From Blautia sp. MSJ-9 (GTDB lineage Bacteria; Bacillota; Clostridia; Lachnospirales; Lachnospiraceae), in contig NZ_JAHLQG010000004.1 of assembly GCF_018919065.1 (NCBI RefSeq), positions 1 through 64,000 of the forward strand: DNA of 64,000 nt, given 5' to 3'. Below the pieces are notes generated by a model. It was given only the letters and a program-made list of their open reading frames with translations, was not told where the DNA came from and searched no databases. The translations under genes and the position numbers were made by a program. Below are positions 1 to 64,000 of this stretch, in pieces; positions within the stretch are counted from its first letter, which is position 1, and the number at the start of each line of letters is the position of its first letter.

Positions 1-126
1 CCCCTTCCGGTAACGGAAAGGTCTTTGCTGGAGGCAAAAGTCCCTCCGGTAAAGCGTAGAACCTCATGTGTTTATGCAGATCTGAAAGAACTTCATTTAC
101 AAATGGAAATCTTAAAGGCAGCATAA
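1..126 (+). CDS. tnpB: TnpB (IS200/IS605 OrfB) C-terminal end, 5' truncated by window
   Basis: An open frame enters from the window edge and ends with TAA at 124-126, giving 41 residues (PLPVTER...MEILKAA). No catalytic motif lies in this piece, so the call rests on what follows: two short hairpins in the arrangement typical of the right end of IS200/IS605-type elements. TnpB is an RNA-guided nuclease whose guide RNA (omega-RNA) comes from the 3' end of its own gene and the right end of the element. The remainder of the gene lies upstream of the window, so whether it is intact cannot be judged. It could instead be the tail of an unrelated gene. Confidence 0.5.
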   Translation, partial: PLPVTERSLLEAKVPPVKRRTSCVYADLKELHLQMEILKAA

Positions 127-305
127 ATGCAGGCAGATATACAGCGGACTACCTGCAATGTGGGAACTTGCCATATCTGGCATGGAAAAATGCGCATAAC
201 TGCGCTGGCCTAAGTTACAGGCGTATCCGCCGATATTTAGTCTGACGCCTAAAGCGTCTGGAAGCACGCGACTTCAGTCGTGTGAGGATAAAGTTTTTAA
301 TTCAC
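127..305 (+). mobile_element. IS200/IS605-type right end with omega-RNA-like hairpins
   Basis: Downstream of the partial TnpB frame are a 5-bp hairpin (244-248 with 254-258) and an 8-bp hairpin with a TTCA loop (265-272 with 277-284, one G-U pair). A TTCAC pentamer follows at 301-305 and could be the cleavage site. A GAAGC run leading into a TTCA-loop hairpin is the usual look of right ends in this transposon group, where the 3' part of the omega-RNA also lies. The left end and any tnpA lie outside the window. Seen directly: hairpins and spacing. Inferred: family and element boundary. Confidence 0.5.
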
Positions 306-321
306 ATTATAAAAAGGACAC

Positions 322-350
322 TTGAAAAATCAAGTGCCCCATTGTATAAT
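322..350 (+). promoter_or_regulatory. Sigma-A promoter of the antisense antitoxin RNA
   Basis: TTGAAA at 322-327 and a perfect TATAAT at 345-350 are separated by 17 bp. The predicted start near 357 gives an RNA that runs into the 3' end of the oppositely oriented toxin gene. No protein-coding frame with a ribosome site follows. Confidence 0.6.
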
Positions 351-356
351 CTACTT

Positions 357-459
357 AGAAGATGATCGGAAGCCAGTTCCGGTTGCCCTCGGTATCATAA
401 TTATTAAGTGAAGAAGCTAAGCATCCAACTTTGGGCGGTGGGATGCTTATTTCTTTTTA
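357..459 (+). ncRNA. Putative antisense antitoxin RNA (RatA-like) for the holin-like toxin
   Basis: A strong plus-strand promoter (322-350) faces a terminator-like hairpin: stem 419-426 with 441-448, then the T-rich run 450-458. This defines an RNA of about 100 nt whose last ~12 nt overlap the stop-codon end of the minus-strand toxin frame (447-527). Its hairpin region is also complementary to the 3' untranslated part of the toxin mRNA. A convergent arrangement with 3' overlap is that of TxpA/RatA-type type I toxin-antitoxin pairs. The RNA itself is inferred from promoter and terminator signals only. Confidence 0.5.
419..458 (+). terminator. Hairpin plus T-run ending the antisense RNA
   Basis: AAGCATCC (419-426) pairs with GGATGCTT (441-448), followed by TTTCTTTTT at 450-458. 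Read on the minus strand, the same stem would sit just after the toxin stop codon and could stabilise or end the toxin mRNA. Confidence 0.6.
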
Positions 460-527
460 TGTTGGTCTATGTAAATCAATGCCGTAAAAATTACTAATAG
501 TAAAGTAAGGACTTCCATTGTATTCAT
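447..527 (-). CDS. Holin-like type I toxin, 26-residue membrane peptide
   Basis: The 26-codon frame begins MNTMEVLTLL, continues through a hydrophobic stretch (residues 5-19) and ends in a YIDQHKKK tail. This matches the layout of the putative holin-like toxin family (TxpA-type): short acidic N terminus, one membrane helix, D-x-x-K-K-K end. An excellent ribosome site (AAAGGAGG) lies 9 bases upstream of the ATG at 525-527, and a promoter lies further upstream at 607-635. Such peptides insert into the membrane and are held silent by an antisense RNA, here likely the convergent RNA at 357-459. A longer in-frame reading to 644 lacks a ribosome site and is not favoured. Confidence 0.7.
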   Translation of the reverse strand: MNTMEVLTLLLVIFTALIYIDQHKKK

Positions 528-606
528 TGGGCATTTCCTCCTTTCATAAAACTGGAGGGCAAGGGTCGAAACTTCGCATCCGGATTCTGTTCGATTGTAC
601 CAATTC

Positions 607-635
607 AGTATAATATGAACTGTAGAAAATCTCAA
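607..635 (-). promoter_or_regulatory. Promoter of the toxin gene
   Basis: On the minus strand TTGAGA (630-635) and TATACT (607-612) are separated by exactly 17 bp. Transcription would start near 600, leaving a leader of about 70 nt before the toxin ATG, as is common for type I toxins whose leader folds to delay translation. Confidence 0.6.
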
Positions 636-689
636 GTACGTCATGTTCTAACATTACGAATCTTAAATGACATAATGAATTTATTATAA

Positions 690-733
690 AAAACACAGAG
701 CAGTTAAGTAAAAACCTAACCACTCTGTGTTTT
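690..733 (-). terminator. Terminator of the TRAP operon (bidirectional)
   Basis: An 11-bp perfect stem, AAAACACAGAG (690-700) with CTCTGTGTTTT (723-733), flanked by T-runs on both strands, lies 31 bp past the TRAP stop codon. An inner GTTA/TAAC pairing extends it. Confidence 0.8.
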
Positions 734-764
734 TTATTTTTATGGAGTTTTGTAACCGTTAGGA

Positions 765-3700
765 TTATTTGGTAAACAGATCAACCAGATCCTGAGCATC
801 TTCATAGCCCTGGGTTTTGAGTTCGTTTACGAACCATTCGTCTACACCGTCAACGGCTTCCTTGAAGGAAGCGATATCCATATCAGATTTCTCTGTGAAT
901 GTCACGCCGTTTTTGGATGTCCAGCGTTCTTTGATCTCGTTGTCGCTGGAACGGTTGATGTAACGTTCGTACTCAACTGCTTTCTGTCCACACTCGTCAA
1001 CAACTGCCTGCTGTTCTGGTGTCAGGTCGTTGTAGATGTCTTCGTTGATGCAGAAGAACAGACAGTCATAAATCGCATCCCACATAGAGCAGTAAGGCTG
1101 AACTTCCTGAACGCTTGCTGCATCGATAGCCGGAAGTGGGTTTTCCTCACCTTCAACAGTGTTCTGCTGAAGAGCAGTGTAAGTCTCAGACCAGTTCATG
1201 TTAGTAGCATCAGCGCCCCATCTCTTGTAGCATTCCATCAGAAGGTTGGAACCGGCTACACGAACTTTGAGGTTCTTCATATCATCAAGAGTTTTTACTT
1301 CATGTTTGCTGTTAGTCAGCTCACGGAAACCGTTTTCTGCGATACCCATGCAGTGGAGTCCATATTCACCGAGGATTTCTTTCAGTTTTTCACCGGCTTC
1401 GCCGTCAAACTTCGCATCTGCATCATCATAAGAATCATAGATGAACGGAAGTGATACGACGTTGAAACGTGGGTCAAATGCGGAGTAGATCAGGTTGGAA
1501 TGCATGGAGATCTGAACCGGGTCACCATTCATCAGGGCCTGGATACCTTCGGACTGGTTGCCGTTTGTCAGCTGGTCAGCAGCGTAAATGTTGACTTTGA
1601 CTTTGCCGCCTGTAGCTTTTTCCATCAGTTCACCGAACTTACGTCCGCCGTCAGCCCAGGTACTTGTCTCAGTAGTGGAGCATGCAAAGTTCCAGGTTGT
1701 TTCCGGCCAGTCCAGATCACTGTAATCTTCCACTGTGTTGAAGGAATCCTTTGTGAAAAGATCAACCAGATCCTGGGCATCATCGTAGCCCTGGCTCTTC
1801 AGTTCGTTTACAAACCAGTCATCGATACCGTCAACTGCCTCTTTGAAGGAGTCGATATCCATGTCTTCTTTCTCTGTGATTGTTACACCGTTCTGGCTTG
1901 CCCAGCGTTCTTTGATCTCGTCATCTCCGGAACGGTTGATGTAACGCTCATATTCAACTGCTTTCTGTCCTGCTTCGTCAACAACTGCCTGCTGTTCAGG
2001 TGTAAGGCTGTCATAGATATTCTGATTGATACAGAAGAACAGACAGTCATAAATTGCATCCCACATGGAGCAGTAAGGCTGAACCTCCTGAACGCTTGCT
2101 GCGTCAATAGCAGGAAGTGGATTCTCCTGACCTTCTACCGTGTTCTGCTGAAGTGCTGTGTAGGTTTCGGACCAGTTCATGTTAGTGGCATCAGCGCCCC
2201 ATCTCTTGTAGCATTCCATCAGAAGGTTGGAGCCTGCTACACGAACCTTCAGGTTCTTCATATCGTCTACAGATTTGATCTCATGTTTGCTGTTTGTGAT
2301 TTCGCGGAAACCGTTTTCTGCGATACCCATGCAGTGGAGTCCGTACTCACCCAGGATTTCCTTCAGCTTCTCACCAGCTTCGCCGTCGAATTTCGCATCT
2401 GCATCATCGTAAGAATCATAGACGAATGGAAGAGAAACAACGTTGAAACGTGGGTCAAATGCAGAGTAGATCAGGTTGGAGTGCATGGAGATCTGAACCG
2501 GGTCCCCATTCATCAGAGCCTGAATACCTTCGGACTGGTTACCGTTTGTCAGCTGGTCAGCAGCGTAAATGTTGACTTTGACTTTGCCGCCTGTAGCTTT
2601 TTCCATCAGTTCACCGAACTTACGTCCGCCGTCAGCCCAGGTACTTGTCTCAGTAGTGGAGCATGCGAAGTTCCAGGTCATTTCCGGCCAGTCAAGGTCA
2701 CTGTAATCTGCGATTGTGTCAAATGAGTTGTTGCCGTCTCCTGCGTCCTTGGAAGCTGTGTCTGAGGATGAGGATGACTGATCACCTGTATAGGATCCTT
2801 CTTTTGCAAGAGCCTTCGGAAGGAAGGTAGAGGTGATCGGGATGTATGTAACGATCAGAAGGACTGCAACGCAGGCTGCGATCATTGGCACAACTGCCTT
2901 TGAGATTTCCTGAAGAGTAACTTCCAGACCTTTTTTGATCTTGATACTGATTGCTACGAAGAGGTTTACACCTACAGGAGGAGTTACCTGTCCGATTGCA
3001 AGGTTTACAGTTGCCATAACACCGAATGCTACTACATCGTATCCCAGTGCTTTACATACAGGAAGCATGATCGGAACGAAGATGTACATAGCGGAGTTTG
3101 CATCGATGAAGCATCCTGCGATCAGGAAGATGATGTTTACGATCAGCAGGAATGTAAACTGGTTATGTGCGATGTTTCCAAGTAATGTGGAAGCTGCCTC
3201 TGCGATACCGAATTTAGTACATACAAAGGAAAACAATGATGCACTGGCAACGATGAGCATGATTCCACCGGTTGTCTTAGCAGAGTCTACCAGGATGTCA
3301 AACATATCGCGGATAGAAACTTCGCGGTAGATGACCATACCTACGAAAAGTCCGTATACAACGGATACGGCTGCGGCTTCGGTTGGTGTGAAGATACCGC
3401 CGTAGATACCGCCGAGGATGATGATCGGCATCAGGAATCCCCAGAAAGCATCTTTGAAAGCATCCCAGCGTTCTTTTCCGGTAGCTCTTTCTCTGGATGG
3501 TTTGATATTGTGTTTCTTTGCTTCGAGCATTACTACGATTACCAGTGCCACGCCCATAAGGAGTCCAGGTACGATACCTGCCATGAACATATCTGCGATG
3601 GATACGCCTGTGATGGATGCATATACAACGAAGGCGATACTTGGTGGGATGACAATGGCAATGGAGCTTGAGGTAGCCATCAATGCTGTGGAGAATGGTG

Positions 3701-4097
3701 CGGAGAAACCGCCTTGTTCTACCATGGCCGGGATCAGTACGGCACCAAGGGCTGCAACAGTTGCAGGGCCGGAACCGGAGATCGCACCGAAGAAGCAGGC
3801 TACGATAACACATACGATGGCGATACCGCCTTTTTTGTGGCCTACGCAGGTATCAACGAATTTGATCAGTCGTTTGGAGATACCGGCTTTTGCCATGATG
3901 TTTCCTGACAGCACGAAGAACGGGATTGCCAGGAGCAGGAATTTGCTGATTCCTGAGTACATGTTTGTTGCTACGATCGTCAGGGATGTACCGGAGTAGA
4001 GGATCGCGCATACGGAGGAAAGTCCGAGGCAGATTCCGATGGGCACACCCAGGATCAGGAATATGAAGAAGGAGATAAATAAGATTGCACTGATCAT
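765..4097 (-). CDS. TRAP transporter large permease fused to two tandem DctP solute-binding domains
   Basis: This 1110-residue protein has three parts. Residues 1 to about 430 are a DctM-type large permease with many membrane helices. A Ser/Asp/Gly-rich linker follows (about 430-460, containing QSSSSSDTAS). Two near-identical DctP-family binding domains follow (about 461-786 and 787-1110). The domain repeat has a period of 981 bp (327 codons), and parts are almost identical at the DNA level (for example 1561-1685 against 2542-2666). TRAP transporters import acids using ion gradients; DctP normally is a free or lipid-anchored protein encoded separately, and DctM alone is usually about 430 residues. 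Neither binding domain has its own signal peptide, so the fusion must tether both on the outer face. The start follows the dctQ stop directly (TAA-ATG) with GGAGG inside dctQ. Expression is probably set by the T-box leader upstream. Confidence 0.9.
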   Translation of the reverse strand: MISAILFISFFIFLILGVPIGICLGLSSVCAILYSGTSLTIVATNMYSGISKFLLLAIPFFVLSGNIMAKAGISKRLIKFVDTCVGHKKGGIAIVCVIVACFFGAISGSGPATVAALGAVLIPAMVEQGGFSAPFSTALMATSSSIAIVIPPSIAFVVYASITGVSIADMFMAGIVPGLLMGVALVIVVMLEAKKHNIKPSRERATGKERWDAFKDAFWGFLMPIIILGGIYGGIFTPTEAAAVSVVYGLFVGMVIYREVSIRDMFDILVDSAKTTGGIMLIVASASLFSFVCTKFGIAEAASTLLGNIAHNQFTFLLIVNIIFLIAGCFIDANSAMYIFVPIMLPVCKALGYDVVAFGVMATVNLAIGQVTPPVGVNLFVAISIKIKKGLEVTLQEISKAVVPMIAACVAVLLIVTYIPITSTFLPKALAKEGSYTGDQSSSSSDTASKDAGDGNNSFDTIADYSDLDWPEMTWNFACSTTETSTWADGGRKFGELMEKATGGKVKVNIYAADQLTNGNQSEGIQALMNGDPVQISMHSNLIYSAFDPRFNVVSLPFVYDSYDDADAKFDGEAGEKLKEILGEYGLHCMGIAENGFREITNSKHEIKSVDDMKNLKVRVAGSNLLMECYKRWGADATNMNWSETYTALQQNTVEGQENPLPAIDAASVQEVQPYCSMWDAIYDCLFFCINQNIYDSLTPEQQAVVDEAGQKAVEYERYINRSGDDEIKERWASQNGVTITEKEDMDIDSFKEAVDGIDDWFVNELKSQGYDDAQDLVDLFTKDSFNTVEDYSDLDWPETTWNFACSTTETSTWADGGRKFGELMEKATGGKVKVNIYAADQLTNGNQSEGIQALMNGDPVQISMHSNLIYSAFDPRFNVVSLPFIYDSYDDADAKFDGEAGEKLKEILGEYGLHCMGIAENGFRELTNSKHEVKTLDDMKNLKVRVAGSNLLMECYKRWGADATNMNWSETYTALQQNTVEGEENPLPAIDAASVQEVQPYCSMWDAIYDCLFFCINEDIYNDLTPEQQAVVDECGQKAVEYERYINRSSDNEIKERWTSKNGVTFTEKSDMDIASFKEAVDGVDEWFVNELKTQGYEDAQDLVDLFTK

Positions 4098-4652
4098 TTA
4101 TTTGGCCTCCTTTTTGTCTGTTGTGATTGTGTTCATGTTACTTTTTGTGCTGTTGTCGGTATTTTTGGCACTGTCGGTTTTGCAGCAGAAGTCCAGACAG
4201 AATTCAATGAAGTGAAGGATCATGCATCCTGCACCGATGGGCACGAAGGACCAGAAGATCCATTCAGGCCAGTTTAATACGAAGGTTCTTTTTCCGTTCT
4301 GAAGCTGAGTGATTACCTTGTCCATTCCGTATTTGAAAAGGATGACGCTGAAGATGATGCTCAGGACCGTGATCAGGATTACGGACGGTTTCTTCAGTTT
4401 CTTTGGAAGGCGGTCTGTGACCAGTGTCAGGCTGACCAGTTCTCCTTCGCGGCAGGCCAGTGCGGCTGCCAGCAGGGTGATGAGTACGAACACCGCTACT
4501 ACAAGTTCTTCTGTGAAGGACCAGGAACGGTGGATGACTTTACGGGAAAATACATTTCCCACAGTCAGCACCAGGATCAGCAGTGTGGAGATCACAAGAA
4601 CGATCTTTTCTACTGCAGCCAGTGCGTTCATGATTTTTTTGTAGATTTTCAT
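4098..4652 (-). CDS. TRAP transporter small membrane subunit DctQ
   Basis: 184 residues with four hydrophobic segments and the small-subunit pattern (W-S-F-T-E-E-L near residue 49, RTFVLNWPEWIFWSFVP in the third loop and last helices). DctQ pairs with DctM to form the membrane part of the transporter. The start at 4652 is chosen because GAGAGGAG lies just upstream; an open reading further upstream to 5045 runs through the T-box leader and is not coding. The stop codon abuts the start of the fused DctM gene, so translation is probably coupled. The C terminus is a polar tail rich in T, N and K. Confidence 0.9.
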   Translation of the reverse strand: MKIYKKIMNALAAVEKIVLVISTLLILVLTVGNVFSRKVIHRSWSFTEELVVAVFVLITLLAAALACREGELVSLTLVTDRLPKKLKKPSVILITVLSIIFSVILFKYGMDKVITQLQNGKRTFVLNWPEWIFWSFVPIGAGCMILHFIEFCLDFCCKTDSAKNTDNSTKSNMNTITTDKKEAK

Positions 4653-4814
4653 GCTCTCTACTCCTCTCAAAAATTTTTGCTGCTGTTTTTCGAAATGTAG
4701 GGCAGATTCATCTGTGGTGAATTCTGCTGTTTTCAAAAAGCAGAAGTAGTGTTTCGGTTTCAGATCGACAGCCTGGAAAAGAAAGTATGTCTCGTGTGTC
4801 AGGGCATTTTTGAT

Positions 4815-5095
4815 ATAAAAAAAGTCCGCCCCACGCAGGGACGGACATATAATATTCCGTAACCACCCTGTTTCACCTTTGAAACAAGTACGATTCTGCA
4901 ACGTACCGATATACGCGGCTCCTGTAACGGGGGGCGGCCGGGGAAGCTTACTGTGAATATGGCAATATCTGTGATGGCTGTATTCAAGGGTTCGGCTTTC
5001 CTTCTCGGGGATGATATTCGAAACAGGTCTGTCGCTGCATTTCACCGGACTGCAGCTCTCTGGGGACAGGGGGACTGTTTTTACTGGTTCCCTTC
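4815..5095 (-). promoter_or_regulatory. T-box leader upstream of the TRAP operon, specifier reads ATC (Ile)
   Basis: Read on the minus strand: an AGTA motif, then AGAGAG leading into a hairpin with a GGTG apical loop (5041-5061 and on), then GAATATCATCCCCGAG (5004-5019) as specifier region. Next comes an antiterminator in which CAGGG-[TGGTT]-ACGGA pairs with TCCGTCCCTG (4836-4870). Last is a competing terminator, GTCCGTCCC with GGGGCGGAC (4824-4846), followed by seven or more T. The TGGT bulge fits an uncharged tRNA ending in ACCA. With ATC at 5013-5015 the base after the specifier is A, as expected, so the tRNA would be tRNA-Ile; TAT (Tyr) is the less fitting alternative. T-boxes switch genes on when the matching tRNA is uncharged. 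Confidence 0.8.
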
Positions 5096-5141
5096 GTTGA
5101 ATTTATGCGTTATAGGTTTAGCTGTTTAAAAAGCTAAAGCA

Positions 5142-5170
5142 ATTTTAACGCTGTTTGTTTTGAAAGTCAA
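5142..5170 (-). promoter_or_regulatory. Promoter of the T-box/TRAP transcript
   Basis: On the minus strand TTGACT (5165-5170) and TAAAAT (5142-5147) are 17 bp apart, about 45 bp before the first T-box element. Confidence 0.7.
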
Positions 5171-5281
5171 GAGGTTTTTGTAAGTATTTGGGGGAAGTTT
5201 GTTGGTGTGGGGCGTACACAGCGTGATAAGGGATGCTGCTTCGCGCTGGCTATTGGCTGTGGTGGAAAAATGAGTTTGTTG

Positions 5282-5309
5282 GAAGAAATTGGGCGAAGCC
5301 AATTTCTTC
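5282..5309. repeat. Perfect 11-bp inverted repeat in the 5171-5488 intergenic region
   Basis: GAAGAAATTGG (5282-5292) and its exact reverse complement (5299-5309) flank a GCGAAG loop. It stands alone between divergent transcription units and has no T-run after it on either strand. The rest of 5171-5420 shows no gene. Confidence 0.5.
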
Positions 5310-5422
5310 TTGGGGTGGGTGCGTAGTGTGAGATTATTTTATAAGGGGAAAATTTATTTTAGAGATTAATTTTCGAATATCTTATGGATATATAAAATTG
5401 TTTTTAGATATGAGATGATATA

Positions 5423-5463
5423 TACTTATGACATAAGTACATATAGTGATTGTGAAATATAAT
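5423..5463 (+). promoter_or_regulatory. Promoter and palindromic operator of the DUF3990 pair
   Basis: TACTTATGACATAAGTA (5423-5439) is a perfect 8+1+8 palindrome. A TATAAT lies at 5458-5463, placing the palindrome over the expected -35 position, where no good -35 hexamer is seen. A bound repressor or activator there would control the DUF3990 operon; autoregulation by the second gene product is an inference. Confidence 0.55.
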
Positions 5464-5488
5464 ATTAGAAAGGGGAGAGTATAATTAG

Positions 5489-5956
5489 ATGATTTTATTT
5501 TATGGAAGTAGAGAAATTGTCAGGTTTCCTGAGGTGAGAAGAGCGGTTTTTAATAAAGATTTTTATTTTGGTTTTTATTGTACTGTTTATAAGGAACAGG
5601 CGGAGCGGTGGGCGACCAGATATGGGAAAAAGGGATATGTGAACAGTTATGATTATATTCCGAATCCGGCATTGAAGTATTTGAAATTTGAGAAAATGAC
5701 GGATGAATGGCTTGATTTTATTGTGGCGTGCAGAACGGGGAGAGCGCATACGTATGATATTGTAGAGGGACCTATGGCTGATGATACAATTTTTAATTAT
5801 GTACAGGCTTTTGTGGATGGGAAAATAACAAGGGCTGCATTTTGGGAGCTTGTCAAATTTAATCATCCGACACATCAGATTAGTTTTCATACGATTTCTG
5901 CATTAGATACATTAACATTTATGGGAAGTGAGGAAGTTTATGGGAACAAAAAATAA
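5489..5956 (+). CDS. DUF3990 protein, ADP-ribosyltransferase-fold toxin candidate
   Basis: The 155-residue protein matches the DUF3990 family: an N-terminal FYGS motif (usually LYHGS) at residues 4-7, a DFYFGFYCT motif (usually DFG-x-GFYLT) at about 24-32, then EQAERWA, EWLDFIVACRTGR and a YDIVEGPMADD motif at about 87-97. The family is small, without a signal peptide, and assigned to the ADP-ribosyltransferase fold; members are usually encoded beside a short partner gene and thought to be toxins. Here the usual histidine of LYHGS is missing, which may affect NAD binding. A GGGGAGAG ribosome site precedes the ATG. The next gene overlaps its last 17 bases. Confidence 0.75.
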   Translation: MILFYGSREIVRFPEVRRAVFNKDFYFGFYCTVYKEQAERWATRYGKKGYVNSYDYIPNPALKYLKFEKMTDEWLDFIVACRTGRAHTYDIVEGPMADDTIFNYVQAFVDGKITRAAFWELVKFNHPTHQISFHTISALDTLTFMGSEEVYGNKK

Positions 5957-6383
5957 TAGTAATTTATTTTATACTTGTAGTTTAATCGAATATATCGGGC
6001 GTATTCGGAAACAGAAACGTTGCATGGTTCTGGATTTGATGGGGAGAGAAACATTGGAGAGGATTTATGACTATGCGGATGTTTTTCATTGTGAACCAAT
6101 CGAGAAGGTTGCATCGGAATTTATAGAAGAATGTCAGATTCCAGAGGGGGAGTTTGATAATGTTGGAGACTGTAGGTATCGTATTCCGGATTATTGGACA
6201 ATCGGTGAAGTTTACGAACGGGTGATTGAAGATTGTTATAAGGATCAGGAGATTATGGAAGGGGTATGGGAAGTGTATCATTCCTGGATAGATAAAAGTA
6301 TATCAGACTATAATACAGATTTTTATTATCAGTCGCGTGATTATATTGCAGAATGTTATAAAGCTGGAGAGATACTGGAATAA
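5940..6383 (+). CDS. Probable antitoxin partner of the DUF3990 protein
   Basis: 147 residues, acidic, no membrane segment. Start chosen at the ATG at 5940 with GTGAGG just upstream inside the previous gene; a GTG at 5928 is an alternative. The stretch from about residue 10 (CSLIEYIGRI, then YDYADVFHCEPIEKVASEFI) is helix-rich, followed by a VYERVIEDC segment. The 17-bp overlap with the DUF3990 gene indicates coupled translation and a fixed ratio of the two products, the arrangement expected of a toxin-antitoxin pair. I do not recognise a named domain; the antitoxin role is inferred from position only. Confidence 0.55.
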   Translation: MGTKNNSNLFYTCSLIEYIGRIRKQKRCMVLDLMGRETLERIYDYADVFHCEPIEKVASEFIEECQIPEGEFDNVGDCRYRIPDYWTIGEVYERVIEDCYKDQEIMEGVWEVYHSWIDKSISDYNTDFYYQSRDYIAECYKAGEILE

Positions 6384-6394
6384 TGATAGTATGA

Positions 6395-6437
6395 CCAAGT
6401 AAGTTTTCTGTTTTAATTGTAAAGAACAATAGGCAGA
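6395..6437 (+). repeat. Dispersed intergenic repeat, copy 1
   Basis: About 43 bp starting AAGTAAGTTTTCTGTTTTAA and ending in AACAATAGGCAG. It aligns almost base for base with copy 2 (10751-10796) and partly with copy 3 (34945-34983). All copies lie between genes, close to gene 3' ends or regulatory regions. Confidence 0.45.
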
Positions 6438-6454
6438 GAACTTATTTGCTTTGT

Positions 6455-6652
6455 TTATATGTTATTTTGTTTAAATATACTTTCGAAATACAAAGCATCA
6501 TCAAGGGTGGTTTTCCATTGGTATTTTCTGAGGTCGGTTTTCCAGCCTTTGTCTGTGTGGATGATAGTTACGCCTTCGCTTTCGAGGAGGATTTTCTGTT
6601 GGTCGTAGGTTTCGAAAGATGCAAAGATGGACAGGGAGAATTCTGCGGTTGA
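6455..6652 (-). pseudogene. Remnant of a gene 3' end (unknown family)
   Basis: On the minus strand a 65-codon frame without a start codon reads as normal protein (KILLESEGVTIIHTDKGWKT, then LDDALYFESIF) and ends at TAA 6455-6457; it is closed upstream by TAA at 6653-6655. Codon choice looks like a real gene. The 5' part is gone, so this is a degraded C-terminal fragment. The family was not recognised. The opposite-strand frame over the same bases looks like its shadow. Confidence 0.4.
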
Positions 6653-6736
6653 TTATATAGTGGAAAAGGCTTACAATTGTAGTTACATATAAGGGAAGAA
6701 TATAAAAGGATATTGTTGGGAAAGGAAACTGGTCAT

Positions 6737-8368
6737 ATGGGAATTTATTTAAATAGTATGTCACCATATACGTTGTACAAAAGTGAAGTGAATAGTCCAT
6801 ACTTTGTAGATAAGTCGCAGATGCTGAAGGAATTGATTCCATTGGTGGAAGTTGGAAATCGTCATGTATGTGTAACGCGTCCCCGGAGATTTGGTAAAAC
6901 AGTAATGGCAAATATGATCGGTGCTTTTTTCGGAAAAGATGTAGATGCCGATGATGTATTTGATTTCTTGAAGATTGCAGAATTCCCTGATTATAAAAAT
7001 CATTTGAATCAGTATAATACGATTTATATAGATTTTAGTGTAGTTGATGATGAATGCACCAGTTATAAAGAATATATTGATGCCATAAAAGAGACTCTGA
7101 AGATAGATTTAAAGCAGAAATATTCTGAAATTACATTTCGAAGGGGAAGTTCGGTAAGAGAAGATCTGCAGAGGATTTTTGCAGAAAGAAATGAACGTTT
7201 TGTGTTTGTTTTTGATGAATGGGATTCGGTGTTTCATATGCCGTTTATTACAGAGAACGATAAGCAATCATATCTGCTGTTTTTGAAGGGACTGCTGAAG
7301 GATAAGCCGTATGTTGCGCTGGCATATATGACGGGAATATTGCCGATTGCAAAGTATTCCAGTGGTTCTGAATTGAATATGTTTGTAGAGTATACGATGG
7401 CTTCAGAATTTAGATTTGGAAATGCTTTTGGTTTTTCTGATGCAGAAGTTGATATGCTTTATAACAGATACAGCAAGATCAGAGAAGAGAGAAACGAAGT
7501 TATAAATATATCACGTGAAGGCTTGCGCGAATGGTATGATGGGTATTTTACAAAAGATGGAGAGAGAATGTATAATCCCAGGTCAGTTGTAATGGCTTTA
7601 GAGAATAATAATTTAAGTAGCTATTGGACAAGTTCTGGCCCTTATGATGAAATATTTTATTATGTGAGACATAATATTGCTGATGTGCGCAACGATCTTG
7701 CTGTTATGATAACAGAAGAGGGTGTGAAGGCAAAGATTCAGGAATATGCAGCTACTTCTATGAATCTGACGACCAGAGATGAAATTTTGTCTGCAATGGT
7801 AGTTTATGGTTTTTTGAGTTATTATAACGGAAAGGTATATATCCCTAATAAAGAATTGATGGATAAATTTGATGAGATGATCCAGAAGGAAGCTTCATTA
7901 GGATATGTATATAGATTGGCGAAAGAATCTGAGCGTATGCTTGAGGCCACACTTTATGGGGACACGGAAACAATGGAGACAATATTGTCTTATGTTCATA
8001 ATACGGAAACACCAATACTTTCTTATAATAATGAAATTGAATTATCGGCAATTGTAAATCTTGCATATCTGGCAGCAAGGGACAGGTATCGTGTGGAGAG
8101 GGAAGATAAATCAGGGAAAGGATATGTTGATTTTATTTTTTATCCGGTAGATAAAACAGATACATGTATTATTCTGGAATTAAAAGTGAATCATACACCG
8201 GAAGAAGCTATTCAGCAGATTAAAGATAAAGAATATATTCTACGGTTCCTCGGTAAATTAGGAGAAGAACCTAAATATACTGGAGAAATTTTAGGCGTTG
8301 GAATTAGTTATAACAAAGAAACTAAGGTGCATAAATGTAAAATAGAAATTCTTAGAAATAGAATTTAA
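6737..8368 (+). CDS. AAA-ATPase-like protein with C-terminal PD-(D/E)XK nuclease domain (copy 1)
   Basis: 543 residues. The N-terminal AAA-ATPase_like domain (PF09820 type) has YFVDKS at 22-27 and a P-loop variant RPRRFGKT at 48-55, then a Walker-B-like FDEWD. The C-terminal PD-(D/E)XK domain (PF08011 type) shows GYVDFIF followed by ILELKV near residue 485. Such proteins occur in many copies in Clostridia and Bacteroidetes; a role with DNA or selfish elements is suspected but not established. Start at 6737 (GGAAAGGAAACT upstream) rather than the TTG 24 bases earlier. It is a close paralogue of the gene at 52144 and follows the DUF3990 pair. A clean terminator ends it. Confidence 0.85.
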   Translation: MGIYLNSMSPYTLYKSEVNSPYFVDKSQMLKELIPLVEVGNRHVCVTRPRRFGKTVMANMIGAFFGKDVDADDVFDFLKIAEFPDYKNHLNQYNTIYIDFSVVDDECTSYKEYIDAIKETLKIDLKQKYSEITFRRGSSVREDLQRIFAERNERFVFVFDEWDSVFHMPFITENDKQSYLLFLKGLLKDKPYVALAYMTGILPIAKYSSGSELNMFVEYTMASEFRFGNAFGFSDAEVDMLYNRYSKIREERNEVINISREGLREWYDGYFTKDGERMYNPRSVVMALENNNLSSYWTSSGPYDEIFYYVRHNIADVRNDLAVMITEEGVKAKIQEYAATSMNLTTRDEILSAMVVYGFLSYYNGKVYIPNKELMDKFDEMIQKEASLGYVYRLAKESERMLEATLYGDTETMETILSYVHNTETPILSYNNEIELSAIVNLAYLAARDRYRVEREDKSGKGYVDFIFYPVDKTDTCIILELKVNHTPEEAIQQIKDKEYILRFLGKLGEEPKYTGEILGVGISYNKETKVHKCKIEILRNRI

Positions 8369-8377
8369 TCAAAAGTC

Positions 8378-8406
8378 AGAGGGCGAGAAATCGCCCTCTC
8401 TTTTTT
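8378..8406 (+). terminator. Rho-independent terminator after AAA/PD-(D/E)XK copy 1
   Basis: AGAGGGCGA (8378-8386), GAAA tetraloop, TCGCCCTCT (8391-8399), then six T at 8401-8406. Confidence 0.9.
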
Positions 8407-8412
8407 GCAGAG

Positions 8413-8646
8413 TTATTCCGCAAATCCCTGCTGTTCCATTTCACGTTCTACTTTAGTTTCATTTCCCTGATTTGCAGATGCAAACAGGTGGCGAAATACG
8501 AAGCGGCAGAATGGTCCGACAACCAGGATCTGCAGTGGGTAGGCCATGATGGAGTTCAGGCAGATGGTCTGGAGCCAGATGAAGATCAGGTTTGAAGTGA
8601 TCCCTGAGGATTCGATGGTTCCGAGCAGGCTCATCAGTGGTACCAT
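8413..8646 (-). pseudogene. 3' fragment of a DUF2798 membrane-protein gene
   Basis: The 77-residue frame (MVPLMSLLGT, then WLQTICLNSIMAYPLQIL and GPFCRFVFRHLF) aligns with the second half of the intact 162-residue DUF2798 protein at 57854-58342 (WLQTTAMNFPMAFFWQIF, GPFVRFVFGKLF). The first two membrane helices are missing and no good ribosome site precedes the ATG, so it is best read as a 5'-deleted gene. It sits against the terminator of the AAA gene, consistent with a rearrangement point. Confidence 0.6.
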
Positions 8647-8847
8647 TGTGAAAAGTGTTATTATGCACAGAGTAGATAGTGACTATGTTAGTGAAAAGAA
8701 TCGACGGTTACTCTTGACGAGCGGATAATTTTCTGCGTATATTGTAAAAAAATAAGATATTAAGTGACTGATAAGTCAGGTTAAAAAATAGTCTGATATA
8801 ATGAGCGATAAAAAGCCACAAGGATTAGCAGAAAGGGGCAAAAAACT

Positions 8848-9240
8848 ATGGATTTAAAGAACTATTCAACAGGGGTACAGCACATTGGAATTCCGACAAA
8901 TGACATTGACAAAACAGTAGAATTTTATCACAAATTAGGGTTTGAAACAGCATTTGAGACTGTAAATGAGGAAGCGAATGAGAAGGTCGTTTTCCTGAAG
9001 CTTGGAACTCTGGTAGTGGAGACTTATGAGAACCATGCAGCGAAAATGGAGCATGGCGCGATCGATCATGTTGCACTTGATGTAAGAGACATTGAAGAGA
9101 TTTTCCAGTATATCAATGAAGCTGGTTTAAATTCTACACAAGATACCATTCATTTCCTGCCATTCTGGGAGAAAGGAGTGAAGTTCTTTACAATTGAAGG
9201 ACCGAATAAGGAGAAGGTGGAATTCAGTCAGTATCTGTAA
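8848..9240 (+). CDS. VOC superfamily (glyoxalase/dioxygenase-like) protein
   Basis: 130 residues, two beta-alpha-beta-beta-beta halves. Likely metal ligands are H12 (QHIGI), E in VVETYE (about residue 58), H in DHVALDV (about 73) and E in VEFSQ near the end, so all four usual positions are filled. VOC proteins use a bound metal for isomerisation, lyase or dioxygenase chemistry, commonly on glutathione- or thiol-linked or sugar-like substrates; the substrate here cannot be told from sequence. Ribosome site AAAGGGG precedes the ATG. The gene stands alone with its own promoter region (TATAAT near 8797) and terminator. Confidence 0.85.
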   Translation: MDLKNYSTGVQHIGIPTNDIDKTVEFYHKLGFETAFETVNEEANEKVVFLKLGTLVVETYENHAAKMEHGAIDHVALDVRDIEEIFQYINEAGLNSTQDTIHFLPFWEKGVKFFTIEGPNKEKVEFSQYL

Positions 9241-9264
9241 GCAGAAAAGACATTGATACATAAT

Positions 9265-9308
9265 AAAAAGGAAGCAAAATTATGACTGTTCGATTTTGCT
9301 TCCTTTTT
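9265..9308 (+). terminator. Bidirectional terminator between VOC gene and symporter gene
   Basis: A 16-bp perfect stem, 9265-9280 with 9293-9308, has a T-run on both strands and lies between two convergent genes. Confidence 0.9.
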
Positions 9309-9369
9309 TTGTCTGGATGTTAAATTGTCATATGAAATATGTATTTGAAAGATTTCAGATTTCTGATGA

Positions 9370-10593
9370 TTAATCTTCTAATTTAATCTTCTCTTTCAAA
9401 ACCACACAACCCGCCATATCACCGATAACGTTAACGCAGGTAGCTCCCATATCGCAGAGAGTATTGATACTGATATAAACACCCATAACACCTGCCGGCA
9501 GGCCTGCCATAGTGGCGAGTGCTGCGAAAGATGCGATGGCGCCGCCTGGGATTCCAGGGGTTCCGACTGACAGGAGTACGTTTGCCAGAAGGATTACGAT
9601 CATCATGGAGATGCTTACGTTAATGCCACATGCGTTGGCGAAGAACATGATCATAAATGACATCAGGATAGATACGGCATCCATGTTTACGGTAGCGCCA
9701 AGAGGAATGGCGATACTTGTGATCTTGTTGGATACGCCCATTTCATCTTCCATACGCTGTTTGCTGATCGGAATAGTTGCTGAACTGGAGCAGGTTCCGA
9801 ATGCGTTCAGAGCTGCAGGAAGCATTGCTTTGAAGAACTTCACCGGGCTTTCTTTTCCGATAAATTTCACGGAACCGCCGTAAACGATCAGGGCAAATCC
9901 GAAGAATGCCGCATATAGGATGATCAGCTGGGTTGCCAGTGAAATAATGGTTTCTGTACCGTTAGCTTCTACAACCGGAACGATCGTACAGAATACACCG
10001 ATTGGTGTAAAGTACATAACTGTGCTGATTACTTTCAGACAGACTTCATTGCAGGAATCGATTACGTTCAGAAGTGCTTTGCCCTTTTCACCGATCGCGA
10101 TGAGTGTGAATCCTACGATTACTGCAAATACAAGTACCTGAAGCATGTTTCCGTTTGCAAAAGCTGCAACCGGGTTTGACGGGATCAGGTTCTTGATAGT
10201 ATCCAGGATACTGGTCATTTCTGTTGCCTGGATATCGGAAGTAGCCATTTCGAATTTGACACCTTCTCCAAGATGGATCAGTCGTGGAATGATCAGTCCT
10301 GCAAGACTGGCAAGAGCAGTTGTACACAGGAAGAAGATCATGGCACCGGCTGTAATTTTACCGGTTGTACGGGCATTACCGATACTGGAGATACCCATGA
10401 TAATGGAACAGAAGACCAGTGGAAAGATCATCATGTTCAGGGCATTCATGTAAATGCTTCCGATCAGACTTGTAACAGTAAGAACCGGCTCGAATCTACC
10501 TGCCAGAAACAGTCCGGTAAAGATACCAAGGATCAGACCGATAAAGATAGCGGTGGTAATATGCTTCTTATACCACGAATAGAAAGTTTTCAT
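9370..10593 (-). CDS. Dicarboxylate/amino-acid:cation symporter (DAACS family)
   Basis: 407 residues with about eight membrane helices and the family marks: GTCSSSATIP (about residue 267), IPLGATVNMDA (about 296) and TPGIPGG (about 345). These form the two re-entrant hairpins and the Na+/substrate site of GltPh-type transporters. Members import glutamate, aspartate, serine/threonine or C4-dicarboxylates with Na+ or H+; the serine pattern does not settle the substrate. Ribosome site AGGAGGGAAC lies just upstream. It is transcribed alone, ending in the shared terminator at 9265-9308. Confidence 0.9.
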   Translation of the reverse strand: MKTFYSWYKKHITTAIFIGLILGIFTGLFLAGRFEPVLTVTSLIGSIYMNALNMMIFPLVFCSIIMGISSIGNARTTGKITAGAMIFFLCTTALASLAGLIIPRLIHLGEGVKFEMATSDIQATEMTSILDTIKNLIPSNPVAAFANGNMLQVLVFAVIVGFTLIAIGEKGKALLNVIDSCNEVCLKVISTVMYFTPIGVFCTIVPVVEANGTETIISLATQLIILYAAFFGFALIVYGGSVKFIGKESPVKFFKAMLPAALNAFGTCSSSATIPISKQRMEDEMGVSNKITSIAIPLGATVNMDAVSILMSFMIMFFANACGINVSISMMIVILLANVLLSVGTPGIPGGAIASFAALATMAGLPAGVMGVYISINTLCDMGATCVNVIGDMAGCVVLKEKIKLED

Positions 10594-10750
10594 TTGTTCC
10601 CTCCTTCATTTTCCTGATAAATATTCCAGATTCAGGAAAAAATAGCATGAGACTACTTTACCACAATAACGTGTGAATTACAATGACAGGTATTGAATCT
10701 GGCGGATTTTCTGTGATATTATGGACGATAAGAGGATAAATTGCATTTAA

Positions 10751-10796
10751 TTGAATCAGGTAAGTTCTCTGTTTCAATTGCGAAGAGCAATAAGCA
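10751..10796 (+). repeat. Dispersed intergenic repeat, copy 2
   Basis: Runs from TTGAATCAGGTAAGTTCTCT to AGCAATAAGCAG and matches copy 1 (6395-6437) with few changes. It lies in the 10594-10863 gap between the divergently transcribed symporter gene and the DUF3783 gene, about 70 bp before the latter. Confidence 0.45.
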
Positions 10797-10863
10797 GGGG
10801 TGGGGCCTTTTATATAAGAGTTAAAAAAGTATCAAAAACCAGCAGACAGAAAGGAAAATTCAG

Positions 10864-11256
10864 ATGAAACCAACCATTTTATTAATAAATTTCAAAGACC
10901 AGCAGAAACTCCGCAAATTAAAGATGGCGTTACTGCCATTCAAGATTCGTTTAAAAACAGTAGAGCCGCAGGACTACAGTCAGCCAGTTGGCTATCTGGC
11001 GGGAGTAAAGGAGATTTCAAGAGCCGAAATTCCAATTGCGCTGATCCCACAGGAGCAGATGGAAAAAGAAATGCTGGTCATTGCTGGGATCACAGGTAAT
11101 TTATTTGACCAGGTACTCTTTACATTAAGGAAAGCAGGAACACCTGTGGATTACAAAGCGGTTCTGACAGAGCATAACCAGAACTGGAGCTGCATCCAGC
11201 TTTATAAAGAACTGGAGAAAGAACATCAGATGTATCATCCGGAAGCTGGAAAATAG
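10864..11256 (+). CDS. DUF3783 family protein
   Basis: 130 residues, cytosolic, matching the DUF3783 family: an N-terminal strand (TILLINFKD), a middle PIALIPQEQM stretch and the C-terminal NWSCIQLYKELEKEH that is most conserved in the family. Function unknown. Ribosome site AGAAAGGAAA precedes the ATG. It is followed by a 155-bp gap with an inverted repeat (ATTTTCCAG near 11294 and CTGGAAAAT near 11351), then the LysR gene, and is probably transcribed alone. Confidence 0.75.
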   Translation: MKPTILLINFKDQQKLRKLKMALLPFKIRLKTVEPQDYSQPVGYLAGVKEISRAEIPIALIPQEQMEKEMLVIAGITGNLFDQVLFTLRKAGTPVDYKAVLTEHNQNWSCIQLYKELEKEHQMYHPEAGK

Positions 11257-11411
11257 TATTTACATCAAAGAGAACTATTTTGTGAAAAAAGCAGATTTTC
11301 CAGAGAGATAGCTTTGAGTGTGAATCAGAGAGATAGTTGTAATTGATGCTGGAAAATTGATTAAATCAAACGATATTTTAAGATTTGCGGTCAAAAGGAG
11401 AAATTGAAATT

Positions 11412-12335
11412 ATGACACTAACACAAATGAATTACATCATTACAATATCAGAGACAGGTTCATTGAATAAAGCAGCAGAGGCATTATATATTTCTCAGCC
11501 ATCCTTGACAAATGCAGTGAAGGAGCTGGAAAAGGAACTTGGCATTACAATATTCAACCGCAGCGGCCGCGGTGTAACTCTGACTAATGACGGAACCGAA
11601 TTCCTGATGTATGCCCGTCAGATCTATGGTCAGTATGAAAGTGTTCTTGAGAAATATAGCGAGGGTGGTTCATATAAGAAAAAATTCGGTGTTTCCACTC
11701 AGCATTATTCCTTTGCTGTAAAGGCATTCGTGGATATGGCGCAGGAATTTGACATGTCAGAATATGAATTTGCCATCAGAGAGACAAAAACTGCAGACGT
11801 GATCAGCGATGTCAGTACTATGAAGAGCGAAGTTGGCGTACTTTACCTCAGTGATTTCAACCGCAAGGCGATACTGAAGCTTCTGCATTCCGCGAATCTG
11901 GAATTCCATCATCTTATAGACTGTCAGGCATATGTATATTTATGGAAGAATCATCCACTGGCAAAGGAAAAGTCTATCAGTTATGACCAATTGGAAAAAT
12001 ACCCATGTCTGTCATTTGAGCAGGGTGACAAGAGCAGCTTTTATCTGGCAGAAGAGATTCTGTCTACGAATGAATATTCCAGAACCGTCAAAGCTTCAGA
12101 CCGTGCAACTATGCTGAATCTGATGGTAGGACTAAACGGTTATACCCTGTGTTCAGGAATTATCTGCGAAGAACTAAACGGCAGTGATTATCTTGCAATT
12201 CCATTTGAGGGAGACGAGCAAAACCAGAACAGCGATATGGAGATTGGCTATATTACAAGAAAAAACTCTATTCTCAGCAAGATGGGAAATATGTATGTAT
12301 CTTCCCTGCAGAAATATCTGGAGCAGAATATTTGA
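11412..12335 (+). CDS. LysR-family transcriptional regulator
   Basis: 307 residues. The N-terminal winged helix-turn-helix (residues 1-60) has the LysR pattern: GSLNKAAEALYISQPSLTNA, then LEKELGITIFNRSGRGVTLT. The remaining 240 residues are the two-lobed effector-binding domain. Start at 11412 is preceded by AAAAGGAG; a start 27 bases upstream has no ribosome site. LysR proteins usually bind as tetramers and sense a small molecule; the effector is unknown. The stop lies 11 bases before the next regulator start, so the two regulators are probably cotranscribed. Confidence 0.9.
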   Translation: MTLTQMNYIITISETGSLNKAAEALYISQPSLTNAVKELEKELGITIFNRSGRGVTLTNDGTEFLMYARQIYGQYESVLEKYSEGGSYKKKFGVSTQHYSFAVKAFVDMAQEFDMSEYEFAIRETKTADVISDVSTMKSEVGVLYLSDFNRKAILKLLHSANLEFHHLIDCQAYVYLWKNHPLAKEKSISYDQLEKYPCLSFEQGDKSSFYLAEEILSTNEYSRTVKASDRATMLNLMVGLNGYTLCSGIICEELNGSDYLAIPFEGDEQNQNSDMEIGYITRKNSILSKMGNMYVSSLQKYLEQNI

Positions 12336-12346
12336 GGGAAAAGTGT

Positions 12347-13606
12347 ATGAATTTAAACTATATTTGTGAACAGATGGTGCGTATTTTGCACAGCAATATC
12401 ACATGTATCAGTGAATCTGGCAGAATAGAGTTCTACTATGGAGATATGGCTGCGCAGTGCAATCCGTTATTTACAGATGGGGAGTTTCTAGCGTTTATTC
12501 ATAAGTGTGAGATAAAAGAGTATCCGGAGCTTTGGAGCGAAAATGATACGATTCTTTATGCCGTTATTTCGTTAGAAACAACTGATAAAAACGGGGATGA
12601 GGACAAGAAACATACCAGAAAAATTGTAATAGGACCTGTCTGCACAGAGAAACATGTAAGAGATTCCGAACTTTATCTGGTAAGACAGCATCACATCAAA
12701 GATGCTACAGGATTTTGCCTGTCCTTCTGTGAACTTAAAGTATTCGGCACCGGCGTTCTGATGCTTTATCATATGATGACCGGAAAAGAATTGTCACTCA
12801 ATGATCTGTGGCAGAAAAATGGAATTCAGGAGACAGATCTCAGAGAAGTAAAAGAGCGGGTTTCCAGCACGATTTTTGAGCGTCAGGAGCAGGAACTTCC
12901 GCATAATCCCTATGATCAGGAACTGCGTGAACGGGATAGTATCCGCCATGGAGATGTTGAAATGCTCAATCGCAGTCTGTCCGAAACGTACCGTGGGGAA
13001 GTTGGACTGCTTGCGAAAAATCAGATCAGGCAGGCGAAAAATATCGCCATCTGTGTCATTGCACTTGCATCCCGCGCAGCCATCAGCGGAGGGATGATAC
13101 CGGAAGAGGCTTTTTCCATGGTAGACGGTTATATCATGAAAATTGAAGATATGAATAATGCCGTCAAAATTGACTCCATGATGCGCCAGGCAGAATATGA
13201 ATTTGCGGAGCGTGTGGCGGAAATTCATAAGAATCAACAGAAAAATGAGCTGATCGAGTGGACGAAGAATTATATCTATCAGAATCTTCACAGTGAGATC
13301 ATTATAGGTGAGATCGGGCAGAAAATAGGGGTAAACAGCAGCTATCTGTCAGATCTTTTTCACAGGGTTGAAGGAATGACCATTCAGCAGTATATCCGCA
13401 AAGAGAAAATACGCCTTGCTGAAAATATGTTGCGATATTCAGACTATGAAGTAAAAGAAATCGCCAGTTACCTGTCTTTCTGCTCCCAGAGTTATTTTGG
13501 AAATATCTTCCGCCAGCAGACAGGAATGACACCTGCAAAATACAGAAAAAAATATGGGAAATGGGAAAAGAAAAAAACGACCCGGAATCCAGAAAGATTT
13601 ATATGA
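12347..13606 (+). CDS. AraC-family regulator with large sensor domain
   Basis: 419 residues. About 310 residues of sensor domain, with an acidic N-terminal part, precede a C-terminal double helix-turn-helix (about residues 305-410: IGEIGQKIGVNSSYLSDLF and EIASYLSFCSQSYFGNIF, ending TPAKYRKKYG). Ribosome site GAGGG lies in the LysR stop region; start chosen at 12347. The next gene on the same strand is a GH42 beta-galactosidase 390 bp away, so control of galactoside use is a fair guess; the overall form also resembles AraC regulators of surface-protein genes in streptococci. Confidence 0.85.
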   Translation: MNLNYICEQMVRILHSNITCISESGRIEFYYGDMAAQCNPLFTDGEFLAFIHKCEIKEYPELWSENDTILYAVISLETTDKNGDEDKKHTRKIVIGPVCTEKHVRDSELYLVRQHHIKDATGFCLSFCELKVFGTGVLMLYHMMTGKELSLNDLWQKNGIQETDLREVKERVSSTIFERQEQELPHNPYDQELRERDSIRHGDVEMLNRSLSETYRGEVGLLAKNQIRQAKNIAICVIALASRAAISGGMIPEEAFSMVDGYIMKIEDMNNAVKIDSMMRQAEYEFAERVAEIHKNQQKNELIEWTKNYIYQNLHSEIIIGEIGQKIGVNSSYLSDLFHRVEGMTIQQYIRKEKIRLAENMLRYSDYEVKEIASYLSFCSQSYFGNIFRQQTGMTPAKYRKKYGKWEKKKTTRNPERFI

Positions 13607-13701
13607 TCACGGCAGTTATAGGAGCGGTGATCACAGTGTTTATGATCTTTAGATGGTTATAAAAAGGATAATGGATAAGAACAATAATAAATAAGAACTA
13701 T

Positions 13702-13749
13702 AAGATACTCGTTGCAGACAGAGAATAAATCTGTTGCAGCGGGTATTTT
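13702..13749 (+). terminator. Terminator-like hairpin in the 13607-13995 gap
   Basis: A 15-bp stem with G-U pairs (13702-13716 with 13735-13749), ending in ATTTTG, closes the LysR-AraC unit. The remaining 13750-13995 holds the GH42 promoter region and a weak copy of the dispersed repeat near 13906-13940; no clear -35/-10 pair was found. Confidence 0.6.
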
Positions 13750-13995
13750 GTATGTAATTGTCATAGACATAAAAATATGAAAGAAGAAGCAAAAAAACCA
13801 AGATAAATGATATTTACCTGAAATAAATGATAGAATAATCAGTGGATTTTTATTAATATGGTATCGAGTCAGGAATAAAATACTTTTTAAACCTGGTATT
13901 TAACCGAATCAAATAGCAAAGAGGATTGCGAATATCAGCTTGATTATGGGAATAACAGAGAAATCATTCAGAGATAAAACAGGAGGATATGATAT

Positions 13996-16092
13996 ATGAA
14001 GAAACTTCTCTACGGAGCAGCATATTACGATGAATATATGCCATATGACCGTCTGCAGCAGGACGTGGCAATGATGAAAAAAGCAGGGATCAATACAGTA
14101 AGAATCGCAGAATCCACATGGAGCACCTGCGAACCACAGGAAGGTGTATTTGATTTCTCTCATGTAGAACGTGTAATGGATGCAATGGAGGAAGCAGGGA
14201 TCAATGTAATCATCGGAACTCCTACTTATGCGATTCCGACATGGATGGTGAAATCCCATCCGGATGTACTGGCAGAGACTGTCAAGGGCAGAGGAATCTA
14301 TGGAGCACGTCAGATCATGGATATTACTCATCCGGTTTATCGTTTCTATGCAGAACGTGTGATACGTAAATTAATGGAATGTACCGCACACAGAAAATGT
14401 GTTATTGGTTTCCAGGTAGATAATGAAACCAAATATTATGGAACTGCCGGAAAAAATGTTCAGGAGAAGTTTGTAAAATATCTCAGAAAGAAATTCAACA
14501 ACAATCTGGATGCAATGAATCATGAGTTTGGTCTGGATTATTGGAGTAACCGCATCAATGCATGGGAAGATTTCCCGGATGTAAGAGGAACTATCAATGG
14601 AAGCCTTGGTGCAGAATTTGAGAAGTTCCAGAGGACACTGGTAGATGAATTCCTGAGCTGGCAGGCAGATATCGTAAATGAATATCGCAGAGAAGATCAG
14701 TTTATCACACATAATTTTGACTTTGAATGGCGTGGATATTCCTTTGGCGTGCAGCCGGATGTAAACCATTATCATGCAGCAAAAGCTCTGACTGTAGCAG
14801 GTGTGGATATTTACCATCCGACACAGGATGACCTGACCGGTGCGGAAATCGCATTTGGTGGCGATATGACTCGTTCTTTAAAGAGAGATAACTATCTGGT
14901 TCTGGAAACAGAAGCACAGGGATATCCGGGATGGATTCCGTATAAAGGACAGCTCAGACTTCAGGCATACAGTCATCTGTCAAACGGTGCAAACAGTGTA
15001 ATGTACTGGCATTGGCATTCCATCCATAATTCTTTCGAAACATACTGGAAAGGACTTCTCAGCCATGATATGCAGGAGAATGCGCCGTACCGTGAAGCCT
15101 GCATTGTTGGAAATGAATTTGCTAAACTTGGAAGTCATCTGGTAAATCTGAAAAAGAAAAATGATGTAGCAATCCTTGTGAGTAATGAGGCATTAACAGC
15201 GCTGAAATGGTTCGGAATCGAAGCAACCGCAGCCGGAAATAATGGAATTGGATACAACGATGTAGTTCGTTGGCTTTATGATACACTGTTTAAGATGAAC
15301 ATCGAATGCGACTTCGTATGGCCGGAATCCGACAATTTTGATGAGTACAAAGCAATCTTTGTTCCGGCACTCTACGCAGCACCGGATGAACTTCTGGAAA
15401 AACTGAAACAGTATACAGCAAACGGTGGTACATTGGTAGCAACATTCAAGACTGCATTTGCTAATGAAAATATTAAAGTAAGCCATGAAATGCAGCCACA
15501 TATTCTGAGCAACTGTTTCGGTATTAACTATCAGCAGTTTACTTTCCCGAAGAATGTAGGCCTGTCCGGAAAGATTATCAATGTCAGAGAAGAAATTGTA
15601 GAAGAGGGATATAGAAAAGAAGCAGATATAAAAACGGCAGGTAAAATGGCTGAAAGCGAAAAGGCAGCGTCTAAAAAAGCCGAAGCCAAAATATTCATGG
15701 AATTATTAATGCCGCAGGAAGCAGAAGTACTTGCATCCTATGACCATTATAATTGGAAAGAATACGCAGCAATCACTAAGAACCATTATGGAAAGGGAAC
15801 TGCCATCTACATTGGCTGCATGACAGATGACAACACCTTAAAGGCAGTGATCACAGAAGCACTTAACAGCGCAGAAGCAGAAATCCCGGAATACAACTGG
15901 CCGGTGATCGTAAGAAAAGGAACCAATGATCTGGGTAAATGTGTCAGATATATTCTGAACTACTCCGCAGAAGAGCAGAAAGTGGTATATCATGGCACAG
16001 ACGGAACAGAACTGTTCTCAGGAGATGCGGTACAGGACGGCGAAACAATTATAGTTTCACCATGGAATGTCAAGATTGTAGAAGAAGCATAA
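13996..16092 (+). CDS. GH42 beta-galactosidase, first copy
   Basis: 698 residues, no signal peptide, so intracellular. The N-terminal TIM barrel (1 to about 390) has the acid/base Glu in QVDNE (E144) and the probable nucleophile in ETEAQG (E306). A trimerisation domain (about 390-600) and a C-terminal beta domain follow. GH42 enzymes cleave terminal beta-galactosyl groups from lactose, galacto-oligosaccharides or plant galactans. A Lys/Ala/Glu-rich insertion near residues 540-570 (ESEKAASKKAEAK) is not seen in the second copy. Ribosome site AGGAGG precedes the ATG. It fits with galactokinase and the sugar ABC transporter further down. Confidence 0.92.
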   Translation: MKKLLYGAAYYDEYMPYDRLQQDVAMMKKAGINTVRIAESTWSTCEPQEGVFDFSHVERVMDAMEEAGINVIIGTPTYAIPTWMVKSHPDVLAETVKGRGIYGARQIMDITHPVYRFYAERVIRKLMECTAHRKCVIGFQVDNETKYYGTAGKNVQEKFVKYLRKKFNNNLDAMNHEFGLDYWSNRINAWEDFPDVRGTINGSLGAEFEKFQRTLVDEFLSWQADIVNEYRREDQFITHNFDFEWRGYSFGVQPDVNHYHAAKALTVAGVDIYHPTQDDLTGAEIAFGGDMTRSLKRDNYLVLETEAQGYPGWIPYKGQLRLQAYSHLSNGANSVMYWHWHSIHNSFETYWKGLLSHDMQENAPYREACIVGNEFAKLGSHLVNLKKKNDVAILVSNEALTALKWFGIEATAAGNNGIGYNDVVRWLYDTLFKMNIECDFVWPESDNFDEYKAIFVPALYAAPDELLEKLKQYTANGGTLVATFKTAFANENIKVSHEMQPHILSNCFGINYQQFTFPKNVGLSGKIINVREEIVEEGYRKEADIKTAGKMAESEKAASKKAEAKIFMELLMPQEAEVLASYDHYNWKEYAAITKNHYGKGTAIYIGCMTDDNTLKAVITEALNSAEAEIPEYNWPVIVRKGTNDLGKCVRYILNYSAEEQKVVYHGTDGTELFSGDAVQDGETIIVSPWNVKIVEEA

Positions 16093-16180
16093 TTATAGAA
16101 GCTATTTGATTGTTACTGTTTACAAGTAATATTCTGTGAGACATTTGGGAATCGAAGATTGAAGAGAACCCATGACATGA

Positions 16181-16798
16181 AGTCTGTATGCAGGTGTTGC
16201 AGTTGGTTCTGTAGATACTTCCTATGCAGTTACCAAGAACTGCAAGAATGTAGATGCAGCAGTTGCTCTGTTAAAATTCTTACGCGCAAGTATTAAGCGT
16301 GAGGATTATTACACAGTTAAGCAGGAGATGGACGTTGTAGACAACTACCTGTTTATCCAGAAATACAGATTTGGGGACAAAATAGAGATCAGGCATGATA
16401 TTCCTGAAGAAGTACTGGATTTCTATATTCCAAGTTTTATTATCCAGCCTGTCATAGAGAACAGTATTGTACACGGACTGGAAGAACAGATAGAAAAGGG
16501 AATTCTGTGGATTGATATTAAATTGTGCGAAGAAAAATATCTGCAGTTTACTCTGAAAGATAATGGAAAAGGAATGGATGAGGAACAGTTGCAGCAAGTC
16601 ATTCTGAATTACAGTGATAAGAGTAAAAAGAGCAAAAAGAGCAGTATTGGACTGAGCAATGTATATAGAAGGTTAAATTTGTTATATGGCCCGGCCTGTG
16701 AGTTTCATATCACAAGTGCATTGGGAAAAGGAACAGAAGTATCATTCAGGACACCTGTTATGAAGGTTCCTGAGAATAACAAGTTGGGTAAACTTTAA
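16181..16798 (+). pseudogene. Chimeric scar: sugar-binding-protein tail joined to sensor-kinase tail
   Basis: One open frame without a proper start. The first 25 or so codons (VAVGSVDTSYAVTKNCKN, then AAVALLKF) read like the C-terminal lobe of an extracellular sugar-binding protein. The rest (REDYYTVKQEMDVVDNYLFI, then IIQPVIENSIVHGL and DNGKGMD) is the end of a YesM-type histidine kinase: part of the His_kinase domain plus the ATPase domain. The H-box (NPHFLYNTL in the intact kinase at 38075), the membrane part and HAMP are all missing. A deletion that fused two genes is the simplest origin. An ATG at 16328 could give a 156-residue ATPase-domain protein, but its ribosome site is badly placed. 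Confidence 0.65.
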
Positions 16799-16821
16799 CA
16801 TTGGGTGGAGGACAAAAAATA

Positions 16822-18879
16822 ATGAATGCAAAACAAAACTACAAATGGAATGAATTGACAATGGGCACCTGCTATTATCCGGAGCACTGGGATAAGAAAC
16901 TCTGGGCGGATGATCTTGACAGGATGAAGAAAGCTGGTATTTCCGTAATTCGTATTGCAGAGTTTGCATGGAGTAAAGTGGAGCCGGAAGAAGGCGTGTT
17001 TACTTATGATTACTTTGATGAATTTCTGGATCTTTGCAGCGAAAAAGAAATGAAAGTAATCTTCGGAACACCGACAGCAACTCCTCCGGCATGGCTGACA
17101 GAGAAATATCCGGAAGTATTAAATGCATCAAAAGACGGTGTGCTTCTCAGACATGGCGGAAGACGTCATTATAATTATAATTCACCGGTTTATCAGAGAC
17201 TCTGTGCCAGAATTGTAGAGAGAGAAGCTGCTCATTATGCGAAACATCCGGCAATCGTAGGATGGCAGATCGATAATGAGATTAACTGTGAAGTCAATGA
17301 ATTCTATTCAGAGGCAGATTCTGTAGCATTCCGTGAATATCTGAGAAATCAGTACGGAATTCTGGAGAAATTAAACGAAGCGTGGGGAACCGTGTTCTGG
17401 AATCAGACTTATACAGAGTGGGATCAGATCTATGTTCTGCGTCCGGTTGTGAATCAGGCGATCAATCCACATCAGCATCTGGATTACATCAGATTCATTT
17501 CTGCAAGTGCCCGTCATTTCTGCAAGATGCAGGCAGAAATCATCAGAAAATATATGAAACCGGGAGATTATATTACAACAAACGGTAAATTCTGGAATCT
17601 TGATAATCACAAGATGGAGAAAGAATCTCTGGATGTTTACTGCTATGATTCTTATCCGGATTTTGCATACGGACTGGATCGTGACCCGTTACACAGTGAG
17701 GATCTGAATGACCGTAAGTGGTCCCAGAATCTGACAGAAGTACGTTCCATCTGCCCGCATTTCGGAATTATGGAACAGCAGTCCGGCGGTAATGGATGGA
17801 CGACCAGAATGGAAGCGCCGTCACCACGTCCGGGGCAGTTAACTCTCTGGGCAATGCAGAGTGTTGCTCATGGTGCAGATTATATTTCCTTCTTCCGTTG
17901 GAGAACCTGTACATTCGGTACAGAAATCTACTGGCATGGCATTCTGGATTATGATAATCGCGAGAATCGTAAATACAGAGAAGTTCAGGATTTCTATAAG
18001 AAATTAAAAGCAATTGACGGAGTATGCAATTCCGAATATAAAGCAGCATTTGCAGTGGTTAAAGATTATGATAATGAATGGGATACTTCTGTAGATGCAT
18101 GGCACAACAGAGTGGCAGCTGCAAGTGACCAGGGAATCTTTAAAGCTGCTCAGCTGACACATACACCATATGATGTAGTGTATCTGCAGGAAGACAGTGA
18201 ACTTGCAGACCTGACCAAATATCCGGTACTGATCTATGCACATCCGGTACTGATCAGTGAAGAACGTGTCAAACTCCTGAAAGAGTATGTAGAACAGGGT
18301 GGAACTCTGGTGATCGGATGCCGCTCCGGATACAAAGATATGAACGGCAAATGCGTGATGCTTCCACAGCCGGGCTTACTGGCAGAACTGACAGGTACAG
18401 ATGTACGTGACTTTACATTTACCAGCCCTGCAGAAGCTCCTGTCTTTGCAGAGTTTGGTGGTAAGAAAATTCCGATGCCTGTATTTAATGACATTATCAC
18501 ACCACTGGAAGGCACCAAAACACTTGCTGTTTATGGAAACAATTATTATGAAGGAACACCTGCTCTTACCTGCCATGCTATTGGAAAAGGTCAGGTACTT
18601 CATCTGGGTGCAACCTTTAACAGAGAGAATACAGAGGCTCTGTTTGATTATCTGAAGATTAAAGATCCATTTAAAGATTATATTGATGCGCCAGAAACAG
18701 CAGAAGTGATCATGCGTGAGAAAGATGGTCAGAAATATCTCTTTGTATTAAACTATGAGTCTGAAAAGATCGAATATACACTTTGGAAACCGATGCTGGC
18801 ACTTTACGATAACTCCGAAGCATCAGGCAACTGCACACTTCCGGCATTTGGAACAGCTGTATATAGAATACTTGAGTAA
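16822..18879 (+). CDS. GH42 beta-galactosidase, second copy
   Basis: 685 residues. TIM barrel with acid/base Glu in QIDNE (E153) and nucleophile in MEQQSG (E318), and the usual CYYPEHW start of the barrel. B and C domains follow. Only moderately similar to the first copy, so the two probably differ in linkage or chain-length preference rather than being a recent duplication. Start at 16822 follows GGTGGAGGAC; an upstream in-frame TTG is unlikely. Intracellular, so substrates must be imported first. Confidence 0.92.
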   Translation: MNAKQNYKWNELTMGTCYYPEHWDKKLWADDLDRMKKAGISVIRIAEFAWSKVEPEEGVFTYDYFDEFLDLCSEKEMKVIFGTPTATPPAWLTEKYPEVLNASKDGVLLRHGGRRHYNYNSPVYQRLCARIVEREAAHYAKHPAIVGWQIDNEINCEVNEFYSEADSVAFREYLRNQYGILEKLNEAWGTVFWNQTYTEWDQIYVLRPVVNQAINPHQHLDYIRFISASARHFCKMQAEIIRKYMKPGDYITTNGKFWNLDNHKMEKESLDVYCYDSYPDFAYGLDRDPLHSEDLNDRKWSQNLTEVRSICPHFGIMEQQSGGNGWTTRMEAPSPRPGQLTLWAMQSVAHGADYISFFRWRTCTFGTEIYWHGILDYDNRENRKYREVQDFYKKLKAIDGVCNSEYKAAFAVVKDYDNEWDTSVDAWHNRVAAASDQGIFKAAQLTHTPYDVVYLQEDSELADLTKYPVLIYAHPVLISEERVKLLKEYVEQGGTLVIGCRSGYKDMNGKCVMLPQPGLLAELTGTDVRDFTFTSPAEAPVFAEFGGKKIPMPVFNDIITPLEGTKTLAVYGNNYYEGTPALTCHAIGKGQVLHLGATFNRENTEALFDYLKIKDPFKDYIDAPETAEVIMREKDGQKYLFVLNYESEKIEYTLWKPMLALYDNSEASGNCTLPAFGTAVYRILE

Positions 18880-18923
18880 GATCTGAATTCTCATAATATA
18901 TTTATTCGCTTCTGGTAAGAAGA

Positions 18924-18944
18924 CTCCCACTTTTAAGGTGGGAG
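18924..18944. repeat. Hairpin resembling an IS200/IS605 end remnant
   Basis: CTCCCAC (18924-18930) pairs with GTGGGAG (18938-18944) and is followed by ATGAATTGCATCTGG. Short hairpins of this type mark IS200/IS605 ends in Clostridia, but no transposase piece is near and there is no T-run, so it may simply be a stable mRNA 3' end of the GH42 gene. Confidence 0.3.
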
Positions 18945-18997
18945 ATGAATTGCATCTGGTATTATATAGTAAGAAAAGATAACTTTTAAATAATACA

Positions 18998-19038
18998 GGA
19001 TGCCGCCCGATTATCTATTTGATGGTCTGGCGGCATCC
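18998..19038 (+). terminator. Terminator between GH42 gene and convergent deacylase gene
   Basis: GGATGCCGCC (18998-19007) pairs with GGCGGCATCC (19029-19038), followed by CTTTTGTTTG. It probably serves both strands. Confidence 0.8.
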
Positions 19039-19062
19039 CTTTTGTTTGTGTACGGTTATTTC

Positions 19063-19605
19063 TCATTCTCCAAGCAACTTCACATATCTTGGCTCATGGT
19101 GCACTGCCGGGAGAAAGATTTTTAATATATCGTCTGTCTTTATGCAGAGACTGGAGGTATTGATGCATGGATGACATCCAAGATAAGGATGCGCTAGCAG
19201 ATCTTCGTCGATCAAAAGCTGCACTTTGTTTTCTTTATCATTCATCAATCCCATAACACTTACGGATCCCGGAGTAATATCGAGGAGTTCTTCCATATGT
19301 GTCTCATTTGCAAAAGAAAGACGTGCAGTATTAATCTGAGAGGAGAGCTCTTTTGTCTTAAATTTCTTATCGCCTGGCATCAACAGAAGATAGAAGTCTG
19401 TTTCCTGCCTGTTACAGAGAAACAGGTTCTTACACATATGTGTTCCCATCAGTTTGTCAATATCCTGGCAGGCTTCAATTGTCATTGCTGGTTCATGGTC
19501 TACTCTCTGATAAGAAATCCCAAGAGAATCCAGCAGATCATAAACGCGGATTTCTTTTTCTAATCGTCCGGCCTCATCAGCAGGACGTCCATTTAATAAT
19601 TCCAT
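19063..19605 (-). CDS. YbaK/ProX-type aminoacyl-tRNA deacylase (prolyl-tRNA editing family)
   Basis: 180 residues forming the YbaK/ProX fold. Visible marks are VDHEPAMTIEA near residue 36, the CKNLFLCNRQ strand near 58, LMPGDKKFKTKEL near 75 and a C-terminal HPCINTSSLCI segment near 143. Stand-alone members hydrolyse mischarged tRNAs, typically Ala- or Cys-tRNA-Pro, in the cytosol. Ribosome site GAAAGGAATAG precedes the ATG. It is transcribed alone and convergent with the GH42 gene. Confidence 0.85.
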   Translation of the reverse strand: MELLNGRPADEAGRLEKEIRVYDLLDSLGISYQRVDHEPAMTIEACQDIDKLMGTHMCKNLFLCNRQETDFYLLLMPGDKKFKTKELSSQINTARLSFANETHMEELLDITPGSVSVMGLMNDKENKVQLLIDEDLLAHPYLGCHPCINTSSLCIKTDDILKIFLPAVHHEPRYVKLLGE

Positions 19606-19646
19606 TTTGCTATTCCTTTCGTTAAATATTCGTAGCTATAGAAATC

Positions 19647-19724
19647 CTCTAAAATAATGCATCTTAATCCAGCCCATCAGAGTGTGAAATTCTGCTGAAC
19701 TGTCTTAAATGCATTATTTTAGAG
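19647..19724. repeat. 16-bp perfect inverted repeat in the 19606-20047 gap
   Basis: CTCTAAAATAATGCAT (19647-19662) and its exact reverse complement (19709-19724) enclose 46 bp that can also pair partly (CAGC with GCTG). The gap otherwise holds the promoter of the zinc-ribbon gene. It could be a small palindromic element or a structured leader of the deacylase gene, whose transcript reads through it. Confidence 0.5.
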
Positions 19725-19979
19725 AATTGCTGTAAATCTGTGGAAATTGTAGCATAGTAATGTCAAAAAGACAATATAGTCAGGGATATCCAAAACTTCT
19801 GCTATGACTATCTTCGTAAGTGAAAAGGTGTAAAAAAATTAAAAATAGTCCACCTTTTTGGAAATTTACTATCTATCAATTGCTTAAATCTGATGATAAA
19901 ATTGAGTCATCAAATAAAACAAACGGCCGTTTTAAAAGAGAATTTCTAGGTGATTTTACAGGAAAAATATCTGATTTTC

Positions 19980-20008
19980 TTGACAGTAAGTGACAAAAGG
20001 TGTCAAAT
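19980..20008 (+). promoter_or_regulatory. Promoter of the zinc-ribbon/FHA/kinase cluster
   Basis: A perfect -35 TTGACA (19980-19985) is followed 17 bp later by a weak TCAAAT (20003-20008). The inverted pair TGACA (19991-19995) and TGTCA (20001-20005) overlaps the -10 and could bind a regulator. A TATAAA 22 bp after the -35 is a less likely alternative. Confidence 0.45.
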
Positions 20009-20047
20009 ATAAACTATAGTACAAAAAACAGGTATGAGGGAGGAAAG

Positions 20048-21622
20048 ATGAAACGTTGTAGTAATTGTGGAAAAGAAATTCAAGGAGATGCAGTTTACTG
20101 TCCGAATTGCGGAGCAGTGCAGAGAGAGGAGAGTGGGAAGAAAGAGCGGAGAAGTAATGTGATAAGGAGCAATGTGCAGAATGAAAAGCAGAGCAGTATT
20201 TTATTGAAAGTATTTGGCTGTGTTTTTGGAGTTCTGTATGCGTATGAAGCGGTGGTCCAGTTTGGAAGATTGTTAACATTCAGTTTTCTCAGATTTGATG
20301 ATATTTTATATGCATTCTTCAGGCTAGTGACAAGTGGATGGAGTGCATCCATTTTATTTCTTATAGCATTTAAATGCCGGAAGAGATATGGCTTGCAACT
20401 ATTATATGCATTATCTGGCAGTGCTGTTTTGAGATATGTATTTTATTGTGTGAGTATATTGAAGACATATCTCTTTTATGGAATATGGGGAAGTTATGTG
20501 AGCAGGTTTTTGGCAGGTCAGCTTCTGATTAATACGGTAGAGACATTGCTGGCTGTACTGGGCGGCTATTTCATTATGAAGAAGGAAGATATGCTGGATA
20601 TATCCAGAAATACAGAAGTAAAAGATCGTATCCGCAAAATTCCGGAAGCGTTGAATATTCTGTTTTCGGAAGTAGAAAAAGATGTGAATCGTCTGATAAA
20701 GAACACAGAAAACAGACAGCGCAGCGCGGCAGTACCTTCAGGAGCTGCAGCGAATAATGCGCGAAACAAAAATGCAGAACCGTGGATACCGCCTATAATA
20801 ACGTTCTGTAAGGTCAAAAAACTTACGTTGGTGTTAAAAAGTCCGGTATTTCTGGTCTTTGGAATCTTATATACGATTAATCTTGTATATGAGATTTTTT
20901 CCGGATTTTCAATTCTAAAACTGGTAACCAGTCTGTTTTCGATTTTGATCTGTATTGCCATTTGGATGATATATAGCAGTAGCATAAACGGCAAATTGGA
21001 TAGTTCGGGACTGGCAATTGTAAATGGGATTATGATATTCAGAGCTGTAATGTGGGTCATTGGCGGTGTACTTCTGATGATTCTGGCAGTTATTGCAACT
21101 GTGATCGCAGCCAATATTGCAGATACAGCAACGGTAGTATCTGTATTGGTATTTGCGATGATATTATTGGGAGTATTTCTAAATTTCGCTTACTGGTATT
21201 CTCTGCATAAGACTTTCAGTGGTATGAAATCTATTGCGACTGGGCACACTGGCGAAGTCACAGTCGGAATTTATCCGATGTTTGTTCTGGTGCTGGATGT
21301 GATTAAGAATATCGGAATGTTTATCCTGACTGTAATGGTGGGAGTTGCTCTTCCGAGCTTTCTGTATGGATATGTACAGTCGTTTGGCATGTCATTGGGA
21401 GAATTGACGAATGAATTAGGACTTGGTTATAGCGTTGGTTCCGGGCTGACAGATTCGGTCTTACAGTCGATCCTGGGACCGGCAATGCAGATACTTCACA
21501 GATCTCTGTGGAGCTATCTTATCATTTTGGTTCAAATAGCAATTTCAGTTCTGGAAATTGTGCTTCTGGTAAAGATTCGTTCTTACGAAGACATATACGT
21601 AGAAGAGGAGGAATATTCATAA
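20048..21622 (+). CDS. Zinc-ribbon multi-pass membrane protein 1
   Basis: 524 residues. An N-terminal zinc ribbon (CSNCGKE, then CPNCGA; residues 4-22) is followed by about ten hydrophobic segments in two groups, about residues 45-190 and 260-515, separated by a polar linker of about 70 residues. Both groups open with a similar V-FG-(I/V)-LY pattern, hinting at an internal duplication. No enzyme motif is seen. Start at 20048 follows GGGAGGAAAG. It is clearly paralogous to the next gene (matching ribbon, FKC-RK-YGLQL, MKKEDML and C-terminal LEI-LLVK-RSY segments). It begins the co-directional cluster that contains an FHA protein and a Ser/Thr kinase. Function unknown. Confidence 0.75.
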   Translation: MKRCSNCGKEIQGDAVYCPNCGAVQREESGKKERRSNVIRSNVQNEKQSSILLKVFGCVFGVLYAYEAVVQFGRLLTFSFLRFDDILYAFFRLVTSGWSASILFLIAFKCRKRYGLQLLYALSGSAVLRYVFYCVSILKTYLFYGIWGSYVSRFLAGQLLINTVETLLAVLGGYFIMKKEDMLDISRNTEVKDRIRKIPEALNILFSEVEKDVNRLIKNTENRQRSAAVPSGAAANNARNKNAEPWIPPIITFCKVKKLTLVLKSPVFLVFGILYTINLVYEIFSGFSILKLVTSLFSILICIAIWMIYSSSINGKLDSSGLAIVNGIMIFRAVMWVIGGVLLMILAVIATVIAANIADTATVVSVLVFAMILLGVFLNFAYWYSLHKTFSGMKSIATGHTGEVTVGIYPMFVLVLDVIKNIGMFILTVMVGVALPSFLYGYVQSFGMSLGELTNELGLGYSVGSGLTDSVLQSILGPAMQILHRSLWSYLIILVQIAISVLEIVLLVKIRSYEDIYVEEEEYS

Positions 21623-21625
21623 AAC

Positions 21626-21677
21626 TTGATATAGATCAAGGAATTAAAATGACAGAAAACGAAGAAATCTGTATAAT
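21626..21677 (+). promoter_or_regulatory. FNR-like palindrome and promoter before zinc-ribbon gene 2
   Basis: TTGAT-ATAG-ATCAA (21626-21639) fits the Crp/Fnr-type consensus exactly. Just after it ATGACA (21649-21654) and TATAAT (21672-21677) are 17 bp apart, so the palindrome centre is about 50 bp before the predicted transcription start. The rest of the 21623-21867 gap holds no gene; a weak copy of the dispersed repeat lies near 21712-21752. Confidence 0.45.
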
Positions 21678-21867
21678 AAACATTAGTATATATCTCTAAA
21701 ACAGCTGTTCAATTATGAGCAAGTAGAAGTAGCGAAGATGATTGCAAATATTTGCTTAACTGTAGAAACAGGTTGAGAGAATAAATACTTTTATTCATCT
21801 GAGATAAGCTGTATTCTGTAAGATTTGTATACAATGTACCAAGTGAGAGAAAAGTGAGGGAGGAAAC

Positions 21868-23571
21868 ATGAAGAAATGCAGTAATTGTGGAAAAGAAATT
21901 CTGGGAAAAGCTGTATGCTGTCCATATTGCGGAGCGCAGCAGAAAATAGAAGAACATGCAGAAAACAATACGGAGAATGTAAAGAAAATCAGGTATTGTA
22001 CAGGCTGTGGAGAGAAACTGGAAGAGGATTATGGATTCTGTCCGACCTGTGGAAAGCCAATCAATAACAGATATTCAAAACAAAAGACAGAAACAGGATC
22101 AGGCAATTTTCAGAATGGTGACAGAACGGGAGCCGATAAAAACAGCGGAAATACTGGCAGCAAACCGGAATCCGGCAGGAGTAGTGGAACCAGTGCTGCA
22201 GGTATGGCAGAGGATATTCGTGAGAAAATAAGGAGCACTTCTGCTAAATATCCTCAAGGATGGTTGAAAGTTTTCAGTATTGTATTTGGAATTCTGTATG
22301 GTTATTGGACATTGACTTATTTTCCATATCTTAATTATTACATGGCTGCAGATAAGGCGTGGGGATTCTTTATGATTCTTGCATGTGCGTGGAGCTGTGC
22401 AGCATTCTTTATTATCGCATTCAAATGCCAGAAACAGTATGGTCTGCAGCTAGCATATCTGGTATTTGGAGGTGCAATCTTAAAGAGTATTCTGCATCTG
22501 ATCAGTATCCAGAGACTTGCAGCATATCAGTACTGGGAGAGTTCTTTTAGTAATTATTGGCCTATTATATTTGCACTTCTGATTGCTTTTGCATGCTATT
22601 ATCTGATGAAAAAAGAAGACATGTTGGAAGTACCGGAAGGCGTGACATTTATGGAGAATGTAAAGCGAATTCCTGATGTATTACGTTTTATTTTTTCTAA
22701 AGATGGAACTGTGAAAATGGGAGAGAACTCTGTACATAAGGATACAAATAAAGCAGAGAGACCGCATAAAGATCCGGTAAAACCAGGTTCGGAAGCGGAG
22801 AAAGTTGTATTTGTTATAAATAATTCTGTATTCCTTATCTTTGGCATTCTTTATACTGTGAACCTTGTATGTAACGTATTTTATTCTTTTTCTTTTTTCA
22901 AATTGCTGACCAGTCTGTTTACCATTCTTACATGTGTTGCAATCTGGATTATCTACAGCAACGGAAGAAAGGGAGTTCTGGATGCGACAGGCTTTTCGAT
23001 GATCTGTGGTATTAATACTTTCAGACTGGGAGTGAGAGTGCTCATCAGTGTGCTCATATTGATCGGTGCGATCAGTGCAGAACTGGGAGCTGGAATATAT
23101 TTTCTGATCTTTATCATTGCATTGCTTGATCTTGGCTACTGGTATTCCATTGGAAATACATTCAGCAGCATGAAAGCGAATGCCAAAGGACAGATGGTTG
23201 AAGTGACTGCCGGGATTTATCCGATCATTATTCTCTGCATTAATACGGTGATCAAACTTGGAATCCTTGGATGGGCAAGTTTCTTGCAGTCAACTGCAAA
23301 CGGAATTACCAGTACGCTGAATCAGTATGGAAACACTACTTCCTCATTGTTTGGAGAATTGTCTTCTTATCTTGGATTTGGATATGGATACGGCTATAGT
23401 CAGTCTTCCTCTATTGTACAGGCATTTCTGAATCCGATCATTGAGTGGATCCAGAATACACTTGGATTTAGTGGTCAGAGCTTCATAATTATGCTGATCG
23501 CGGTTGCACTTCCAGTTCTGGAGATTATTCTTCTTGTAAGAGTACGTTCCTATATGAATGCAAGAAATTAA
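21868..23571 (+). CDS. Zinc-ribbon multi-pass membrane protein 2
   Basis: 567 residues. Two zinc ribbons lie in tandem (CSNCGKE...CPYCGA at 4-23 and CTGCGEKL...CPTCGK at about 48-66), then a Ser/Gly/Asn-rich linker to about residue 125, then about ten membrane segments in two groups as in the previous gene. The last segment ends LEIILLVRVRSY, matching LEIVLLVKIRSY of the paralogue. Ribosome site GTGAGGGAGGAA. Residues 490-525 before the last helix are rich in Tyr, Gly and Ser. Role unknown; tandem paralogues of unequal ribbon number suggest a heteromeric membrane complex, which is inference. Confidence 0.75.
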   Translation: MKKCSNCGKEILGKAVCCPYCGAQQKIEEHAENNTENVKKIRYCTGCGEKLEEDYGFCPTCGKPINNRYSKQKTETGSGNFQNGDRTGADKNSGNTGSKPESGRSSGTSAAGMAEDIREKIRSTSAKYPQGWLKVFSIVFGILYGYWTLTYFPYLNYYMAADKAWGFFMILACAWSCAAFFIIAFKCQKQYGLQLAYLVFGGAILKSILHLISIQRLAAYQYWESSFSNYWPIIFALLIAFACYYLMKKEDMLEVPEGVTFMENVKRIPDVLRFIFSKDGTVKMGENSVHKDTNKAERPHKDPVKPGSEAEKVVFVINNSVFLIFGILYTVNLVCNVFYSFSFFKLLTSLFTILTCVAIWIIYSNGRKGVLDATGFSMICGINTFRLGVRVLISVLILIGAISAELGAGIYFLIFIIALLDLGYWYSIGNTFSSMKANAKGQMVEVTAGIYPIIILCINTVIKLGILGWASFLQSTANGITSTLNQYGNTTSSLFGELSSYLGFGYGYGYSQSSSIVQAFLNPIIEWIQNTLGFSGQSFIIMLIAVALPVLEIILLVRVRSYMNARN

Positions 23572-23592
23572 CGAAATCGGGAGGATGAGAAG

Positions 23593-23916
23593 ATGATCTG
23601 CAGAAAATGTGGAGCAGATAATAAGGACACCAATTCATTCTGTGTGGAATGTGGTGCACCGATTATGCATGAAAAAGAAAATTCCCGGGCATCTAAACCG
23701 ATAGGAGTGCTGGCATATCTTGGTTATGAAATTTTGTTTATAATTCCTGTAGTTGGTTTGGTCAGTCTGCTGTACCTGGCATTGGGAGGAACAGAGAATA
23801 AGAATCTGAGAAATTTTGCAGGATTCTGGTTATGCAAAATATTTATATTTATTGTAATAGTAGCGGTATTGTTTCTGACGGGAGTAGTATCGATTGATGA
23901 TCTGCTATACTTATGA
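23593..23916 (+). CDS. Small zinc-ribbon membrane protein 3
   Basis: 107 residues: one zinc ribbon (CRKCGADNKDTNSFCVECGA, residues 3-22), a short linker and two hydrophobic segments (about 38-60 and 78-102). The 21-bp gap from the previous gene and GGGAGGATGAG before the ATG support cotranscription. Its last codons overlap a possible ATG of the next gene (ATGA), so coupling to the FHA gene is likely. No known family beyond the ribbon. Confidence 0.75.
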   Translation: MICRKCGADNKDTNSFCVECGAPIMHEKENSRASKPIGVLAYLGYEILFIIPVVGLVSLLYLALGGTENKNLRNFAGFWLCKIFIFIVIVAVLFLTGVVSIDDLLYL

Positions 23917-23954
23917 TATGGACATTTACTTGTAGAAAGGCAGTATGTGGAAAG

Positions 23955-25052
23955 ATGAGGTTTTCATATAATTATAAGAACGGAAAAGAAGAAATTATTT
24001 GCTATTCCTCTATGAATGATTTTGATGGAATAAGCTATGGAATCATGCAGGATGAGCGGGAATTATTTCTTCCTGTAGAAGTCAGCGAAGAAGCCGGGAA
24101 ATATGTATTTACATATAACATGTTGGGTATGGTGAATCTTCGTGCATGGATGAATGATGCATCCAGAAGTGAACAGCGCGAAATGAAACAGGAAATTGCG
24201 GAGATGCAGAGGAAACTTTTTCATATGGGAATTCTGGAGAATCAGCTGATCACAGAGGAGAGGTACATGTATGTGGATGAGCAGACAGCGCATATAAGAT
24301 TTATCTGTGTACCGGCAACTATGGAAAAGAGAATAGAGACTCCACCGGCACCAGCATCATCGGTACCGCCAGTATCTCCCATTCCTCCAATTCCATCCAT
24401 ACCGCCGGTTCCAACAGAAGATATTCCGGATACCGGGTATGATTTCGGTTCGGAAGGTCTTAAATATCCGGGATTTCTTCAGGAACCTGACGGAAATGAA
24501 AAAAAAGAGGAGCAGGCAGAGGAAGCGCCATCAGACGAGAATGGAACAATACTTGATGAAACTTTCAGGGAAAAAGCCTATGGCAACGAAAATATTACTT
24601 ATGGGGAGCCTTCAGGTTGGATTGATACAATTTCGGAGCCGATAACTACAGAAATTTCTGATGATTCGGATGACATAGATATAACGATTCCTTTGAAAGA
24701 GGAACCGGATGAAGGAGAAGAGGAAACAGTTCTTCTGGTACCGAAGTTTAAGATTGATGCGTCTCTGTACAGAAACAATACGGGCGAGATTTTTCAGATC
24801 AATAAAGAGAGAAGTGTGATTGGAAAAAGTGAAACCAGAGCGGATATTGTGATCAGAGATAATAAAACGGTCAGCAGAGCGCATTGTATCATAAGTGTGG
24901 AAGACAGAGAGTATTATCTGGAAGATAATAATTCTCTGAATGGTACTTATCTGGAGGATAAAAAACTACAGTCTGATGAAAAAGTAAGGATTCAGGACGG
25001 AAGCAGAGTCCGTCTGTCAGATGAGGAATTTATTTTTCATATTAACGAATGA
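23955..25052 (+). CDS. FHA-domain protein with DUF6382-like N terminus
   Basis: 365 residues. The N-terminal 120 residues resemble the DUF6382 module often found before FHA domains in Lachnospiraceae. A Pro/Glu-rich linker follows (about 125-250, with repeated PP and IP dipeptides). The C-terminal FHA domain (about 285-365) shows VIGKS, the SRAH core and LNGTYL, the residues that contact phosphothreonine. It would read phosphorylation by the nearby kinase at 26928. The start is uncertain: ATG 23955 has AGAAAGG 14 bases upstream, while ATG 23913 overlaps the previous stop. The gene ends overlapping a possible ATG of the next reading frame. Confidence 0.8.
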   Translation: MRFSYNYKNGKEEIICYSSMNDFDGISYGIMQDERELFLPVEVSEEAGKYVFTYNMLGMVNLRAWMNDASRSEQREMKQEIAEMQRKLFHMGILENQLITEERYMYVDEQTAHIRFICVPATMEKRIETPPAPASSVPPVSPIPPIPSIPPVPTEDIPDTGYDFGSEGLKYPGFLQEPDGNEKKEEQAEEAPSDENGTILDETFREKAYGNENITYGEPSGWIDTISEPITTEISDDSDDIDITIPLKEEPDEGEEETVLLVPKFKIDASLYRNNTGEIFQINKERSVIGKSETRADIVIRDNKTVSRAHCIISVEDREYYLEDNNSLNGTYLEDKKLQSDEKVRIQDGSRVRLSDEEFIFHINE

Positions 25053-25066
25053 TAAGGGGAGAAAAG

Positions 25067-26872
25067 ATGAAAAAGAATAAGAAGTCAGGACTGAAAATTT
25101 ATATCGTTGTGCCTGCGATTGTTGGTTTTGTATGTGTGGCGGCGATCGTGGCAGCGCTTGTGCTGGGCGTACCTGCAAAGGTAAATGCCGCCAGAATTGG
25201 AAAACAGCTTGATCTGGGAAATAAATACCTGGCTTCCGCAGATTATGACAATGCGGAAGTGACTTTTAACAAAGCACTGAAAATTGACCCAAAATCAGTA
25301 GAAGCTGCGACTGGTATGGCGAAAGTTTACAACGAGAAGAAGCAGCCGGAGAAGGCATTGGAATATGTCGAGAAGGCATCTGATAACCTTGCGAATCCGG
25401 TACAGGCGCAGGAACTGCAGGTTGTTTACAATGATACAAAGACCCAGCTGGAGGAAAATACTGGGAAGAGCAGTGATGCAAATAAGAAATCTTTTAGTAA
25501 AATTGAGAAAGTAATAGATACTGTAATGCTTACACCGACTCCTACTGAAGAACCGGAAGAAACAGTGACTCCGACACCAACAGAAGGCGCAGATGATGGA
25601 CCGGATTTTGATGACAATAAGAACAACGGAGCAAATGGTGGTGGAACGGAAGATAGTAATACTGGTGGAGAAAATAAAAACGACGAAGAAAAAGACGATA
25701 ATGATAAGAAAAAAGAAGATGGTAATACAGGCGAGGGAAATGGAACAGATGGAGATGACGAGCCAGATGGGCCAACAATAATTCCAGATCCGCCTAAAGA
25801 TATAACTCCGAAGCCTGGTGATGAAACTACTACGGACGGGATTATTCCTTTGACGGGTGAAGACATTCTGACACCAACCCCAACAATAACTCCGACGCCA
25901 ACTCCAACAGTTATTCCGGATGTAGATAATGGAAGTGCAACCAATGCAGGCGATAATAATAACGAAGAGACAATGGATAATGATGACGATGACGAGGATA
26001 CCGGTGATGAGGAGGATGAAGACACCAGCTGGAATAATAACAATAATACAGATGATGACGATGACACAGATGAGGGAGATACAGGAAACAACAGTGAAAC
26101 CGGTGGCGGTGAAGGACCTGGCGAAGAGATGCAGGAAGCCACAGTTTCTCCGGAAGAGCTGTTAAATAACTATGAAAATGACACTCTTCCATCTGAGATT
26201 CCATACGGAAATTTCAGCGGATCATCTATTTCCTATACATACGGTGATGGAGCCAGTGCAGCAGCTGCTGTAAGCGGACGTATTACTGAGACTCAGAGAG
26301 ACCTGGATGGTGATGGAATTCCGGAACTTCTGGTTGTAGAAATGCAGAGCGGAAAAATCGCTTTCAGAATTTATAAAGTCAACAACGGAAATGTAGAAAT
26401 AACTGCTTCTCAGACAATCTCAGCAGGTATGGAAACTGCAGTAGAGAGCGTTTCCTATGGAAGCACACAGACGTGTTTCCTTATGAATAATAATGGTACG
26501 TATGAAGTGGGTCTTGCTTCTTACTGCTACGGATATGATGTAGGAGAGGAAACTCCTGCAGTCAGAACCTATGCAGAAGTTTACAGTGTTGCCGGAGATG
26601 GAAGCGTATCTTTGTGTGCTTCGGGTTCTGTCCAGAACGGAGAAGGCCAGGATGGTTTCTCTGCAAGTCTGGCACCTGCCGGAATGAGTGGTTCATGGAA
26701 TAGCAGTAATGCGGAAACATTACAGTCCATGGGTTATGCAGACGATCCTTATCAGGATGCAGCAGGAGTTCCGAATCCTTTAAGCAGTGGTGTAAGTGAA
26801 GGCGGTGCTGAAACTCTTGCAGTTGTAGATGCACAGATGGCTGCCGGAAGCGGTGAGCTTACTATAAGATAA
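25067..26872 (+). CDS. Membrane-anchored TPR protein with acidic low-complexity stalk
   Basis: 601 residues. One membrane helix (about 9-32) is followed by two TPR units (about 42-115), then a 200-residue stalk of Thr/Pro, Asp, Asn, Glu and Gly (about 160-360). The C-terminal domain begins near residue 375 and contains a calcium-loop-like DLDGDGIPELLVV. The orientation should be N-in, bulk outside. The stalk looks made to span the cell wall. Start at 25067 follows AAGGGGAG. The D-x-(D/N)-x-DG-x-x-EL loop recurs in several exported proteins of this window. It lies between the FHA and kinase genes; a role as kinase partner is inferred from position. Confidence 0.7.
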   Translation: MKKNKKSGLKIYIVVPAIVGFVCVAAIVAALVLGVPAKVNAARIGKQLDLGNKYLASADYDNAEVTFNKALKIDPKSVEAATGMAKVYNEKKQPEKALEYVEKASDNLANPVQAQELQVVYNDTKTQLEENTGKSSDANKKSFSKIEKVIDTVMLTPTPTEEPEETVTPTPTEGADDGPDFDDNKNNGANGGGTEDSNTGGENKNDEEKDDNDKKKEDGNTGEGNGTDGDDEPDGPTIIPDPPKDITPKPGDETTTDGIIPLTGEDILTPTPTITPTPTPTVIPDVDNGSATNAGDNNNEETMDNDDDDEDTGDEEDEDTSWNNNNNTDDDDDTDEGDTGNNSETGGGEGPGEEMQEATVSPEELLNNYENDTLPSEIPYGNFSGSSISYTYGDGASAAAAVSGRITETQRDLDGDGIPELLVVEMQSGKIAFRIYKVNNGNVEITASQTISAGMETAVESVSYGSTQTCFLMNNNGTYEVGLASYCYGYDVGEETPAVRTYAEVYSVAGDGSVSLCASGSVQNGEGQDGFSASLAPAGMSGSWNSSNAETLQSMGYADDPYQDAAGVPNPLSSGVSEGGAETLAVVDAQMAAGSGELTIR

Positions 26873-26874
26873 AC

Positions 26875-26903
26875 ATTCTGCCAGGCCATTGACCTGGCAG
26901 AAT
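26875..26903 (+). terminator. 11-bp hairpin between stalk protein and kinase genes
   Basis: ATTCTGCCAGG (26875-26885) and its perfect complement (26893-26903) are followed by only two T, so it is a weak terminator or mRNA-stabilising hairpin rather than a full stop. It could lower kinase expression relative to upstream genes. Confidence 0.5.
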
Positions 26904-26927
26904 TTGAATAAAGACAAAGGTGAAGAA

Positions 26928-28952
26928 ATGCAGAAGTACATTGCAAACACATATGAAGTTATAGCTCAGATCGGAATGGGAAACAGTGGCATTGTCTATA
27001 AAGCCCGACACAGAAATCTGGACAAATTTGTAGTATTAAAGAAGATAAAAGCAAACGCCATAAACATTGCAGACAACCGGGCAGAGGCAGATGTGCTGAA
27101 GAATCTCAAACATGCATATCTGCCGCAGGTTATGGACTTTGTAGAGGATAACGGGGATATTTATACGGTTATGGAATTTATTTCCGGAAATTCTTTTAAA
27201 CAATATCTGGATGCCGGAACTGCTTTCCCGGAGAAGTCTGAGATCATTTGGATGAAACAGGTGGCCGCTACCCTGTGTTATCTGCATAATCAGAAACCGC
27301 CGATCATTCACAGCGATCTGAAACCGGGAAATATTATGCTGACAAACAGCGGAAATGTCTGCCTGATCGATTTTAATATTTCATTTAGTCTGGGCGGAAA
27401 TGGTTTTGTAAACGGTTATACAAAGAACTATGCATCTCCGGAGCAGATCCGGGCGTGGAAATATAATCAGACACAGCCGAATCCTTCCCTGAGAAAGAAG
27501 ATTGATAAGAGATCTGATATTTACAGTATGGGAGCTACTTTTTACCATATTGTGACCGGGAGTAAACCAATGCCGGATGATAACGGATATGTACAGGATA
27601 TCCGGGAGAAAAAGCCGGAAATGAACCAGCTCTTTGGGGCTGTGATCATGAAATGCCTGGAACCCGATCTGAAGAAACGTTACCAGAGAGCAGAGGATGT
27701 GTTGTATGATCTGCAGACTATGGCACAGAGAAGTAAAGAGTATCGGTCACTTCTGCGAAAACAGAGAATTATTTCCGGGGTACTGGCAGGCGGTCTGGTT
27801 CTTTCAGCGGTCCTTGCACTGGCTGGATATTTCCGTATAGACAGCGAGAGAATGAAGCGTTATGAGGATACTGTCGCACAGGAAGAAAAGTGTATCAAAA
27901 ACGGAAACTATGACCAGCTGGATGACTACTATCAGAAAGCAGTGAAACTTTATCCCGGAAAAATGGATGCATATCTGCAGAAAGCACTGGCGTTGAACAG
28001 GCAGAAGGAATATGAAGACTGCATTAATTTTATAAATACAAATATTCTGAACAGCAAAAGTGTGATGAATGATGGCTCAGAAGACAGTGTTTACTATCTT
28101 CTGGGCGACTGTTATTCGCAGCTGGAAGACTATGAACAGGCGGCAGAATATTATAATTCAGCGATAGAGGCAAATCCGGAGAATGGGAATTATTACAGAG
28201 ACGGTGCGATCATGGAAGCCTATTGCGGAAACACGGATAAAGCACAGGAACTCATGGAAACTGCAAAGGAAAAAGGACTTGATACGACAGAAGTCAACTA
28301 TGTAGACGGTGAGATTAAATACAGCAAAGGCGATTATGAAGATGCCCGGAGTATTTTTCAGAAATGTATTGAGGACAGCGATGATGCCTACATCCAGATG
28401 CGTTCTTATATTATGGAAGCGAAATGTATTGATAAACAGGATGACAGCGTAGATGGTAAGAAGCGAAAGATGAAACTTCTGAAGAAGGCTAAGAAAGAAC
28501 TTCCTAAGGAGAACAATATCGGTATTCTGGAAGAACTGGCACAGACATACAGTGACCTTGGAAATGATACCGGAGATATAGACTACTATCAGAAGGCACT
28601 TTCTGTATTTGAGCAGATTCAGTCTCAGGGAATGGGAAACTACAGCACGGGTTATAATATATCAGTTTTATACCAGAATATGGGTGATTACGACAGCGCA
28701 GAGCGGGAACTGATGCAGTTGCTTGACAATTACGGCGAAGATTACAAAACATATAAGAGCCTTGCTTTTCTGGAGGGATACCGTCAGGAACAGCTGCCAA
28801 AAGAACAGAGAGATTACAGCAGATTTAAAGAATACTACGAAAAAGCCCATGATCTGTACCAGAGTCAGCTTTCTTCCAACGCAAACGATGTGGAAATGGA
28901 CAGACTGGAAGAACAGTACAATCAGGCAGTGAGCAACGGATGGATTTTCTGA
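26928..28952 (+). CDS. Transmembrane Ser/Thr protein kinase with extracellular TPR domain
   Basis: 674 residues. The cytosolic kinase domain (about 8-265) has glycine loop IGMGNSG (15-21), catalytic Lys38 in VVLKK, HSDLKPGN (H128, D130) and DFN (148-150) where DFG is normal, then YASPEQ and the DIYSMGATFYHIVTG helix. A membrane helix follows (about 281-304). The 370-residue C-terminal part is TPR-rich (for example YEDCINF and YEQAAEYYNSAIEANP). Asp148 is kept, so metal binding is possible; Gly to Asn may alter activation. PASTA repeats typical of Gram-positive PknB are absent. Start at 26928 follows AAAGGTG. The FHA protein upstream is the natural reader of its phosphorylation. Confidence 0.88.
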   Translation: MQKYIANTYEVIAQIGMGNSGIVYKARHRNLDKFVVLKKIKANAINIADNRAEADVLKNLKHAYLPQVMDFVEDNGDIYTVMEFISGNSFKQYLDAGTAFPEKSEIIWMKQVAATLCYLHNQKPPIIHSDLKPGNIMLTNSGNVCLIDFNISFSLGGNGFVNGYTKNYASPEQIRAWKYNQTQPNPSLRKKIDKRSDIYSMGATFYHIVTGSKPMPDDNGYVQDIREKKPEMNQLFGAVIMKCLEPDLKKRYQRAEDVLYDLQTMAQRSKEYRSLLRKQRIISGVLAGGLVLSAVLALAGYFRIDSERMKRYEDTVAQEEKCIKNGNYDQLDDYYQKAVKLYPGKMDAYLQKALALNRQKEYEDCINFINTNILNSKSVMNDGSEDSVYYLLGDCYSQLEDYEQAAEYYNSAIEANPENGNYYRDGAIMEAYCGNTDKAQELMETAKEKGLDTTEVNYVDGEIKYSKGDYEDARSIFQKCIEDSDDAYIQMRSYIMEAKCIDKQDDSVDGKKRKMKLLKKAKKELPKENNIGILEELAQTYSDLGNDTGDIDYYQKALSVFEQIQSQGMGNYSTGYNISVLYQNMGDYDSAERELMQLLDNYGEDYKTYKSLAFLEGYRQEQLPKEQRDYSRFKEYYEKAHDLYQSQLSSNANDVEMDRLEEQYNQAVSNGWIF

Positions 28953-28981
28953 CAGGATACAAAAAGAAGGAGGAATTGCAA

Positions 28982-29119
28982 TTGATCACTTTAGGAACTG
29001 TAATGTTTGTAACAGGAATTCTGGGATTTGTTCTGTGCGGTATAAACCTGTGCCTCCTGCCAAAACACTTCCGAAAACAGCGGGAAAGAGTGCTGGAGGA
29101 AGTGAAGGCGAAGGAATAA
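28982..29119 (+). CDS. 45-residue single-pass membrane peptide
   Basis: A TTG start 8 bases after a strong AAGGAGG opens a 45-codon frame: one hydrophobic segment (TLGTVMFVTGILGFVLCG, residues 3-20), then a basic and charged tail (PKHFRKQRERVLEEVKAKE). It lies 29 bp after the kinase and 55 bp before the next gene, on the same strand, so it belongs to the operon. Small single-pass peptides of this form often bind and tune membrane kinases or complexes; this is inference. No family recognised. The ribosome site and operon position argue that it is real. Confidence 0.6.
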   Translation: MITLGTVMFVTGILGFVLCGINLCLLPKHFRKQRERVLEEVKAKE

Positions 29120-29174
29120 AGAGAAGGGACAAATTAGCCATACACAGAAAATAAAATCTACAGGGGAAGATGGT

Positions 29175-31088
29175 ATGAACATAAGAAGAAAGTTTACAAC
29201 AATAATTGGTAGTACATTGACTGTGGTATGTATGACAGTAAATTGTCAGGCATTTTCCTTTTTTACTCCGCAAGAGCAACAAGAAAATGCCTGCGCTTGG
29301 ATACAAGATGATGGATACTATTATCTTTCGGATATTTCAGGGGATGATATAGAACCGGTTAAGATAGCAGAATCAGATATAGCTTACAATTGGCCATATA
29401 TAGATGACGCAGGAAATATAACGGACGAAATAATGAATTTTTCACGAAGCTTTGATGGATATAAATATCTGGGATTTTCCGAAGATCAAAAGTATTTATA
29501 TTTTTATATAAATCTTACCGAACATTTAGAAGTTGGTACTTTATGTTGTATAGAGACAAAATATCTAAAAGGAAAATCATCACAGATAGAGAAGCATATA
29601 CTGGAAATTGATCGAAGTGTATATACAGATACGGATCCTGTGGTGCAGGAAAATGGTAGCATTATCTATCTAAAGAAAGAAGATGAAAAAAGAACATTAT
29701 ATTGTTTTAATGCTGACCGACGAATATTAATTGCGGAAAATGTATATTATTTTGGAAGTCCACAGGATGAGAAAACTGTTTATTATACGAAAGAAGTGAA
29801 TATAGAGAATACTAAAACGTACATATTGTATGGTGCTGAAATAGGTAACCCTAAAAGTGAAAAGGAGATAGGCAAAGATGTCACTTTTTATAATTATTCA
29901 GTAGCGACGATTGGAATTCCAGGAAGATTTGTGTTAAAGGGACATTATGTATATTTCGTAGAGAAAGCAAAAAGACTTTGCAAAGCGTCGTATAAATCAG
30001 AAAAAGAAATTATTGCAGGGGATAATTTGTATATCTGGAATTGGACGGATGACTATATATTATATACAAAAGGAGAGTCTTCTTATCCTGTAGAAGATAT
30101 ATTTGACTGTTCTCAATCTGCTTATAGCCAGAAAGAAATTGAACAGTTTCTCGAAAGTGTAAAGAATATATATAATGATGGAGAATATTTGGCAGGCAGA
30201 CTTTATTTGTATGATTATGATCAAGTGCTTCTGGAATCAGAGAATTATAATATGCTTCTTAAAAGAGATGGAGAGGAAGTAGAAAAAGATGATGACATAT
30301 CTATGGTGAAAATGATGTCTGAGGGTAATCCATTGGTTATTTTTGTAGATTGGAAAGAACTCTTTTTTAATAAAATTTCTGTAGATGATGTGCTTTCTGA
30401 TCCAGAGTTTAGTTTAAGCGATAAGAAAAAGGAAAAGGAGATTTTGGATAAAGTTTTAGGAGAATATTTTTACAAAGTTGGCAAGGTACCATATAAATGT
30501 GAAGTTTGCGGGGAAAATAATAAGACATTTATATTGGGTGAAGTAGATATAAATGACGTGAATCGTATAGACATGGCAGTTTTTAATAATGAACAGAATA
30601 TAGCATTTTTGTTTGAAACAGGACATTTATCCATTGTCTCACTGGATGATAATACAGAGAATGGTATTGCTGAAACACAACTGGAAAATATAGATGATAT
30701 TATAAGTATGGGAAATCAATTACTGTGTGAACAGAATAGTATGCTCTACTGGTACAATGGTAATTCATTAGAGGAATTAGGATCCATAGATGAAGCGTAT
30801 GACTCATATTATAAAGGATATGCGAATAATACGGCATTATTGCTAACATATTATGATGGAAGAAAATATGGGGGAGATCTTTGGAAAATAGGGGACTTAG
30901 AGAAACAGAAGCTTGATGAGAATGTCACGGAATGCTGGTACCTGAAATCGGGTGAGGTTCTTTATATTAGTGAGGGAAAACTAATTTTATATTCTAATGG
31001 AATCAGGACAAGGATTGCGGATGATGTGAAAGTTGCATGGCCGTTGAATGAAGAAAAAAAGCCAGAACTCTACAGATCAGACTGGTAA
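29175..31088 (+). CDS. Exported protein of unknown function, propeller-like repeats
   Basis: 637 residues with a signal peptide (MNIRRK, hydrophobic core, likely cut near residue 26 in CQAFS). The rest is rich in Tyr, Asp and aromatic-G turns and has recurring units such as YLYFYI, KTVYYTK, HYVYFV and EVLYISEGKLILY spaced along the chain, as in DUF5050-type or other beta-propeller proteins. A CEVC pair near residue 440 could bind metal or form a disulfide. AT-rich codon use (many ATA) differs from the kinase gene just upstream. Ribosome site AGGGGAAGATGGT. Function unknown. Confidence 0.55.
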   Translation: MNIRRKFTTIIGSTLTVVCMTVNCQAFSFFTPQEQQENACAWIQDDGYYYLSDISGDDIEPVKIAESDIAYNWPYIDDAGNITDEIMNFSRSFDGYKYLGFSEDQKYLYFYINLTEHLEVGTLCCIETKYLKGKSSQIEKHILEIDRSVYTDTDPVVQENGSIIYLKKEDEKRTLYCFNADRRILIAENVYYFGSPQDEKTVYYTKEVNIENTKTYILYGAEIGNPKSEKEIGKDVTFYNYSVATIGIPGRFVLKGHYVYFVEKAKRLCKASYKSEKEIIAGDNLYIWNWTDDYILYTKGESSYPVEDIFDCSQSAYSQKEIEQFLESVKNIYNDGEYLAGRLYLYDYDQVLLESENYNMLLKRDGEEVEKDDDISMVKMMSEGNPLVIFVDWKELFFNKISVDDVLSDPEFSLSDKKKEKEILDKVLGEYFYKVGKVPYKCEVCGENNKTFILGEVDINDVNRIDMAVFNNEQNIAFLFETGHLSIVSLDDNTENGIAETQLENIDDIISMGNQLLCEQNSMLYWYNGNSLEELGSIDEAYDSYYKGYANNTALLLTYYDGRKYGGDLWKIGDLEKQKLDENVTECWYLKSGEVLYISEGKLILYSNGIRTRIADDVKVAWPLNEEKKPELYRSDW

Positions 31089-31115
31089 AAATAATAGAGA
31101 AGGAGCAAAGATGAG

Positions 31116-33212
31116 ATGAAAGAAGGCAAGAAGTACATGAATTCAAAAAAGAAAATGGTAAGTGTAATAGCAGTTGTATTGGGACTTGGAATTACAGAAG
31201 TGTTTAGTTCGACAACAAGAGCAGCAGAACAGAATGAAAATGTGCAGTATTTAGAGCTTGGAGATTCAGAAGAAGAAACAGCATATAAAGAGTTTCTGGA
31301 TGCAGGTGAGTATTTTTCGGATGTTGAAGATCTGACAAATGTTATGTACAGTGTTTATGACATAAATGGCGACAAGACCAAAGAGTTGATTATAAAGGGA
31401 GCTGACAATGAGGAAAATAAAGAAGAATATTTCTTTTACCGTTATAAGGATAAAGCTGTTAAAGCTGTTGGATCTCTTGAAAATACAGATGATAATGGGG
31501 AAAGTAAACTGTATTATGTAAAAAAAGAAAAAGAAATTGCTGTAAGTAAAGAAGCAACAGATAAAAGCAGTTATACATTATATAAAGTAGGCAAAAAAAT
31601 AAAATCAAGCTTTAGTATTAACAAAGAAAATATAGATGATCAAATGAAATATACGCTTGAGGATGAAAATGGAAATGTAACTGATCAAAAGATTACAGAA
31701 GCGAATTGGTCAGAGGTTGAAGAAAGCCTTGAAGAAATCGTTTTTTACGATTTGGAGGTTTCCAGTGATTCTGAGTTTACAGAGGAACAAATTAATGTAT
31801 TAAAAAGTTCTCTTGGCGTTCCTGATGATGTTATGGTAACTCGATGTGAGGTTGGGGAACCCTGGTATTGGGAAGGAGCAGGTATCTGGATCGTAAATGT
31901 TGAACTTTATTCTGGAGATGATTTTCTTGCGGGTGCGGCAATTGATCCTGATACGTTGGAATTGGAAAGAGAAATTTATACATATGATGTAAGTAGAATG
32001 AATAATGGACTCAGTACAGGACAAGAAGAGAATAACTCTGAAGTTGTTTCGTCAGATGATGAAACAACTTCAGAGGAGACTTCTGAAATTCGGGAAACTG
32101 TCAGTAAAGTAACAAATCTTCCTTATGTTGGAGGTAACACTTATGATGTAGATTTACACTGGACTGAAAATGGTGGGCTTGCAACAAGTCAGGCAATTGA
32201 TTCTGGAATTTTAGGAACAGTCCGTATGGATTTGGACATAGATGGAGAAGAGGAAATTTTTTATGTTTCTTATGAGGAAAGTTCAGAAGCGCCAGACGGA
32301 AATGCTATTTACTTTGGAGTTATAAAGAAAATTGGAAAGTCTTGGAATATTATTTCAAAGCAGGAAGTTTCCTGTGTAAGTCCATTGGAGCATAATGGTG
32401 AAAATAATGAAAGTTCTGTATTTATGCGTAAAAGTAATGGAAAATATGAAATTTTTTATGAATCATACAGTGAAAGTGTGATTGCTACAGGACAGAGCTG
32501 GCTTTTTAGAGGATTCAGAATGGAAGAGACAGGTTTAAGTCCTATTAGTGAGACCAACAATATTTATTATGGAGGGTCACCAATTGATGAATTTTGGAGA
32601 GGTGCAGAAAGTGAACTGAATGATTATAATGGTGATGCCCAGCAAATGTTAGATAATTATTGTTCTCTTGGATTTGCCAGACCGTATATCACATTTGGAA
32701 GTATGACAGTAGATTGTAACTCGAACTTATATCAGATTGTTCATATCAATAAAAAGAATGCTCTTTCAACAATGGAAATATCTCAGTGGATTCCTCAGAG
32801 TAATGGGCAGGGAACATTAACAGGTGCTTTTAAGTGCGTCATAGAGGATTCTGGAAGCGCAGTTCCTGAAGTAATGAGTGAATATGAAAATGCACAGGCG
32901 GTAGCTGTAGATGCGAATGCAAATTCACAGGACAGTACAGAGTATTTACTGCCAGATGTTGCTAACAAATATTTAGAAGAAACAGAAGTAACATCGTTTA
33001 GTTTAGATCAGCTTCAGCTTGCTATCAATGAAATATTTGCAAGACATGGACGCTGTTTTAAAACAGCAGAAATAGATTCTTATTTCAGATCAAAGAGCTG
33101 GTATCAGCCGGATGCTTCCAAAACCGATGAACAGATTGTTGCGGAATTCAATGAGTATGAAAAGGCGAATGAGGAATTACTTGAAAAAGTAAGAGAAGCG
33201 AAGCAGAATTAG
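31116..33212 (+). CDS. Exported protein with C-terminal YARHG domain
   Basis: 698 residues with a signal peptide (about 1-37, ending TTRAA). Two calcium-loop-like motifs appear (DINGDKTKELII near residue 80, DLDIDGEEEIFYV near 372). The C terminus carries a YARHG-type domain (about 625-680: LQLAINEIFARHGRCF, then RSKSWYQPD), a small extracellular module thought to bind cell-wall or peptide ligands. A shorter start at 31137 is possible. It follows the previous gene by 27 bp and precedes the next by 11 bp, so operon membership is clear. Confidence 0.7.
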   Translation: MKEGKKYMNSKKKMVSVIAVVLGLGITEVFSSTTRAAEQNENVQYLELGDSEEETAYKEFLDAGEYFSDVEDLTNVMYSVYDINGDKTKELIIKGADNEENKEEYFFYRYKDKAVKAVGSLENTDDNGESKLYYVKKEKEIAVSKEATDKSSYTLYKVGKKIKSSFSINKENIDDQMKYTLEDENGNVTDQKITEANWSEVEESLEEIVFYDLEVSSDSEFTEEQINVLKSSLGVPDDVMVTRCEVGEPWYWEGAGIWIVNVELYSGDDFLAGAAIDPDTLELEREIYTYDVSRMNNGLSTGQEENNSEVVSSDDETTSEETSEIRETVSKVTNLPYVGGNTYDVDLHWTENGGLATSQAIDSGILGTVRMDLDIDGEEEIFYVSYEESSEAPDGNAIYFGVIKKIGKSWNIISKQEVSCVSPLEHNGENNESSVFMRKSNGKYEIFYESYSESVIATGQSWLFRGFRMEETGLSPISETNNIYYGGSPIDEFWRGAESELNDYNGDAQQMLDNYCSLGFARPYITFGSMTVDCNSNLYQIVHINKKNALSTMEISQWIPQSNGQGTLTGAFKCVIEDSGSAVPEVMSEYENAQAVAVDANANSQDSTEYLLPDVANKYLEETEVTSFSLDQLQLAINEIFARHGRCFKTAEIDSYFRSKSWYQPDASKTDEQIVAEFNEYEKANEELLEKVREAKQN

Positions 33213-33223
33213 CGAGGGAAAAG

Positions 33224-34834
33224 ATGAAAAAGCGAAGCCAATTTATTAAAAAGTCAGGAGTGCTGCTAGGAGTTGTGTTGCTTGGTATGAGTCTGTCAGG
33301 TGGAATAATTTATGCAGAAGAGTCCAATGAAATTACGGCAGATCAGGCAGAGGAGCGTAAGGAACGAATCCTTACCTCCTACCTCCTGGATACAGACGAT
33401 ATTTTGCCGGACAGTGGTTCGTTGCGAATCAGAGTGATCAACAGTTATGATGATGTCCTGCGGCAGGAAGATACTGAAAAACAGGGATTAAGTGATACTA
33501 TGTATGCAATCAACGATGTAAACGGAGATGGAATGCCGGAACTGATCATAAAGAGTCCGAATGAAGGTGCCTATACCTATGAACTTTATACATATGATCA
33601 GGAAGCAGATCAGGTAGAAAATATTTCTAAAGCCGGTATCGCAGAGATGGATACAGAAGGAAAACTGGATTTTCGATATGCATATCCGAAAAAGATCTGG
33701 GAAGATTCCGCAGACATTAACGCAGATGACCAGGAAGAACAGGTAAGTGTCTATGCAGTGAACAACGAGAGCGGATATGCCTGTATTCTTATTTATGTAA
33801 ATGGTGGCAAAGCACTGTCTGTACAGGTAAAAAATGTTGCTGATAAAGCAGATATACATATCTATCCGATCAAAAAGCAGAAAGCGTTGTTTTATTTAAG
33901 ATTATATTCTGATACAGAAGATGAATACTGTGCACTTCTGCAATTTTCCCAAAATCAGCTCAAAGAGATGGTAAATATGGATGGAGAAACCAAAACCGCA
34001 GCGGTATGGCCGCTTGCATATGGCAGAGCAGATTTGGATCAGGATGGAGAGAAAGAATTGATCCTTCGGAGATATACCGCAGATGCAACCGAGGGCGGAG
34101 AATATATTTATCATGTATATCATTACGATAAAGACAGTAAAGATTATACGGAATTTCCAGATGCAATTTTCTATTCCAGAGCAGCTGGCGGGCAGATTTT
34201 CTTCGAAAAAGAAACGGATCGTCTTCTTATCAATGAAACAATGGGAGAGCCCTGTTATGGTGTTTATACCATGAATAATGGAACATTACACAGAGAATAT
34301 GAGATTCTTGATGAGATAAAAAATGTGCCAAAGATAAAGTTTAAACGAATAGAATTTAAACAGGAAGGTACGGAATCTACAGAGAATCCAGAAACAACAG
34401 AAAGTCAGGAAATGGCAGGAAATCAGGTTACTGTTGAAACTCAGGAGCAATCACAGAATCAGCAGTTATCAGAAAACACGGCTGCTGAAGAAGTCACAGA
34501 ATCTCAGGAAGCGTCAAATAATGTAGGACCAACTCAGCCATTTGAAATCCATCAGTCAGAATCTGCTACATTTCAGGCTCCGTTTTACGGAATCTGGTGC
34601 TATGGCTCTAAAGAATCTGCTGATGCCTACAACTATGCTAACAGCCTGAACAACGCCGGATTTGAGGCAGAAGTATTCCTCACAACAGACTGGAGTAATC
34701 TCAATACAGAAAGCTATTATGTAGTAACCGCCGGCACATATGGAACAGAAGGCGAAGCAACTGCAAACCTGGCGGCTGTTCAGAGTTTCTGTTCGGATGC
34801 GTATGTGAAATATTCTGGAAATTATCAGGGTTAA
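33224..34834 (+). CDS. Exported protein with SPOR-like C-terminal domain
   Basis: 536 residues; signal peptide to about residue 30 (IIYAEE). Two D-x-N/D-x-DG-x-x-EL loops (DVNGDGMPELII near residue 101, DLDQDGEKELIL near 271). A Gln/Glu/Thr/Ser-rich linker (about 385-440) is followed by a C-terminal SPOR-like fold (about 455-536: WCYGSKESADAYNYANSLNN, then YYVVTAGTYGTEGEA). SPOR domains bind denuded peptidoglycan strands at division sites. Ribosome site GCGAGGG precedes the ATG. It is the last gene of the co-directional cluster. Confidence 0.7.
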   Translation: MKKRSQFIKKSGVLLGVVLLGMSLSGGIIYAEESNEITADQAEERKERILTSYLLDTDDILPDSGSLRIRVINSYDDVLRQEDTEKQGLSDTMYAINDVNGDGMPELIIKSPNEGAYTYELYTYDQEADQVENISKAGIAEMDTEGKLDFRYAYPKKIWEDSADINADDQEEQVSVYAVNNESGYACILIYVNGGKALSVQVKNVADKADIHIYPIKKQKALFYLRLYSDTEDEYCALLQFSQNQLKEMVNMDGETKTAAVWPLAYGRADLDQDGEKELILRRYTADATEGGEYIYHVYHYDKDSKDYTEFPDAIFYSRAAGGQIFFEKETDRLLINETMGEPCYGVYTMNNGTLHREYEILDEIKNVPKIKFKRIEFKQEGTESTENPETTESQEMAGNQVTVETQEQSQNQQLSENTAAEEVTESQEASNNVGPTQPFEIHQSESATFQAPFYGIWCYGSKESADAYNYANSLNNAGFEAEVFLTTDWSNLNTESYYVVTAGTYGTEGEATANLAAVQSFCSDAYVKYSGNYQG

Positions 34835-34888
34835 TAATGATATTAATGTTAAAGGTCAGGCTATAGTATATAGTAAGAATTTATGATA

Positions 34889-34925
34889 AGCGGAATTATC
34901 TTCTAAAGAGGAAGTTAATTCCGCT
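34889..34925. terminator. Hairpin between convergent genes
   Basis: AGCGGAATTA (34889-34898) pairs with TAATTCCGCT (34916-34925), with further CTTC/GAAG pairing inside. A T-run is lacking on the plus side, so termination strength is uncertain. Confidence 0.5.
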
Positions 34926-34944
34926 AAAAAATTGTCTGTAGGTT

Positions 34945-34983
34945 TAATCAAATCAAGTAAGTCCCTTGCTTCAATTGCGAATG
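34945..34983 (+). repeat. Dispersed intergenic repeat, copy 3
   Basis: AATCAAATCAAGTAAGTCCC, then CTTGCTTCAATTGCGAAT, aligns with copies 1 and 2 (shared CAAGTAAGT and TTCAATTGCGAA). It lies between the convergent SPOR and AraC genes. Confidence 0.4.
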
Positions 34984-35028
34984 TCCGTTTGACTCTGTCA
35001 ATTTTGATTTTATAAAGATTAAAAACCG

Positions 35029-35925
35029 CTAATTTTTTTTAATATTCTGCTTCCTATATTTCTGCGGACTGCATCCCTTAACCCGTGAGAATACCTTAGC
35101 ATAGTAATTAGAGTCCGTAAATCCGGACTTCTGCGCGACGTCCATAATACTGTCGCCGGAACTGAGGAGAAATTCCAGGCTTCGCTCTACTCGGTATTCC
35201 TGTAGGAAGGTAAACAGGGATACGTTCATGTAGCGCTTGAACAATCGGCTACATTCACTTTCGCAGAGATGAATTTCATCTGCGATATCTTTCATCTGGA
35301 TCTTGTTCATGTAATTGTGTTCCAGGTAGTCCATGATCTCACGCATGCGGTTTCGTTCCAGTTTGCTGTGCTCAGTGTATGGAATATCTTCCGGGAGGTT
35401 CTGGAGCATACAGCGCCACATTTTCTGCAGAGTACCTGTGATGTCTAGTTCATAGAAATCTTCTTTTGCTTCGTATAAACGTATAATTTCTTTTACACAG
35501 TCTGCAAAATAACTATGCCATGGCTGAGAGTAGTCGATGTGTATGGCAGGAAGCGAGAAATTTTGCAAAAAAGGTTCTACATATTTTCTGCGCAGAATAC
35601 TCTCATAAGAACCGTAGATGATCTTGGGCAGAAAAGTAATGGAAACGTACTTTCCATCCTGCATATCTTCCATGAATCCGGCATGAAGAACATTGGCATT
35701 TCCAAGCAGGATATCGCCGGTTTTCATATGGTAAGTACACTGGTTTACTTTATAAAGAATTTGTCCATCCAGAACAAGGGTGATTTCCAGTTCTGGGTGC
35801 CAGTGCCATAAGAAAGAACCGGATTTATATCCGGAAAGCTTTTCATAGCTTACCAGAAGTGGGAATTCGTCGCTGCCGTGTTTCTTTAGCTCTTTCTGGG
35901 AGCCATCGGTTATGATCTCTGCCAT
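35029..35925 (-). CDS. AraC-family regulator with N-terminal cupin
   Basis: 298 residues. A cupin-like sugar-sensing fold (about 25-130, with HWHPELEITLVLDG and TGDILLGNANVLH) precedes a C-terminal AraC DNA-binding domain (about 195-295: MKDIADEIHLCESECSRLFKRY and DVAQKSGFTDSNYYAKVFSR, then SPQKYRK). Start at 35925 is chosen for GGAGGACACGC just upstream. It is divergent from galactokinase across 411 bp, and such regulators normally control the adjacent sugar gene, so it likely senses galactose or a galactoside. Its own promoter is at 36118-36146. Confidence 0.9.
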   Translation of the reverse strand: MAEIITDGSQKELKKHGSDEFPLLVSYEKLSGYKSGSFLWHWHPELEITLVLDGQILYKVNQCTYHMKTGDILLGNANVLHAGFMEDMQDGKYVSITFLPKIIYGSYESILRRKYVEPFLQNFSLPAIHIDYSQPWHSYFADCVKEIIRLYEAKEDFYELDITGTLQKMWRCMLQNLPEDIPYTEHSKLERNRMREIMDYLEHNYMNKIQMKDIADEIHLCESECSRLFKRYMNVSLFTFLQEYRVERSLEFLLSSGDSIMDVAQKSGFTDSNYYAKVFSRVKGCSPQKYRKQNIKKN

Positions 35926-36117
35926 TGCGTGTCCTCCAGTTATGAAATCAAAATCCCATCGCCGCAGGCGATTTTCAATGAATTTGGATAAAATCATCCG
36001 CTTCGTTACGTGATTCGGTTAAATGAATGGTTATCCTGTCATTGTTGTACGTAGAATAATTAGCAATGTCTCGTGGACATTTCAGAATATAATAAATGCT
36101 AACGATAAGATAAACTC

Positions 36118-36146
36118 ATTGTACACTTTTATAGCAATAAACGCAA
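36118..36146 (-). promoter_or_regulatory. Promoter of the cupin-AraC regulator
   Basis: On the minus strand TTGCGT (36141-36146) and TACAAT (36118-36123) are 17 bp apart. In the same 35926-36337 gap a galK-oriented -10 (TATACT near 36200) has no good -35, consistent with activation by the regulator. Confidence 0.5.
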
Positions 36147-36266
36147 GATTTTACTATTTTCTCCCCAAATTATCAAGGATTTTTCTATTGTAGTAATGTA
36201 TACTGAATTTCAAGAGTGTGACCGTAATAGGGCTGCTCCCAAACTTTCATACACATATTCCCGTCT

Positions 36267-36303
36267 GCCGCCGGAGTTTATGCAATGCCACTGCATAACG
36301 GCG
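36267..36303 (+). promoter_or_regulatory. Structured leader hairpin before galK
   Basis: CCGCCG (36267-36272) pairs with CGGCGG (36298-36303) and TTATGCA (36277-36283) with TGCATAA (36291-36297), loop ATGCCAC, with a GAGT bulge. It ends 34 bp before the galK ATG and has no T-run, so it is more likely an mRNA stability or control element than a terminator. Confidence 0.5.
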
Positions 36304-36337
36304 GTCAGGCCGGAAAGAGCAACGGAGGATTTTTACA

Positions 36338-37576
36338 ATGAATATTCCAAATAAAAATGAATTAACACGTATTTACGGAGAGGCAGAGAGATCAGCAGCA
36401 CGTTTTCAGTCAGTAGCTGATCACTTCGCAGAAATTTACCATCATGATACAGCAGAATTCTTCACAGCACCGGGAAGAACCGAGATCATTGGAAACCATA
36501 CAGACCACAATGGCGGACGTGTTATCGCAGGAAGTATTGATATGGATACTATTGGTGCGGCTTATCCGAACAACAGCAGCGTTATCCGCATTACAAGTGA
36601 AGGATATGACAAAGAAGTTGTTGTAGATATTGACAAGCTTTCCAGCGTACCGAAAGCTCAGGGAACCGTATCTCTGGTAGCCGGTATGGTAGAGGCAATT
36701 CAGAAATTCGGTTTCAAAGTATCCGGATTTGATGCTTATGTGACAACAAACGTGATCCGTGCAGCTGGTGTAAGCTCTTCTGCATCTTTTGAAATGCTTG
36801 TATGTTCTATCATTAATTATTTCTTTAATGACGGAGCAATGACATACATCAATTATGCAAAAGCCGGACAGTATGCTGAGAATGTATATTGGCTGAAAGC
36901 TTCCGGATTAATGGATCAGCTTGCATGTGCAGTAGGCGGCCCGATCCTTCTTGATTTCTCTGACAGAGAGAATCCGAAATATGAGAAAGTAAACTTCTCT
37001 TTCCATGATTACAACCATCACCTTGTAATCGTTAATACAGGAAAAGGTCATGCTGATCTGAGCGCAGAATATTCTGAGATCCCGATGGAAATGAAAGAGG
37101 CAGCAAAGGCAGCAGGAGCAGAACTTCTCTGTGAGACAACTCTTGATGATGTCCTGGCAAACATGGATAAGATTGAAAATGACAGAGCAATCTTAAGAGC
37201 AATCCACTTCTTCAAAGAGAATGAGCGTGTAGAAAAGGCTGCAAAAGCTGTTGAAGAGAAAGACGGAGAAACTGTACTGAGACTTCTCAGCGAATCCGGA
37301 AAATCTTCCTGGGAATTACTCCAGAACTGCTATCCGATCAAAGCATTTACAGAGCAGAAGATTTCCGTTGCACTTGCTCTTACAGACCTCTTCCTTGAGA
37401 AACTGGGCAAAGGTATATGCCGTATCCATGGAGGTGGATTTGCAGGTGTTATCATGTGTGTAGTACCGGAAGAGGAGACAGAGAACTATGTTTCTTACAT
37501 TTCCAAATTTGCAGGAAAAGAGAATGTATATCCGATGAATATCCGTGCGGTTGGTGCTGTACATATTGAACTGTAA
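36338..37576 (+). CDS. galK: Galactokinase
   Basis: 412 residues of the GHMP kinase family. The galactokinase signature GRTEIIGNHTDHNGG lies near residue 46, the ATP loop AAGVSSSASFE near 144, the GLMDQ segment near 188 (catalytic Asp) and the third GHMP motif GGGFAG near 365. It phosphorylates galactose at C1 with ATP, the first Leloir step after beta-galactosidase action. Ribosome site CAACGGAGG. galT and galE are not in the window. The divergent cupin-AraC regulator and the downstream two-component/ABC genes form its context. Confidence 0.95.
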   Translation: MNIPNKNELTRIYGEAERSAARFQSVADHFAEIYHHDTAEFFTAPGRTEIIGNHTDHNGGRVIAGSIDMDTIGAAYPNNSSVIRITSEGYDKEVVVDIDKLSSVPKAQGTVSLVAGMVEAIQKFGFKVSGFDAYVTTNVIRAAGVSSSASFEMLVCSIINYFFNDGAMTYINYAKAGQYAENVYWLKASGLMDQLACAVGGPILLDFSDRENPKYEKVNFSFHDYNHHLVIVNTGKGHADLSAEYSEIPMEMKEAAKAAGAELLCETTLDDVLANMDKIENDRAILRAIHFFKENERVEKAAKAVEEKDGETVLRLLSESGKSSWELLQNCYPIKAFTEQKISVALALTDLFLEKLGKGICRIHGGGFAGVIMCVVPEEETENYVSYISKFAGKENVYPMNIRAVGAVHIEL

Positions 37577-37714
37577 TCTGAATTATAAGGTTATTATATA
37601 TGCTTATAATATATTGCAGGAAATAAAGCAGAAAACAGGGCGTGATGCTTTGAGTACAGCATATTTTGGGACAATACACAAGAACAGAGATATAAATAAT
37701 TGCATACAGAGGTT

Positions 37715-37878
37715 TAGAGCGTGTTTGAAAAATCATTCCCGCAATCTGCACGCCCCACTTTGCGGTATATTTTGCCCGAATTCGGTTGTCGTAGCCCGCT
37801 ACGACGCCCTCATCCGAACAAAATCTCCCACAAATTGTGACGCACATCTTGCAGAAAGCCTTTTTCAAACACGCTCTA
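37715..37878. mobile_element. 164-bp palindromic MITE-like element
   Basis: The element starts and ends with an 18-bp perfect inverted repeat, TAGAGCGTGTTTGAAAAA (37715-37732) and its complement (37861-37878), and the two halves stay complementary, though imperfectly, to the centre (GTCGTAGC with GCTACGAC). It carries no gene and is flanked by GTT on both sides, a possible 3-bp target duplication. It is GC-richer than its surroundings. Likely a non-autonomous element mobilised by a transposase elsewhere. Confidence 0.7.
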
Positions 37879-37922
37879 GTTGTAACTGATTGAAGGGTAT
37901 CGGTTATTAAAAGTTCAGAGTA

Positions 37923-37978
37923 GAAAGCAGCTTAAGTATATGTATGATTCACATGTACTTGAACTGCTTTCTTTTTTC
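37923..37978 (+). terminator. Terminator in the galK-kinase gap
   Basis: GAAAGCAG (37923-37930) pairs with CTGCTTTC (37964-37971), extended inward by TTAAGTATATGT with ACATGTACTTGA, followed by TTTTTTCTTTTC. Confidence 0.8.
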
Positions 37979-38074
37979 TTTTCAACCTGAAACTTCTGTA
38001 TTATAATTATAGTAATTGAGGCAAAAAGGTCAGAACAGGATATGGAGTTCTGAACCAGATGAGGGGATAAATAA

Positions 38075-39889
38075 ATGAAACAAAAAAAATGGACGATGCG
38101 AAATGCTCTGCTTGTCTTATGCATCAGTAGTGTAGTATTTGCTCTGTTACTGCAGACCTTTCTTTTTCATCAGTCACTGCGTAGGCAGATTCGGGCAGAG
38201 AGTATATCGGATCATGAAATATCTTTAAATAAAATGCAGACAGATCTGTCTCATTTTATTCATACAATACGAGGAGAAATGCTCACGATCTACAGTGAGC
38301 AGGACCTCATCAATGCCATGCGGGATGCCGCAGAACAGGATTCCAGTATGAAAGAATATTACTGGAGAACCTGGTATATGGCAAGAAAACGATTCACAAA
38401 AGAAGATCAGGTTCTTGCGATGTATCTGTATGATACGAAAGATAAGCTGATCAGCAGTTATCGATACAATTCCGTTACTTATCCAAGAGATATTTATAAA
38501 GCAGACTATGATGATAATGAAGAAAGGGTCTACAGTTATGTACATGGTGACCGCACAGACCTGATGATCTCCGGCTATCACAATCCTGAGGCAAAGAAAG
38601 ACATTATCCGGTTTGTTCTGAAACTTCATAATTATGATGCGGACAGAAGCAGCCTGGGATATCTTGTCTGTGATATTAACAGTGCTGCATTTACTTCGAT
38701 CATGGCAAAATACGTGGATGTGGAGCAGGTATGCCTGTGGCTTCAACCGCTGGATGATAAAGTAATCGCAATGACCGGGCAGGCATCAGAGAGTCAGAGC
38801 AGAATCCAGAAGCAGCTTTCAAAAGTGATTCAGGATTATTATCAGGCAAATGAACTGCAGGAGGAATATGACGGAAATTATCTGATCCAGGTTTCTCAGG
38901 AGAATTATAATCTGGAAGCATTTGTTCTTGTTTCTCAGTCTCTTCTGACAGCAGCACAGAAATCTTTGATCCGAACGCTTCTTATTATAATGGCAGCAAT
39001 GATCGCTGCCGTTGCAGTATTGGTTCTGTTTGTGTCGCAGTGGGTAACGCGACCGGTAGAAGAGATGAGCAGTACCATTACACGGATCAAGAATGGAGAG
39101 AAACAGCTTCGTGTGCAGCCGATTGGATGGTCACAGGAATTGTCTACACTGGGAACTGAGTTTAATGAGATGCTCGATCGTATGGAAGTCATGGCGCAGG
39201 AAGAACTTCAGCATAAGATGCTGGTGGAACGTACGGAATATAAAATGCTTCAGGCGCAGATCAATCCGCATTTTCTTTATAATACATTGGATACAATGAG
39301 CGGTATTGCAAATGCGCAGAATTGTCCACTGGTAAGCGGAATGTGTCGTTCTTTGTCTGCGATTTTCCGTTACAGTCTGAATATGACGGATGAGCTTTCT
39401 ACTTTACAGAATGAGATGGCACATGTGAGAAATTATCTCTATGTAATGGATGTAAGAAATGGTTCAACCATTGCTTATGATTATCAGATTGACAGTGATA
39501 CTCTTCAGGATCCGATGCCGCGTATCTGCATACAGCCGGTTGTGGAGAATGCCTTGGCGCACGGACTTAGAAATGTTCGACGTAAGGACAAGAAGCTGCT
39601 GATCCGTTCCGAGCATGTCGGAGAGAATCTGGTAATTACAGTTCAGGACAATGGAGCAGGAATGGATGCAGAGGAAATGAACCGCCTGCTTGAACAGAAT
39701 GATATGAAACGTGTGGAATCCGGTGTTTCCATTGGGATCCTGAATGTAAATGCACGTTTGAAGAAACTTTTTGGTAAAGAGTACGGACTACATATTGAGA
39801 GTACGATTGGCGAAGGAACAACAGTAACAATTACAGTTCCGGCGGTCTTGGAAAATGATAAGCAGCATTATGAAGCAAGTAGAGATTAA
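38075..39889 (+). CDS. YesM-family sensor histidine kinase
   Basis: 604 residues: membrane helix (about 10-30), extracytoplasmic sensor (about 31-300), second helix (about 302-325), HAMP (about 326-378), then the His_kinase domain with AQINPHFLYNTLD (His near residue 398) and an ATPase domain (VVENALAHGL, DNGAGMD). It would sense an extracellular sugar and phosphorylate the response regulator that follows. The pairing with a sugar ABC operon is typical of YesM/YesN systems in Firmicutes. No strong ribosome site beyond GATGAGGGG. Confidence 0.92.
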   Translation: MKQKKWTMRNALLVLCISSVVFALLLQTFLFHQSLRRQIRAESISDHEISLNKMQTDLSHFIHTIRGEMLTIYSEQDLINAMRDAAEQDSSMKEYYWRTWYMARKRFTKEDQVLAMYLYDTKDKLISSYRYNSVTYPRDIYKADYDDNEERVYSYVHGDRTDLMISGYHNPEAKKDIIRFVLKLHNYDADRSSLGYLVCDINSAAFTSIMAKYVDVEQVCLWLQPLDDKVIAMTGQASESQSRIQKQLSKVIQDYYQANELQEEYDGNYLIQVSQENYNLEAFVLVSQSLLTAAQKSLIRTLLIIMAAMIAAVAVLVLFVSQWVTRPVEEMSSTITRIKNGEKQLRVQPIGWSQELSTLGTEFNEMLDRMEVMAQEELQHKMLVERTEYKMLQAQINPHFLYNTLDTMSGIANAQNCPLVSGMCRSLSAIFRYSLNMTDELSTLQNEMAHVRNYLYVMDVRNGSTIAYDYQIDSDTLQDPMPRICIQPVVENALAHGLRNVRRKDKKLLIRSEHVGENLVITVQDNGAGMDAEEMNRLLEQNDMKRVESGVSIGILNVNARLKKLFGKEYGLHIESTIGEGTTVTITVPAVLENDKQHYEASRD

Positions 39890-39916
39890 AAATGATAGAA
39901 ACAGGAGGGAATATCA

Positions 39917-41545
39917 TTGAAATCCATGAAATACAAAGTTCTCGCAGCAGACGATGAATTCTGGAGCCGCGAAAATATCCGCAGTCTGATTCCATGGGAA
40001 GAATATTCGCTGGAATTTCTGGAGCCTGCCTGCGACGGAGAGGAAGTTCTTGAGCGCATTCCGGAGGAGAAACCGGACATTATTCTTACAGATATTAATA
40101 TGCCATTTTTAAGCGGACTGGAATTACTGCAGCGTCTTCAGAACGAGTATCCGAATATCGTAACAATTGCTATCAGCGGCTACGATGATTTTGATAAAGT
40201 AAAAGGTGTATTTGTATCCGGCGGTCTGGATTATCTTCTGAAACCAGTGGGAAAAGAAGAACTGGTCAAAGTTCTTACCAAAGCACTGGGGGTTCTGGAA
40301 GAAAGAGAAAACGCAAAGAAGCATGATGAAACCAGCAGGATTCAGGAACATAAGCTTTCTTCATTTCTGGAGGACAGTGAATATTCAGCATTGCTTTCAG
40401 GAAAATTATATGGACAGTCTGCGTCTCAGACTCATGTATCCAGCACGAATATATTTTCAGAAGTAGCAACTCTGATGGTAAAATTTTATAATATTGCGGA
40501 AATCGCAGAGCAGTTTGATCATGATAATCTGCAGATGTCATGGAGTATTAAGTCCAGACTCAGAGAATTGACGGGAACGGACGGAAATGCGATTATTTTT
40601 AACAACAGTAATAAGATGAGTGAGTTCCTGATCGTAAAGACAGCAGATGCAAAGGAACTCAGAGCTCTTGCAGAGAATATTCTGAAGGAATTTCCGCTGG
40701 AAGAATACGGTCCGGTTTCAGTAGTACTTCATGAGCAGACCAGTTCGCTGGATGATATTGGCACCGTTTACAGAGAACTGATCTCGACACTTGTTACCCG
40801 TCCATTTAGCAGGAGTCATTGTATTCTGTCCTGCCCGGAGGAGAAAAATACTGTTGAAATGCAGACTATCGGGAAGTCAGCGCCTGCTCATATGGAGACA
40901 GAACTGTACCATTTACTTTCGACAGGAAAGAAATCGGAGACAGAGAAACTGATATTCAGAACCTGTGATTTTAAACATTGTGATGATGGTACCTGGAGTT
41001 ATCTGGATGTAAAACAATATGCCGGCAGGATCACGGGAATCCTGTATCGATATGTACAGGAGAAGTGCCCGGAGCTAACTGCGCAGGCAGAAGAAGCTAT
41101 GGATAACATTGATTATTATATGAAGTGTCTCAATGCACCGTCTCTGTTTGCTTCGTTGAAAATCCTGCTGGACAGCCTGTGGGAAAGCGGAGAAGACAAA
41201 GGAGCTGATTCCAGTTCTGTTGTGCAGCAGGTAGAGCAGATACACAGATATATTGAGCAATCTTATCACGAGAATATCACACTTACGGCACTGGCAGAGC
41301 AGTATCATATGGATGCAAGCTACCTTTCCAGGATTTTCAGCCAGAAGTATGGAGAGACTATTATTGCATTTCTCACCAGAATCCGAATGGAAAAAGCTGC
41401 AGAGCTTATGAAAGATCAGGATAAGAAACTGGAGACAATTTCGTTTCTGGTTGGCTATGATGACTATAACTATTTCAGCAGGGTGTTCAGAAAGAAGATG
41501 GGATGCAGCCCGAGAGAGTATCGAAATAATCTTGCACAGTTATAA
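39917..41545 (+). CDS. YesN-family response regulator (REC plus AraC domain)
   Basis: 542 residues starting at TTG 39917, 9 bases after AGGAGG. Receiver domain (about 5-125) with DDE near residue 12, phospho-Asp in ILTDINMP (about 58) and Lys in YLLKPVGK (about 107). A middle domain of about 300 residues follows, then the C-terminal AraC double helix-turn-helix (about 440-540: LTALAEQYHMDASYLSRIF, then SFLVGYDDYNYFSRVFRKK). It very likely activates the ABC transporter operon that follows; a 20-bp-spaced direct repeat at 41681-41716 is a good binding site. Confidence 0.92.
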   Translation: MKSMKYKVLAADDEFWSRENIRSLIPWEEYSLEFLEPACDGEEVLERIPEEKPDIILTDINMPFLSGLELLQRLQNEYPNIVTIAISGYDDFDKVKGVFVSGGLDYLLKPVGKEELVKVLTKALGVLEERENAKKHDETSRIQEHKLSSFLEDSEYSALLSGKLYGQSASQTHVSSTNIFSEVATLMVKFYNIAEIAEQFDHDNLQMSWSIKSRLRELTGTDGNAIIFNNSNKMSEFLIVKTADAKELRALAENILKEFPLEEYGPVSVVLHEQTSSLDDIGTVYRELISTLVTRPFSRSHCILSCPEEKNTVEMQTIGKSAPAHMETELYHLLSTGKKSETEKLIFRTCDFKHCDDGTWSYLDVKQYAGRITGILYRYVQEKCPELTAQAEEAMDNIDYYMKCLNAPSLFASLKILLDSLWESGEDKGADSSSVVQQVEQIHRYIEQSYHENITLTALAEQYHMDASYLSRIFSQKYGETIIAFLTRIRMEKAAELMKDQDKKLETISFLVGYDDYNYFSRVFRKKMGCSPREYRNNLAQL

Positions 41546-41680
41546 TTGAAGTTATAATTAATATGGAAGAAACTCAGACAGAAGTCCTTTGTATTGCAGT
41601 TCTTATTGAACGGATACAGGGGACTTTATTATACAGCTAATTGATGGCAGATAAAGAAGCAGACCATACAAGTTACTGGC

Positions 41681-41716
41681 ATTTTGCCTAACTTGTTCAT
41701 ATTTTGTCCAACTTTT
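41681..41716 (+). promoter_or_regulatory. Tandem direct repeat, probable YesN-type operator
   Basis: ATTTTGCCTAACTTGT (41681-41696) and ATTTTGTCCAACTTTT (41701-41716) differ at only four positions and repeat with a period of exactly 20 bp, two helical turns, as expected for a dimer of an AraC-type regulator. Downstream a TAATAT/TATAGT (41791-41799) lacks a good -35, fitting activation. The rest of 41546-41879 is the leader of the binding-protein gene. Confidence 0.55.
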
Positions 41717-41879
41717 ATATACAAACTGGTCAAGAATGTGCAACAAAATTTTCCAAATATGTCCTAACTAACCAAAGCTGAAATATGGTTTAATATAGTC
41801 ACAGAGGAACGGAGAGCTCGGAACAAAACTTCCGTTCAAAAAATCAAAAACCAAATTTTTTCAAGGAGGGTTTTACAAC

Positions 41880-43022
41880 ATGAAAAAAAGAATGAGAAAA
41901 GCAGTCGCTATCGCAGCAACAGCAGCAATGGTTGGTTCATTACCAATGGGTGCAGTAACAGCACAGGCAGCCGATGACGATATCACAATCGGTGTATCAA
42001 TCTGGAGCTCCACAGACGTACTTGGAAGCCAGAGTAAGAAAATCATCGACAAAGCAGCTGATGCTCTTGGCGTTAACGTAATGTATGTTGACCAGGGCCA
42101 CGTATCTGAGCAGGTTACAGCTTCTGTTGAACAGCTTTGTGCAGCAGGATGTAACGGTATCGTAATCTGTAACTCAGCAGACTCTGAAATGACATCTGCA
42201 ATCCAGACCTGCGATGCAAACCAGGTTTACCTTACACAGTTCTATCGTATCATTTCCGAAGAGAACAGCCCTGAAGTATATCAGACAGCATGCAACTCCC
42301 AGTACTATCTTGGTGCAGTTCATGAAGACGAAGTAACAAACGGATATACACTGGTTAACCTGCTTCTTGAGAACGGTGACAGAAACATCGGTCTTGAAGC
42401 TTGGACAGTTGGTGATGCTACATTCCAGCAGAGATGGAAAGGTTATCAGCAGGCAGTTGACGAATGGAACGAAGCTAACCCGGATGATCAGGCAACAATG
42501 ACAGAGCCTGTATACGCTAACACATCTTCTGAAGAAGGCGCAGCAGCAGCTCTTTCCCTTTACAACTCCAATCCTGATATGGACGCTCTGATCGTTGCAG
42601 GTGGCGGCGGTGACCCACTTGTTGGTTCCATCGGTGCTCTGGCAAACGAAGGACTTACAGGAAAGATTGACGTTGTTTCTACAGACTTCCTTGATGACCT
42701 TGGCGAGCAGCTTCAGTCTGGCGGAATGTTTGCTGAATCAGGCGGACACTTCTGCGACCCGTTATATGCATTCCTTATCACATATAACGCAATCAAAGGC
42801 AACTATGTAAAAGATGAAGGATCCTTCGGATACGAAATCCAGTTCCCATATCTGTATGTATCTTCTTCCGAAGACTATGAAAACTACAAGAAATACTTTG
42901 TAGATGATGATCCATATACAGACGAAGAACTCGTTGAATTAGCTGGATACAGCTTCGACGATCTGAACAAAGCTGCAACATCACTTTCTATCGACGACGT
43001 TATTTCCCGTCACAGCAACTAA
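41880..43022 (+). CDS. Sugar ABC transporter binding protein (Peripla_BP_4 type)
   Basis: 380 residues: signal peptide (1 to about 30, ending VTAQA-AD), then a two-lobed periplasmic-binding-protein fold of the ribose/galactose class (ITIGVSIWSS, CNGIVICNSAD, GGGGDPLVGSIGAL). No cysteine follows the signal peptide, so there is no lipobox and the protein would not be lipid-anchored, unlike most Gram-positive binding proteins. Codon use (GCA, AAC, CTT) suggests high expression. Strong AAGGAGGG ribosome site. First gene of the transporter operon. Substrate probably galactose, galactofuranose or a galactoside. Confidence 0.9.
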   Translation: MKKRMRKAVAIAATAAMVGSLPMGAVTAQAADDDITIGVSIWSSTDVLGSQSKKIIDKAADALGVNVMYVDQGHVSEQVTASVEQLCAAGCNGIVICNSADSEMTSAIQTCDANQVYLTQFYRIISEENSPEVYQTACNSQYYLGAVHEDEVTNGYTLVNLLLENGDRNIGLEAWTVGDATFQQRWKGYQQAVDEWNEANPDDQATMTEPVYANTSSEEGAAAALSLYNSNPDMDALIVAGGGGDPLVGSIGALANEGLTGKIDVVSTDFLDDLGEQLQSGGMFAESGGHFCDPLYAFLITYNAIKGNYVKDEGSFGYEIQFPYLYVSSSEDYENYKKYFVDDDPYTDEELVELAGYSFDDLNKAATSLSIDDVISRHSN

Positions 43023-43037
43023 TATGACAAACTTAAG

Positions 43038-43069
43038 CTCCACTGCCTTTCCTCCAAAAGGCAGTGGAG
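43038..43069 (+). terminator. Intercistronic hairpin 1 after the binding-protein gene
   Basis: A 13-bp perfect stem (43038-43050 with 43057-43069) without a strong T-run. Such hairpins commonly protect the abundant binding-protein mRNA and limit transcription into the permease genes. Confidence 0.65.
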
Positions 43070-43092
43070 AATTAATTAGAGGTTATGATTAG

Positions 43093-43154
43093 CGCCCGCC
43101 CAAAGCAAAAGGCCAAACCTGATAAAGTGTCTGACCTCCTGCTTTTGGCGGGCG
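43093..43154 (+). repeat. Intercistronic hairpin 2 before the permease
   Basis: CGCCCGCC (43093-43100) pairs with GGCGGGCG (43147-43154), and the adjacent CAAAGC with GCTTTTG. It ends 24 bp before the permease ATG and could influence its translation. Confidence 0.55.
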
Positions 43155-43178
43155 AAGAAATGGATAAGGAGAATGGTT

Positions 43179-44117
43179 ATGAAGAAACTCAAACAAAGCC
43201 AGTATTACGGAATCGGCATTCTGATTCTCATGCTTGTAGTTTTCTGGGCAGTATTCAAAGTACTTGCACCAACTACTTTCGGTTCCCCTGCTAAACTGGC
43301 TACTTACATGAAATCAGCATTAATTTACGCAGTTGGCGGATGCGGCCTTTACTTTATCTGCGTAATGGGACCTTTCGATATGAGCGTTGGTGCCAATATC
43401 GTACTTTCATCCATTGTCGCCTGCAACGCAAGTGAGAAATTCGGCTATGCCGGACTCATCATTGCACCGCTGATCTGCGGTACGATCATTGGTCTCATCA
43501 ATGGTATCGTTTATATCAAATTACATATCTCTTCCCTGATTGTTACATGTGCGTTGTCCCTGATCTATGAGGCATTCAGTGTATACGCGACCAACGGAAA
43601 GAACGTAATCCTTTCAACAGACTACAGAGCATTTGGTGATTATCCGGTCAACCTGATCCTGGCACTGATCGCATACATGCTTTGCGCATTCATTCTGAAA
43701 TACACAAAGATCGGTACTTATACTTACGCGATCGGAAGTAACGAAGTTGTTGCAAAGAACATGGGTGTAAATGTTCCGAAGTATAAAATCGTAGCATTTA
43801 CTCTTGCAGGATTCTTCTTCGGACTTCAGGCAATCCTGACAATCAGTTTTGGTACTTCCATGACATCAGCTTCCAACCTTTCCTCTATGAGCCGTAACTT
43901 TACTCCTCTGATGGGAACATTCTTTGGACTGGCATTTAAGAAATATGGCCATCCGGTTATCGCTATTGTAATCGGTGAAATGATCATTCAGCTTATGTTC
44001 AACGGTTTCGTTGCACTGGGAGCTCCGACTACGATCCAGAACGTAGTAACAGGTGTTGCTCTGCTGGTTATCGTTGCACTGACAACTAAACCGGTTAAAG
44101 GTCTTGTAGTAAAATAA
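43179..44117 (+). CDS. Sugar ABC transporter permease 1 (BPD_transp_2)
   Basis: 312 residues with about nine membrane helices and the family's permease marks (GPFDMSVGANIVLSS near residue 67, AIGSNEVVAKNMGVNVPKYK near 182). Start at 43179 follows AAGGAGAATGG; an ATG 6 bases earlier is too close to the ribosome site. It pairs with the second, distinct permease to form the channel, as in YtfT/YjfF-type galactofuranose and other ribose-class importers with two permeases. Confidence 0.92.
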   Translation: MKKLKQSQYYGIGILILMLVVFWAVFKVLAPTTFGSPAKLATYMKSALIYAVGGCGLYFICVMGPFDMSVGANIVLSSIVACNASEKFGYAGLIIAPLICGTIIGLINGIVYIKLHISSLIVTCALSLIYEAFSVYATNGKNVILSTDYRAFGDYPVNLILALIAYMLCAFILKYTKIGTYTYAIGSNEVVAKNMGVNVPKYKIVAFTLAGFFFGLQAILTISFGTSMTSASNLSSMSRNFTPLMGTFFGLAFKKYGHPVIAIVIGEMIIQLMFNGFVALGAPTTIQNVVTGVALLVIVALTTKPVKGLVVK

Positions 44118-44128
44118 GGAGAACGATT

Positions 44129-45625
44129 ATGGGTGAAATATTATTAAGAGCAGAAAATATTGATAAACATTTTGGCATCACACACGCCCTGGACAACGTT
44201 TCCTTTACCTTTAATAAAGGTGAGATCCACGCACTGATCGGTGAAAACGGTTCCGGTAAATCAACACTGACTTCCTGCCTGACAGGTATTTACCAGAAGG
44301 ATTCCGGTAAATTCATCCTCGAAGGAAAAGAGATCACCGCAACCAACCAGGTTGAAGCAAACCATCAGGGTGTAGCCATCATCGTACAGGAGATCGGAAC
44401 ACTTTCCGGACTGACTGTAGCAGAGAACATTTTCCTTGGAAATGAGGATCAGTTCACAAAACATGGTATCAAAAATACCGCAGCAATGAACAAGAAAGCC
44501 CAGGAATATCTGGACAGCTACGGATTCAACTATATTGATGCAACAAAAGTAATCGATGATTACAACTTCGAGGATCGTAAGCTGGTAGAAATCGTAAAAT
44601 CCACTTACTTCAATCCGAAGGTATTGGTTGTCGATGAGACAACAACAGCACTTGGACAGAAAGGCCGTGAAGAGCTTTTCAAAGTAATGCACAAAGTTCG
44701 TGATACAGGAAACTGCGTAATCTTCATTTCTCATGACCTTGAGGAAGTTATTGAGCAGTCTGATAACATCAGCGTACTTCGTGATGGTGTCAAGATTGGT
44801 TCTATCACAAAAGAAGAAGCAACTCCTGACAGACTGAAAGCCTTAATGGTAGGTCGTGAGATCGGAGATAATTACTATCGTACAGACTACGGCGAAAAGG
44901 TATCTGACGAAGTTGTTCTTTCTGCTAAGAACGTGACAGTAAAAGGACAGATCGAGAACCTGAACCTTGATCTTCACAAAGGTGAGATCCTTGGTATCGG
45001 AGGACTTTCCGAATGCGGTATGCATGAGGTTGGAAAGGCACTCTTCGGAGCTTCCTATTTCCGCCAGGGAAGTGTAACCCTGGGAGATGGCACACCGATC
45101 AATTCCATTCCGGATGCCATCAAACACAGCATTGCCTATGCTTCCAAAGACAGAGACAATGAATCTCTGGTCATCAATGATACAATTGGCGATAACATCT
45201 GTCTTCCATCTCTGGAGGATCTGAAGACACATGGATTCCTTCGTGCAAAGACCATGAATGAATTTGCCAACAAATTTGCAAAACAGATGAGTACAAAAAT
45301 GACAGGCGTTGACCAGTTTGTATCCGCTCTTTCCGGCGGTAACAAACAGAAAGTCGTTCTTGCACGCTGGGTTGGAAAGGACTCCGACCTGATCATCCTT
45401 GACTCCCCTACACGTGGTATTGATGTCAAAGTTAAAGCTGATATCTATGCCATGATGAACGATATGAGAAAAAGAGGAAAATCCATCATTATGATTTCCG
45501 AGGAAATCATGGAACTTCTGGGTATGGCAGACCGTATCCTGATCATGAAAGACGGCAAGATCAATGGTGAATTCCTTCGCTCTCCGGATCTGAAAGACAC
45601 AGATCTGATTGACAATATGATTTAA
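44129..45625 (+). CDS. Sugar ABC transporter ATPase with two nucleotide-binding domains
   Basis: 498 residues, two ABC cassettes in tandem. The first has an intact Walker A (GENGSGKST, about 36-44) and a VDETTTALG Walker B region (about 169). The second has a degenerate Walker A (GGLSECGMHEVGK, about 291) but a good signature and Walker B (LSGGNKQKV, LDSPTRGIDVK, about 405-432), the normal asymmetry of MglA/RbsA-type proteins. It powers sugar import from the cytosolic face. Twelve-base gap to each neighbour; ribosome site AAGGAGAAC. Confidence 0.93.
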   Translation: MGEILLRAENIDKHFGITHALDNVSFTFNKGEIHALIGENGSGKSTLTSCLTGIYQKDSGKFILEGKEITATNQVEANHQGVAIIVQEIGTLSGLTVAENIFLGNEDQFTKHGIKNTAAMNKKAQEYLDSYGFNYIDATKVIDDYNFEDRKLVEIVKSTYFNPKVLVVDETTTALGQKGREELFKVMHKVRDTGNCVIFISHDLEEVIEQSDNISVLRDGVKIGSITKEEATPDRLKALMVGREIGDNYYRTDYGEKVSDEVVLSAKNVTVKGQIENLNLDLHKGEILGIGGLSECGMHEVGKALFGASYFRQGSVTLGDGTPINSIPDAIKHSIAYASKDRDNESLVINDTIGDNICLPSLEDLKTHGFLRAKTMNEFANKFAKQMSTKMTGVDQFVSALSGGNKQKVVLARWVGKDSDLIILDSPTRGIDVKVKADIYAMMNDMRKRGKSIIMISEEIMELLGMADRILIMKDGKINGEFLRSPDLKDTDLIDNMI

Positions 45626-45637
45626 GGGGGTAAAAAA

Positions 45638-46597
45638 ATGAGTACAACAAAAAAATCAACTGAGCAAGTACCATTTCTGGAACGTCCCATTGTGCGTACG
45701 ATCCTTCCTATTGCAGGATTCGTGATCATCTGTGTATTATTTGCAATCCTCACAGACGGCAGACTGTTTCAGCCGAAAAATATATCACTGCTTTTGAGCC
45801 AGTCATACATGCTGCTGATTTCATCCATCGGCGTGTTCATGGTAATGACAATGGGTGGTCTGGATTTCTCCCAGGGCTCCATGCTTGGTGTTGCTTCCAT
45901 CGTAGTTTGCTACCTTTCCCATTACAACATGGTTCTGGCAGCTCTGGGTGGTGTGGTAACAGGCGGACTGATCGGACTGATCAATGGTTACTTCAATGTT
46001 AAGAGAAAAATCACAAGCTTTATTGTTACAATCTGTACCATGTATCTGTTCCGTGGAGTTTGTGCTTATGCAACAACTAACTCACCTGTTTATGCAGTAA
46101 GTGATATTTCCAAATACAATACACTGCCATTTATGCTTGCTTTTACAGTGATCATCTTCGTAGTGGCATACCTTGTATTCACATACACAGGCCTGGGCTC
46201 CAGACTGAAAGCAATCGGTGCAGGTGAAACAGCAGCAAGATTCGCAGGTATCCGCGTAGAGACTACAAAGATCCTCGTATTCGTGGCAGCAGGATGCATC
46301 ACAGGACTTGCAGCATTCGTAAATGCCATCAAAGTAGGTTCCGTTACATCCACAGCCGGAAACCAGCTGGAAACACAGATCATGATCGCCCTGGTACTCG
46401 GCGGAATGCCGGTAAACGGCGGTGCTAAAGTAAGATTCTACAACATCATCCTCGGTGTTATGACCTACAAAGTACTTTCCAGTGGTCTGGTAATGCTGAT
46501 GATGCCAACCCAGTTACAGCAGCTGATCCTTGGTGTGATCTTCCTGATCGAAGTAGCAATCTTCAGCGACAGAAAGACTGGTATGATCGTTAAATAA
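45638..46597 (+). CDS. Sugar ABC transporter permease 2 (BPD_transp_2)
   Basis: 319 residues with about nine membrane helices (GGLDFSQGSMLGVASIV near residue 70, AIGAGETAARFAGI near 191, GGMPVNGGAKV near 253). Distinct in sequence from permease 1, so the pore is heterodimeric. Ribosome site TAAGGGGG precedes the ATG. Last gene of the operon, with a terminator about 85 bp later. Confidence 0.92.
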   Translation: MSTTKKSTEQVPFLERPIVRTILPIAGFVIICVLFAILTDGRLFQPKNISLLLSQSYMLLISSIGVFMVMTMGGLDFSQGSMLGVASIVVCYLSHYNMVLAALGGVVTGGLIGLINGYFNVKRKITSFIVTICTMYLFRGVCAYATTNSPVYAVSDISKYNTLPFMLAFTVIIFVVAYLVFTYTGLGSRLKAIGAGETAARFAGIRVETTKILVFVAAGCITGLAAFVNAIKVGSVTSTAGNQLETQIMIALVLGGMPVNGGAKVRFYNIILGVMTYKVLSSGLVMLMMPTQLQQLILGVIFLIEVAIFSDRKTGMIVK

Positions 46598-46681
46598 TCA
46601 TTATCATAGTTTACAGACTATATGGTTACTGAACTTCTGCCATATAGCTGACATAATCTCATTACTATACTTACATAAAAT

Positions 46682-46725
46682 CCCCGGCTTCTGCAGATTT
46701 AGGTCTGTGGGAGGCGGGGGTTTTT
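46682..46725 (+). terminator. Terminator of the sugar ABC operon
   Basis: CCCCGGCTTCTGCAGA pairs (with one mismatch and some G-U) with TCTGTGGGAGGCGGGG, then TTTTTG. The rest of the 46598-46992 gap is AT-rich and shows no gene or clear promoter. Confidence 0.75.
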
Positions 46726-46992
46726 GTTGTAGAAGTTGTTTGTGAACTAAATAAGAAGAACAGAAAAAAATTCCAGATTCAATATTGATAATTTGTGCGA
46801 AAATTATAGTATATTTTTTAAATGATAAGAATATAAGATGAGAAAAAATAAAAAGAAAGATTTTATATTGTGTATTAGATTTATAAATGTTATTCTAAAT
46901 ATGTGAAAAGTAGATTTTTATCTAAATGTGACATTATAGCAGGATGAATGCTAAAAGAAAAATATATTATGGAAACATATAGGAGAAAAAAT

Positions 46993-49605
46993 ATGAAAAG
47001 GAAAAAAGTTTTAAGCTTAATAGTTGTAACAAGTATAATTTTATCACAATTAGGAATAAGTAGTATATTGGCGTCAGACTTTATGGATGAGAATGATATA
47101 TTTTCTTCAGAACCATCTGTGAAAGATGAGGACGAAATAGTTATGTTTGAGGAGGAAGATGTGTCTGGAAATGAACTATTGTCAGATGGAATGGATATAG
47201 ACAATGATTTTACAGACATAAATGTAGAAGAATGGTCGGACCATTCGGAAGTAGCAACGTTAGGAAGCTCGATAGAAGTGCCTGATTATAATGTATGGTT
47301 AGCTGGAACAATACAGAATGGATTAAATATAAATGGGACGGTTTATGGTAATTCGATGTATCAGTTATGTAACAATATGCAGGATCCAATATATAAACAG
47401 CTTGGAGCGTTGGTGCTGAACGATGTTCCATTGATGTCCATATCATCTGTTTGGCATGACGTAATAAAACATGATTTTCAAAATAATCAAAAAGCAATTT
47501 ATGAAGTGCTTATTATGGATTATCTGAAGTATGATAATAAAGCAGACGCCTCCGAATTTAATGTAGAACAAATTAATAGAGTTAATTCATACCTAATCAA
47601 AATTTTTGATGAATTACAAGAACAGTGTAGAAAAGAAGGAGTTTCTAAAACACCAGAAGAAATATTACAAATGTCCGAGGGACAAATTATAGAAAAATTA
47701 AAAAATTTAAAAAAATTAAAAGATATAGCAAATGTAATAGATCAGGTGCAAGATGCTTCTGAAACGACGAAAGATCTTTTCGAATCCATAGCAAATTTTA
47801 ATGCTATTAAAGATGCAAAAGAAGAGAAAATCCAGATTATAAAAAATGCGAGAAATGCTTGTGCAGGAATGGCTAGTCCTAATTATGATTTCATTTCTGC
47901 TTGTGATGAAATAATTAGGTGTTTGGATCAAGCCTCTTTTACTGGGGAATACATTATTAATAATGTAAAATCCAATGTGATGGGAAAAATACTGGATAAA
48001 ACATGGGAAAAATTGTGTGATCAAAATTATCTTTTAAATGTTATAAACTGGGAAAGTGGTGCTTTGGATATTCTATTTAATACTTCAGATGCCGCTTCTA
48101 ATAATCTTCAGCTTGCGCTTTTATATACAATGGATTGTTATTTAAAAATGGGACTAAGTAATTCATCCATTGCGTATCTATCAAATCCTACAAGTGATCA
48201 AGCATTAGAGTTTAGTGGATGTTTTAAAGGATATGTAGAATTTCAAATATATGGAAACAGTGTTGCAAAGAAATGGATTGGAGATACATTGAAAGGCGGG
48301 GCTCTAAATAAAGCATTCACAGCACTTTTTTATCGTGAAAATATCCAAACCGCAGAAGATTTAACTAAATTATGTGAGTCTCAAAATAAGATTAGGAAGC
48401 AGATTATAAATATTGTAGCAAAATATACAGATATATATAGCAGTTTTTATATGAATCAAGACTATAAGGATGCTATGCATATTACTACTAAACCAACAAC
48501 AAATATTAAGCCAGGTGACTACTTTGTTTCAGATGGAAACATTTCGCAGAATAATATGAAATTATCAAAAACAACAATGACACTTTACAGTGGGGATAAA
48601 CAGATACTGAAAGTAACAGGTGTATCAAATAATGCATCTATTAAATGGAAATCTAGTAATTCCCAAATAGCTATTGTAACGAAGAATGGAGTTGTTACTG
48701 CGAAAAAGGTAGGTACATGCACTATTAGTGCTACAGTGGATAAAAAAATATTAACATGTACTTTAACAGTAAAGAAATCATATATTAAATTATCCGATAC
48801 ATCCTTGACATTGAGTGTTGGAAAAAGTGAAATATTAAAGGCGACAGTAAATGGAAAAATAACGAAGGTTAGTTGGAAATCTAAAAATAAAAATATTGCG
48901 ACGGTAAACTCATCTGGAAAAGTTATAGCAAAGAAAGTGGGACAAACGGAAGTTTATGCGGAATCAAATGGACAAACTGCTGTGTGTACAATTACGGTGA
49001 AACAGTCTGCAATAAGTGCTTATAGAAAACTGGTTCAGCAATATGAAAAAAAGTATGGAAAAGCTCATCTTTACAATTACAGTCAGTATAAACATTTTTG
49101 GACAGGACTTTGTTTCATCAAATTATTAGATTTTAACGGAGATGGAACGAAAGAACTTATTCTTGTCTATCAAACGGAAAAAACGAAAATTATTAATATG
49201 AAATATCATGTAGAGCTTTGGACTTTTGACGGAAAGAAAGCAAAAAAAATAGTTTCTGGAATTTCTTGGACCGGAAATAATTGTCCTTATTTTGGTGGCT
49301 TTGAAATTATTAAGCAAAATGGAAAATATCTTCTTAGACTTACTGATAATGCCGGTTGGATAGAGAAATATTATGGAACCAAAAGAGATGGAACGTTAGG
49401 GTTGGTACATAGTTTTATATGGAAAGGAGATGCGATGAAAGGACAGTGGTATTATAATAAAAAAGAAATTTCTAATGATGAATATTTGAACTATTATTAT
49501 AAATTTCATCAAAACAGTTTAGGATGGTATGGATTTTCTAATTCAAAAGGTGATGATGAAATAAGAAATGAAATTTCAAAAACAAAGAAAACTTTAAAAA
49601 TGTAA
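46993..49605 (+). CDS. Large exported protein with two Big_2 domains and a calcium-loop C-terminal domain
   Basis: 870 residues. Signal peptide (1 to about 27), acidic segment (about 28-85), a helical region (about 90-510, DAKEEKIQIIKNARNACAG and similar), two Big_2 immunoglobulin-like domains (about 532-610 and 612-690; each with IKWKSSNSQIA- or VSWKSKNKNIA-like cores), and a C-terminal domain with DFNGDGTKELILV. No sortase or other wall-anchor motif is seen. Start at 46993 follows TAGGAGAAAAA. AT-rich, with codon use unlike the ABC operon before it. Probably a surface or secreted adhesion-type protein. Confidence 0.65.
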   Translation: MKRKKVLSLIVVTSIILSQLGISSILASDFMDENDIFSSEPSVKDEDEIVMFEEEDVSGNELLSDGMDIDNDFTDINVEEWSDHSEVATLGSSIEVPDYNVWLAGTIQNGLNINGTVYGNSMYQLCNNMQDPIYKQLGALVLNDVPLMSISSVWHDVIKHDFQNNQKAIYEVLIMDYLKYDNKADASEFNVEQINRVNSYLIKIFDELQEQCRKEGVSKTPEEILQMSEGQIIEKLKNLKKLKDIANVIDQVQDASETTKDLFESIANFNAIKDAKEEKIQIIKNARNACAGMASPNYDFISACDEIIRCLDQASFTGEYIINNVKSNVMGKILDKTWEKLCDQNYLLNVINWESGALDILFNTSDAASNNLQLALLYTMDCYLKMGLSNSSIAYLSNPTSDQALEFSGCFKGYVEFQIYGNSVAKKWIGDTLKGGALNKAFTALFYRENIQTAEDLTKLCESQNKIRKQIINIVAKYTDIYSSFYMNQDYKDAMHITTKPTTNIKPGDYFVSDGNISQNNMKLSKTTMTLYSGDKQILKVTGVSNNASIKWKSSNSQIAIVTKNGVVTAKKVGTCTISATVDKKILTCTLTVKKSYIKLSDTSLTLSVGKSEILKATVNGKITKVSWKSKNKNIATVNSSGKVIAKKVGQTEVYAESNGQTAVCTITVKQSAISAYRKLVQQYEKKYGKAHLYNYSQYKHFWTGLCFIKLLDFNGDGTKELILVYQTEKTKIINMKYHVELWTFDGKKAKKIVSGISWTGNNCPYFGGFEIIKQNGKYLLRLTDNAGWIEKYYGTKRDGTLGLVHSFIWKGDAMKGQWYYNKKEISNDEYLNYYYKFHQNSLGWYGFSNSKGDDEIRNEISKTKKTLKM

Positions 49606-49649
49606 GGCATAAAAAGATGCTTTAATTAATTTAGAAGGGAAAGTAAAAA

Positions 49650-50357
49650 GTGGGAAGAAGATTAAAAAACGGAAAAAAAGTAATCAGTATAATTTTGCTG
49701 ATGATAACGGTATTAATATCTTGCACACAAACGTTCGGAGCAGCAGTGCAAAATTCCCCAAATGTTAAAACATACGTTTATGGGTTTAATATTAGTAATA
49801 CCGGAAAAAGATGGACAGGAAAAGCTGACAGGCAAATTAAAATAAATACTACTTCATCTTCGAAACTAAAAGTGACATATCACTATTTAACGGGAAAAAA
49901 TGATAAATCTTATAATGCAAACCGGACAAGTGGAGACACTTACATATTGAGTAATAAAGACAAAATCATTTGTTATCCTAAAAAAGGTATGGTGATACGT
50001 TATACTCAAAACGGAGAGAAATCATATTATTTTGAAAAGTTGTCCCAAAAAGAAAAAATAGCTGTAAAAAAGCTTATCAAAAATATGAAAAATGTTTCAT
50101 GGTGGGGAAGGTCATTTAAATACTCTATCAGAATTTACGAAAATTATGTGCTTGTTGGGAATACATATGGAAAATTGGTAGGAATATACGGTATAGGGTC
50201 AGTGAAACAAACTTCTTATGGATATTTCATAGATATTATGGGATATAATAATTATCGGTGGTATAAATCTATGCCAAATAAACTGCAATGTTATTCTAAG
50301 GCAAGTGGTTCAACTGGACGTAAAGATACAGAAGATTTTTGGAAATTTGGATGTTAA
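49650..50357 (+). CDS. Exported protein of unknown function
   Basis: 235 residues, GTG start 10 bases after AGAAGGGAAAG. Signal peptide to about residue 30 (SCTQTFGA). The mature part is basic and rich in Tyr, Lys, Asn and Gly (NISNTGKRWTGKADRQIK, IIGYGIGSVK-like turns). No recognised domain. Same direction as, and 45 bp after, the Big_2 protein and 38 bp before the FN3-type protein, so the three are probably cotranscribed. Confidence 0.55.
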   Translation: MGRRLKNGKKVISIILLMITVLISCTQTFGAAVQNSPNVKTYVYGFNISNTGKRWTGKADRQIKINTTSSSKLKVTYHYLTGKNDKSYNANRTSGDTYILSNKDKIICYPKKGMVIRYTQNGEKSYYFEKLSQKEKIAVKKLIKNMKNVSWWGRSFKYSIRIYENYVLVGNTYGKLVGIYGIGSVKQTSYGYFIDIMGYNNYRWYKSMPNKLQCYSKASGSTGRKDTEDFWKFGC

Positions 50358-50394
50358 ATTGTTATTTATTGGTAAAAAAAGAGGGTAGAAAAAT

Positions 50395-50817
50395 ATGAAG
50401 ATGGTAATAAAAAAACTCCTACTTTGGTGTATGGTATTGTTGCTGATTTTAACTATGCATCCAATATCTGCCAGTGCAGCTACTAAAAAAGTAAACTTAA
50501 AAGCACCTGTAATATATAATTGGAAAAGAACCGGGGATGGACGATGGATGGTGTCGCCCGCGGATGGAGCAGAGTATACAATTACCTGGAAGAAAGTGAC
50601 TGGGGCATCAGGATATCAGGTTAAAGTTACTTTATTAGAAGAAGGAGAATGGAATTCTTACTATGTTAAGACGAAAAAATGTTCCTATTCGGAAGTCGGT
50701 TCAACTATTATTCAATCAAAAGCCAAAGTCAGAGCATATAAGATTGTGAATGGAAAAAAGAAGTATGGACCGTGGTCCAAAACGAAAACATCTAATCTAT
50801 GGTATTTGGATGCGTGA
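50395..50817 (+). CDS. Small exported single-FN3-domain protein, copy 1
   Basis: 140 residues: signal peptide (1 to about 29, ISASAATK) and one fibronectin type III-like domain (about 32-140: WKKVTGASGYQVKVT, then KAKVRAYKIVNGKKKYGPWS). Two near relatives lie at 58643 and 61704. Nothing else is attached, which is unusual because FN3 domains in Firmicutes normally are parts of large enzymes. Likely binds a polysaccharide or protein at the cell surface; function unknown. Confidence 0.65.
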   Translation: MKMVIKKLLLWCMVLLLILTMHPISASAATKKVNLKAPVIYNWKRTGDGRWMVSPADGAEYTITWKKVTGASGYQVKVTLLEEGEWNSYYVKTKKCSYSEVGSTIIQSKAKVRAYKIVNGKKKYGPWSKTKTSNLWYLDA

Positions 50818-50991
50818 ACTGCAAATCATATGAAAAGAAAATGGGGATTTCTGGATATTTTATGAAGAAATTCCCATTTTTTGAGATTTATTTAATATTG
50901 TAAATTTTGTCGAAAACTTTTTCTTGCTGAATCTATTTTTCTGCGCTATACTAAGCCCAAAGAGTTCTTCCGTTTCAGAAAGGACAGAAGA

Positions 50992-51846
50992 ATGGAAACC
51001 AGGAAATTTAAAGATCTGACAATACGGGATGCGTTTATGTTTGCAGCAGTGATGTCTGATTCGGAAATCTTCCGTAAAGTGTTGGAGCTGGCATTAAGGA
51101 TTCCGATTTCAGAAGTACATGTTCAGACAGAGAAAACGATGGCGTATCATTCGGAGTACCATGGTGTACGTCTGGATGTTTATGCGTCAGATGCAAACAA
51201 AACACGATTCAATGTAGAAATGCAGGTTAAATTGCAGAAATTTCTCCCTAAAAGAAGCCGTTATTACCATGATCAGATAGATATGGATGTACTGTTGACT
51301 GGAGAGCCTTATGAGAATCTGCCGGATACGTATGTTATATTTATCGGTGACTTTGATCCATTTGGAGATGGTTTATACCGATATTCGACAGGTACTTATT
51401 GTGAAGAAACTGGAAGCCGGGTGTATGATGGAGTTGAGACGATATATCTTAATACATATGGAAAGAACCGGGAGGATATTCCAGAGGAATTATTGCAATT
51501 TCTGGATTACGTGAAAAACATTGGACGTAAGGAAGAGATTTCGATGACAGATCCGTTTGTCAGACATCTACAGAATACGATTGATAAAATTAAGCTGGAT
51601 CGTGGTATGGAGGAACGGTATATGCTGTTGGAAGAAATGATGCGTAATGAAAAACAAAAAGGAATACAAGAAGGCAGTCAGGAAATGCTGGTTCAATGTA
51701 CTATTGATTCCCTAGAATCTAAGTTTGTTATTCCTGATGAATTAAAAAAGAATATTATTTCTGAAACAGATATTGATAAACTGAATGCTTGGTTTCAGCT
51801 TTCACTGAAAGTTTCTTCTATTGAAGACTTTGAGCAAAATATGTGA
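50992..51846 (+). CDS. Rpn/PD-(D/E)XK family recombination-promoting nuclease
   Basis: 284 residues of the Rpn (PDDEXK_2) family. Motifs: FKDLTIRDAFMFAAVM at the start, RLDVYASDANKTRFNVEMQV near residue 63 (Asp and Glu-x-Gln as the E-x-K-like active site), HDQIDMDVLL near 93. The C-terminal part has a helix rich in Glu/Lys. Members make DNA nicks and promote RecA-independent recombination; some act in phage defence. Ribosome site GAAAGGACAG. It begins a cluster of four nuclease-type genes. Confidence 0.85.
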   Translation: METRKFKDLTIRDAFMFAAVMSDSEIFRKVLELALRIPISEVHVQTEKTMAYHSEYHGVRLDVYASDANKTRFNVEMQVKLQKFLPKRSRYYHDQIDMDVLLTGEPYENLPDTYVIFIGDFDPFGDGLYRYSTGTYCEETGSRVYDGVETIYLNTYGKNREDIPEELLQFLDYVKNIGRKEEISMTDPFVRHLQNTIDKIKLDRGMEERYMLLEEMMRNEKQKGIQEGSQEMLVQCTIDSLESKFVIPDELKKNIISETDIDKLNAWFQLSLKVSSIEDFEQNM

Positions 51847-52059
51847 AAATTTTGATGTATTTTTCTCAGGAAAAAATAGTATCTAAACTTAAACTTAAAC
51901 GAAAATTTTATACACATCTATAAGTTCTATCCCCATATCGGGGAATTATCGTCAATTATTATATACAGAAATAGAAGGACTCTTTTTATTTGTTCTATAT
52001 AAAATATAATTTGGATTTTGGCATATAGAAAGTTACTCTCCGAATTTGCGTAATGAAAC

Positions 52060-52088
52060 TTTACGATAAAATGGTTTCATGTTATCAT
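52060..52088 (+). promoter_or_regulatory. Promoter shared by AAA/PD-(D/E)XK genes, copy before 52144
   Basis: TTTACG (52060-52065), 17 bp, TATCAT (52083-52088). The spacer end TTTCATGT and the preceding GTAATG are the same as before the gene at 55991 (55835-55863), while the paralogue at 6737 lacks it. The remaining 51847-52059 shows only short repeats (AAACTTAAACTTAAAC near 51893). Confidence 0.55.
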
Positions 52089-52143
52089 TATTTCATTAGA
52101 AGAAAATGCAACAGAAAACTGTTTTGGATTGTGAGGTGGCAGT

Positions 52144-53784
52144 ATGGGAATATATTTAAACAGCAGTTCCCCTTATTCTTTATACAAAAGTGAATATACC
52201 AGACCTTACTTTGTAGATAAATCTAAATTGTTAAGAGAGCTGATGCCACTGGCGGAACAGGGGAATGCGCATGTATGTATTACCCGTCCAAGACGATTTG
52301 GAAAAACGGTTATGGCGAATATGATCGGCGCATTTTTTAGCAAGGGTGCTGACAGTAGTGATATTTTTGATACACTGCAGATTGCAAGGGATAAAGATTA
52401 CAGAAAATATTTGAATCAGTATAATGTAATTTATATTGATTTCAGTAAAATGCCGGGAAATTGTAAATCTTATGAGGAATATATTAGTCGTATCGAAGAA
52501 CGTTTAAAAAGGGATCTTTTAAAAGCATATCCTGAGATAGAAATATATCCGGAAGATTCATTATGGGATATTTTGGAAAGTATTTTTGACGAATATAATG
52601 GGCAGAAATTTATTTTTATTTTTGATGAATGGGATTGTATTTTTCATAAAAATTTCGTTACGCAGGGAGATAGGCAGAGTTATATATCTTTTCTAAGCAA
52701 TCTTTTGAAAGATCATGCTTATGTTTCAATGTCTTATATGACTGGAATCCTTCCAATATCCAAGTATTCCAGTGGTTCTGAGCTAAATATGTTTATCGAA
52801 TATACAATGGCTTCGGAAGAGAAATTCAGTGATGACTTTGGATTTACTGAATCAGAAGTGGATATACTTTACAAAAGGTATCTGGAAATGTGTCAGAGTG
52901 AAAAGAAGATTCCTTACGTGACAAGAGAAGGTTTGGAAACATGGTATGACGGATATTATGCCAAAAATGGAGAAAAAATGTATAATCCAAGATCTGTAGC
53001 AGCTTCTCTGAGCAATAATAATCTTGACAGTTATTGGACGAGTTCTGGACCTTATGATGAGATTTTCTATTATGTAAAGCATAATGTGGCAGAGGTGAGG
53101 AAAGATCTTGCAATTATGATATCCGGTGAGGGAGTTCCTGCTAGGATAAAGGAATATGCGGCTACATCGATGAATCTGACAACCAGAGAAGAAATTTTGT
53201 CAGCCATGGTAGTGTATGGTTTCTTGAGCTATTATCAGGGGAAAGTTTATATTCCTAATAAAGAACTGATGGACAAATTTGATGAAATGCTTCAAAAGGA
53301 ATCCTCACTGGGATATGTATATAATCTGGCGAAAGAATCTGAACGTATGCTTCAGGCAACGTTGAATAAAGATGCTTCTACAATGGAAGAAATTCTGGCA
53401 TATGCTCATAATACGGAGACTCCGATACTTTCCTACAATAATGAAGTGGAACTGTCTTCCATTGTAAATCTGGTATATCTGTCTGCCAGAGACCGATATC
53501 GTGTGGAGAGAGAAGATAAAGCAGGACTTGGATTTGTAGATTTCATTTTTTATCCTGAAAATCCGGCAGACACAGGCATTATTCTGGAATTAAAAGTAGA
53601 TCATACTGCAGAAGAGGCAATTCAGCAGATTATAGATAAAAAATATAGCCTGCGTTTTCAGGGAAAACTGGGAGAAAAAGAAAAATATACAGGAGAGATT
53701 CTCGCAGTAGGAATCGGATATAACAAAAAGACGAAAGAACATCAGTGTAAAGCGGTTACATTAAAAAAGCAAAAGAATATATGA
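52144..53784 (+). CDS. AAA-ATPase-like protein with PD-(D/E)XK nuclease domain (copy 2)
   Basis: 546 residues, close paralogue of the gene at 6737: same MGIYLNS start, YFVDKSK, RPRRFGKT P-loop (48-55), IFDEWD, SSGSELNMF, ILELKV nuclease core near the C terminus. Ribosome site GAGGTGGCAGT. Convergent with the OLD nuclease that follows. Long matching segments with the first copy suggest duplication or gene conversion within the genome. Confidence 0.87.
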   Translation: MGIYLNSSSPYSLYKSEYTRPYFVDKSKLLRELMPLAEQGNAHVCITRPRRFGKTVMANMIGAFFSKGADSSDIFDTLQIARDKDYRKYLNQYNVIYIDFSKMPGNCKSYEEYISRIEERLKRDLLKAYPEIEIYPEDSLWDILESIFDEYNGQKFIFIFDEWDCIFHKNFVTQGDRQSYISFLSNLLKDHAYVSMSYMTGILPISKYSSGSELNMFIEYTMASEEKFSDDFGFTESEVDILYKRYLEMCQSEKKIPYVTREGLETWYDGYYAKNGEKMYNPRSVAASLSNNNLDSYWTSSGPYDEIFYYVKHNVAEVRKDLAIMISGEGVPARIKEYAATSMNLTTREEILSAMVVYGFLSYYQGKVYIPNKELMDKFDEMLQKESSLGYVYNLAKESERMLQATLNKDASTMEEILAYAHNTETPILSYNNEVELSSIVNLVYLSARDRYRVEREDKAGLGFVDFIFYPENPADTGIILELKVDHTAEEAIQQIIDKKYSLRFQGKLGEKEKYTGEILAVGIGYNKKTKEHQCKAVTLKKQKNI

Positions 53785-53796
53785 AAGCATAAATAT

Positions 53797-53845
53797 AAAA
53801 TGGGGGTAATTTCTGAGTATTTCAGGAAAGAGCTACCCCCATTTT
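53797..53845. terminator. Terminator between AAA copy 2 and the OLD nuclease
   Basis: AAAATGGGGGTA (53797-53808) is the perfect complement of 53834-53845; the loop also pairs (TTTCTGA with TTTCAGGAAA region). It lies between two convergent genes. Confidence 0.65.
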
Positions 53846-53916
53846 CAGAACTTTATACTTTATATTTTAAGAAGAAAATTAAAAAAATTCATAAGAAAAT
53901 ATACGGGACATTGTTG

Positions 53917-55770
53917 CTACTTTTTCCTGTTCTCAAAATACACAAACCGGTCAATTACATCCAGAATATCTTTAAAGGTATCCCGCGGTGCTTCTTCTAT
54001 ATAAGCTTTGAGAATTTCGGTTTCGTTTTTACGGTATCTTCCGTAGAAAATATCGTAAAGATTGTGTCCACGAAGGCAGATACGGATTTCTTCCATATGC
54101 TGTCGGATGTCTTCAGTATCTGAGAGAGAATGGCCGATCATTCCAGTGAGATGTTGACCGCTTTTTAACTTATACAGATACTCTTTCCACTTTTCCAGCA
54201 GAATTTCGTAGAAATTTTCCTCGCTTTTTACCACTCCGATTTTTGCCATTACCTTCGGATCAAGGAAATAATTTTCGAAGGAATAATACTTCAGGATCAG
54301 AACATTATCCCGGGTTACACGTGGCAGTCTGTCCATATCTTCCTGGTTACGGGCTTCATAATACCTGCACAGGGAGGATGCCAGCTCCTCAGCATCTTTT
54401 CCATCTCCATCCCGGATCATCAGGAAATTATCTCGCAGATATGTCTGGTTGATATATTTGAGATTGGCATAGGTTTTGATGTTGGTACAACTGTTGGTGG
54501 AAATAATGGAAATTCTGGACAGGTTTCCGTTCTGGTCATAAATCTCAGAATAATATTTTTCCAGAAGCAGCGGCAGTCGGCTTTTGTCCTGTTTTCCTTC
54601 CACAATAAAAACAAAGCTGACATTCAGAAGGTCACTGGCAGTGAATCCCAGATCATCGAGGATCGCAGAAAGATTTGTGTGACTGCGGATCACAGAATAT
54701 CCATTTTCATCCAGAACCATCTGACGGATCTGTCTGCTGTTGAACTGAAAGAGCAGATTCGGAGAATGTGTTGTAAAAATAACCTGACTTTTTCTGGAAA
54801 GTCTGTACAGAATTTCGCTGGATTTCTTCTGCAAGGTAGGATGCAGAAAAATTTCCGGGTCTTCCATAAGAAGCATTCCGGGGACACGTTCTTCGTCTTC
54901 CAGATAAGCCTCCAGCAATGAAAGCAGATAAATACTGCGCATTCCTTTTCCAAGAGAAGAAATATCTTCTGGTCCGTGGGATTCTTTGGCTTCAAGGTAG
55001 GCATTTACCTGAAAGATTCTGTCTGTATTGCAGGTCAGTTCATAACATACGGTTCCGGATGTGCCACCGTTTTTATGAAAGTTTTCATTGACCCGCTGGG
55101 AAAAGCTGTCAAGGTTCAACTGATACAGTTTATATTCCAGAAGCTTTTCAGCCTCAAAGGCATTTAACTGTGATGGCATTTTCTGATTGATCAGTCCGAT
55201 GCAGGAGAAGCAATGATTGCATTTCTTGGAACGGTCAAAAAGGCAGCAGTCCGCACGCATCTGATTTAGCAGGTCATCCTCCATAAAGGACAGCAGGCTG
55301 TCCTGAATCCCACTCAGATCACGCTGGCTGTCCAGATAATAAATCTTCGGAAAAACTTCACGGATGACAGGATTGTTTTTATGGTATCCATCTGACAGCC
55401 GGATGCGCCCGTTGTAATTTACAATATAAGAAAATGTCAGTATGTTATCTTTATAGGATGGAAGTTTTTTCTGAAATTCCCTCATCCAAATCTCCATTCT
55501 TCGATAGGAACTGACTCTGCGGAGTCTGTGAAGAAGTTCTAAGTCTTCCTGCGTGATTTCCAGTGCAATATCAATCTCTATATTTTGTTTCTTTTCGTTA
55601 AAATCCGTTTCCGTAATTTCGTATTGTCCGCCCACTGCACAAAGTGCGCTGAGAACTGCGGTTTTTCCTACGTTATTTTTGCCGACCAGTATCAAAGCAT
55701 TCTCTATATCACGGATTTCAAGATTGCGAATGTAGCGGAAATTTTTGATATGAAGTTCCTGAATGCGCAT
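53917..55770 (-). CDS. OLD-family ATP-dependent nuclease (ATPase plus TOPRIM)
   Basis: 617 residues. N-terminal ATPase with Walker A GKNNVGKT (30-37), SSLGKGMRS signature region near residue 280, LLMEDPEIFLHP Walker B near 310 and an FTTHSPNLL His switch near 338. C-terminal TOPRIM with FIVEGKQDKSRL (Glu near 395) and IRDGDGKD (DxD near 456). OLD proteins cut DNA in an ATP-linked way and act in phage exclusion (P2 Old, Gabija GajA relatives). A cysteine cluster C-C-x7-C-x2-C-x2-C at about 175-190 is unusual and could bind zinc or an Fe-S cluster. Start at 55770 for AGGAGGAAATC. No UvrD-like (GajB) helicase is next to it. Confidence 0.88.
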   Translation of the reverse strand: MRIQELHIKNFRYIRNLEIRDIENALILVGKNNVGKTAVLSALCAVGGQYEITETDFNEKKQNIEIDIALEITQEDLELLHRLRRVSSYRRMEIWMREFQKKLPSYKDNILTFSYIVNYNGRIRLSDGYHKNNPVIREVFPKIYYLDSQRDLSGIQDSLLSFMEDDLLNQMRADCCLFDRSKKCNHCFSCIGLINQKMPSQLNAFEAEKLLEYKLYQLNLDSFSQRVNENFHKNGGTSGTVCYELTCNTDRIFQVNAYLEAKESHGPEDISSLGKGMRSIYLLSLLEAYLEDEERVPGMLLMEDPEIFLHPTLQKKSSEILYRLSRKSQVIFTTHSPNLLFQFNSRQIRQMVLDENGYSVIRSHTNLSAILDDLGFTASDLLNVSFVFIVEGKQDKSRLPLLLEKYYSEIYDQNGNLSRISIISTNSCTNIKTYANLKYINQTYLRDNFLMIRDGDGKDAEELASSLCRYYEARNQEDMDRLPRVTRDNVLILKYYSFENYFLDPKVMAKIGVVKSEENFYEILLEKWKEYLYKLKSGQHLTGMIGHSLSDTEDIRQHMEEIRICLRGHNLYDIFYGRYRKNETEILKAYIEEAPRDTFKDILDVIDRFVYFENRKK

Positions 55771-55834
55771 ATGATTTCCTCCTTTTTCTGGAAATGCTGT
55801 TGAGATTTTATTCAAAAATATCAATTAAGTAATG

Positions 55835-55863
55835 TTTACGGTAAAAAAATTTCATGTTATCAT
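55835..55863 (+). promoter_or_regulatory. Promoter shared by AAA/PD-(D/E)XK genes, copy before 55991
   Basis: TTTACG (55835-55840), 17 bp, TATCAT (55858-55863), again preceded by GTAATG and with TTTCATGT before the -10, as at 52060-52088. It lies in the 220-bp divergent gap between the OLD nuclease and the AAA gene. Confidence 0.55.
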
Positions 55864-55990
55864 AATTCTATCACAATAGAAAATATAGTGCGAAACTATA
55901 TTTGACGGATACAGAGCGGAAAATGTATGAAGAGTAATAGATTTCTGTATAATCTAAATATATGGAATTCTGAGAAAGAAGGTGTGTATT

Positions 55991-57691
55991 ATGGCACGGA
56001 CTGTTGGAATTGGACATCAGGATTATGAAACAGTAAGAATGAAGAATACTTTTTATATAGATAAAACAAGTCTGATACGTGAATGGTGGGAAAATGAAGA
56101 TGCTGTAACTCTCATTGCCCGTCCACGGCGTTTTGGAAAGACGTTAAATATGAGTATGCTGGAAAAATTTTTTTCTGTTGAATATGCAGGACGGTCGGAG
56201 CTTTTTGAAGGACTGGATGTATGGAAAGATGAAAAATACAGAGAATTGCAGGGGAAATATCCGGTTATTTTTATCAGTTTTGCGAGCGTAAAAGAGAATA
56301 CGTTTGAACAGGCAAGAGAGAGTATTTATCGTATCCTGATAGACGTTTATAATAAAAATCAGTTTCTGCTGAAAAGTGGATTGCTCGAGGAAGAGGAAAA
56401 GCGTTATTTCATGAATATATCTACTGATATGAGTGAAACGGATGCGACGATATCTCTTCATAAAATGTCAGATTTTCTGTCCAGATATTATAAACAAAAA
56501 GTAATTATTTTACTGGATGAGTATGATACTCCCATGCAGGAAGCTTATGTGAATGGATATTGGGATAAGATTGTTTCTTTTATACGTGTTTTATTTAATT
56601 CCACTTTTAAAACGAATCCATATCTGGAACGCGCAATTATGACAGGTATTACCAGAGTAAGTAAAGAATCTATTTTTTCTGATCTGAACAATCTGGAAGT
56701 TGTTACAACTACTTCTGAGAAATATGCAGATAAGTTTGGATTTACAGAAGCAGAAGTAGTACAGGCATTAGATGAATATGGACTTGACGAGAGAAAAGCG
56801 GAAGTGAAACAATGGTATGATGGATTTACTTTTGGCAATAAGAAGGATATTTATAATCCGTGGTCAATCATCAATTATCTGGATAAGAAAAAGGTGGCAC
56901 CATACTGGGCAAATACCAGCAGCAACAGTCTTGCCGGAACTGTGATAAGGGAAGGAAACGTACAGACAAAAGAAGCTTTTGAGACACTTCTCAGAGGGGA
57001 CTCCATTATAACAGAACTGGATGAGCAGATTGTATATGGACAACTGGATCTGGATGAAGATGCAATCTGGGCGCTTCTGGTAGCCAGCGGATATCTGAAG
57101 GTAAAACGACATTGGATAGATGCTTCGCAGTTTGGAAGCTGGAAACAGCTATATGAACTGGAACTGACAAATTTTGAGGTCAGAGTTACGTTTGCAAATA
57201 TCGTCCGGGGATGGTTCGCACAGGCGTCAGGGGACTATAATGCTTTTATCAAAGCTCTTTTGAACGATGATACAGAAGCAATGAATGCTTATATGAACCG
57301 TGTATCTCAGCGTATATTCAGCACATTTGATGTGGGGAAAAAACCTTCTGAACAGTCAGAACCAGAGCGCTTTTATCATGGATTTGTACTTGGTTTGATG
57401 GTAGAACTGATAGACCAGTATGAGGTAAAATCGAATCGTGAGAGTGGATTCGGCAGATATGATGTAGTTCTGAAACCGAGAGATATACGAAAAAAAGCTA
57501 TGATTCTGGAATTTAAAGTTTTTAATCCGAATAAGGAAACTGTTCTGGAAGATACAGTTAAGAATGCTCTGAAGCAGATAAAAGAGAAAAATTATGCCGC
57601 TGAACTGCTTGAGGCGGGGATTGTAAAAGAGAATATAAAAATGTACGGATTTGCCTTTAAAGGGAAGAAAATATTGATATGTGGAGAATGA
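55991..57691 (+). CDS. AAA-ATPase-like protein with PD-(D/E)XK nuclease domain (third, divergent)
   Basis: 566 residues, same two-domain family but a different branch from copies 1 and 2. P-loop ARPRRFGKTLNMS near residue 38, LLDEYDTPM near 171, ITRVSKESIFSDLNN near 215, WYDGFTFG near 273, and C-terminal nuclease core GRYDVVL, then ILEFKV near 495-512. Start at 55991 with AGAAGG upstream. Shares its promoter with copy 2, although the proteins are not close, so regulation rather than recent duplication seems to link them. Confidence 0.87.
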   Translation: MARTVGIGHQDYETVRMKNTFYIDKTSLIREWWENEDAVTLIARPRRFGKTLNMSMLEKFFSVEYAGRSELFEGLDVWKDEKYRELQGKYPVIFISFASVKENTFEQARESIYRILIDVYNKNQFLLKSGLLEEEEKRYFMNISTDMSETDATISLHKMSDFLSRYYKQKVIILLDEYDTPMQEAYVNGYWDKIVSFIRVLFNSTFKTNPYLERAIMTGITRVSKESIFSDLNNLEVVTTTSEKYADKFGFTEAEVVQALDEYGLDERKAEVKQWYDGFTFGNKKDIYNPWSIINYLDKKKVAPYWANTSSNSLAGTVIREGNVQTKEAFETLLRGDSIITELDEQIVYGQLDLDEDAIWALLVASGYLKVKRHWIDASQFGSWKQLYELELTNFEVRVTFANIVRGWFAQASGDYNAFIKALLNDDTEAMNAYMNRVSQRIFSTFDVGKKPSEQSEPERFYHGFVLGLMVELIDQYEVKSNRESGFGRYDVVLKPRDIRKKAMILEFKVFNPNKETVLEDTVKNALKQIKEKNYAAELLEAGIVKENIKMYGFAFKGKKILICGE

Positions 57692-57853
57692 AAAAGTTCT
57701 TGACTTTTTCATCTGTAATTCGTATAATAACCAACGGTAAATTTAAGAAACAGATATTTGGTTTTATTGGAAACGGTACATCCTCCTGGATGGTTATGAA
57801 CAACACAAATCTCTAATTTATGTTATTCACATACTATCTAAGGAGGATTTTTT

Positions 57854-58342
57854 ATGCCTAAAAACAAGTTTCAGGAAGTTATTTTTACAATTATCATGGT
57901 GTTTGTAATGGTTTATGCCATGATCTGCTACAACATTGTACTGAATACAGGAACAATGGCAAATGAGACATTTCTGTTAGCTTTTCATGAATTAGCATTC
58001 ATGGGACCGATCGCATTTGTTCTTGATTTCTTTATCGTCGGTGGTCTTGCAAAGAAGGTTGCGTTTGGCATTGTGGATATGAGAAGAGACAATCCATTCC
58101 ACCTTGTACTTGCAATTTCAGCAGTGTCCGTAGCATTTATGTGCCCGTGTATGAGTTTTGCAGCAACTGTACTGATCAAACACGCACCAGTAAGCCAGAT
58201 CATTCCGACATGGCTTCAGACAACAGCAATGAACTTCCCGATGGCATTCTTCTGGCAGATCTTTTACGCAGGTCCGTTTGTAAGATTCGTATTCGGAAAA
58301 CTTTTCTCGGAAAAGGAAAAAGCAGCAGTTTCTGCAGAATAA
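57854..58342 (+). CDS. DUF2798 four-helix membrane protein
   Basis: 162 residues with four hydrophobic segments (about 8-30, 45-65, 78-100, 115-140) matching the DUF2798 layout of two repeated helix pairs, with P and N in the helices (ELAFMGPIAFVLDFF, WLQTTAMNFPMAFFWQIF). Function unknown. Ribosome site AAGGAGGA. A 5'-deleted relative lies at 8413-8646. A terminator follows. Confidence 0.8.
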   Translation: MPKNKFQEVIFTIIMVFVMVYAMICYNIVLNTGTMANETFLLAFHELAFMGPIAFVLDFFIVGGLAKKVAFGIVDMRRDNPFHLVLAISAVSVAFMCPCMSFAATVLIKHAPVSQIIPTWLQTTAMNFPMAFFWQIFYAGPFVRFVFGKLFSEKEKAAVSAE

Positions 58343-58392
58343 GATAGTTACTTAATTGAATAAAGAAGTGGACGTTTTTTTGTCCGTTTAAT

Positions 58393-58431
58393 AAAAGCAG
58401 TGTTCTGGATTTTCAGGGTGCTGCTTTTTTT
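58393..58431 (+). terminator. Terminator after the DUF2798 gene
   Basis: AAAAGCAG (58393-58400) pairs with CTGCTTTT (58421-58428), then TTT. The following 58432-58642 holds the promoter region of the FN3 gene (TTGACAG near 58573) and no gene. Confidence 0.75.
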
Positions 58432-58642
58432 GTGGCTTCATAGAGAAACGCTACATAGTAATTTTCTACCAGGATGTAAAAAGGGATTTTTCAGTGGAAC
58501 TATTCCAAATGAAATGACAGGAGAATTTTAGGATATTGTCTGTTGTATAAAATTTAGAAAATTGTTAAAAAATTACTTTGTTGACAGAATAAGAAAGGGA
58601 GGATATTCTTAAAATATAAAGAATACAAGGGAGGAAAATGCT

Positions 58643-59059
58643 ATGAAAAAAGTAATGAAAAAGGGGATGCTATGGTGCCTGATTTTGATGCTTGTTTTAA
58701 CATTTCAGTCACTATCTGCCAGCGCTGCTACGAAGAAAGCAAACCTGAAAGCACCTACGGTATCTAATTGGAAGAAGACATGGGATGGAAGCTGGAACAC
58801 GCCTAAGTCGGATGGAGTAGAGTATACGATTACCTGGAAGAAAGTTGCAGGAGCATCGGGATATCAGGTTAAGTATTCTCTAAAGGAAAGTGGAGTATGG
58901 ACCAAGTATTATTTTACTTTAACTAAGAAATGTTCTTATTCGATAGCTGGTTCCAGCATGGATAAGTCCAAGGCCAGAGTCAGAGCATACAAGGTTGTAA
59001 ACGGAAAGAAACAGTACGGACCATGGTCAAAAACAAAAGTGTCTGTAAAATGGTGGTAA
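58643..59059 (+). CDS. Small exported single-FN3-domain protein, copy 2
   Basis: 138 residues; signal peptide to about residue 29 (LSASAATKK), then one FN3-like domain (WKKVAGASGYQVKYSL, KARVRAYKVVNGKKQYGPWS, ending VSVKWW). Ribosome site GGGAGGAAAA. Its last 95 or so bases are almost identical to the end of copy 3 (61704), one difference seen, pointing to recent duplication or gene conversion. Followed after 27 bp by the VWA protein, so the two are cotranscribed. Confidence 0.7.
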   Translation: MKKVMKKGMLWCLILMLVLTFQSLSASAATKKANLKAPTVSNWKKTWDGSWNTPKSDGVEYTITWKKVAGASGYQVKYSLKESGVWTKYYFTLTKKCSYSIAGSSMDKSKARVRAYKVVNGKKQYGPWSKTKVSVKWW

Positions 59060-59086
59060 AACATTAAGGGAAGAGGAAAAGAAAGA

Positions 59087-60937
59087 ATGAATAAGATAAA
59101 AGTAAGAAAAAGTTGTCTGGCAGTTATTTTAGCATTTGTTATGCTTCTGGGTAATGTGTTACCGGTTTTTGCAGAAGGAACGGTTCAGATTAATAAAGAT
59201 AGCATTACTATTAAATCTGGTGAAAATTATCAATTAAGTGTGACAGTCAATGGAGTTGAACAGAATGCTGCATGGGGAAGTTCAGACTCTTCCGTAGCAG
59301 AAGTAAATCAGGCGGGTCTTGTAACAGGAAAGGCAGCTGGTTCCGCAGTAATCACAGCTATGGTAAATGGTTCTACAATAGAATGTCTGGTGTCTGTTCT
59401 GAAGAAAACAGTCAGCACTACCAGCCGTTATAATGTCCTGATATTGGATGCATCAGGAAGTATGAAGGGAACTCCGGCAAGCGGACAGAAGACAGCGGCC
59501 AAACGTTTTTGCCAGAAAGTATTATCTACGGAAGGAAATAACTATGTGGCAGTAGTTGCATTGAACAGCTCTCCGATACTGGTACAGAATTTTACAGATA
59601 ATTATAGTGTTCTGGATCAACGCATCAGTTCTATCACAGTGAATGGACACACAAACATGAATGCGGCATTGACAATTGCTGATAATCTGCTTAATGGTGT
59701 GAATAAAAGTGGAACTGTTTTAAAAAATATTGTTTTGTGTTCTGATGGTCTTCCAACTGTAGGAAAGCTGACAGCTTCTGGCAGATATAATTCCAGTGAT
59801 CATAAATGGTATGGTTATGCAAATGCAGCGTATAATACTGCAAAAGTTTCAAAGAATAAGAACTATTTTGTTTATGCACTTGGATTTTTCCATAATTCTA
59901 AGGGGAACGATCTAAAATTTGGAAAGCGTCTGATGAAGGATCTGGCATCTAAGGACAAGTACTTCGTAATCCAGGACCCGGCAGATCTGGATCATGTTTT
60001 TGACAATATTGCAGATAATATTACAAAAACAACTATCAACAAGACCTCTCTGACGTTAACAGCAGGAAATACGTACCAGTTGAATGCGATGGTAAATGGC
60101 GTAACAAAAACTGCTACTTGGAGCAGCTCTGATTCATCTGTTGCTTCTGTAAACAGCAAGGGAAAAGTCACTGCAAAATTGGTGGGAAGTACAATAATTA
60201 CCGCAGAATTAAATGATACAACTGTTACCTGCAAAGTCACGGTAAAACCTAAGATTACACTTAATAAAACAAAAGTGACTATTTATACAGGCGAGAAGCT
60301 TCAGTTAAAAGCTACTGTTAAGGGGAGTAACTCTTCCATAATATGGAAAAGTAGCAATTCTTCTGTAGCATCGGTATCTTCCGAGGGTGTGGTAAAAGCG
60401 AAGAAAGCCGGAAAAGTAACAGTTTCGGCATCTGCTGATGGAGTGTCTGCAAAGTGCGTGATCACAGTAAAGAAGTCAAAGCATCCAGTGTATTCTACAT
60501 ATTTTACTTTTAAACCGACATTGTATAAAACAGAGTATTCTATAATAACTATTGATGAGCAGGGACAGAGAGTTGTAGTAAATGATGATGCAGTCATTGA
60601 AAAGTGTGCAGTATATCTTCAGAAACGTGGAAATTATTATTATCGAACGATTGCCTTTAAAGGAACGAATGTAACTAGTGCAAAGCTTTCAGTTTATGCG
60701 GCATATAAGGGCCAAATAGTGGCAGATGGAATTAATATTGGAAGTGGATTAAGAAGTTGGAGAATGTATCAGGATTCTAAAGGTATCTGGAGCTGTTTAG
60801 GATGCTATGAAGTTGCCAAGGCAAGTGTGACAAATGCTAATGGAGATTTGCTGTCAAATATCAGAACAGGCATCCAGAGTTCCAATACAAAAGTATTCAG
60901 TAATCTGAATAAGATGAAAAAATGGCTTGCGCAATAA
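59087..60937 (+). CDS. Exported VWA protein flanked by Big_2 domains
   Basis: 616 residues. Signal peptide (1-28, PVFAEG), a first Big_2 domain (about 31-105), a von Willebrand A domain (about 112-315) with a complete metal-ion site (DASGS at about 121, T in GHTNM near 188, D in SDG near 218), two more Big_2 domains (about 317-390 and 391-465), then a unique C-terminal domain of about 150 residues (TYFTFKPTLYKTEYSI and on). Secreted; the metal site implies adhesion to a protein ligand. No wall-anchor motif is seen. Ribosome site AAGAGGAAAAG. Confidence 0.8.
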   Translation: MNKIKVRKSCLAVILAFVMLLGNVLPVFAEGTVQINKDSITIKSGENYQLSVTVNGVEQNAAWGSSDSSVAEVNQAGLVTGKAAGSAVITAMVNGSTIECLVSVLKKTVSTTSRYNVLILDASGSMKGTPASGQKTAAKRFCQKVLSTEGNNYVAVVALNSSPILVQNFTDNYSVLDQRISSITVNGHTNMNAALTIADNLLNGVNKSGTVLKNIVLCSDGLPTVGKLTASGRYNSSDHKWYGYANAAYNTAKVSKNKNYFVYALGFFHNSKGNDLKFGKRLMKDLASKDKYFVIQDPADLDHVFDNIADNITKTTINKTSLTLTAGNTYQLNAMVNGVTKTATWSSSDSSVASVNSKGKVTAKLVGSTIITAELNDTTVTCKVTVKPKITLNKTKVTIYTGEKLQLKATVKGSNSSIIWKSSNSSVASVSSEGVVKAKKAGKVTVSASADGVSAKCVITVKKSKHPVYSTYFTFKPTLYKTEYSIITIDEQGQRVVVNDDAVIEKCAVYLQKRGNYYYRTIAFKGTNVTSAKLSVYAAYKGQIVADGINIGSGLRSWRMYQDSKGIWSCLGCYEVAKASVTNANGDLLSNIRTGIQSSNTKVFSNLNKMKKWLAQ

Positions 60938-60990
60938 AATGACTGTTTCAGAAAATAATATTAAATATAGACAAGCAGGGAGGCAACGGT

Positions 60991-61647
60991 ATGAAGAAAG
61001 TGGTAACTAAATATCTGGCGTTTATAATGGCGATATTATTGGCAATATCTATTCCAACATTACCTTATAAAGTACAGGCAGCAACAGCAAAAACACAGGC
61101 GCTAAAAGCGTACAATAAGTTGTTATCACAAAAAACAATTCCATGGGGAAATAATTTATATTACACAGCAGTTCCTGCGGATACATTATCTTTTACAACG
61201 GCATATATTGATAATGATTCAGTTCCGGAACTTATCATTATGAGCTCTGCGGTACGGCAACAGGCAGGGTTTGCATTATTATATACTTATAAAAATGGAA
61301 AATTACAGTTTGTAAGTAATATTGATATGAACGGAGATCTTTATTATTATAAGAAAAAGGGAATTCTTATAGACAGATATGTTCACAGAACTGAAGTAGA
61401 TAAATATATGAAATTTTCAGGAACCAAGTTAACTCAAAAGTTAAGTTTCAATACATCGACTGTTGGAGTAAAATCCTATTATAAGTTTTTTAAATCAAAT
61501 ATAAGACCGGATGACAGTAAAGAAATCTCGAAAACGCAATTTGCAAAAGAGGTAAAAAAGTTAACTGGTGGGTCTAAAAAGTCAAAGATAGCAATGGAAG
61601 CATTAAAAAAGAATACAAACATAAACAGAACGAAATATTTAAAATAA
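60991..61647 (+). CDS. Exported protein of unknown function with a D-x-D-x-x-x-EL loop
   Basis: 218 residues; signal peptide to about residue 31 (KVQAAT). YIDNDSVPELIIM near residue 72 resembles the D-x-(D/N)-x-DG-x-x-EL loop of the larger exported proteins in this window. Basic C terminus (KKLTGGSKKSK). Ribosome site GGGAGGCAACG. It lies between the VWA gene (53 bp) and the third FN3 gene (56 bp). Confidence 0.6.
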   Translation: MKKVVTKYLAFIMAILLAISIPTLPYKVQAATAKTQALKAYNKLLSQKTIPWGNNLYYTAVPADTLSFTTAYIDNDSVPELIIMSSAVRQQAGFALLYTYKNGKLQFVSNIDMNGDLYYYKKKGILIDRYVHRTEVDKYMKFSGTKLTQKLSFNTSTVGVKSYYKFFKSNIRPDDSKEISKTQFAKEVKKLTGGSKKSKIAMEALKKNTNINRTKYLK

Positions 61648-61703
61648 TTTTATGAAGTTTGTAATTACAGGAGAATATTTTTATCTAAAGGAGGTATTAT
61701 GAT

Positions 61704-62114
61704 ATGAAAAAAGTACTGAAAAAGGGAATGTTATGGTGTCTGATATTGATGGTGATTTTTGCTTTTCAGCCATTGTCTGCCAGCGCTGCCACGAAAGTAA
61801 ATCTGAAAGCGCCTACAGTATCTAACTGGAAGAAGACATGGGATGGAAACTGGAGCACACCTAAGGCGAATGGAGTGGCTTATACGATTACATGGAACAA
61901 AGTTTCCGGAGCTTCAGGATATCAGGTAAAAGTATCGACAAAAGAAGGAACATGGAGTTCATATCGCTATGTTTTAACCAAAAAACGTTCATACACAGAA
62001 GCAGGATCTACTGTTGAAAAGTCCAAGGCCAGAGTCAGAGCATACAAGGTTGTAAACGGAAAGAAACAGTATGGACCATGGTCAAAAACAAAAGTGTCTG
62101 TAAAATGGTGGTAA
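61704..62114 (+). CDS. Small exported single-FN3-domain protein, copy 3
   Basis: 136 residues; signal peptide to about residue 29 (LSASAATKV), FN3-like domain (WNKVSGASGYQVKVST, then VRAYKVVNGKKQYGPWS, ending VSVKWW). Ribosome site AAAGGAGG. Nearly identical 3' end to copy 2, while the middle has diverged more. Last gene of the exported-protein run. Confidence 0.7.
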   Translation: MKKVLKKGMLWCLILMVIFAFQPLSASAATKVNLKAPTVSNWKKTWDGNWSTPKANGVAYTITWNKVSGASGYQVKVSTKEGTWSSYRYVLTKKRSYTEAGSTVEKSKARVRAYKVVNGKKQYGPWSKTKVSVKWW

Positions 62115-62233
62115 AACGGTAAGGTGAAGGGGAATAGGACAGTACTGGAGGAACTTGTTCATTTATAGATTATATGGTAATTTCAAATGCCGCCTCAGAG
62201 AAATATCTCTGCTGGCGGTATTCTGCGTGTTTC

Positions 62234-62262
62234 TTGACAACAGATAACAAGGGGATTATACT
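62234..62262 (+). promoter_or_regulatory. Strong sigma-A promoter before the EamA transporter
   Basis: Perfect TTGACA (62234-62239), 17 bp, TATACT (62257-62262). A hairpin (CCGCC and GGCGG with CAGAGA/TCTCTG, near 62192-62218) just upstream may end the FN3 transcript. Confidence 0.75.
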
Positions 62263-62364
62263 CAACAAAGTTGATATTCGGATTACTCAGCTAAATCAGG
62301 TGGGTGGAGAAGCAGAGGTATATGATTCAGGATATTTTGAAGAAATAGCAGGAGAACAAAATTT

Positions 62365-63288
62365 ATGAATCCACAAAAGAATGGAGAGAAAAGCAAAATG
62401 GTGACAGGCACCATTGTAACGATCGCAGGCGGGATCCTCTGGGGCGTATCCGGTGTATGCGGACAGTACATGTTTCAAAACAAAGGAGTAACAGCTCCGT
62501 GGCTCGTGTCTGTGCGTCTGGTAGTAGCGGGACTTCTGATGCTATGTTATTATTTCCTTACAGACAGAGAGCAGACCCTGGCAATCTGGAAAAGTAAACG
62601 AGACAGACGTGATGTGATCATTTATGGACTGCTTGGGATGCTGCCATGCCAGTATGCATATTTCCAGACCATTGAATGGTCCAACGCAGGAACTGCTACG
62701 GTTATTCAGTACCTTGGACCTGCATTGATCGTCATATGGGTATGTTTTCGCACTAAAAGAATGCCGACTTTGCAGGAAATTACAGGTGTTATCCTTGCTG
62801 TGATTGGAGTATTTCTGATCGCAACTCATGGAAATCCGACAAGTCTGGCACTTTCCGGGCGTGCTCTGCTCATGGGACTTGCTTCTGCAGTATCAGTAGC
62901 TATTTATACATTGGAACCAGCCAGACTCCAGAAGAAATATGATACCCCTCTGATTCTGGCGTGGGGAATGACCATCGGCGGTGTTGCCCTGACTCTTATT
63001 TCACGTCCATGGACGGCTAAAGGGATTCAGGCAGATGCCGAAATGTTTGCGGCACTTGCATTTGTAATTGTTTTTGGAACGATGGCAGGATTTTCCCTGT
63101 ATATGACAGGTGTAAAACTTATAGGTTCTGTAAAAGCCAGCCTGTATGCCTGCATGGAGCCAGTATCCTCCATGATTCTTACGGTTCTCTGGATGAAAGT
63201 AAACTTCACCACGCCGGATCTGATCGGAACCCTGCTTGTTATTGCTACGATTATTATTCTGGCGATTCCGACGAAGAAAAACCGGTAA
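62365..63288 (+). CDS. EamA/DMT-family metabolite exporter
   Basis: 307 residues with ten hydrophobic segments in two five-helix repeats of the EamA type (AGGILWGVSGVCGQYMF near residue 20, EWSNAGTATVIQYLGPALI near 96, and the second-half equivalent MTGVKLIGSVKASLYACMEP near 250). Such proteins export amino acids, nucleosides or other metabolites; the substrate cannot be told. Ribosome site CAGGAGAA precedes ATG 62365; ATG 62398 after GGAGAG is an alternative that would trim a polar N terminus. Confidence 0.88.
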   Translation: MNPQKNGEKSKMVTGTIVTIAGGILWGVSGVCGQYMFQNKGVTAPWLVSVRLVVAGLLMLCYYFLTDREQTLAIWKSKRDRRDVIIYGLLGMLPCQYAYFQTIEWSNAGTATVIQYLGPALIVIWVCFRTKRMPTLQEITGVILAVIGVFLIATHGNPTSLALSGRALLMGLASAVSVAIYTLEPARLQKKYDTPLILAWGMTIGGVALTLISRPWTAKGIQADAEMFAALAFVIVFGTMAGFSLYMTGVKLIGSVKASLYACMEPVSSMILTVLWMKVNFTTPDLIGTLLVIATIIILAIPTKKNR

Positions 63289-63451
63289 TCGAAACCTGAT
63301 AATAAAAGGTGTTTTACAATTACACATTATTATACAGAGTATGCTATAATAAACTGTGTGTAATGGGGTACACATGGGGATGATTTTTTACAATAAAAAC
63401 TGCCAGTATAGAAGCAGAGACTGCGCAGATAAACAGTAGGAGGTATTTCCA

Positions 63452-63706
63452 ATGAGATTACAAAAAGTACAGGAAGCGTTAAACACAAAGAACATAAAAT
63501 ATGAGTACACAGAAGAGAATGGATGCGGAAGTCTCGACTTCATGTTTCGTGGTCTGAAATTTCACGTATGGGAATATGAAGACCGTGTCTGGGGCGCTGA
63601 AACCAATGTATTCGAAGCAGGCAGAAGCCAGGACATAGAAGGAGATTATGAAGAAACTATCTCCAACGAAATCCTCTCATGGCCGGATATGCTGCCTGGA
63701 ATGTAA
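63452..63706 (+). CDS. Small conserved cytosolic protein, function unknown
   Basis: 84 residues, acidic, no membrane segment: LQKVQEALNTKNIKYEYTEE, then a GLKFHVWEYEDRVWGAETNV core. Perfect AGGAGG ribosome site. It stands alone with a TATAAT near 63349 and no close gene on either side. No named family recognised; the predicted pattern is alpha-beta with one hairpin. Confidence 0.6.
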   Translation: MRLQKVQEALNTKNIKYEYTEENGCGSLDFMFRGLKFHVWEYEDRVWGAETNVFEAGRSQDIEGDYEETISNEILSWPDMLPGM

Positions 63707-63766
63707 TTGATTGTGTAAACTTAACGGAATCAGGCAATGATTTCTGTATTATCTGCTTGAAGGGAA

Positions 63767-64000
63767 GTGGAGATTACGAAGAAAAGTAGGATCAGACAAA
63801 TAGTAATAATGACAGGTGTTGTAGCTATCTGTATGTTTTCAAATATTACTGCAGCAGAAATCCATGCAGCGGAAGTAGCGGGTCCGCCAAGACCTGCATC
63901 CTTGGCGGTTACAGCGACACCAAAGCCAACGACAACACCAAAGCCAACTGCAACACCAAAACCAACAGCAACACCAGAACCGACGGCAACACCGGAGCCA
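63767..64000 (+). CDS. Exported protein with Thr-Pro repeats, 3' truncated by window
   Basis: The frame starts at GTG 63767 after AAGGG (close spacing) and is open to the window end. It has a basic start (VEITKKSRIRQ), a hydrophobic core (IVIMTGVVAICMF) and a likely cleavage near AAEIHAA, followed by a repeat stretch (TATPKPT, TTTPKPT, TATPEPT) typical of Thr-Pro linkers in Lachnospiraceae surface proteins. The start is uncertain. The functional domain lies beyond the window. Confidence 0.6.
   Translation, partial: MEITKKSRIRQIVIMTGVVAICMFSNITAAEIHAAEVAGPPRPASLAVTATPKPTTTPKPTATPKPTATPEPTATPEP

Follow-up and report, generated by a model that had tools for sequence, protein, structure and literature searches.

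A conserved FHA-stalk-kinase-micropeptide core in a zinc-ribbon and exported-protein gene cluster of Blautia sp. MSJ-9

The locus described here raises the question of whether ten neighbouring genes, encoding zinc-ribbon membrane proteins, phosphosignalling proteins and exported proteins, constitute one system, as the original prediction held, or whether a smaller set of them forms the conserved unit. The window (the whole 64-kb stretch of Blautia sp. MSJ-9 DNA that was analysed) does carry ten open reading frames in one direction within 20048..34834, as listed in Table 1. The largest intergenic gap, of 245 bp between ZnR1 and ZnR2, may divide this putative operon into two transcripts; the remaining gaps are of 11–58 bp, or the genes overlap. 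Promoter-like sites in the region are not above chance (46 observed against 48.2 expected). Terminator-like sites number 15 against 7.9 expected, and the scan placed none of them at the end of the cluster. Homologues of the FHA protein align to the ATG at 23955 and not to position 23913. The kinase begins at the ATG at 26928, and the query for the kinase searches was taken from 26931, without the initial Met. The most likely start of the micropeptide is the TTG at 28982, which is preceded by AAGGAGG and gives the 45 residues originally proposed.

Table 1. Genes and sequence features of the cluster, in window coordinates.
Feature	Position	Strand	Description
ZnR1	20048..21622	+	N-terminal zinc ribbon (Pfam), about 9 membrane segments; outside the conserved core
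Promoter-like site ATGACA-17-TATAAT, 11/12	21649..21677	+	Best-scoring site of this kind; in the ZnR1/ZnR2 gap, ahead of ZnR2
ZnR2	21868..23571	+	Two zinc ribbons (Pfam), about 7 membrane segments
ZnR3	23593..23916	+	Zinc ribbon (Pfam) and two membrane segments
FHA reader with divergent DUF6382	23955..25052	+	Pfam; reading frame open from 23913
Thr codon in EETVLL	24726..24728	+	Directly before the FHA domain; residue 272 counting from 23913; candidate phosphoacceptor
Stalk protein	25067..26872	+	One N-terminal membrane segment, TPR, D/T/E/N/P-rich linker, C-terminal FG-GAP-like domain
Membrane Ser/Thr kinase	26928..28952	+	HSDLKPGN, DFN, one membrane segment, extracytoplasmic TPR part
Micropeptide	28982..29119	+	45 residues, single-pass; ribosome-binding site AAGGAGG at 28967-28973
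Exported protein 1	29175..31088	+	Without Pfam match; own genome only, among 64 of the genus
Exported YARHG protein	31137..33212	+	YARHG at C-terminus; two genes after the micropeptide
Exported SPOR protein	33224..34834	+	FG-GAP-like part, C-terminal SPOR domain

The domain assignments largely bear out the original description. Pfam identifies zinc ribbons in all three ZnR proteins, and ZnR1 and ZnR2 are indeed paralogous (30% over 572 aa, E 3e-77), although the ten or so helices ascribed to each are not borne out by simple hydropathy, which gives 9 and 7 membrane segments respectively, with 2 in ZnR3. An internal repeat in ZnR1/ZnR2 was considered and rejected, as comparison of the two halves yielded no match (hhalign probability 0.2%). 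The FHA protein matches FHA at 63.2 bits and DUF6382 weakly, at 28.0 bits against a cut-off of 26.7. The kinase matches Pkinase at 142 bits, and both it and the stalk protein contain TPR by Pfam. Simple hydropathy gives one membrane segment each for the stalk protein (N-terminal), the kinase and the micropeptide. The two exported proteins end as expected in YARHG (62.3 bits) and SPOR (23.7 bits against a cut-off of 21) domains. No NCBIfam family lies above its cut-off for any of the ten proteins, among the matches listed. In searches of solved structures, the best 60 matches for the kinase were all generic kinases or TPR proteins, and the best E values were 0.14 for ZnR-TM and 0.017 for the stalk end domain.

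We then compared gene neighbourhoods, within the genus and beyond it; in the family and class searches, three to four candidates were scored per genome. ZnR1/ZnR2-type membrane proteins are strongly matched in 3 of 64 genomes, and strong relatives of ZnR2 in two of the other 63 genus genomes searched (G009 and G016), in the first of which ZnR2-type and YARHG-type genes adjoin without the kinase. The full SPOR protein was found in its own genome only, among the genus genomes searched, and exported protein 1 in 1 of 64; ZnR1/ZnR2 and exported protein 1 are thus nearly private to this genome. One scan of genome contigs found a single weak relative, L027 (trypsin-FHA). We reject the proposal that all ten genes are one conserved system, since four of them (ZnR1, ZnR2, exported protein 1 and the full SPOR protein) do not accompany the kinase. 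What stands of the proposed kinase-controlled envelope machine is a kinase-centred envelope module, and this is conserved.

The conserved core of this module consists of the FHA protein, the TPR stalk, the Ser/Thr kinase and the 45-residue membrane peptide, joined at times by a ZnR3-like protein, as in the stand-alone kinase loci L107, L108 and L109. Full-length kinase orthologues (40–60% identity) are present in 10 of the 63 other genus genomes searched. In the 12-row kinase clade that includes the window, the stalk gene adjoins the kinase in every case, 10 rows have an FHA gene no more than 4 kb upstream, and a micropeptide follows the kinase in 9 of the 11 loci with room for it. The kinase carries the motif LIDFN, and DFN is shared by 40 of 43 kinase rows, across which the catalytic residues are kept almost throughout (Lys in 42, the HxD Asp in 41, Asn in 42 and the DFx Asp in 41).

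The micropeptide proved to be a near-constant companion of the kinase, which had not been foreseen. Of the 39 loci that allowed the test, 33 have a single-pass micropeptide after the kinase, compared with 18 of 306 other open reading frames of at least 250 aa (p 5e-27), and the peptide is present at all six kinase loci from other families. Models built from half of the set recovered 15/16 and 17/17 of the held-out peptides among 5804 open reading frames. At about 45–60 residues, members of this family are easily missed in annotation, and they offer a handle on the control of such kinases.

The surroundings of the core vary. Within stretches no longer than 20 kb (under 15 kb in eight cases), and using models built from a few of the same loci, Tad genes lie near 10 of the 43 kinase loci and type VII secretion (T7SS) genes near 8, and 25, including the window, have neither. 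One of the Tad loci, L170, was scored by a Flp1-like pilin together with weaker Tad matches, the other nine by thresholds; L176 was scored as T7SS by three WXG100 matches, without EssC. A PP2C phosphatase gene is near the kinase in 10 of the 43. The originally proposed relation to type VII secretion is real for the kinase, whose relatives lie beside EssC and/or WXG100 genes in these eight loci and also outside the family (L207, L208 and L210). The absence of WXG100 and EssC from this locus holds as well: models for these, for PP2C and for Tad proteins have no match throughout the 64-kb window.

We consider it probable that a portable envelope-signalling cassette forms the centre of the cluster, and that it is here free of any pilus or secretion machine and coupled to wall-facing exported proteins. 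No machine is encoded nearby; therefore its most likely partners are the zinc-ribbon membrane proteins and exported proteins of the cluster itself, or else a machine elsewhere in the genome, where there is a Tad-1 locus on contig C9 and a T7SS on contig C49. Weighing against this reading are the four genes that do not accompany the kinase, the kinase-free ZnR2- and YARHG-type neighbours in G009, the G016 kinase with neither FHA gene nor micropeptide beside it, the lack of a PP2C match in the window, the scattered T7SS label on the kinase tree and the possible split of the cluster at the 245-bp gap. A more sweeping reading, which we put forward only tentatively, is that the Clostridia possess a general-purpose phospho-controller that has been re-wired repeatedly among Tad, T7SS and machine-less settings, the window being a machine-less case in which it would run an undescribed envelope assembly of zinc-ribbon membrane proteins and wall-binding exported proteins. 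The parts of such a controller would be a DFN kinase, an obligate one-pass micropeptide, an FHA reader and often a stalk.

A core of the same make-up, beyond anything in the original prediction, ends a second Tad pilus locus (Tad-2) in six of the ten other kinase-bearing genus genomes. Six of 64 genomes carry a Tad-2-type TadA (81% identity or more), and these are exactly the six where the cassette adjoins Tad genes; two intermediate Tad loci (68% TadA) are on contigs that end short of where the cassette could appear. Tad-linked kinase relatives also occur at L152, L161, L170 and L172. The window FHA protein is closest to the Tad-2-linked FHA proteins (36% over 266 aa, E 7e-52), and the FHA protein of its own Tad-1 locus, at E 7e-14, was rejected as the closest relative. 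The kinase tree has 40 rows (the fragmentary L109, L110 and L171 were excluded from it and retained in the 43-locus counts), and long branches leave parts of it unsure. The T7SS label is no more clustered on it than when shuffled (7 changes compared with a mean of 7.4). In this tree the window kinase groups with that of G016, its nearest relative, which has neither an FHA gene nor a micropeptide beside it, and the pair is sister to the six Tad-2 kinases (99% support).

This sister relationship could mean that the cluster is the remnant of a pilus locus: an ancestral arrangement of ZnR3, Tad-2, FHA, stalk, kinase and peptide would have shed its Tad genes, and the leftover control genes would now do little, or would serve Tad-1 in trans. 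The retention of Tad-1 is consistent with such a history, as is the gene order in G015 and G033, in which a ZnR3 relative lies upstream of Tad-2 and the FHA-stalk-kinase-peptide run downstream. We nevertheless regard it as unlikely. The kinases that come next on the tree (L106, L107, L108 and L151) are also without nearby Tad genes, so that gain of Tad-2 by the six costs no more changes than its loss; ZnR3 is upstream of Tad-2 in only those two of the six loci; and the reading frames and catalytic residues in the window are intact.

It is less likely still that the cassette acts in trans on the T7SS of its own genome, replacing FHA-PP2C-kinase genes that are missing from C49. In some relatives, genes of these three kinds come after the WXG100 genes. 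C49 encodes an FtsK/SpoIIIE ATPase with FHA, as well as YukD and WXG100 proteins, and has exported proteins in the place where L159, L164 and L179 have FHA, PP2C and kinase; moreover the window kinase is the sole member of its family in the genome at E 1e-25, the second match being a generic kinase. Against this, C49 is a 12.4-kb contig that terminates within the ATPase gene, the further kinases, phosphatases and FHA genes on C9 could do the job, and the nearest kinases are found with Tad genes or alone.

Equally improbable is a chance neighbourhood, in which the kinase cassette is flanked by lineage-specific surface genes and both ZnR1/ZnR2 and the exported proteins are functionally unlinked to it: the genes that do not travel with the kinase, the chance level of promoter-like sites and a 245-bp gap that could house a promoter all fit, but nine of the genes are tightly spaced or overlapping, 8 of the 43 kinase loci encode a YARHG protein on the same strand no more than 5 kb away (immediately after the kinase in G016), part of the YARHG family is similar to the end domain of the stalk protein (hhalign probability 86%, E 5e-6), and the ZnR2 and YARHG types are side by side in G009.

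For the portable envelope-signalling cassette, we infer the following sequence of events. The outer TPR part of the kinase, together with the stalk protein, would sense exported wall-facing proteins, which in the window would be the YARHG and SPOR proteins and exported protein 1. The micropeptide would sit beside the kinase in the membrane, tuning or coupling it. The active kinase would phosphorylate threonines, including the one in the acidic-x-T-V-L-L site that immediately precedes the FHA domain; judging from its sequence, the Thr in EETVLL is a candidate phosphoacceptor to be read by the FHA domain of the same protein. The TVLL pattern, a motif chosen post hoc after inspection, is present in 13 of 44 FHA proteins, directly ahead of the domain in only 10, and in 5.3% of control windows. 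FHA and DUF6382, on the cytoplasmic reader protein, would then relay the state to whatever envelope machine is plugged in, which would be the second Tad pilus in the six close relatives and type VII secretion in several that are less closely related.

The set is tied to pili or secretion in relatives and stands alone beside wall-facing proteins here, a pattern suggesting that a single controller is put to use by bacteria on more than one kind of surface machine. This makes it a testable question whether a single pair of kinase and micropeptide monitors the envelope and turns pili, secretion or wall proteins on or off.

A literature search of limited depth recognised no published description of the FHA-stalk-kinase-micropeptide cassette, and parts of it resemble several known systems. 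In FHA switches of the GarA/OdhI type, a Thr site lies directly ahead of the FHA domain. The window protein likewise has a Thr immediately before the domain; it differs in sequence, in its DUF6382 partner domain and in having no known metabolic-enzyme target. PASTA kinases of the PknB/Stk1 type share with the window kinase the kinase domain match, one membrane segment and an outer sensor part. However, the window kinase has TPR for PASTA, HSD for HRD and DFN for DFG, and it scores 149.5 bits against the cut-off of 450 for Stk1/PknB (NF033483), with a match that ends at residue 270, which places it outside that family. The YARHG domain is described, in the available part of PMC3355149, as extracellular, as a proposed peptidoglycan binder and as associated with kinases; compared with that account, YARHG in the window belongs to an exported protein of its own, encoded near the kinase and unfused to it.

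The likeness to the Tad pilus lies in the FHA-stalk-kinase-peptide run that terminates the Tad locus of the six close relatives, and the difference in the lack of any match in the window to TadA, TadB, TadC or TadE/G. FHA domains are reported on some CpaF motors, chiefly of betaproteobacteria (PMC12019362, as far as the available part goes).

The closest comparison in make-up is with the T7SSe and T7SSj subtypes. According to the available part of PMC11217815, their regulators are a kinase (TseD/TsjD), a DUF6382-FHA protein (TseJ/TsjJ) and a phosphatase (TseF/TsjF), with one-pass proteins TseH and TseK/TsjK; the T7SSe machine comprises the membrane FtsK/SpoIIIE-type ATPase TseC, the WXG100 proteins TseA/TseA2, the ubiquitin-like TseB and the large envelope-spanning TseI. 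Among the components that this source lists for T7SS subtypes are the kinases, the FHA proteins and the short one-pass proteins encoded at T7SS loci. Since the same kinase family and micropeptide also occur at Tad pili or without a nearby machine, these parts look to us like an exchangeable controller, not subunits of the secretion machine. The window differs from T7SSe/T7SSj in having no match to the ATPase, WXG100 or phosphatase models, and in adding the stalk protein and the zinc-ribbon proteins. It is similar to the regulators, so far as that part of PMC11217815 describes them, in having a one-pass micropeptide that could be a counterpart of TseH or TseK/TsjK, a DUF6382-FHA protein like TseJ (at the bit scores given above) and a membrane kinase with an active-site fold and a helical outer part (TPR in TsjD), which we liken to TseD by its make-up and by its EssC/WXG100-linked relatives.

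All ten plus-strand genes listed in the original prediction were found by ORF calling and Pfam, with the domains assigned to them: three zinc-ribbon membrane proteins (ZnR1–ZnR3), a cassette of FHA reader, TPR stalk protein, membrane Ser/Thr kinase and micropeptide, and three exported proteins (exported protein 1, YARHG protein, SPOR protein). Protein comparison bears out the proposed paralogy of ZnR1 and ZnR2, and gaps are mostly small as described, the widest, of 245 bp, separating ZnR1 from ZnR2 and the others measuring 11–58 bp or being a 4-bp ORF overlap. EssC and WXG100 had rightly been called absent: models for EssC, WXG100, PP2C and Tad gave zero matches in the whole 64-kb window. The cluster is surrounded by metabolic and transport genes, for example, on its upstream side, genes for a GH42 beta-galactosidase and for a tRNA-editing protein.

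Positions of features in the window, on other contigs of the same genome (C9, C49) and in loci fetched from relatives
Feature	Location	Description
FHA gene	window 23955	more likely start
Kinase gene	window 26928	more likely start
Micropeptide	window 28982	more likely start (TTG)
TRAP transporter	window 765-4097	1110-residue open frame joining DctM and DctP parts; DctQ gene adjoins
Nuclease genes	window 6713-8368, 52144-53784, 55982-57691	AAA-ATPase_like + PDDEXK_9
Transposase-type gene	window 50992-51846	PDDEXK_2
Ig-like proteins	window 46948-49605, 59087-60937	long Big_2 proteins in AT-richer stretches; VWA domain also in the second
Kinase islands	C9 1-99999 (L031-L035)	big islands of kinase, PP2C-like and FHA genes, one immediately before the Tad-1 locus; several kinases with zinc-ribbon-like motifs at the N-terminus
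T7SS	C49 (L036, 12,369 bp)	FtsK/SpoIIIE ATPase with FHA, LytTR regulator, YukD, WXG100 proteins; exported proteins after the WXG100 genes, at the place of FHA, PP2C and kinase in some relatives; contig ends inside the ATPase gene
Large FHA protein	L107:4282-6654; similar in L108, L153-L157	about 770-790 residues, within kinase loci; ABC-transporter ATPase and permease domains in L107, the sole one scanned
Micropeptide-model match	L158:1741-1947	away from main kinase; locus also has a second, 976-residue kinase-like gene
ZnR2-type locus	L028:12061-19499 with L029:1-1042 (G009)	ZnR2-type membrane protein next to an open frame of 1443 residues (LRR, FG-GAP-like, YARHG); further a protein with multiple zinc ribbons and an exported one with C-terminal NusG domain II; kinase absent

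Among the 64 genomes of the genus searched, full-length kinase orthologues occur in 10 besides our own, at 40–60% identity, and G003 and G018 have the kinase half of the protein. The surroundings of these matches were fetched and their neighbours compared. Six genomes (G457, G470, G472, G015, G033 and G461) share the order Tad genes, WG/TPR protein, FHA, stalk, kinase, with a one-pass peptide of 45–49 residues directly after the kinase. Zinc-ribbon proteins accompany FHA, stalk and kinase in G026 and G480, which have no Tad genes there; G466 has FHA, stalk and kinase; G016 has stalk, kinase and then a YARHG protein, FHA gene and peptide being absent beside them; and the short kinases lie with FHA in G003 and with ZnR genes in G018.

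TadA of G015 was used as query for Tad types, and 58 of the 64 genomes gave matches at E 1e-60 or better. Identity is 81–100% (Tad-2) in six genomes, exactly those with the cassette adjoining Tad genes, 68% in two, and lower in the remainder. Both 68% loci reach contig ends; in one, the start of an FHA-like gene is seen after a WG gene. Our genome has a single TadA match, of a 57% type, on C9 (Tad-1), and downstream of that locus lies a DUF6382-FHA gene (193 bits) without stalk or kinase.

In a tree of 40 kinases, which has some long branches, the window kinase pairs with that of G016 at 100%, and these two with the six Tad-2 kinases make a clade of eight (99%), the next rows being stand-alone. 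FHA proteins match this grouping coarsely, the window FHA being closest to those of Tad-2 loci. The Tad label requires 5 changes on the tree against a shuffled mean of 9.0, and all labels together 12 against 16.0; the T7SS label requires 7 against 7.4, showing no clustering above chance. Because of these counts, partner machines appear to have been swapped repeatedly among cassettes. The strongest alternative for the machine-less cassette of the window is that it arose by loss of Tad-2, which would suit the clade of eight; with stand-alone rows next to that clade, a gain of Tad-2 by the six would take no more changes than its loss.

A search profile of the kinase's outer TPR part found matches in 29 of the 397 family genomes, our own included (28 of 334 genera), and in 7 of 391 in a class-wide sample, again with our own, the other six coming from five other families. 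We fetched all 30 family matches outside our own genome and the six from other families. Across 43 kinase loci (the window plus 12 loci from the genus and 30 from the family), and within the stretches fetched, Tad genes are nearby in 10, EssC and/or WXG100 genes in 8, and neither in 25, some of which end at contig ends; PP2C genes occur in 10 of the 43. EssC-like genes occur in three of the six loci from other families (L207, L208, L210). The window cassette might instead control the genome's own T7SS in trans, an alternative of low probability. A second kinase type of about 950–990 residues, 34–50% identical in the kinase domain, was seen in G014, G466 and G021 (L111, L112, L113), with WXG100-sized genes next to it in L111; L111 and L113 each have an adjoining FHA gene.

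Catalytic residues are well kept in the 43-row kinase alignment (Lys 42/43, HxD Asp 41/43, Asn 42/43, DFx Asp 41/43), and DFG is changed to DFN in 40; the exceptions include rows misaligned or cut at those positions. The window FHA domain, as read from its sequence, keeps the SRxH and Asn positions and has GK for GR, positions which we take to have a role in FHA domains. It is immediately preceded by EETVLL, whose Thr could be a phosphoacceptor. This type of pattern, defined post hoc after inspection of the sequences, occurs in 13 of 44 FHA proteins, in 10 just before the domain (control windows, 5.3%), and twice, 11 residues apart, in L100, L101, L102 and L104.

A micropeptide, defined as an ORF of 40–95 residues with a strong hydrophobic segment −150 to +100 bp from the kinase end, is present in 33 of 39 kinase loci with room, compared with 18 of the 306 other ORFs in these loci that are 250 residues or longer. 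None was found within these limits at L099, L106, L165, L166, L169 and L177. Models from half-sets recover 15/16 and 17/17 held-out peptides among 5804 ORFs, with three extra matches, in L169 and L177 (farther downstream of the kinase) and L158 (elsewhere). Outside the family, a micropeptide follows the kinase in 6/6 loci. The shared plan is a one-pass glycine-rich helix, then a tail that is first basic, then acidic.

The end domain of the stalk is conserved, at 28–56% identity with the window copy. By hhalign it is similar to part of the YARHG family (E 5e-6) and, to a lesser degree, to the SPOR protein (E 5e-5). Of the 43 loci, 8 have a YARHG protein encoded on the kinase strand no more than 5 kb away. 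Other proteins after the peptide in relatives are M15 D-alanyl-D-alanine carboxypeptidase-like (L100), F5/8-type (L103, L104) and RHS-repeat (L105). Among the 64 genus genomes, exported protein 1 has no match in any other at E 1e-5; the SPOR protein is matched by its SPOR domain in 7 others and by its middle part in G009; and strong ZnR1/ZnR2-type matches are limited to G009 and G016. In G009, which has no kinase of the cassette family, a large LRR/FG-GAP-like/YARHG protein is encoded next to the ZnR2 type. The restricted ZnR1, ZnR2 and exported protein 1 would suit a cassette and flanking genes that are chance neighbours, an improbable reading against which the small gaps and the YARHG proteins near kinases speak.

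We favour a portable cassette for envelope signalling, which in the window stands apart from any pilus or secretion machine and would probably serve the local wall-facing proteins. The sections of PMC11217815 drawn on here define T7SSe by TseA, A2, B, C, D, F, H, I, J and K, where TseJ is DUF6382-FHA and TseH and TseK are one-pass; they also give the T7SSj kinase TsjD a TPR and place T7SSg/h beside Tad loci. Because the window lacks the ATPase, WXG100 and phosphatase features of T7SSe as set out there, whereas it has TseJ-like and TseD-like ones, the cluster is no T7SSe and instead holds a cassette resembling the T7SSe regulators.
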